21,410 nucleotides of DNA from Spirogloea muscicola (lineage: Eukaryota; Streptophyta; Zygnematophyceae; Spirogloeales; Spirogloeaceae), in the NCBI GenBank assembly GCA_009602725.1, contig WELB01000046.1, positions 160,952 through 182,361 on the forward strand. Direction: 5' to 3'. Position 1 is the stretch's first letter, and every line of letters begins with the position of its first letter. This document shows positions 1-21,410 of this stretch, piece after piece. The position numbers and the translations under genes are program-made. The notes under the pieces are model-generated. The model did no database searches, had not been told where the DNA came from, and was given only the letters and a program-made list of their open reading frames with translations.

Positions 1-218
<218 letters not shown>

Positions 219-345
219 CCCCTCCCGCCCTCTCTCCCCATCCTCCCTTCTTCCCCTTCCCCTTTCGCCCCCCCCTCCCTCTTCTTCTTCCCTCTCCCCC
301 TCTCCAGCTCCACTCTTCCTCCATCCCCCCATTCACCTTCGCATG

Positions 346-477
346 CTGGCCGCGCTCTAAGTCAGGCCACCAGCTTCTGTGGCGGCGGCCCGGCTTCCCA
401 AGTCAGCGTGTCGGATTTGTATGTGCTCACCCGTGGGTACTACTGTCACATGCCATCTTAGCATAGGGCTTCAATCC
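346..477 (+). repeat. Degenerate copy of the retroelement C-terminal module
   Basis: Positions 411-440 can be read as S-D-L-Y-V-L-T-R-G-Y. This is the coding end that recurs with a stop codon at 10184, 10967, 12209, 12749, 14973 and 21331. Here the stop is replaced by further TAC and TGT codons, so the copy is decayed. No stem-loop of the GGGCTGGC type was found within the following 100 bases. Confidence 0.5.
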
Positions 478-575
478 ATGTAGCCCCAAATTGGCACTAG
501 TTTTGCTTGAAACAATGTGTCTGCTTGTATTGGCCACCCTTTCATTTCATGCGCACCGCGTGCCTCCTTTCTTCC
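478..575 (-). repeat. Dispersed repeat, copy 1 (A-R-G-A-H-E-M type)
   Basis: This stretch matches 11472-11570, and its core matches 18114-18150. Shared blocks are an ATGTAGCC start, an ACAATGT...GCTTG block and the core TTTCATGCGC-CCGCG. Read on the minus strand both long copies give A-R-G-A-H-E-M followed by I-Q-A-(D/N)-T-L-F, so the similarity holds at protein level and may be old coding sequence. No database family is claimed. Confidence 0.6.
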
Positions 576-1201
576 GAACGAGAAGCAGCTCCTTCGAAGT
601 GGGCGGTGGCTGCGAAACTCACAAAATCGTATAGGTCTGTGACAGCCATCGCCGCACTGTGGAAGAGCTTCTTCTCGTTGCGAGCCTCCTTCAAGCACGG
701 GGCGTCAGCTTGCTCGCGGCTTGCGTCATGCCACTCCCAGTGCTGCTGCTCGTCGTGCCAGGAAACGCCGCTCATAGCCCTAGGTAAGGTCAGCCCTCGA
801 TGATGTGGGCTGAGCGCCAACGGTTCCGCCACGTAAGCACTGGGAATGATCCCTTGGCTCTGCGTCCGTGCTAACGTGTTGCTGGGAGGACGAGCAGTTT
901 GGACAAGTAAAAGGCAATAACGTGGGGTACGTATGTAAGTGGAGCAAAGCAACCCCTTTTAGAAAAGGCCCCAGACTCCCTCGTGCTTCAGACAAGATCC
1001 CATTGAAGCTTCACTCAAGTGCAAGAGCAATCTTTGAAGGCCATCGGTTCTGGTAATTGTTTGCGTGGGACACATACACAAGACACCAGATAAGAAGAGG
1101 GCCAGAGCTATAGCAATCTGAGTCTGGATCAGAGACTCAGCTCTTTGATTGTGGGTTATCATGGCTAGGACCTAAGGCCCCAGACTCTAATGTATACAAC
1201 C
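576..1201. other. No recognisable gene
   Basis: The longest open frame is on the minus strand at 542-952. It has a plausible charged composition but no domain I recognise, and its 3' part lies in the dispersed repeat. The stretch next to 1202 probably contains the 3' untranslated region of the downstream minus-strand lipid gene. I see nothing else. Confidence 0.5.
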
Positions 1202-2880
1202 TTACATTGCTTTGGGCTTCTTGGCCTCAAGGCAGTCCACCGTTACCATGGAATCTATGTGCCGCCCAATGGTCCACAGCTCCACGGCCAGGCAGTACAC
1301 GCGCCCATAGACGAGCACAAGGCCGAGCCAGCCAGCAGATAGCATGCTACGAGGTGCGAAGGTCCTCAACCAGAGCCACAAGGGCAAGAAATGTAGGCCC
1401 GATATGACCAGAACTCCTGCCGGGCTGGGACAGCCCCCCTCAGTTGTGTGAGAATCTACTGGAGCTTCAGAAAAAGCAACCCTCTATCATGAGACAGACC
1501 TCTAGCAGCCCACACTTTTCATGAAAGGACTAGGCATGCACAATCTACGGATGCAGCAACTTTTACTACTGCAGCAGACTGCTTGCATTCCAGCAGGCCA
1601 CCAGGAACCATCTTCACGGGGAAATGTTTTGAAGCCACAGTAAATTATCAGACTGCTACTATACGCTCAACTGCCTGTGGAGCTTTTCAGCAATGAGACA
1701 CATCCGAAGCCAAGGGGGGGTACAGGAATCGACCAGTATTGAGTGCTCACTTTCTGAAGCCGTTCTTGAGTACTCGCGACACCCAAGGTGGTGCTTCCTT
1801 GAAGCAGCCGGTCTTCCACTCCGCACCACCCTGGCTGTGTGTGGCCAAGAAGCACAGCCACTCGATGCAGGGCACAACCACTGAAGCTGGGCCTTCAATA
1901 GCCAAGGCCCACATTGCTGTCCTGATGGAGCAATCCAGCGCTACGTCCAAGAATGCCCCGAAGGATGACACCTGCACATACAAGCTGCTTCAGCTTTTCT
2001 GCTTACGTCATCTTTGAAGAGTCTATAGGTATGTCAAGGCAAGTGGTGTGACGGCAGACCAGGTCTGCAGTGTCATCAGCAGGCAGTCCTACGTCCCACA
2101 CGTAAAGAGCTGCCAGGTTGTTTGTTCCTACGACGGTAGTCAGAAGAGAACTCTCTCACAAACTGGCCTTTCCTTCAGACTCACGACAGACAAACAACAA
2201 ATGCTCAACCTGTAGATACTGCTTCATCCTGCTACTTGCTGGTTACAGATAAGTTTTGATCAGGTAGCAAGATAAGAGCTTGCACATCGCAAGAGGCAAG
2301 TCAGCAAGAGCAGGACAGCCAGCACAACAACACAGCATATCTGTAACAATAGTGGCCTTCTAATATCTGGTGACATCTGAGGTGGTGTAGAACAGCTGGG
2401 CTGTTGCTAAATCACGTTATTGAAGCTGAGGGGTTAGTATAAGTGACCTGCTTCAGCAGGCGAGCAGCGTAGCCATCGACGCCGTCGAGGAGGAAGCAGA
2501 GCAAGTAGAGGCCAGCAAAAACCCGCGGGTGCTTAGAACCTATAAAGGTGAAGGCGACGGCCATCATGGCCGCTCTGGCGTAGTCGATGACGTTGGGCAC
2601 GTAGAGGAGCACCCAGAGCTTCGCCTGCCATCTGACGAGCTCCGGGGGCGCAGCTGGCCCACTTGCTGCGCCTGCCCATGCACTGTTAGCGTATGTTAGC
2701 TCGCTACACAAACACGGCCATCAGATGAGCTTACAGACTGTCCACTTACCAATGCTAACCTCAAACCCAATTCCATCTCACCAAAGATCCTCTATTAAGT
2801 GCGAGCTACCACTCACAGAATGCAGCTTGACAGAAGCAACGCCACTGACCTCCAGGATTGGAAGCGGACGCCTCCGTCAT
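1202..2880 (-). CDS. CDP-alcohol phosphatidyltransferase, phosphatidylinositol-synthase type
   Basis: Model: complement of 1202-1424, 1751-1971, 2448-2671 and 2850-2880. All junctions are GT-AG and phases match, giving 232 residues, the usual size for PI synthase. The diagnostic CDP-alcohol motif is complete across an intron: D-G-V-D-G-Y-A-A-R, eight residues, then G-A-F-L-D-V-A-L-D. Its aspartates bind metal and CDP-diacylglycerol. LLYVPNVIDYAR just before it resembles the plant PIS N-terminus, and several hydrophobic segments fit an ER membrane enzyme. Expected role: joining a polar alcohol, probably myo-inositol, to CDP-diacylglycerol. Canonical PIS has T-D-R after the third aspartate, but here L-D-C-S-I-R follows, so the alcohol is uncertain. 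The C-terminus has lysines at -3 and -5 (K-x-K-x-x), an ER-retrieval pattern. The start exon encodes only ten residues and is the least certain part. Confidence 0.87.
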
Positions 2881-3003
2881 GGCAGCAGGACGCTTGCAGC
2901 AGCCAGTGTTACCCACTCGAGCCGCTCTTGGGCGACGCTGACAGCTCCGCCGTTGCGCCTTCAGGCCGACAGGCTGAGCCTGCAGCAGGCCTCTGTCCGA
3001 AGC
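2881..3003. promoter_or_regulatory. Possible bidirectional promoter region
   Basis: This 123-bp gap lies between the inferred start of the minus-strand lipid enzyme (ATG at 2880) and the ATG of the plus-strand ORF at 3004. It is GC-rich and I see no clear TATA box. The call rests only on the head-to-head layout and depends on both starts being right. Confidence 0.3.
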
Positions 3004-3255
3004 ATGGCCGGCGGAGCTACGTCTGAAGCTTTGCCGGAGTCTTGGTGGGCTCGAGCTAAGGACGTCGCGGCGGAGCTCGGCAGCCGCTGCAGCGAACGCG
3101 CGAGAGTCCTGCAGCGCCGCAATGCTCATAGATGGCGGGATCTAGGGTCAGGGCTTGGCAGAGGATCCCCCAGCTGCTGCTCTTGGCGCAGCGCTGCTTG
3201 CAGTGGCCTGGTACTATTTGTGATAAGTAATAGAATCGATGACACAACAGGATAG
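3004..3255 (+). CDS. Hypothetical small protein, possibly membrane-anchored
   Basis: The ATG at 3004 opens an 83-codon frame that starts M-A-G-G-A-T-S-E-A-L-P-E-S-W-W and continues as a charged, probably helical stretch to about residue 47. After that the frame turns Cys/Ser-rich and unconvincing. One frame over, at about 3165-3222, the sequence reads D-P-P-A-A-A-L-G-A-A-L-L-A-V-A-W-Y-Y-L and stop, a good transmembrane helix. An unseen splice or an indel may therefore separate a soluble N-terminus from a C-terminal anchor. The only possible intron I see has a weak donor and would be about 55 nt. I do not recognise the family. It is divergent from the lipid enzyme gene. Confidence 0.35.
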   Translation: MAGGATSEALPESWWARAKDVAAELGSRCSERARVLQRRNAHRWRDLGSGLGRGSPSCCSWRSAACSGLVLFVISNRIDDTTG

Positions 3256-4237
3256 AGGACCAGCTTCTCCAAATTATGGCAATGGCTGTGAGAGGCCAGT
3301 CCAATGGACTGTACAAGGAAGGAAGGAATGTACGAGGCCTTGGAATGGAGTGTGTGTTGAGTGATGGAGGGCCTGAGTGGCCAAGTACAGAGGCAAGCAA
3401 GGCCTGGGATGATCACAGCACCGAGCTACAGGCTACGACTCGAGCTGGTGAGGCAGGCGGCAGCGAGCTTCTGTATGGGCGGCAGCAAGTGTGTGCCTGC
3501 GCCGCACTCCTCAAACGCGCATGGCAGCCACTGGCAGCTCTGCTGACAGCTAAGCGGCCAAAGCTTTTCAAGCTCTCTAAGTAGCACTGAACGTTTGCCT
3601 CTGAGCGAGTGCCCGCGAGCTACACAATTGTCCTTCGTCACCAAAGTCCCTTCTCTCAGTCAGCAGTTGCACAGGAGATCCTGCAGAATATACAGTTACC
3701 CTTGCCAGCGACTCCAAGACCGCGACGTGCATTGAGGAGATGGAGGTTGAGGGTGAGCACCCAACAAGAAGCACTGCCAGATTGAACTCCACCAAAAAGG
3801 GCAGTGGCTGTAAAAGGCCTAGCCCAAAAGGAAAACGATGGACAGGGTCCAGAGTGGCCCAAATCACGCAGCTAACCAAGTGGCTACTACACATGGCTAC
3901 TATGTAAAGGAAATTGATGGCTTGGAGAGGCCAGCCCAAATAGGATGGAAGAGGTCTGCAGGGAAACCCAACCCGACAACGCACATAACTTGGCAATGAC
4001 AAGTAGCTACTACGAGCCAACCAGTAATCCCAGAAGAGCACTTACTGGGTAGCTGCTACGCTTGACGTTGTAAACGACCTGGCTTTATTCACTCAATGAC
4101 CCAATTATGCTACACATTGCCTCACAGGGCTTGCCCAAGCAGAGAACCTAAGATGAAGTTGTAACTTTCTTAAGAGAATTGCCCATACTGTACCGCAAGA
4201 GTGTCTTGAATGATGGACTCTTCAAATTGCTATAGGC
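3256..4237. repeat. Repeat-filled intergenic region with degenerate stem-loop copies
   Basis: There is no supportable gene. Degenerate minus-oriented copies of the stem-loop repeat occur near 3280-3310 (GGCTGTGAGAGGCCAGTCC), 3795-3830 (GGCTGTAAAAGGCCTAGCCC) and 3915-3945 (GGCTTGGAGAGGCCAGCCC). The block GAGTGGCCAAGTACAGAGGC at 3373-3392 matches a block near 12680-12700, also repeat DNA. The part next to 4238 should include the IF-2 3' untranslated region. Confidence 0.6.
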
Positions 4238-7200
4238 TCACATCTCTATGCGCATGCTCCCGTTCTGCGACGAAATGAGCCGGGGGGGCACGACAACATC
4301 TTCAAGGCACTGCACGACGTCACCAACCTGGAAGCCTGCCCAGTTCTGCAGCGTCATGCCGCACTCGGAGCCCTTGCCGGCAACCTCGTCGACCTCGGCC
4401 TTCTCCCGCTTGAGGGTCTGGCACGAGCCTTCAAACACCGTCTCCCCACTCCGCAGCACTTTGACCTTGGAGGATCTCTGTAGCTTGCCCTCGGCCAGGC
4501 GGAGGCCAGCAATCATGGTCGCACCAATTTGCTCACGGCCACGTCCCTTGACCTCAAAGACCTGAGAAAAATACGATGACACAAGAAGCAGTGCTGGGGC
4601 TCAATAAGGTCCACACAAAGCGGAATTGTGCAAACAGGCCGTGTCCAAATGGGATGACAATTACACTGCTGTCCCAGTGCCCTAGCCAACCCTGAACCTT
4701 GCCCAGTGCATTGGATACCGCATGACTTGGCTACTGCCATGTATACCTGAAGGACCTCTGCCTGTCCGGCAACCCTGGATTCTTTAACGCCTGGAGCTCG
4801 CGCGACCAGGATTCCCCCAACTTCCTCAAGGAGGTGGTATATCACCTTGTGAGATAGGATCTGCATCACATCAATGAGCCGCAAGTGGGCCTGTCAGCAA
4901 GGAGAGTCCTGTAGCCAGCTCCTGTAGCCAGTAGCCTGTAGCCTGTAGCCAGATGTGGAGAATCCACCGTGAATGCCATCTACTGCTAAACTCCAATATT
5001 ACAGAAGTCATCTTTCACCCAGTACAGCAATTTGAAAGCTTTGCACCGCATCATTTACACAATCTGGAGAACCTCACAACCTCCATCGACCTGATATTAA
5101 GCAAGAACAAAGATAACCAGTGGAAGGGGCGGGGGCCTGTGGGGACCCAGTTTCAAGCAAAGAGCACGCAAGCTGTGGCTTACATCTACTCCTGCTCTTC
5201 GTGCCGCAGCATCAACTGTGGACTTGACGTTGAAGGCAACAATCACGGCACCGCAAGCTTCGGCTAAGTCCACGTCCGACTGAGAGATGGCACCCACACC
5301 CTCGTGCACTATGAAGACGTCCACCTAAGCATGAGCAGCCCATGTCAGCATCAAGTTGGTCAGCTCATGGACCTTACAGTGTCTGCAAGTCTTGCATGAC
5401 GAGCATGACACTCTTTGTGTCATTTTTGTGCTGGAATCATCCGCAATGATAGGTGGAACTAGACAAGGTTGCTGCAAGAGAACCCCTAAAATCATTTTGC
5501 AACTACTGCAATACAGGGCCGCCCATTTACATACTTTGAGATGTCAAGTTCAGCCTTGACAAAGTCAACGTGACTATGCACTACAAGCTCTCGAAGCTTA
5601 CAATCAGCAATTGCTTTTGCAGATTCGCGCAGCCACCCTCGTGCAACCTTTTCTGCAAAGAATCTATGTTCGTTGCTCACCTGAGGGCTGCTAAGGCACT
5701 CAATGGCAGCACTCACGGCCTGCGCTGTTCCCTTCACATCGGCTTTCACTATCACCGGCATCTGGACAGCAGACTGGCTACTATGTCCTGCATCCTTCTC
5801 CAGCATACTCGTGCTACGTAGCTCCTCATCCCCAGCCAATCCTGACCTTCTCTTTGCGCCTTTCCTTGCAGCCGGCATGGCACCCTCCTCCTCATTGCCC
5901 TGCCCTCTGCTCACAATCTTCTGGTTGAGCTTGTGTATCCTGGCCTCTTCGGCCCGCCTCTGCCGGCCAGCACTCAGGCGCCGCGCCCTTCCCTCGTCGG
6001 CTACAACCAGGACCTCGTCGCCAGCTTCCGGGAGGCCCCGCAGGCCGTCAACTTCGGCTGGCATTGAGGGTCCTATACATCACAAAAGTATATCAGTCAG
6101 TAGGAGATTGTTTCGCTTGCTTGTTATACTCCTCCTTGAACAGCCTCTACATGGTAACCTTCCTCTGAGGCATCTGAATAGCAACCCTCAGAGCACCACC
6201 TTGGTATGCCTTAACAGCACACTACGGGCTCCACTGGCAGCTTCTGCGCTACTTACTCAGCGCACATATGTCTTGCAGATTATAACCACACAAGCCACTA
6301 GGAAGGCAGAAACAACGAATGATGGCGTGAAAATGGAGTGAAGTCCAATGTACTTCGAGCAGTATTGCAAGTCAAGAGATTGGATGAGCAGTCCCACAGG
6401 GGCCAGAATGCGGAGCACACCTGCGGCGTCAATGGGGCGCCCAGCCTCGTCGCGGAGGGCGCGGACCCGTCCCCACTGAGCGCCGGCCACAATGAAGGTG
6501 CCCTTCCGCAGCAAGCCATTGTGCACAATGATCGTCGCAAGAGGGCCCTGGCCGCGGTCGACGCGGGCCTCCACCACGACGCCCTCGGCGTCGCCAGCGT
6601 CCCGGCCCCGCAGGTCCAGGAGCTCCGCCTGCAGGAGCAGCGCCTCCTCGAGCTCCACCAAGCCCGCTCCGGTCGCTGCTGAAATTTCGACCACCTGGAC
6701 ATCGCCGCCTGTGTCCTCGAGGGCGAGGCCCAGCTCGCCGAGCTGCCGCCGGACCCTAGCGGGGTCCGCTTGCGGCAGGTCGCACTTGGAGACTGCGACG
6801 ACGATGGGCACGCCGGCCGCCTCGGCCAGGCGCGCCGCCTCCACCGTCTGGGGCATGACGCCATCCTCGGCAGCGACCACGAGGACCACGATGTCGGTCA
6901 AGGCAGCTCCCCGCGCTCGCATTGCACTGCACGACAAGGGGCAGAAGCACTAAGTCAGAGTCCTCCACCCTCAATGACAGAATTGGCTGCAAAACAAGAG
7001 GCCAGCACAGCAGGATGGGCGATCACAAAATCTATTGAGACGGCATAAATATTCGGGATGAAACAACTATGGCTAGCATATCAAGACAACAAATTTTACT
7101 TATTTGTCGCAGAAAAAGGGGTTAATCGACTTCTGCTTTTGGTAACTCTAATCACATTAGATGTAGGAGATGGTGCTTGAGTAGCACACACTACCAAGAG

Positions 7201-8818
7201 CTCTAGAGCACGACTCAAGGTGTGAGAGGGTTGAATCTGAACTGAACCTGAATGCGGCGTGTCCAGGGGTATCGAGGAATGTCAGCTCGGCCCCGGAGCG
7301 CAGGCTCACCCGAAACGCTCCAATGTGCTGCGTGATGCCGCCAGCCTCTCTGATGACTCAACAGCGGCAGCATTTGCAGCGAATCAGTGAACTGACTTGG
7401 AGCACTTGCTACGTAATACTTGCAGCCAGCAAAACTGTGCCGATGCCAGAAGAAGCTGGCAAATCTGGGAGCTCTCATAGCTCCTGAAGAATTTGATATG
7501 ATGCATAGGACCCGTGCCACGAGTACGACAGCCGCCACAGTTTTATTCAGTCTGCCTCACATGTTACTGTGTTGTCTAATGCCGTTGGTTTGGCAAAATG
7601 AGGCTCTCAGCTCATTATACTACTGCACCCCTGCTTTGAAGCCTAGATCCTGAACTGCTACACTAATCTTAAACAGTAGCATGGCAGTCGAGCCTTGTCC
7701 TTCAGCTCACAGCTCCTGTACTGCTGCCTAGCAGTCCTGCCAGAAGCTGAATGCCGAGCGACTAGCAGAGCTGCCTTGTCGAGCACCTGACAGCAACCGA
7801 GGTCGAGCGTAGGGCGTCCAGGAGGGTGGTCTTGCCGTGGTCGACATGGCCCATGACCGTGACAACCGCCGACCTCACAGGCCAGCTGCTCCGCTCCTCC
7901 TCAGAGGCCCTCACAGCGGAGCCTCTGTCGTAGCTCTTGTTCCGAACGAAGCGGACGGACCTGCCAAACTCCTGCTTGCCCGAGGTTAAGAAAACCCACG
8001 AGCTAAGTGATTGATTCTTAAAGTGCACACAGTCATGGCTAACCTGTGCCAGCATCACAACACAGCTGTGCGGAGCAAAGCCCCAGGCGGCTGCAGAGGT
8101 AGCGCGCCGAGGCTGCTACCAGTGCGACGAGCTCGGCGGCGTCCGGGCTCAGAACCGCGTCCAGGGACGTGCCCAGCTCGCCGAGGGACGCCAGCGCGGC
8201 CTCCACGGCGTCGGCCTTCTCGCCCAGCAGCCGCGCCAGCTGCCGCACCGTCACCCGCTCCGGGACTTGCAGGTCCTGCACCACGCCAGCGAGTCCATCA
8301 AGGGGGTCAATTGAGCAGCTCTGATCAGCTGGAGCTGAATCAGCAGAGAAATATCGTATTCAAATACAAGACCCCAATTTCTTCTGTTTTCTGCAGTCTC
8401 GCCCGAACTCATACATCCGTTTGATGACCAGTACACATGTACTGCCTTACACGCAAAAGCCAAATGAGTAGTCAGTTCTAAATAAATACCATTAGCTCAT
8501 ATTTCTGGTACCCTTCTGCTTATGTGTTATTGCGTCGTACCATTAGGTGTAAGCTCAAAGGGTTTAGAGCAGTCAAGCATATAGTAGAGCGGGCGAGACC
8601 TTGAGGGGGCGCGCCGCGGCGGCGGCCTCGACGGCGGGCACGTATGGCGCGTCGGCGGGCGCGGCTTTGGGGCTTCCTGACGGCGGCCGCCGCTTGCGCA
8701 CCACCTGCTGCCCGCTCGGCCCGATCTTGGGCCTGCCGGCGGCGTAGTGCCGCCGGCCGGCAATGGCGGCGGCGGTCCCAGCGGCCTCGCGGCCGAGGCG
8801 TCCAGNGAGAAGTCGCAC
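4238..8818 (-). CDS. MTIF2: Mitochondrial translation initiation factor IF-2
   Basis: Nine coding exons: complement of 4238-4561, 4747-4860, 5184-5324, 5681-6072, 6421-6926, 7248-7349, 7787-7971, 8120-8275 and 8600-about 8818. Phases fit at every junction, giving about 640 residues plus about 70 in exon 1. This GTPase places initiator tRNA on the organelle small ribosomal subunit. Order: a presequence ending R-R-H-Y-A (R-3 cleavage type), the IF2-N fold ([11 protein letters not shown]), then the G domain with [16 protein letters not shown] and DTPGH, then domains II, III and IV, where [13 protein letters not shown] and [11 protein letters not shown] stand out. Junction sequences and the C-terminus ([12 protein letters not shown]) resemble plant mitochondrial rather than chloroplast IF-2. 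Oddities: the fourth GTPase motif is S-K-C-D instead of N-K-x-D, and no in-frame ATG is visible in exon 1, which touches the ambiguous base n8806. Confidence 0.94.
4909..4951. repeat. Short tandem repeat CTGTAGCC(AG) inside an IF-2 intron
   Basis: About five imperfect units built on CTGTAGCCAG lie in the intron between the IF-2 exons at 4747-4860 and 5184-5324. The units vary in length, and two are shortened to CTGTAGC. The repeat does not touch the splice sites and looks like simple slippage. Confidence 0.8.
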
Positions 8819-9345
8819 GAAATCATGGAGAGGCTCTCAAGAACCGTGAGCTGGGCAATGACGGGAACCAGAACGGCCGGGGGGTGCTGGAGAACCAGCC
8901 CCCGCACGATCCGTGCATGGGCAACGCGATCGTTTAGGCCCTCAATCAGCTGCTCTTCCTGTACGTGAATGTGTTCATGATGTTGGCACTTGGACCGCAG
9001 GGTGACCCGCAGGTCTGATAGTGCAGTGGCGGCCGTCAGCGAGCGGAGGTCGGAGAACGTCGCGAAAAAGTGGACGGTGAGGCGCAGCCGCGCGAGATTC
9101 GGGAAGGCTGTGGCCAGCGCCGGGCCGAGCTCCCGCTTCTTGAGCACCGACGGCACCTGCCGTGCCCGGAGCTGCCTGCGCTCGCGCAGTGCGAGCTCGG
9201 TGACGGAGGCCTTGACCAGGCGGCGCCAGCGGCGGCAGACGTGCGCGAGCGGGTGCCAGCCGGAGGCGCCGAGCGGGGCGTGGGCGGGCGGCGAGGCGGC
9301 GCGGGCGAGGATCGCCGCCAGGCACTCGTCCGGCAGGCCCTCCAT
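8806..9345 (-). CDS. F-box protein, partial or truncated
   Basis: The ATG at 9345 opens an uninterrupted frame. The first 50 residues form an F-box: L-P-D-E-C-L-A-A-I-L near the start and W-H-P-L-A-H-V-C-R-R-W-R-R-L-V about 25 residues later. Such proteins bind Skp1 in an SCF ubiquitin ligase and select substrates through the rest of the chain. What follows is leucine-patterned (L-A-R-L-R-L-T-V, L-S-D-L-R-V-T-L, V-L-E-S-L-S-M-I), suggesting leucine-rich repeats, but too few for a full solenoid. At n8806 the frame enters DNA that in another frame is IF-2 exon 1. Beyond that point it becomes proline/arginine-rich and stops near 8527, which is unlikely to be real protein. The gene is therefore either truncated or interrupted by missing sequence at the n. 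Confidence 0.65.
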
Positions 9346-9625
9346 GGAGGGCGAGCGTCGGGGCGAGCGCTGGCCGGCTCTGGAAGGGGAAGGGGTCGCG
9401 CGGTACGCATTGACATGAGAAGGCGGCCTGGCCGAGCCAATATTATGTCACTCGGGCGAAGCCAATCCAAGCCAAAAGCGCCGTCTCAGATGTGGGGTAA
9501 TGAACCACTCAATAAGCACGAGAGCATTGGGAGAGCTGTTCCTTCTTCTTCACCTGCGACGGCGTCTGGCGGGTCAACGGCTTTTCTTTCCTTTTTCCTC
9601 CGACTCGCAGGCGCAGGCGCGATAC
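9346..9625. other. Intergenic stretch between the F-box ORF and a retroelement fragment
   Basis: The part next to 9345 should hold the F-box 5' region. An open frame runs in from 9500 into the downstream retroelement ORF, but its first 42 residues are not recognisable and the ATG at 9626 is a more natural start. I see no promoter motif. Confidence 0.4.
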
Positions 9626-10216
9626 ATGGCTGCTGTGGACAAAGCGGCGTTCACGGACACGCTGCAGCTCCTCCCCGCAGGCGACGTGCGCGGCCGTGCT
9701 CGGCTGCTGTCGGCCGCCTCCCCCGGCGCGGCAGCCTGGCTCTCTGCGCTCCCACTGTATGATGCGCTCAGGCTGCCGGACGAGCTGTTCCGCACGGCCA
9801 CGCATCGCCTGCTGGGCCTCCCCCCGCCCTGCCTGCTGGGCGTGCTGCAGTGCGAATGTGGGGAGCGGTCGACGGACCCGGCGGAGCTGGCGGCGCATCT
9901 CCTCCGCTGCGCCACTGGAGGCGAACGAACAGCTGCGCACGACCTCTTGCGTGATGCTATGTTCGGGATCTTTCAGGAGGCGGGCTACACGGTGGCGATG
10001 TCCCGCAGACGCGGCGAGCCAGCCGACTTCAACGCCGCGGGCTCGTGGGCTCAGGTATATCGGATGCGCCTCTCTGTATCCCTGCAGCGGTCCATGGCCC
10101 ACGCTCTGCATCTGCGAGCTGGCCGTGCCCTCGCTGCGGGCTCTGGCTTTCGTCAGGGTGATAGCTTCCCGGCCGCTAGTCTGTCGGATCTGAGGCTCCT
10201 CACTCGTACTTATTGA
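9626..10216 (+). mobile_element. Non-LTR retroelement reverse-transcriptase C-terminal fragment
   Basis: The frame is open from 9500, with an internal ATG at 9626, and ends at TGA 10214-10216. It resembles the region after the polymerase domain in LINE-type ORFs. P-G-A-A-A-W-L-S-A-L-P comes first, then a cysteine-histidine knuckle (C-E-C-G, about a dozen residues, H-L-L-R-C), then H-D-L-L-R-D-A. The catalytic F/Y-x-D-D core is absent, so this piece cannot be autonomous. The tail (Y-R-M-R-L-S-V-S-L-Q-R-S-M to S-D-L-R-L-L-T-R-T-Y-stop) recurs in broken form at 11185-11300, 13645-13836 and 14973-15130. A stem-loop of the dispersed family follows 97 nt after the stop. Family assignment rests on motif order only. 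Confidence 0.7.
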
Positions 10217-10313
10217 GTGATCCATCCTCCCCCTATTTTACCATTGCATCCTCAGGCCCCTTTGTAGCTGCTCACCGCTCTTAGGCCCCTCTGAAGCTTT
10301 GTGAATTCTTTTT

Positions 10314-10333
10314 GGGCTGGCTTTTCGCAGCCC
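10314..10333 (+). repeat. Stem-loop repeat (GGGCTGGC type) behind the RT fragment
   Basis: GGGCTGGCTTTTCGCAGCCC forms an imperfect stem with a short loop. It lies 97 nt downstream of the stop codon at 10216, after a stretch ending in a T run, and probably belongs to the 3' untranslated region of the retroelement copy. Confidence 0.75.
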
Positions 10334-10362
10334 TTGCCCCCATTGGGAGTGCCACTCCTTTC

Positions 10363-10545
10363 TTGAAACATGCCAGGGCGTCATCCCGGGCCTGGGCCTC
10401 GCCGTTATCGTTTGATGAGCCACCCCCTGGCCCCGCGTGAACACCCGCCGGCGAACGCGACAACATCGCGGCCAAGGGGTGGCTCATCCAACGCTACGGC
10501 CAGGCCCGGGCCCGGGAGGACGCCTACGCCCTGGTATGGTTCAAG
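10363..10545. repeat. Inverted (fold-back) repeat, degenerate copy
   Basis: The left arm starts near 10363 (TTGAAACATGCCAGGGCGT) and pairs with the right arm ending near 10545 (CCCTGGTATGGTTCAAG). Inner blocks GATGAGCCACCCC and GGGGTGGCTCATC also pair. The two sides carry mismatches and small indels. It is a partial relative of the longer and better-paired fold-back at 11626-11924. Confidence 0.75.
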
Positions 10546-10560
10546 GGGACGGGACACTAA

Positions 10561-10707
10561 AACGGCGACAAGTGGGGGCTGGAGCTGGAGGAGCCAAAGC
10601 AGCACCGCGAGCTCGCCGAGGCCTGGACGCCCGAGGGGCAAAGGCGGCCCCAGCATTTGGCGGACGCGGCCAAGACGACCCGGGTGGGGCTCGGCCGGGC
10701 GAGCGGC
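10561..10707. repeat. 147-bp direct repeat, copy A
   Basis: By eye this differs from 11870-12016 at only two positions: A versus T in GAGCCAAAGC, and G versus C in CTCGGCC. One frame reads as natural protein (G-D-K-W-G-L-E-L-E-E, then H-R-E-L-A-E-A-W-T-P). In this copy a TAA lies just upstream in that frame, so it is not an intact gene. The function of the encoded peptide is not recognised. Confidence 0.9.
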
Positions 10708-10765
10708 TCCGAGAGCTGGGGCCCGAGGAAGCTCCTCATATGTTGCAAGGAGCTGAGACTCCTGA

Positions 10766-10900
10766 GGGGTGATGACCCGTGGTCCGAGTGGCGATGACCC
10801 CTGGTCCGAGGGGCGTGGACCCTTGGCGGCGGCCGTACGCGACGAACGAGGGGCGATGACCCCTGAGGGCGAGAGCGGCCCCGAGGAGCTGGGGCTCCTG
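10766..10900. repeat. GC-rich short repeat array (GGGGCGATGACCCCTGG unit)
   Basis: Imperfect copies of a GATGACCC(C/G)(T/G)GG unit recur, joined by GTCCGAG. A GGCGGCGGCCGT segment and a CGAGAGCGGCCCCGAGGAG segment are interspersed. The same succession is found at 12379-12500, so the block has been duplicated. The unit is partly self-complementary (GGGGCGATGACCCC). No open frame of interest crosses it. Confidence 0.8.
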
Positions 10901-10966
10901 AGCTAAGCTGAGCTGAGCTGGGGCTCTAGCTCTGGCCAGGGGACCCACTTCCAGGAGCCTAGCATC

Positions 10967-11108
10967 TCTGATCTGCGGCTGCTTAGCAGAGGTTACTGAG
11001 TGATTCGTAGCTGCTTAGTTTCTTTTTGTGCTTGTCTTTCTTCGTGCTTCGCCTGCCCCCCTTCTTGTACTCTGCTCATTCTTTTTTTTGGGCTGGCTGT
11101 TCCAGCCC
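10967..11108 (+). repeat. Retroelement 3'-end module: coding end plus stem-loop
   Basis: Positions 10967-10999 read S-D-L-R-L-L-S-R-G-Y-stop. After a pyrimidine-rich spacer with an eight-T run, the stem-loop GGGCTGGCTGTTCCAGCCC occupies 11090-11108. AATGGGCGAGCC follows at about 11117-11128. The spacer, stem-loop and following motif recur at about 12304-12369. The upstream coding part of this copy is missing, so it is a fragment. Confidence 0.75.
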
Positions 11109-11184
11109 ATATCCTCAATGGGCGAGCCCTTTCTTCTGAGGCGGCTGCCAGAGCACGTCCTGCTCGCGTGTGGACGGCGTGGGC

Positions 11185-11300
11185 AAGGGATCGTTGAAAC
11201 GATACCGCCAGGCGCATGCGGAAGACCTGGGCTAACGAACCGGCGGCGTTTGAAGCCGGGCAGCGCCCCTGGCAGACCCGGCCGCCGGTCAATGGCCTGA
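11185..11300 (-). pseudogene. Inverted fragment of the retroelement C-terminal coding region
   Basis: On the minus strand this encodes A-Q-V-F-R-M-R-L-A-V-S-F-Q-R-S-L-A-H and then R-A-G-R-A-L-A-A-A-S. This is clearly related to the tail of the plus-strand fragment ending at 10216. It lacks the zinc-knuckle region and the final S-D-L-R-L-L module. Together with the plus-strand module ending at 11108 it makes a head-to-head join of two partial copies. Confidence 0.65.
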
Positions 11301-11471
11301 CGGGCAAGCCGCTGGAGGAGATCCAGCCAGCAGCTGCCGAAAGCCCCGTGAACGTCGATCGCCAGGGCCGCGAATTCGTCACCAACCGGGTGGTAGGAAT
11401 ATTTTCGCTCTTTACCCCGGGCTGCCTCTTTACCCTGTTCGTCTTGGCCCGTTACGTTGTGGAGTTTATTA

Positions 11472-11570
11472 TGTAGCCTTGTTTACTTTGCACTCGACTC
11501 TGCCTGAACAATGTATTGGCTTGAATTGACCTCTCTTCCATTTCATGCGCCCCGCGCGCCTTCTCTCTGT
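11472..11570 (-). repeat. Dispersed repeat, copy 2 (A-R-G-A-H-E-M type)
   Basis: Matches 478-575 along its length, including the core TTTCATGCGCCCCGCGCGCC at about 11540-11560. On the minus strand it reads A-R-G-A-H-E-M-E-E-R-S-I-Q-A-N-T-L-F. It lies just upstream of the large fold-back element. Confidence 0.65.
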
Positions 11571-11625
11571 GGAGAAGACTTGGGGTAAGACCTGGAGGTA
11601 CGGGTCGCGGGCTCGATTCCCCGGC

Positions 11626-11924
11626 CGAGCTCGCGGTGCTGCTTCTCCATCTCCTCCAGCTCTCGCGCCCACTTGTCGCCGTTATAGTGGCACGGCCTCC
11701 CTGTTGAACCATGCCAGGGCGTCCTCGCGGGCCCGGTTCTTGCCGTAGCGACCCCTTGGCCGCGGCGACAGCGGCCAAGGGGCCAAGGGGTGGCTCATCG
11801 ACCGCTACGGCAAGGCCCGGGCCCGCGAGGACGCCCTGGTATGGTTCAAGAGGGAGGACGTGCCACTATAACGGCGACAAGTGGGGGCTGGAGCTGGAGG
11901 AGCCATAGCAGCACCGCGAGCTCG
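11626..11924. repeat. Large fold-back inverted repeat
   Basis: The left arm (about 11626-11750) is close to the reverse complement of the right arm (about 11803-11924). Blocks that pair include CGAGCTCGCGGTGCTGC with its complement at 11908-11924, CACTTGTCGCCGTTATAGTG near 11670-11690 with 11865-11885, and CCAGGGCGTCCTCGCGGGCC near 11713-11735 with 11818-11840. The inner part pairs again (CCCCTTGGCCGC with GCGGCCAAGGGG), leaving a tiny loop. A transcript would form a hairpin of roughly 120-130 bp. The right arm runs into the second copy of the 147-bp direct repeat. Confidence 0.88.
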
Positions 11925-12016
11925 CCGAGGCCTGGACGCCCGAGGGGCAAAGGCGGCCCCAGCATTTGGCGGACGCGGCCAAGACGACCCGGGTGGGGCT
12001 CGCCCGGGCGAGCGGC
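11870..12016. repeat. 147-bp direct repeat, copy B
   Basis: Nearly identical to 10561-10707. Here the frame upstream is open (H-Y-N-G-D-K-W) where copy A has a stop, but a TAG interrupts at G-A-G-C-C-A-T-A-G where copy A has AAG. Each copy therefore carries a different break. Confidence 0.9.
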
Positions 12017-12069
12017 CCCGAGGAGCTGGGGCCGAAGGGCCTCCTCCCATGCTTCGAAGAGCTGAGGCT

Positions 12070-12241
12070 TCTGAAGAAGGCTCGCCCATAAAGAAAGAGG
12101 GGCTGGCAAAGCCAGCCCAAAAAGAACGGACAATGTCCAAAGCCGAAGAATGAGAAGCCGAGGAAGGACTCCTCTACTCTACCAATCACGACAACATACT
12201 AGGGAAGCTCAGTACCCGCGAGTGAGCAACATCAGGTCCGA
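12070..12241 (-). repeat. Retroelement 3'-end module, minus orientation
   Basis: On the minus strand 12241-12209 reads S-D-L-M-L-L-T-R-G-Y-stop. Ninety nucleotides further on is a perfect stem-loop, GGGCTGGCTTTGCCAGCCC (12118-12100). It is preceded by the small palindrome GGACATTGTCC and followed by ATGGGCGAGCC. The same arrangement occurs at 21182-21363, and its stem-loop part recurs at 15338-15420. Confidence 0.8.
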
Positions 12242-12303
12242 GTAGCTCGAGGCAGGGAAGGAGGCACTCCGCCTCTGAAGGGCGATGGCCCCCTTCTTCT
12301 TGG

Positions 12304-12369
12304 GCTTCTTGTACTCTGCTCATTCTTTTTTGGGCTGGCTGTTCCAGCCCCTATCCTCAATGGGCGAGC
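12304..12369 (+). repeat. Stem-loop with flanking 3'-end sequence
   Basis: This is a direct repeat of about 11061-11125. It carries TGTACTCTGCTCATTC, a T run, GGGCTGGCTGTTCCAGCCC at 12332-12350, then CTATCCTCAATGGGCGAGC. No coding end of the S-D-L-R-L-L type lies in front of it, so it is a 5'-truncated copy. Confidence 0.8.
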
Positions 12370-12378
12370 TCTTCCTCG

Positions 12379-12500
12379 ATGACCCGTGGTCTGAGTGGTG
12401 ATGACCCCTGGCGGCGGCCGTTTGCGGTGAACGAGGGGCGATGACCCCAGGGGCGAGAGCGGCCCCGAGGAGCTGGGGCTCCTGAGGGGCGACAACCCCT
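12379..12500. repeat. GC-rich short repeat array, second copy
   Basis: Parallel to 10766-10900, with GATGACCCGTGGTCTGAGTGG, GATGACCCCTGGCGGCGGCCG, CGAGGGGCGATGACCCCAGG and GCGAGAGCGGCCCCGAGGAG in the same order. The block appears to have been copied together with the stem-loop just upstream. Confidence 0.8.
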
Positions 12501-12552
12501 GGCGACGTGGAGGCCGGAGACGCGAAAAAGAAGGGCTCGCCCACTGAGGATA

Positions 12553-12781
12553 GGGGCTGCTTTGCCAGCCCCTCTTCTCTATGGGCGAGCCCTTTCTTCT
12601 TTAAAAAAGCCCTTGTTCAAGTTTTTGAACAGAAGACGAGAAGGAGAAGGAATGCGTGTATATTAAGAGATGGGGAGGCCATGTGTGGCCAAGTACGAAG
12701 GCAAGCACATTGGACAAATGTACGTCACCTGCTGCTAAGCTGACCCGCTCAGTAACCACGAGTCAGCACATAGACGTCGCT
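12553..12781 (-). repeat. Retroelement 3'-end module, minus orientation, with widened spacing
   Basis: On the minus strand 12781-12749 reads S-D-V-Y-V-L-T-R-G-Y-stop. A stem-loop, GGGGCTGGCAAAGCAGCCCC (12572-12553), follows after 176 nt, about double the usual spacing. The extra length holds a GTGGCCAAGTACGAAGGC block that also occurs near 3375-3392, so an insertion in the spacer is likely. Confidence 0.6.
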
Positions 12782-12829
12782 AGCTGACGCTCGAATACCG
12801 GACGGCAATTGAAGGAGAAGGGGCCAGGG

Positions 12830-13030
12830 AAAGAAGGACGACACGACGGAGGCCGGAGACGCGGCGGAGGCCGGAGACGGGGAGAGACGCGACGGAGGCC
12901 AGAGATGCGACAGAGAAAGCGCGCCAGTTGAGGATAGGGGCTGGAAAAGCCAGCCCATAAAAGGCAACAAAGTACGAGAAGGGGGCCAGGGGAAGCGCGA
13001 CAGAGGCCGGAGACGCGGAGGCCACAGACT
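12830..13030. repeat. Short tandem repeat GAGGCCGGAGACGCG with embedded stem-loop
   Basis: Several imperfect units of GACGGAGGCCGGAGACGCG run from about 12838 to 12900 and again from 13000 to 13025. Between them, at 12938-12956, lies the stem-loop GGGCTGGAAAAGCCAGCCC. The minus-strand frame across this block (12749-13075) is low-complexity repeat translation ending in the S-D-V-Y-V-L-T-R-G-Y module. Confidence 0.75.
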
Positions 13031-13186
13031 CCCGGCGAAAGGGGAAGTGGTGTAACGGGGAGGGCTAACCGACAATCAGTAGATAGCGGTTAGCGGATGA
13101 TGTAATAGTGGATTGACCATAAATGCCGGGAACCCTGCGGGTGGTATCCTGTCCTAGACCTCTTGCCCGTTACAGTACATTCCTTA

Positions 13187-14620
13187 GGGCTGGCCTATCA
13201 CAGCCATTGCCGTGAATTGGAAGAGCTATTCTCTTGCTCTTCAAGGCAACGGCTTTAGCGCTTTTCTGGCCCCTTCGACACATTGTTCATTTTGGGCTGG
13301 CCTCTCACAGCCATTGCGTTACCTTGAAAGCGCTCTTCCGGTCATCCGCATCACCCCCTGCCGGCGGGTGTGAAAGTCAAGGTAGCTCTCCCGATGGGAG
13401 CAAGGGCTGTGAAACCGGTGGATGTGAGGGCTGCCTTTCCCTTGCAGCTGCTTACCAGGGGTTACCAAGTGACTATCCTTCGTGGTACATACTCACATAT
13501 TTCAGCCATTCCTAATCTTGTACATTCCTTGGGGCTAGGAAAGGCCAGCCCAAAAAGAATGAACAAAGTTCGAAGGGTCCAGGAGAAGAGCTAAAACTAG
13601 CACATATGGAACCAAGCAGCTACGAAACACTCAGTAACCCCTGCCTATTGGCCTTCGATTGTTTCAAAGTACACGATATCCTTCCTGTTAAGCAGCCACA
13701 GGTCAGAGAAACTGGGCTCCTGGTATCGAGTCCCCTGGCCTGGGCCAGAGGCAGCAGTTAAGGCACGACCGGCACGCAGATGCAACGCTCGAGCCATAGA
13801 CCTCTGCAGCGAGACGGACAGGCGCATGCGGTACACCTGCGTGAGCGCAGGTGGGCTGGCCTCTCACAGCGATTGATTGCCTTACATTGGAATAGCCGCT
13901 TCTTCTTCTCCAGCACTTCCCGGCCCTTTCGACTGCTGCCTCCGTAGTCTGCCTGAGCGACGCTTTTCCGCCCTCTAGATTTCCCATCTGCATTTGCTCT
14001 ATAGAGGTGATTTAGAGCGTCCACTCGCAGAAGTCACAGGTAGTAGTAGTTCGTGCTTTTGCACCTTCCGGCCTTTCAGACCTTCTGCATTCCTTTGGGC
14101 TGACCTTACACAGCCTTTGTCTTACATTGGACGAGCTATTTCTTCGTCAGACCTTGTCCATCTCATTCTGGCTGGCTTTTCACAGCCCTGGCCCTTTTTA
14201 GAAGAGCCACTTGTCCTTTTTCATTTGCTTTGGGGCTTTCATTCCCTTCGCATTCCGAAGAATGGTGTGGCATCTTGCATGGACTACAGGTGCTCAACGG
14301 ATAGAAACAGCTCCTCCAAAGACTGTGATGGCTGTGAGAGGCGAGCCTAAAAGAAATGAATAAGGTCTAAAAGGGCCGGAAGGCGCAAAAGATGCGAAAG
14401 TACTCTCCTGAGGTCTTCGAATGGAAATTCATTTTGGCGCTTTCCGACCTTGTCCATTCTATTCGAACTGGCGTCTGACAGCCCTCGCCTATATGAAAGA
14501 GCTGCATCTCTCGGAACATTATTCTTTTGGGCGGCTTTCACAGCCGGCCCTTTCGGACCTTGTTCCTTTGGGCTGGCCTTCCACAGGCATCGCCCTACTT
14601 TGAAAGAGCTGTTCTTTCAC
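13187..14620. repeat. Cluster of degenerate stem-loop repeats
   Basis: At least nine copies of a GGGCTGGCC-(5-7 nt)-CAGCC(C) stem-loop lie at about 13187, 13294, 13531 (minus), 13853, 14097, 14170, 14328 (minus), 14466 and 14570. Many are embedded in a longer unit. T-T-C-C-G-G-C-C-C-T-T-T and ACCTTGTTCATTC precede the stem-loop, and CATTGCCTTACATTGGAAGAGCT or a variant follows it. Spacing is irregular (40-320 bp), so this is a cluster and not a strict tandem array. No gene is visible here apart from the small coding fragment at 13645-13836. Confidence 0.8.
13645..13836 (-). pseudogene. Fragment of the retroelement C-terminal coding region
   Basis: The minus strand reads Y-R-M-R-L-S-V-S-L-Q-R-S-M-A-R-A-L-H-L-R-A-G-R, very close to the tail of the fragment ending at 10216. 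It ends with a degraded S-F-S-D-L-W-L-L-N-R and runs past the usual stop into extra residues. In element orientation a degenerate stem-loop (13853-13871) lies directly upstream of it. It is too short to encode anything active. Confidence 0.75.
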
Positions 14621-14799
14621 AATGCTCGCCTCTTGGTCAATGAGCTGATAGACTGATCGGCAAGGCAGGACTGCCCCTTCACTTCTGCAAGTTGTTTTTC
14701 TACATTGTTCTTCTACATTTCTTCTTTCTTACCCTACAGTCTGCCAGCTAGGCTTGGCCTCCCTTTGATTGTATGTGCACTGCATTCTCCACAACACCG

Positions 14800-15130
14800 C
14801 ATTGGCTGTGAGTGGCCAGCCCAAACGGAATGAACAAGTACACCAGAGAAGAGTGAGCTCTTCCAAAGGGGGCAGGGGCTGTGAAAAGCCAGCCCAGAAA
14901 GAATGAACAATGTTTGAAGGGCCGAAAGGCGCCAAAAGCACAGCTATGCAAGAGACTACAGCGAATGGGAGCTTAGTAACCCCGAGTCAGCAGCCGCAAG
15001 TTGGAGTAAGGTGCAGCTAGGGAAGAGGCATCCCGACGAGACCCAGAAGTAGCGGCCTTGCCTGCAAGTGCACTGCGTGATCCTGGATCATTGGAAGGAG
15101 ATGGATAGTCGGATACGGAAGACCTGGGCA
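14800..15130 (-). repeat. Retroelement 3'-end module with broken coding end, minus orientation
   Basis: On the minus strand Q-V-F-R-I-R-L-S-I-S-F-Q begins near 15130. After a frameshift the sequence continues to S-N-L-R-L-L-T-R-G-Y-stop (15005-14973). A stem-loop follows after 77 nt (14895-14875, GGGCTGGCTTTTCACAGCCCC), and a second degenerate one sits near 14825-14805. Each junction matches the layout of the other modules. Confidence 0.7.
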
Positions 15131-15159
15131 AGCAAGCCGAAAGAGAGTCGCTCTCTCGA

Positions 15160-15440
15160 AGGGGGCGAGGGCTGTGAATAGCCAGCCCGAAAGCTTTTGA
15201 CAAGGTCCAAAGAGGAAAGGGGCCGGAAGGGCCAGAAGGTGCAAGTTCCACGAGTTTCTAACCTCCATGACTCCTGCGAATAGACAAGCAATAACCTCTA
15301 TTCAGCAAGCGCAGATCAAATTACTGATGGGCGTGTAAAAGAAAGTGCTCGCCCATACAGAAGAGGGGCTGGCAAAGCCAGCCCAAAAAAAATGGACAAT
15401 GTCCAAAGCCAAAGAGCGAGGGCACGGACAGATTCCTTGA
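15160..15440 (-). repeat. Two further stem-loops flanking a degenerate coding end
   Basis: A perfect stem-loop (GGGCTGGCAAAGCCAGCCC on the plus strand, 15366-15384) sits with GGACAATGTCC and GCTCGCCCAT flanks. On the minus strand a degraded D-L-R-L-L-N-R-G-Y lies at 15321-15292, and a second stem-loop follows 103 nt later at 15188-15169. This is the last repeat before the CesA gene. Confidence 0.7.
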
Positions 15441-15571
15441 ATTAAAATTAAACAATGTGGAGACTTGCAAATTCGCCACGTGTAAGCCCGCCTCCTGCTT
15501 TCCATTTCCTTGTTCTGAAGCCGCCGATCAGCGCCATACATTGGAGCGCCACTGCGGATGCTGGCAGTGCC

Positions 15572-15620
15572 TGCGGCGGCGGCGACGGCGGCGGCGGCGG
15601 CGGCGCGGCGGCGCGCCATC
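15572..15620. repeat. (GGC)n trinucleotide repeat in the presumed CesA 5' untranslated region
   Basis: About fifteen GGC-type triplets, interrupted by GAC and GCG, end some 40 nt before the CesA ATG at 15657. They can form GC-rich secondary structure in the leader. The A/T-rich stretch AATTAAAATTAAAC near 15440 is the only TATA-like element I see upstream. It is a weak candidate. Confidence 0.7.
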
Positions 15621-15656
15621 TTGCGCTGATCGGCTTCTGTCGCGCGCGGGGCTGCC

Positions 15657-18600
15657 ATGGACTGGGTCGGGCCCGAGGCCAACGGCGCCGAGGCGGATGC
15701 AGCGGCCGCCTCCAGCATGCAGCTGGTGCCTGCTAGTGGTGGCAGCCTGCAGTCAGCGTCTGCTCGTAGCCGACAGCGCTCCCGCTGCAGCAGCCCCCTA
15801 TTTGGCACCATGGCTCACGGTGGCAGCCAGCTCAGATCAGTCAACGGCCACAATCGAGCATCTTTGGTTAGTGCAACGTGCAGAGCATCACTATCTACTC
15901 TATGCAAGAGTCTGGCATCATCGAAGGCTGCATGCCGCTTGTGCAAGACTGCGACGTCCCCACGCGATGCGATTCCTGCTGATAATCAATTGACTGACTC
16001 AGAATAGTCTGCAATGTAACATCAATGCCACACCGTTGACAGTAATCTGCAACAATATCGGTATGTCCAATTTCTGCGGTGCAGGGCACCTTCACCCTCA
16101 AGCAGAGTGCAGTCTGCCGTATGTGTGGAGACGAACTCGCCGCAGAGGATGACCAGGACGACTTTTCGCCATGCGACTGTACATTTCAGATGTGCACGGT
16201 CTGCTTGGAGCACGTGAGATCCTATGAGAAGAATCGCTGCCCTGGCTGTAACAGTGATTTGCGCACCAAAGAGCAATGTGAGTGCCGCAAGTCTTCCTCT
16301 CTTGGAAGCACCTACAGCTTGTCCAGTTACAGAGTCTGCACGAAATGCCGGCTGTGTTCTTCGAGAGCCACATGCAATTGACAATCTTCGATGCCCCCTA
16401 CAATGACTGCTCAGGGAGAGCCATGAAGTCCTTCCTCTGCACCGAGGACACACCAACAGCTGTTCCAAATGGGATTGGTATTGCTCCAAGTTTTCCAGAC
16501 ATTGGAGCGAAGGACCAAGACTTACAGCTTGTAAAAGGATCACAAGATCCTGCAGGCGTAGAGGTGCTCAGCTGCTAGCTACTTATGTCTGTCGTGCATT
16601 GTCATAGCTCTGTGCCCATCCTGTGACGCCTTCCACATGATAGACTCGCTCGCTAAGCATATTGCAGGTGATAGCATGCGAGAATAGCTCAAAGCTGCCT
16701 GTAGCAAGCACAGCACACTATGGATTTGGTAGTATAGCATGGCATCATCCGCCATGTAAAGCGAATGCACGGGGCAATCCCAGGTGCCCTACTTTCTCGA
16801 GCATGACAGGCTTCTCATCCACATGCGGCATCTCATTGTAGTGGACGATCATAAGCAAGCCAAGTCTCAGAACGATCTTTGATGGACCATTGAGGAAGTC
16901 CGGTGGTCTGACCACGGCCCTGGTGTGTGGTACTCGCGTCCTTTTTCAGTGCGGATATCAAGCTGAGGGGCCTTTTTCGCAAGAGCTCATATCCAGCAAG
17001 TAAGATTGGGCCCTACAGGTAAGACTTACCAAAATGCCTCATCTTTGTGAGTAAGATCAGCATCTAGAAGTTTGCGCAAAGTCTATAGATATGCTTCTGG
17101 CTCTAAGGAGGACAACAGTTTTATTCTGCTGCAATCATGATGACTTACATCAATCTAGACCAAAGTCACAACAGATTCTCATGGGAAGATGCTTGTCTGA
17201 ATCGTCACCAACGTTTGCAGGATCTTTGTCTTTCTTAGGTTCTGTGCAACTGTAGGCTTCATACAGTATAGAGTGACCCATCCCACATCATCAGGATACT
17301 GGCTCTGGTTTCTATCTGTGACGTGCGAGATATGGTAGCTTTTTCAAACTCTCTTCATGTGATCATGGCAGTTAAAGGATCGACAAAACTTGCACAAAAG
17401 ACATAAGATGAGGGGTCCTAGAGCAGTGCTGCTTGCGATGTTCTTACGGTGGCCTTTATTACATCTTGATCTTTGACTCGGACGCCTGTTGACACATCTG
17501 CATTGTCCTGCTCAATGAGGACGGATCACACGCAGGTTTTTCATCTCTTGGCTTTTGGACACATTCTCCAAGTTGACTCCTGTGTACAGAGAGACTTACA
17601 AGGACCGGCTTTTTGCCATGTATGTACACCAATGTGTACTATTGACTGCGAGGCTTTTTAAGAGTTAAGGTCGTTTAGGATGCATGTATTTTGTGACCGT
17701 TATGCCGAAGTGTAGCAACACTTACATGAGAAGGATATACTAAGGATGTAGAGAAGTCACCTCACAAAATCTCAATGTTACGATCTGACATGACTAACGC
17801 GTAGTAGGCTTGCTCATGACTGTCTGGAGGCAAGATATGACAACGGCCAAAAGGACCTGCCAAAAGTTGATGTCTTTGTCACCACAGCTGATGCTCAGAA
17901 GGAGTCACCATTTGTTACTGCTTGCACAGTCCTTTCTGTCATGTCGGCTGATTATCCGGCAAACAAGTGAGTACCTTTTCTCATTGTTACTCTGCATATC
18001 ACATACCTTTAATGTGTGGCCTCCCCCAGGTCAAACAGTCAGCACAGAGCTTGACATGTGTACTGCATCACCTTGTTGGATGGTCAACTTGCCCGAACCT
18101 TGTCCTGCAGCATCCCCATTCAATTTCATGCGCACCGCGCGCGTTCTCTCTGTCCTGCAGCATTTACGATCTTTGCGGCCATAATTTCTCCATGCCACGT
18201 TGTTGCAGGCTTGCCTGTTACCTTTCAGACGATGGGTCCTCCATGCTCACATTCAATGTCATGGCTGAGGTTGCTGGATTTGCTCGTTTATGGGTACCAT
18301 TTTGCAAAAGCTTTGACATTGAGCCGAGAAACCCCGAAGCATATTTTGCGCACAAGTTCGACTTTCTGAAAGATAAGATACAGTCGGATTTCGTAAGGAG
18401 CCGCCGGAAGGTCAAGGTATGTCTGGCAGACCCCTCCATCCCATGTTAGCAACTTCTTTCCGACAAGCGGTTGCTGTCTGATCCATGAGAAACCCATGGC
18501 TCATTTGTGATGGTAAGCAAAGGTAAATGGCCATTGTGAAGTGCATGTTGTGCAGAAGGAATTTGAGGAATTTAAAGTTCGAGTCAACAGGCTCGTGGCT

Positions 18601-21127
18601 GACAGCTGTCATCCTCCAGCTGAAGGATGGCAAATGAAGGATGGCAGCCCATGGCCTGGAAATAACTATCTGAACCACGATGGCATCATCCAGGTACTCA
18701 TGCTCATCAGAAGATATAGCACGAAGAGTGACACGGGTTTTAACAATTGTTTCAAGGCCTCCATGCATCACCACCAGATACGAAATGTACTTCACTTCAC
18801 AATAAGGATACACAAACACCGACACTCGCTATACGTTCAGCATCGCCTTGCTAATATGACATCCTCGCTTAAGCTGCCTTGTAAGTCTTCGCTTGTTTCT
18901 GTTAAGATCGACTGTGTAAATACTTGTGACAGGTCTTCCTCCACCCTGATGGCGATGTTATGGACGTGGAGGGTCAGCACCTTCCCCCCCTTATCTACGT
19001 GTCAAGAGAAAAGAGGCCGGGGCATGACCACAATAAGAAGGCTGGCGCTATCAACGCTCTTATCCGAGCAAGTGGTCTAATAACGAACGGGCCCTATCTC
19101 ATCAATCTGGACTGTGACCACTACATCAATAACTCTCAAGCAATCCGGGAGGTACGTGCCTTATTGATGCCTCATAGTGCCTCAATGTATGAGAGCCTGT
19201 CTTCATCCGTGCAGCAGCATTTTGGCTGCTGGCTTGAATCTGGTGGGCTCCTGCAAGTGATAAGGACCAAAACTACCACAATTGCATGTTCAGATCAAAC
19301 AAAGGTGACTAACAGCAGGCTTCTTTTGCGTTTATAGATTGACCAGATTGTGTCTGGTGTATTGCTTAACAAGAGCGTAAGATGCAGTGCAGGCTCTATG
19401 CTTTTTCTTGGATCCTATAAAGGGTCGCAATATAGGCTTTGTTCAGTTCCCCCAGCGATTTGACGGTGTTGACCAGAACGACAGATATGCAAACCACAAC
19501 ACAGTCTTTTTCGACATCAACATGAAGGGACTTGATGGATTGCAGGGGCCTGTCTATGTTGGTACTGGCTGTATGTTTCGCCGAAGGGTATGCTCTTCTT
19601 AGAGGTCCTTAATTGACTTCCTCAGCAGTCTCTTGCATCTCAAGGTTATGTGCATGGCTGACCTATGCCAAGAGAAATGCAGGTATACCAAATGCATGGC
19701 GGGCCAGTGATGTGTACTTCTTACGCCCCGTAACTGCCATTCTTGTTATTTTGGTGCATGATATGAAAGATCCAAGATTGTCATAGTGACAGGGTGCTGA
19801 CAGCAGGCTTCTTTCAGCACAGGCCCTCTATGGATACCGCCCACCGAAATACTCGCTAAACAGGGTCGACAAGACACAGCAAGGATGGAGACTTGATTCG
19901 CCTGCCTTCTGCTGCCTACTGAGGAGGTTCAAGAAGAAAAGGGTATCAGATAGCATGGTTAATGATCATGCAGGCCAAGGTGGGATACTGGTCATGGCAT
20001 GTGAAATGGAACATAGTTTACTGCTGGCCATATTGAGCATGTCCAAGCCTCCTTTGCAGCTCCTTTGTCCAGCACAAAGACCACGAGTAAGTCCAAAGCA
20101 GGTCCAGGTCCTTTGTCATATCATCAACTCTCGCAACGTCTCCGTCTTAAGATGCAGGTTTGCTGCAGAAGGAGCTTCCACCTGCGAAATTGGGAATGTG
20201 CAGCAACTTCATAGAGAGTGCAATGAGGGAGGAAAACGGGCAAAAGAGTCCCTTCGGCATTCTGAGGTTGGCGCACCTGCTAACAGCAGTGCTTAGGAAA
20301 TTCTATCGATAGATATCATCAAGTCAAGAATTTGCAAGTGTTTGCAGCTGGAGCAAGCTGTGGCTCACATTGCATCGAAGCTAATATTGACCGTCGTGCA
20401 TTTGCATGGCAGTCCTCACTCAATGTTGAGTGACGTGGTGCTGAGCATCAGTTGCGACTACGAGGACAAGACAGATTGGGGAACGGAGGTTGGCTGGATA
20501 TACGGATCTCTGACTGAAGATATTGTGACAGGCTTGAGGATACACAGCTGTGGTTGGAGATCAGCTTACTGCGATCCATCTCTTGCAGCATTCAAGGCAT
20601 GTGGTCAATCGCTGTACCTCAGTGGCTGCATCGTGCCGGGCAAAGAGTGTTCACAAGTCCTGCAAGCCTCGCTTAAAGGATACCTTGAGCCAAGAAAGTC
20701 GATCATTGTTCATTGATAGCCCTGCAGCTGCAGAAGACCATTGGAGGCATCTGCTTGACTGACAGGGCTCAGACTGCAGGGATCAGCTCCTTTGAACATG
20801 GCTGACAGATTACACCAAGTCGAGAGGTGGGCTACTGGAGCTGTTGAGATCTTCTTTAGCGGCAGGAATCCCCTAATATATGACTGGCATGGCCACCTCA
20901 GCTTCTGCCAGCGTCTTGCGTGAGTATCTCAAGGGCCTTCAAGAACCAACAAATAACAGTTCATGCTCAATCACGGGCTATGCTTAAATCATGTACCTTA
21001 AGGTGATTGGGTCGTGTCGTGCAGGTATTTCAATAATGCCTTCTACCCGTTCACCAGTCTTGCGATTGTGGTCTACTGCCTCCTACCACCACTTGCCCTC
21101 CTCACCGATTTATTCTTTATTCCAGTG
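15657..21127 (+). CDS. CESA: Cellulose synthase catalytic subunit, 3' end outside the window
   Basis: Resolved exons: 15657-15866, 16085-16277, 17239-17334, 17536-17619, 17808-17966, 18209-18416, 18556-18693, 18933-19151, 19393-19587, 19823-19942, 20169-20266, 20413-20596, 20780-20919 and 21025-21127. Phases match from 17239 onward. The enzyme polymerises UDP-glucose into beta-1,4-glucan at the plasma membrane. Seen in order: an N-terminus with V-N-G-H-N-R-A-S-L (CesA usually has S-H-N-R-N-E-L), a RING finger, TM1-TM2 ([33 protein letters not shown]), [15 protein letters not shown], catalytic DDG, the P-CR ([15 protein letters not shown]), [17 protein letters not shown], a short class-specific region, LTED, QVERW and TM3. 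Oddities: the second RING cysteine pair is C-x-C, QxxRW carries a glutamate, one intron is GC-AG, and exons between 16278 and 17238 are unresolved. The gene runs off the window. Confidence 0.95.
16278..17238 (+). other. Unresolved part of the CesA gene (variable region and start of TM1)
   Basis: CesA proteins need a variable linker and the first half of TM1 between the RING and Q-Y-R-V-T-H-P, so one or more exons must lie here. The RING exon ends in phase 1 (CAAT then GTGAGT) and the next sure exon begins with one completing base. Candidates are an open frame at about 16282-16575 (ending V-E-V-L-S-C) and a piece ending at 17005 (CAGCAA then GTAAGA), but neither can be fixed by homology from here. 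The stretch has no obvious stem-loop repeats. Confidence 0.5.
18101..18163. repeat. Short insertion with 13-bp flanking direct repeats in a CesA intron
   Basis: TGTCCTGCAGCAT occurs at 18101-18113 and again at 18151-18163. The 37 bp between contain the core TTTCATGCGCACCGCG found at 543-560 and, with one change, near 11541-11556. The layout looks like a target-site duplication around a fragment of the dispersed repeat. It lies between the exons ending at 17966 and starting at 18209 and should be spliced out. Confidence 0.7.
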
Positions 21128-21181
21128 GTGAGCAGCGTCTGCTGGCCGACTTTGCCTTGAGCATTGGCTTGCCCAGGCATA

Positions 21182-21410
21182 CGAGCAAGAAGGTGCTCGC
21201 CCATTGAGAAAAGGGGCTGGCAAAGCCAACCCAAAAAGAATGGACAATGTTCAAAGCCAAAGAAAGAGGTGCTGAAAAAGGACTACACTACAAAGTGCAA
21301 GATGGTGCAGAGGGAGATGCAGATGGCTGCTCAGTATCCACGTGTGAGCAACAGCAGATCAGAGTAACTCGGAGCAGGAGAAGCGGCACTTTGCCGAGAC
21401 CCGGAAGCAG
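21182..21410 (-). repeat. Retroelement 3'-end module in the last visible CesA intron
   Basis: On the minus strand 21363-21331 reads S-D-L-L-L-L-T-R-G-Y-stop. The stem-loop GGGTTGGCTTTGCCAGCCCC lies 98 nt further on (21232-21213), then CTCAATGGGCGAGC. It matches 12070-12241 closely. The sequence on its 5' side runs to the window edge, so the copy may be longer. It is antisense to CesA and follows the splice donor at 21128. Confidence 0.8.

Follow-up and report, generated by a model that had tools for sequence, protein, structure and literature searches.

The closest described systems are LINEs (non-LTR retrotransposons) that insert into themselves, that end in a hairpin or that encode a restriction-like endonuclease. 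In green algae, Zepp of Chlorella and Coccomyxa and L1-1_CR of Chlamydomonas insert into existing copies, which gives clusters consisting mostly of 5′-truncated 3′ ends (PMC8226300, PMC3446292); Zepp groups with L1 elements and carries a poly(A) tail (PMC8226300, PMC3747384), and each Coccomyxa chromosome has a single Zepp cluster (PMC3446292). Stringent-type LINEs such as ZfL2 and UnaL2 are described as having a 3′-proximal RNA stem-loop followed by a short repetitive tail (PMC4176376, PMC3747384). R2, R4/Dong, NeSL, HERO, Utopia and CRE are described as having a single frame with an N-terminal zinc-finger-like region, a central reverse transcriptase (RT) and a C-terminal Cys/His motif (PMC4640811, PMC5678591), and SINEX-2_CR, a Chlamydomonas SINE with a RandI tail, is listed as ending in (CTTT)n (PMC3747384).

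The repeated stem-loops of the window (the whole 21,410-nt stretch of Spirogloea muscicola DNA analysed) are the 3′ ends, at the close of the 3′ UTR, of a very abundant LINE that is present largely as broken-off stubs; they are a variation on a known theme and no new RNA family. What is new is the tendency of copies to insert into, or next to, tails left by earlier ones, which builds clusters like those of the window. Taken as a whole, an explanation by LINE 3′-tail hairpins, 5′-truncated stubs and self-landing clusters is very probably correct.

The stem-loop family and its source element

With a profile built from the terminal ~75 nt and refined by iteration over the window plus the fetched loci, the window gave 27 matches at E ≤ 0.01, spanning 581 to 21256 (weak matches included, three of the 27 lying above E 1e-4); two of them are both strands of one near-palindrome (12527–12598), so that 26 places are marked. 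The same profile gave no match when the window was dinucleotide-shuffled (20 times) or reversed, and the stem pattern with up to three mismatches matched eight times against 0.31 expected, a count reached in none of 100 shuffles. The stem-loops reported in the earlier note are thus real, and its picture of a large dispersed family with conserved flanks, a kept stem, a varying loop and both orientations is confirmed, including the flanks that it named; the copies at 12100–12118 and 15366–15384 are exact, and that at 21214–21232 has one mismatch. The interval that it gave, 10314–15384, is the densest part of the array, but not its whole extent. What the note did not recognise is that the stem-loop is no free-standing unit: it forms the last ~75 nt of a LINE whose longer copies carry coding sequence upstream.

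The exact sequence GGGCTGGCNNNGCCAGCCC occurs at 1,979 places in the 153-Mb genome, contrary to a confinement of the copies to this locus, which had been named as an outcome that would count against the family; the pattern read backwards occurs at none. In ten 5-kb stretches picked arbitrarily, of which two are wholly N, the profile matched 27 times in 34.4 kb of readable sequence, with matches in five of the other eight. One exact pattern found no relatives in prokaryote genomes, nor did a protein scan and one exact pattern in viral contigs, as expected for a eukaryotic element. The subfamily comparisons below concern the 139 of 210 copies that belong to ten subfamily groups, and the copies L001–L034 were fetched by similarity and hence are a non-random sample.

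Three copies of ~4.3 kb (L049, L050 and L051) are 98.5–99.9% identical, align pairwise in a single block each, and contain one long frame each (1,410–1,433 codons); in all three the frame is followed by TGA, 90 nt and the hairpin. The stem of L049 carries a mismatch, L050 is without the last ~20 nt, including ATGGGCGAGC, and the tail sequence of the element is the pyrimidine-rich CTTTCTT. The 138 terminal bases are identical at 36 places, L051 among them, which indicates recent activity. In the 1,410-codon frame of L049, the sole copy scanned, RVT_1 was identified (E 2.5e-13) together with YADD, and there was no Pfam match to an apurinic-type endonuclease at E ≤ 1. A putative restriction-like endonuclease is suggested by motif reading: RRADLVAI...RIITD reads by eye as R-A-D-X14-D when set against the consensus of that class, and the motif had no match in Pfam, NCBIfam or PDB. 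The Cys/His motif at aa 1180–1199 (C-X-C-X12-H-X3-C) differs in spacing from the CCHC knuckle CX2-3CX7-8HX4C. Searches for clade placement by phmmer and hmmsearch against PDB, one profile covering mainly the C-terminal half of the frame, returned no match or a group II intron RT at E 1.3.

Pieces of the LINE frame lie upstream of five of the 26 tail places in the window. At its left end are two weak partial tails at 617–581 (minus strand, E 0.0043) and 637–675 (plus strand, E 0.0014), and the profile identified three diverged tails on the minus strand between 3256 and 3963 (3325–3256, 3856–3784 and 3963–3911). A C-terminal frame fragment at 9596–10213 (plus strand; tblastn and translation), ending in TATTGA, matches aa 1095–1229 (70%, E 6.5e-46) and aa 1335–1410 (66%, E 9.2e-21) of the L049 frame and lacks the residues in between; the 3′ UTR tail of this copy (10288–10360, plus strand, profile E 1e-14, hairpin at 10314) lies ~100 nt past the stop, versus 90 nt in L049–L051. 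A TGTTC-loop tail at 11066–11135 (plus strand, profile) adjoins an ORF fragment at 11128–11426 (minus strand; aa 1292–1390; blastn 88.6% to L051, tblastn 86–87%). The young 5′-truncated copy at 12073–12273 (minus strand; 99.0% over 201 nt to the L051 end) comprises ~60 nt of the ORF end, the 3′ UTR and the perfect hairpin at 12100–12118. It is followed by a further TGTTC-loop tail at 12297–12376 (plus strand; profile and similarity), the near-palindromic tail at 12527–12598, with GGGCTCGCCCA to the left and TGGGCGAGCCC to the right of the stem and both strands scoring with the profile, and a tail at 12913–12976 (minus strand, profile).

Head-to-tail pairs of tails recur in the densest part: at 13175–13231 and 13271–13339 (13175–13339, plus strand, CTATCA/CTCTCA-loop subfamily), at 14072–14212 (plus strand, with a 2-nt gap), at 14441–14509 and 14549–14616 (14441–14616, plus strand), and at 14838–14799 and 14921–14850 (14799–14921, minus strand). 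Just upstream of the tail at 14921–14850 is an ORF end at 14967–15144 (minus strand, tblastn E 5e-8), in two pieces in different frames (aa 1351–1388 and 1384–1410). Interspersed are a weak partial tail at 13382–13414 (minus strand, E 4e-4), an older copy at 13531–13848 (minus strand) with an ORF end (aa 1354–1407, 13848–13687) and then its tail (13577–13531), a partial tail at 13852–13904 (plus strand, profile), and profile-identified tails at 14303–14374 and 15146–15214 (both minus strand). The 5′-truncated stub at 15339–15421 (minus strand; 84 nt align at 94% with the s1-type copy in locus L036) contains the perfect hairpin at 15366–15384. A further 5′-truncated copy, at 21187–21408 (minus strand; 78% over 222 nt, profile E 2e-16), consists of the ORF end (aa 1386–1410), the 3′ UTR and the hairpin, and sits within or beside a CesA-like gene. 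The best PDB match of a plant-type CesA exon of 75 aa is a cellulose synthase (E 1.2e-29), which indicates a host of the green lineage.

Truncated copies, landing sites and stem constraint

Among 38 young copies, 20 have a fully readable 5′ junction (the others end at N in 14 cases and at a stretch edge in four); these 20 copies, 142–541 nt long, share a common 3′ end and have 18 different starts, as left by target-primed reverse transcription with early stops. The L051-type set comprised 39 of 40 scored places (the remaining one being L051 itself), and L074 was left out of it, its alignment over ~300 nt being only 90.5% identical. Similarity among s1-type copies likewise ends at many different points, and on one s1-type reference the 19 matches reaching at least 149 nt have spread ends; the 50 matches on this reference (ends 58–979 nt) were not taken as a truncation map, since the ends at 58–66 are largely TGTTC-loop copies and those at 84–88 an indel, at which the match to this reference breaks off. 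Seven of 23 young copies are flanked by target duplications of 5 nt or more, against 3% in mispaired flanks, and the other 16 have none of that length; three of the 23 have N at the junction.

The 3′ flank begins inside a tail of the element in 23 of 80 copies (29%), against 6.9–10.7% of positions nearby and 3.6% (71 of 2,000) of those taken at random, and 57 copies show no landing in a recognisable tail. In the L051-type set, 13 of 38 copies landed in this way, compared with 1,419 of 13,241 windows taken from around the same loci (10.7%, p about 1e-4), an enrichment of about three-fold over the local control; in the s1-type set it was 10 of 42 copies, compared with 277 of 4,000 around the s1 loci (6.9%, p about 5e-4), the p-values being only rough because the windows overlap and are non-independent. 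A tail match within 12 nt counted as a landing for copies and controls alike (14 nt gives 11 of 42 for s1), and copies entered the s1 set if their 3′ end was intact, their identity was 88% or more and their downstream flank contained no N. L005, L006, L012, L019 and L033, which overlap or are identical to other loci, were left out of the landing counts, with L037 additionally left out of the neighbour-pair count; L065, L079 and L097, nested by eye and below the cut-off, were also excluded from the landing count. Nested s1-type landings are mixed in direction, with six same-sense and four opposite (five opposite under the looser rule). Neighbouring tails within 60 nt form 55 same-strand, 12 convergent and three divergent pairs. 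In the unbiased stretches plus the window, the corresponding pairs are few (12 same-strand, one convergent and two divergent), with divergent pairs no rarer than convergent ones.

A constraint on the stem is only partly supported. In the stem 90.6% of cells pair, the columns of its arms rank with the best conserved when subfamilies are compared, and the 5′ arm is kept in ten of ten subfamily groups and the 3′ arm CAGCC in nine of ten. Against shuffles, the folds of the L051, s1 and TGTTC-loop copies score z -3.8 to -4.2 and that of L042 -2.2; in two of the three copies from older subfamilies z is -0.19 and 0.04, so that these are no more stable than shuffled sequence. The excess of compensatory changes proposed as a test in the earlier note was not found, with no two-sided pair change in 265 cells of 38 copies (shuffle mean 0.4), and stem conservation is therefore not assignable to base pairing rather than to sequence. 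Covariation in a small upstream hairpin (GGAC-NTT-GTCC) was not above control. With no such signal in either element, it is by analogy that recognition of the folded RNA is proposed. A longer closing stem in single folds involves upstream sequences that vary from copy to copy.

Alternative origins of the stubs and their clusters

The stubs might instead be SINEs, separate non-autonomous elements with their own 5′ head and a LINE tail, which would suit the mostly short copies examined and the four of 20 young copies (L067, L076, L080 and L088) that start within 6 nt of one another (4093–4098 of the L051 reference). The 18 different starts, however, argue against a common 5′ head, the s1-type similarity ends are scattered, the longer copies have the LINE 3′ UTR and ORF upstream, and a tRNA scan of the window identified no tRNA gene; we consider this origin very improbable. 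Slightly less probable still is that the clusters arose after insertion, by tandem duplication or unequal crossing-over rather than by targeted insertion. The dominance of same-strand neighbours (55 of 70 pairs within 60 nt) would be expected of duplication, whereas by eye the neighbours mostly belong to different subfamilies and have different truncation points, convergent pairs exist, and young copies are embedded in older tails that extend to either side of them (L009, L068, L070, L079, L081, L086 and L097), L070 being flanked by a target duplication of 7 nt and L081 by one of 5 nt.

Conserved stem arms and the folding of young copies well below shuffles could also point to an independently selected host RNA or DNA element, such as a terminator, a small-RNA precursor or a cruciform. 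This is more doubtful still, in view of the stem without compensatory change, the decay of old copies and the lack of an Rfam match at the gathering threshold, and descent from active source elements accounts for the conservation. Helitrons end in CTRR; a Helitron 3′ hairpin, a MITE or a fold-back element would explain the palindromic stem close to a fixed end, but the reverse transcriptase of the 4.3-kb copy, the 5′ truncation and the tail CTTTCTT make a DNA element of any of these kinds exceedingly unlikely.

Proposed mechanism and comparison with known LINEs

For the LINE origin, we propose that the encoded protein would bind its own tail, through the hairpin and the conserved upstream block, and start target-primed reverse transcription, which would usually stop early and leave stubs. 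The nick, made by an endonuclease predicted to be of the restriction-like kind, would fall in pyrimidine-rich stretches (for instance beside the stem, in the loop and in the CTTTCTT tail), so that the element would keep hitting itself; dead copies would then decay into the members described as degenerate. In a more specific and tentative version, which we rate somewhat below an even chance, the preferred substrate of the endonuclease would be DNA of the element's own 3′ hairpin region, at the loop and at the pyrimidines that directly follow the stem. Each tail would then both admit the RNA to reverse transcription and offer the next copy a landing site. Such self-seeding, combined with very early RT stops, would have filled a compact genome of the green lineage with roughly 10^4.5 to 10^5 tail stubs in dispersed head-to-tail piles.

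The LINE tails explain the richness of the non-coding DNA of this genome in short palindromes, and caution against annotating hairpins of this kind as small RNAs or terminators. The family becomes a readable insertion record, in which tails date and orient retrotransposition events. If tail self-targeting holds, it would provide a natural system for the study of LINE landing-site choice, with dozens of near-identical recent copies; if in addition the endonuclease is restriction-like, this would add a new target specificity to that class.

As described for Zepp and L1-1_CR, new copies insert into existing ones and form clusters of truncated 3′ ends. Unlike the Zepp clusters, those of the Spirogloea element are dispersed; its tail reads CTTTCTT, its landing sites fall within the hairpin region of the tail, and, unlike in the L1/Zepp type, no apurinic-type endonuclease was found by Pfam in L049. 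The stem-loop near the RNA 3′ end is shared with ZfL2 and UnaL2, which are L2-clade elements with an apurinic-type endonuclease; protein–RNA binding has been measured for stringent-type LINEs, whereas here it would follow by analogy. A short-repeat 3′ tail is likewise described for the green-algal LINEs Dualen/RandI of Chlamydomonas. Dualen has both endonuclease types, in contrast to the LINE frame here, where the Pfam match is to RT only. The single frame, N-terminal zinc-finger-like motifs, central RT, and C-terminal Cys/His motif with a possible endonuclease motif resemble those of restriction-like-endonuclease LINEs, although the Cys/His spacing is C-X-C-X12-H-X3-C here versus the CX2-3CX7-8HX4C given for that group (PMC5678591). 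Insertion into 28S rDNA or U2 snRNA genes characterises R2 and Utopia. Most of those LINEs target rDNA, snRNA genes, tRNA genes or microsatellites, whereas the preferred target of the Spirogloea element would be its own tail.

Stem-loop repeats as LINE 3′ ends

The stem-loop repeats are a family of a known kind, the 3′ ends of a LINE with a self-targeting habit. The family described from the window in the earlier note is real: its pattern gave 8 matches with up to three mismatches (0.31 expected), and a profile built from the final ~75 nt (the tail), trained iteratively on the window and fetched loci, gave 27 matches (two being both strands of one near-palindrome), versus none in 20 shuffles of the window and the reversed window. 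Copies extend beyond this locus, as exact GGGCTGGCNNNGCCAGCCC occurs at 1,979 places in the whole genome (153 Mb, 471 contigs), where its reversed pattern is absent. Ten arbitrarily chosen 5-kb stretches, two of them wholly N, yielded 27 profile matches in 34.4 kb of readable sequence, with tails in five of the eight readable stretches; naive scaling suggests, with a wide margin, some tens of thousands to around a hundred thousand tails genome-wide.

Aligned copies share a single sharp edge, at the GGGCGAGC side, and have no common edge on the opposite side. In sense orientation the sharp edge is the 3′ end (...TTGGACATTGTCCATTCTTTTTGGGCTGGC-loop-GCCAGCCC...ATGGGCGAGC-CTTTCTT), and long copies carry reading-frame pieces upstream of the tail. 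Three copies (L049, L050, and L051) are 98.5–99.9% identical across ~4.3 kb and encode a frame of 1,410–1,433 codons (1,358 in L049 counted from the likely ATG), followed by TGA, 90 nt, and the hairpin. Because L050 and L051 begin with identical bases, ~4.3 kb is probably the full length. Tails of these intact-looking copies can be imperfect: the stem of L049 is mismatched at one position, and the final ~20 nt are missing from L050. Reverse transcriptase was the sole Pfam domain recognized in the L049 frame, with no apurinic-type endonuclease found there. The frame has two Cys/His motifs in its N-terminal part, YADD in the reverse transcriptase, and near the C-terminus a further Cys/His motif and RRADLVAI...RIITD, read by eye as a putative restriction-like endonuclease; profile searches did not confirm that assignment. 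A 150-aa C-terminal piece had 5,468 candidate genomic places on first pass, of which 150 were scored.

The first copy listed in the earlier note, at 10314, does have a hairpin; it lies in the 3′ UTR belonging to a LINE fragment with C-terminal frame at 9596–10213 on the same strand. Tails with ORF pieces upstream also lie at 12073 (matching L051 at 99% identity along 201 nt), 13531, 14850, and 21187–21408, the last a stub within or beside the CesA-like gene (region 16082–21410); an extra ORF fragment (11128–11426) adjoins a tail on the opposite strand. Clustering of 210 copies gave ten groups with at least three members (139 copies) and differing loops. The “degenerate” members noted earlier are present, and represent other subfamilies with different loops, most of them more diverged.

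Other features of the window include a tail with the GGGCGAGC flank on both sides (12527–12598), forming a near-palindrome of ~70 nt that could have arisen by inversion or by recombination between opposed tails. An inverted repeat (11640–11750 and 11803–11913; 111-nt arms, 88% complementary, spacing 52 nt), one arm of which is 79% complementary to 10547–10604 over 58 nt, is possibly another mobile element. A block ATTTCATGCGCNCCGCG followed by C/T-rich sequence recurs at 511–572, 11507–11568, and ~18105–18150 (the third by eye) and looks like a separate repeat family with a conserved end. The CesA-like gene has a RING-type zinc-finger exon, read by eye, and an exon with 75 aa matching plant cellulose synthase structures (E 1.2e-29). 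Apparent coding for an IF-2-like translation factor was seen by eye at ~4260–8800 on the minus strand, and positions 1–216 hold an extended poly-T tract with (CT)n after it.

Conservation and folding of the stem

Within the 5′ arm, GGGCTGGC is kept by all ten subfamily groups, and within the 3′ arm CAGCC by nine. The earlier note had hinted that structure matters, and had looked to compensatory changes as a check; the former stands in part, since young copies fold better than shuffles (z of −3.84 for L051, −4.17 for the window’s s1-type copy, −3.97 for a copy with a TGTTC loop, and −2.16 for L042). Three older copies gave −1.91, −0.19, and 0.04. Compensatory changes were absent: in a hand-picked alignment of 38 copies (19 of the 27 window matches, 17 of the 27 stretch matches, and two references), 90.6% of cells at the seven stem pairs can base-pair, and in no pair have both sides changed. 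The stem arms are nearly invariant, and covariation is therefore uninformative on pairing. A small upstream hairpin had four cells with both-sided changes versus 3.7 in shuffles. In stringent-type LINEs the protein binds the 3′ stem-loop (PMC4176376), and plant LINEs with such ends are described (PMC3747384); by analogy, recognition of the tail by the LINE’s own protein would be the likeliest reason for its conservation.

Truncation and recent activity

The 5′ junction is fully readable in 20 of 38 young L051-type copies, which measure 142–541 nt and begin at 18 different points; 14 others end at N (three at a single N) and four at a stretch edge. Pairs of s1-type copies, compared starting at the 3′ end, cease to be similar at many points, from 83 to >1,000 nt. 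Target duplications of at least 5 nt flank seven of the 23 young copies with a comparable 5′ flank and are lacking in 16 (mispaired flanks, 3%; three of the 23 have N at the junction). Copies of this kind are what target-primed reverse transcription leaves when it often stops early. The terminal 138 bases are identical at 36 genomic places, including L051, and the family has therefore been recently active.

Several young copies among loci L062–L100 have 5′ starts within 6 nt of each other (4093–4098 along L051). Seven of these end at N; L067, L076, L080, and L088 have readable flanks, and two of the four carry 6-nt target duplications. The common start may be either a reverse-transcription stop site or the beginning of a small derived element.

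Landing in own tails and comparison with known LINEs

Neighboring tails separated by at most 60 nt were mostly on the same strand, both in fetched loci (55 same-strand, 12 tail-to-tail, 3 head-to-head) and in the unbiased stretches plus the window (12, 1, and 2, respectively). Junctions show young copies inside older tails, the older tail being present on both sides, with landings in the loop (L009, L079), immediately after the stem (L068, L070, L097), or further 3′ (L081, L086); elsewhere a tail is seen on the 3′ side only, as where the landing follows the T run (L027, L072). By a single counting rule, applied to the position just past the copy’s 3′ end, the 3′ flank begins within a tail in 13 of 38 L051-type and 10 of 42 s1-type copies (23/80, 29%), compared with 1,419 of 13,241 control windows near L051-type copies (10.7%), 277 of 4,000 near s1-type copies (6.9%), and 71 of 2,000 random positions (3.6%). 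The nearby controls are strict because they include the clusters that targeting would itself build. Nested L051-type landings have the sense of the older tail in 12 of 13 cases; s1-type landings are mixed (six same, four opposite). The likeliest cause of the pile-up is nicking that favors pyrimidine-rich stretches, which, being carried by the tail itself, would lead tails to accumulate; a hairpin extruded in the DNA is a possible preferred target instead.

Restriction-like-endonuclease LINEs mostly target rDNA, other RNA genes, and microsatellites (PMC4640811), and no description of one with its own tail as target was found in the available extracts of the openly licensed literature. Zepp, a LINE allied to L1 elements, is described as inserting in its own copies to give nested arrays of 3′ ends, with one cluster per chromosome in Coccomyxa (PMC8226300, citing earlier work; PMC3446292). 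The Spirogloea LINE differs in that its clusters are dispersed. It differs from Zepp and L1 elements also in the lack of an apurinic-type endonuclease match in L049, and from Zepp in its CTTTCTT tail and in landing sites that lie within the tail.
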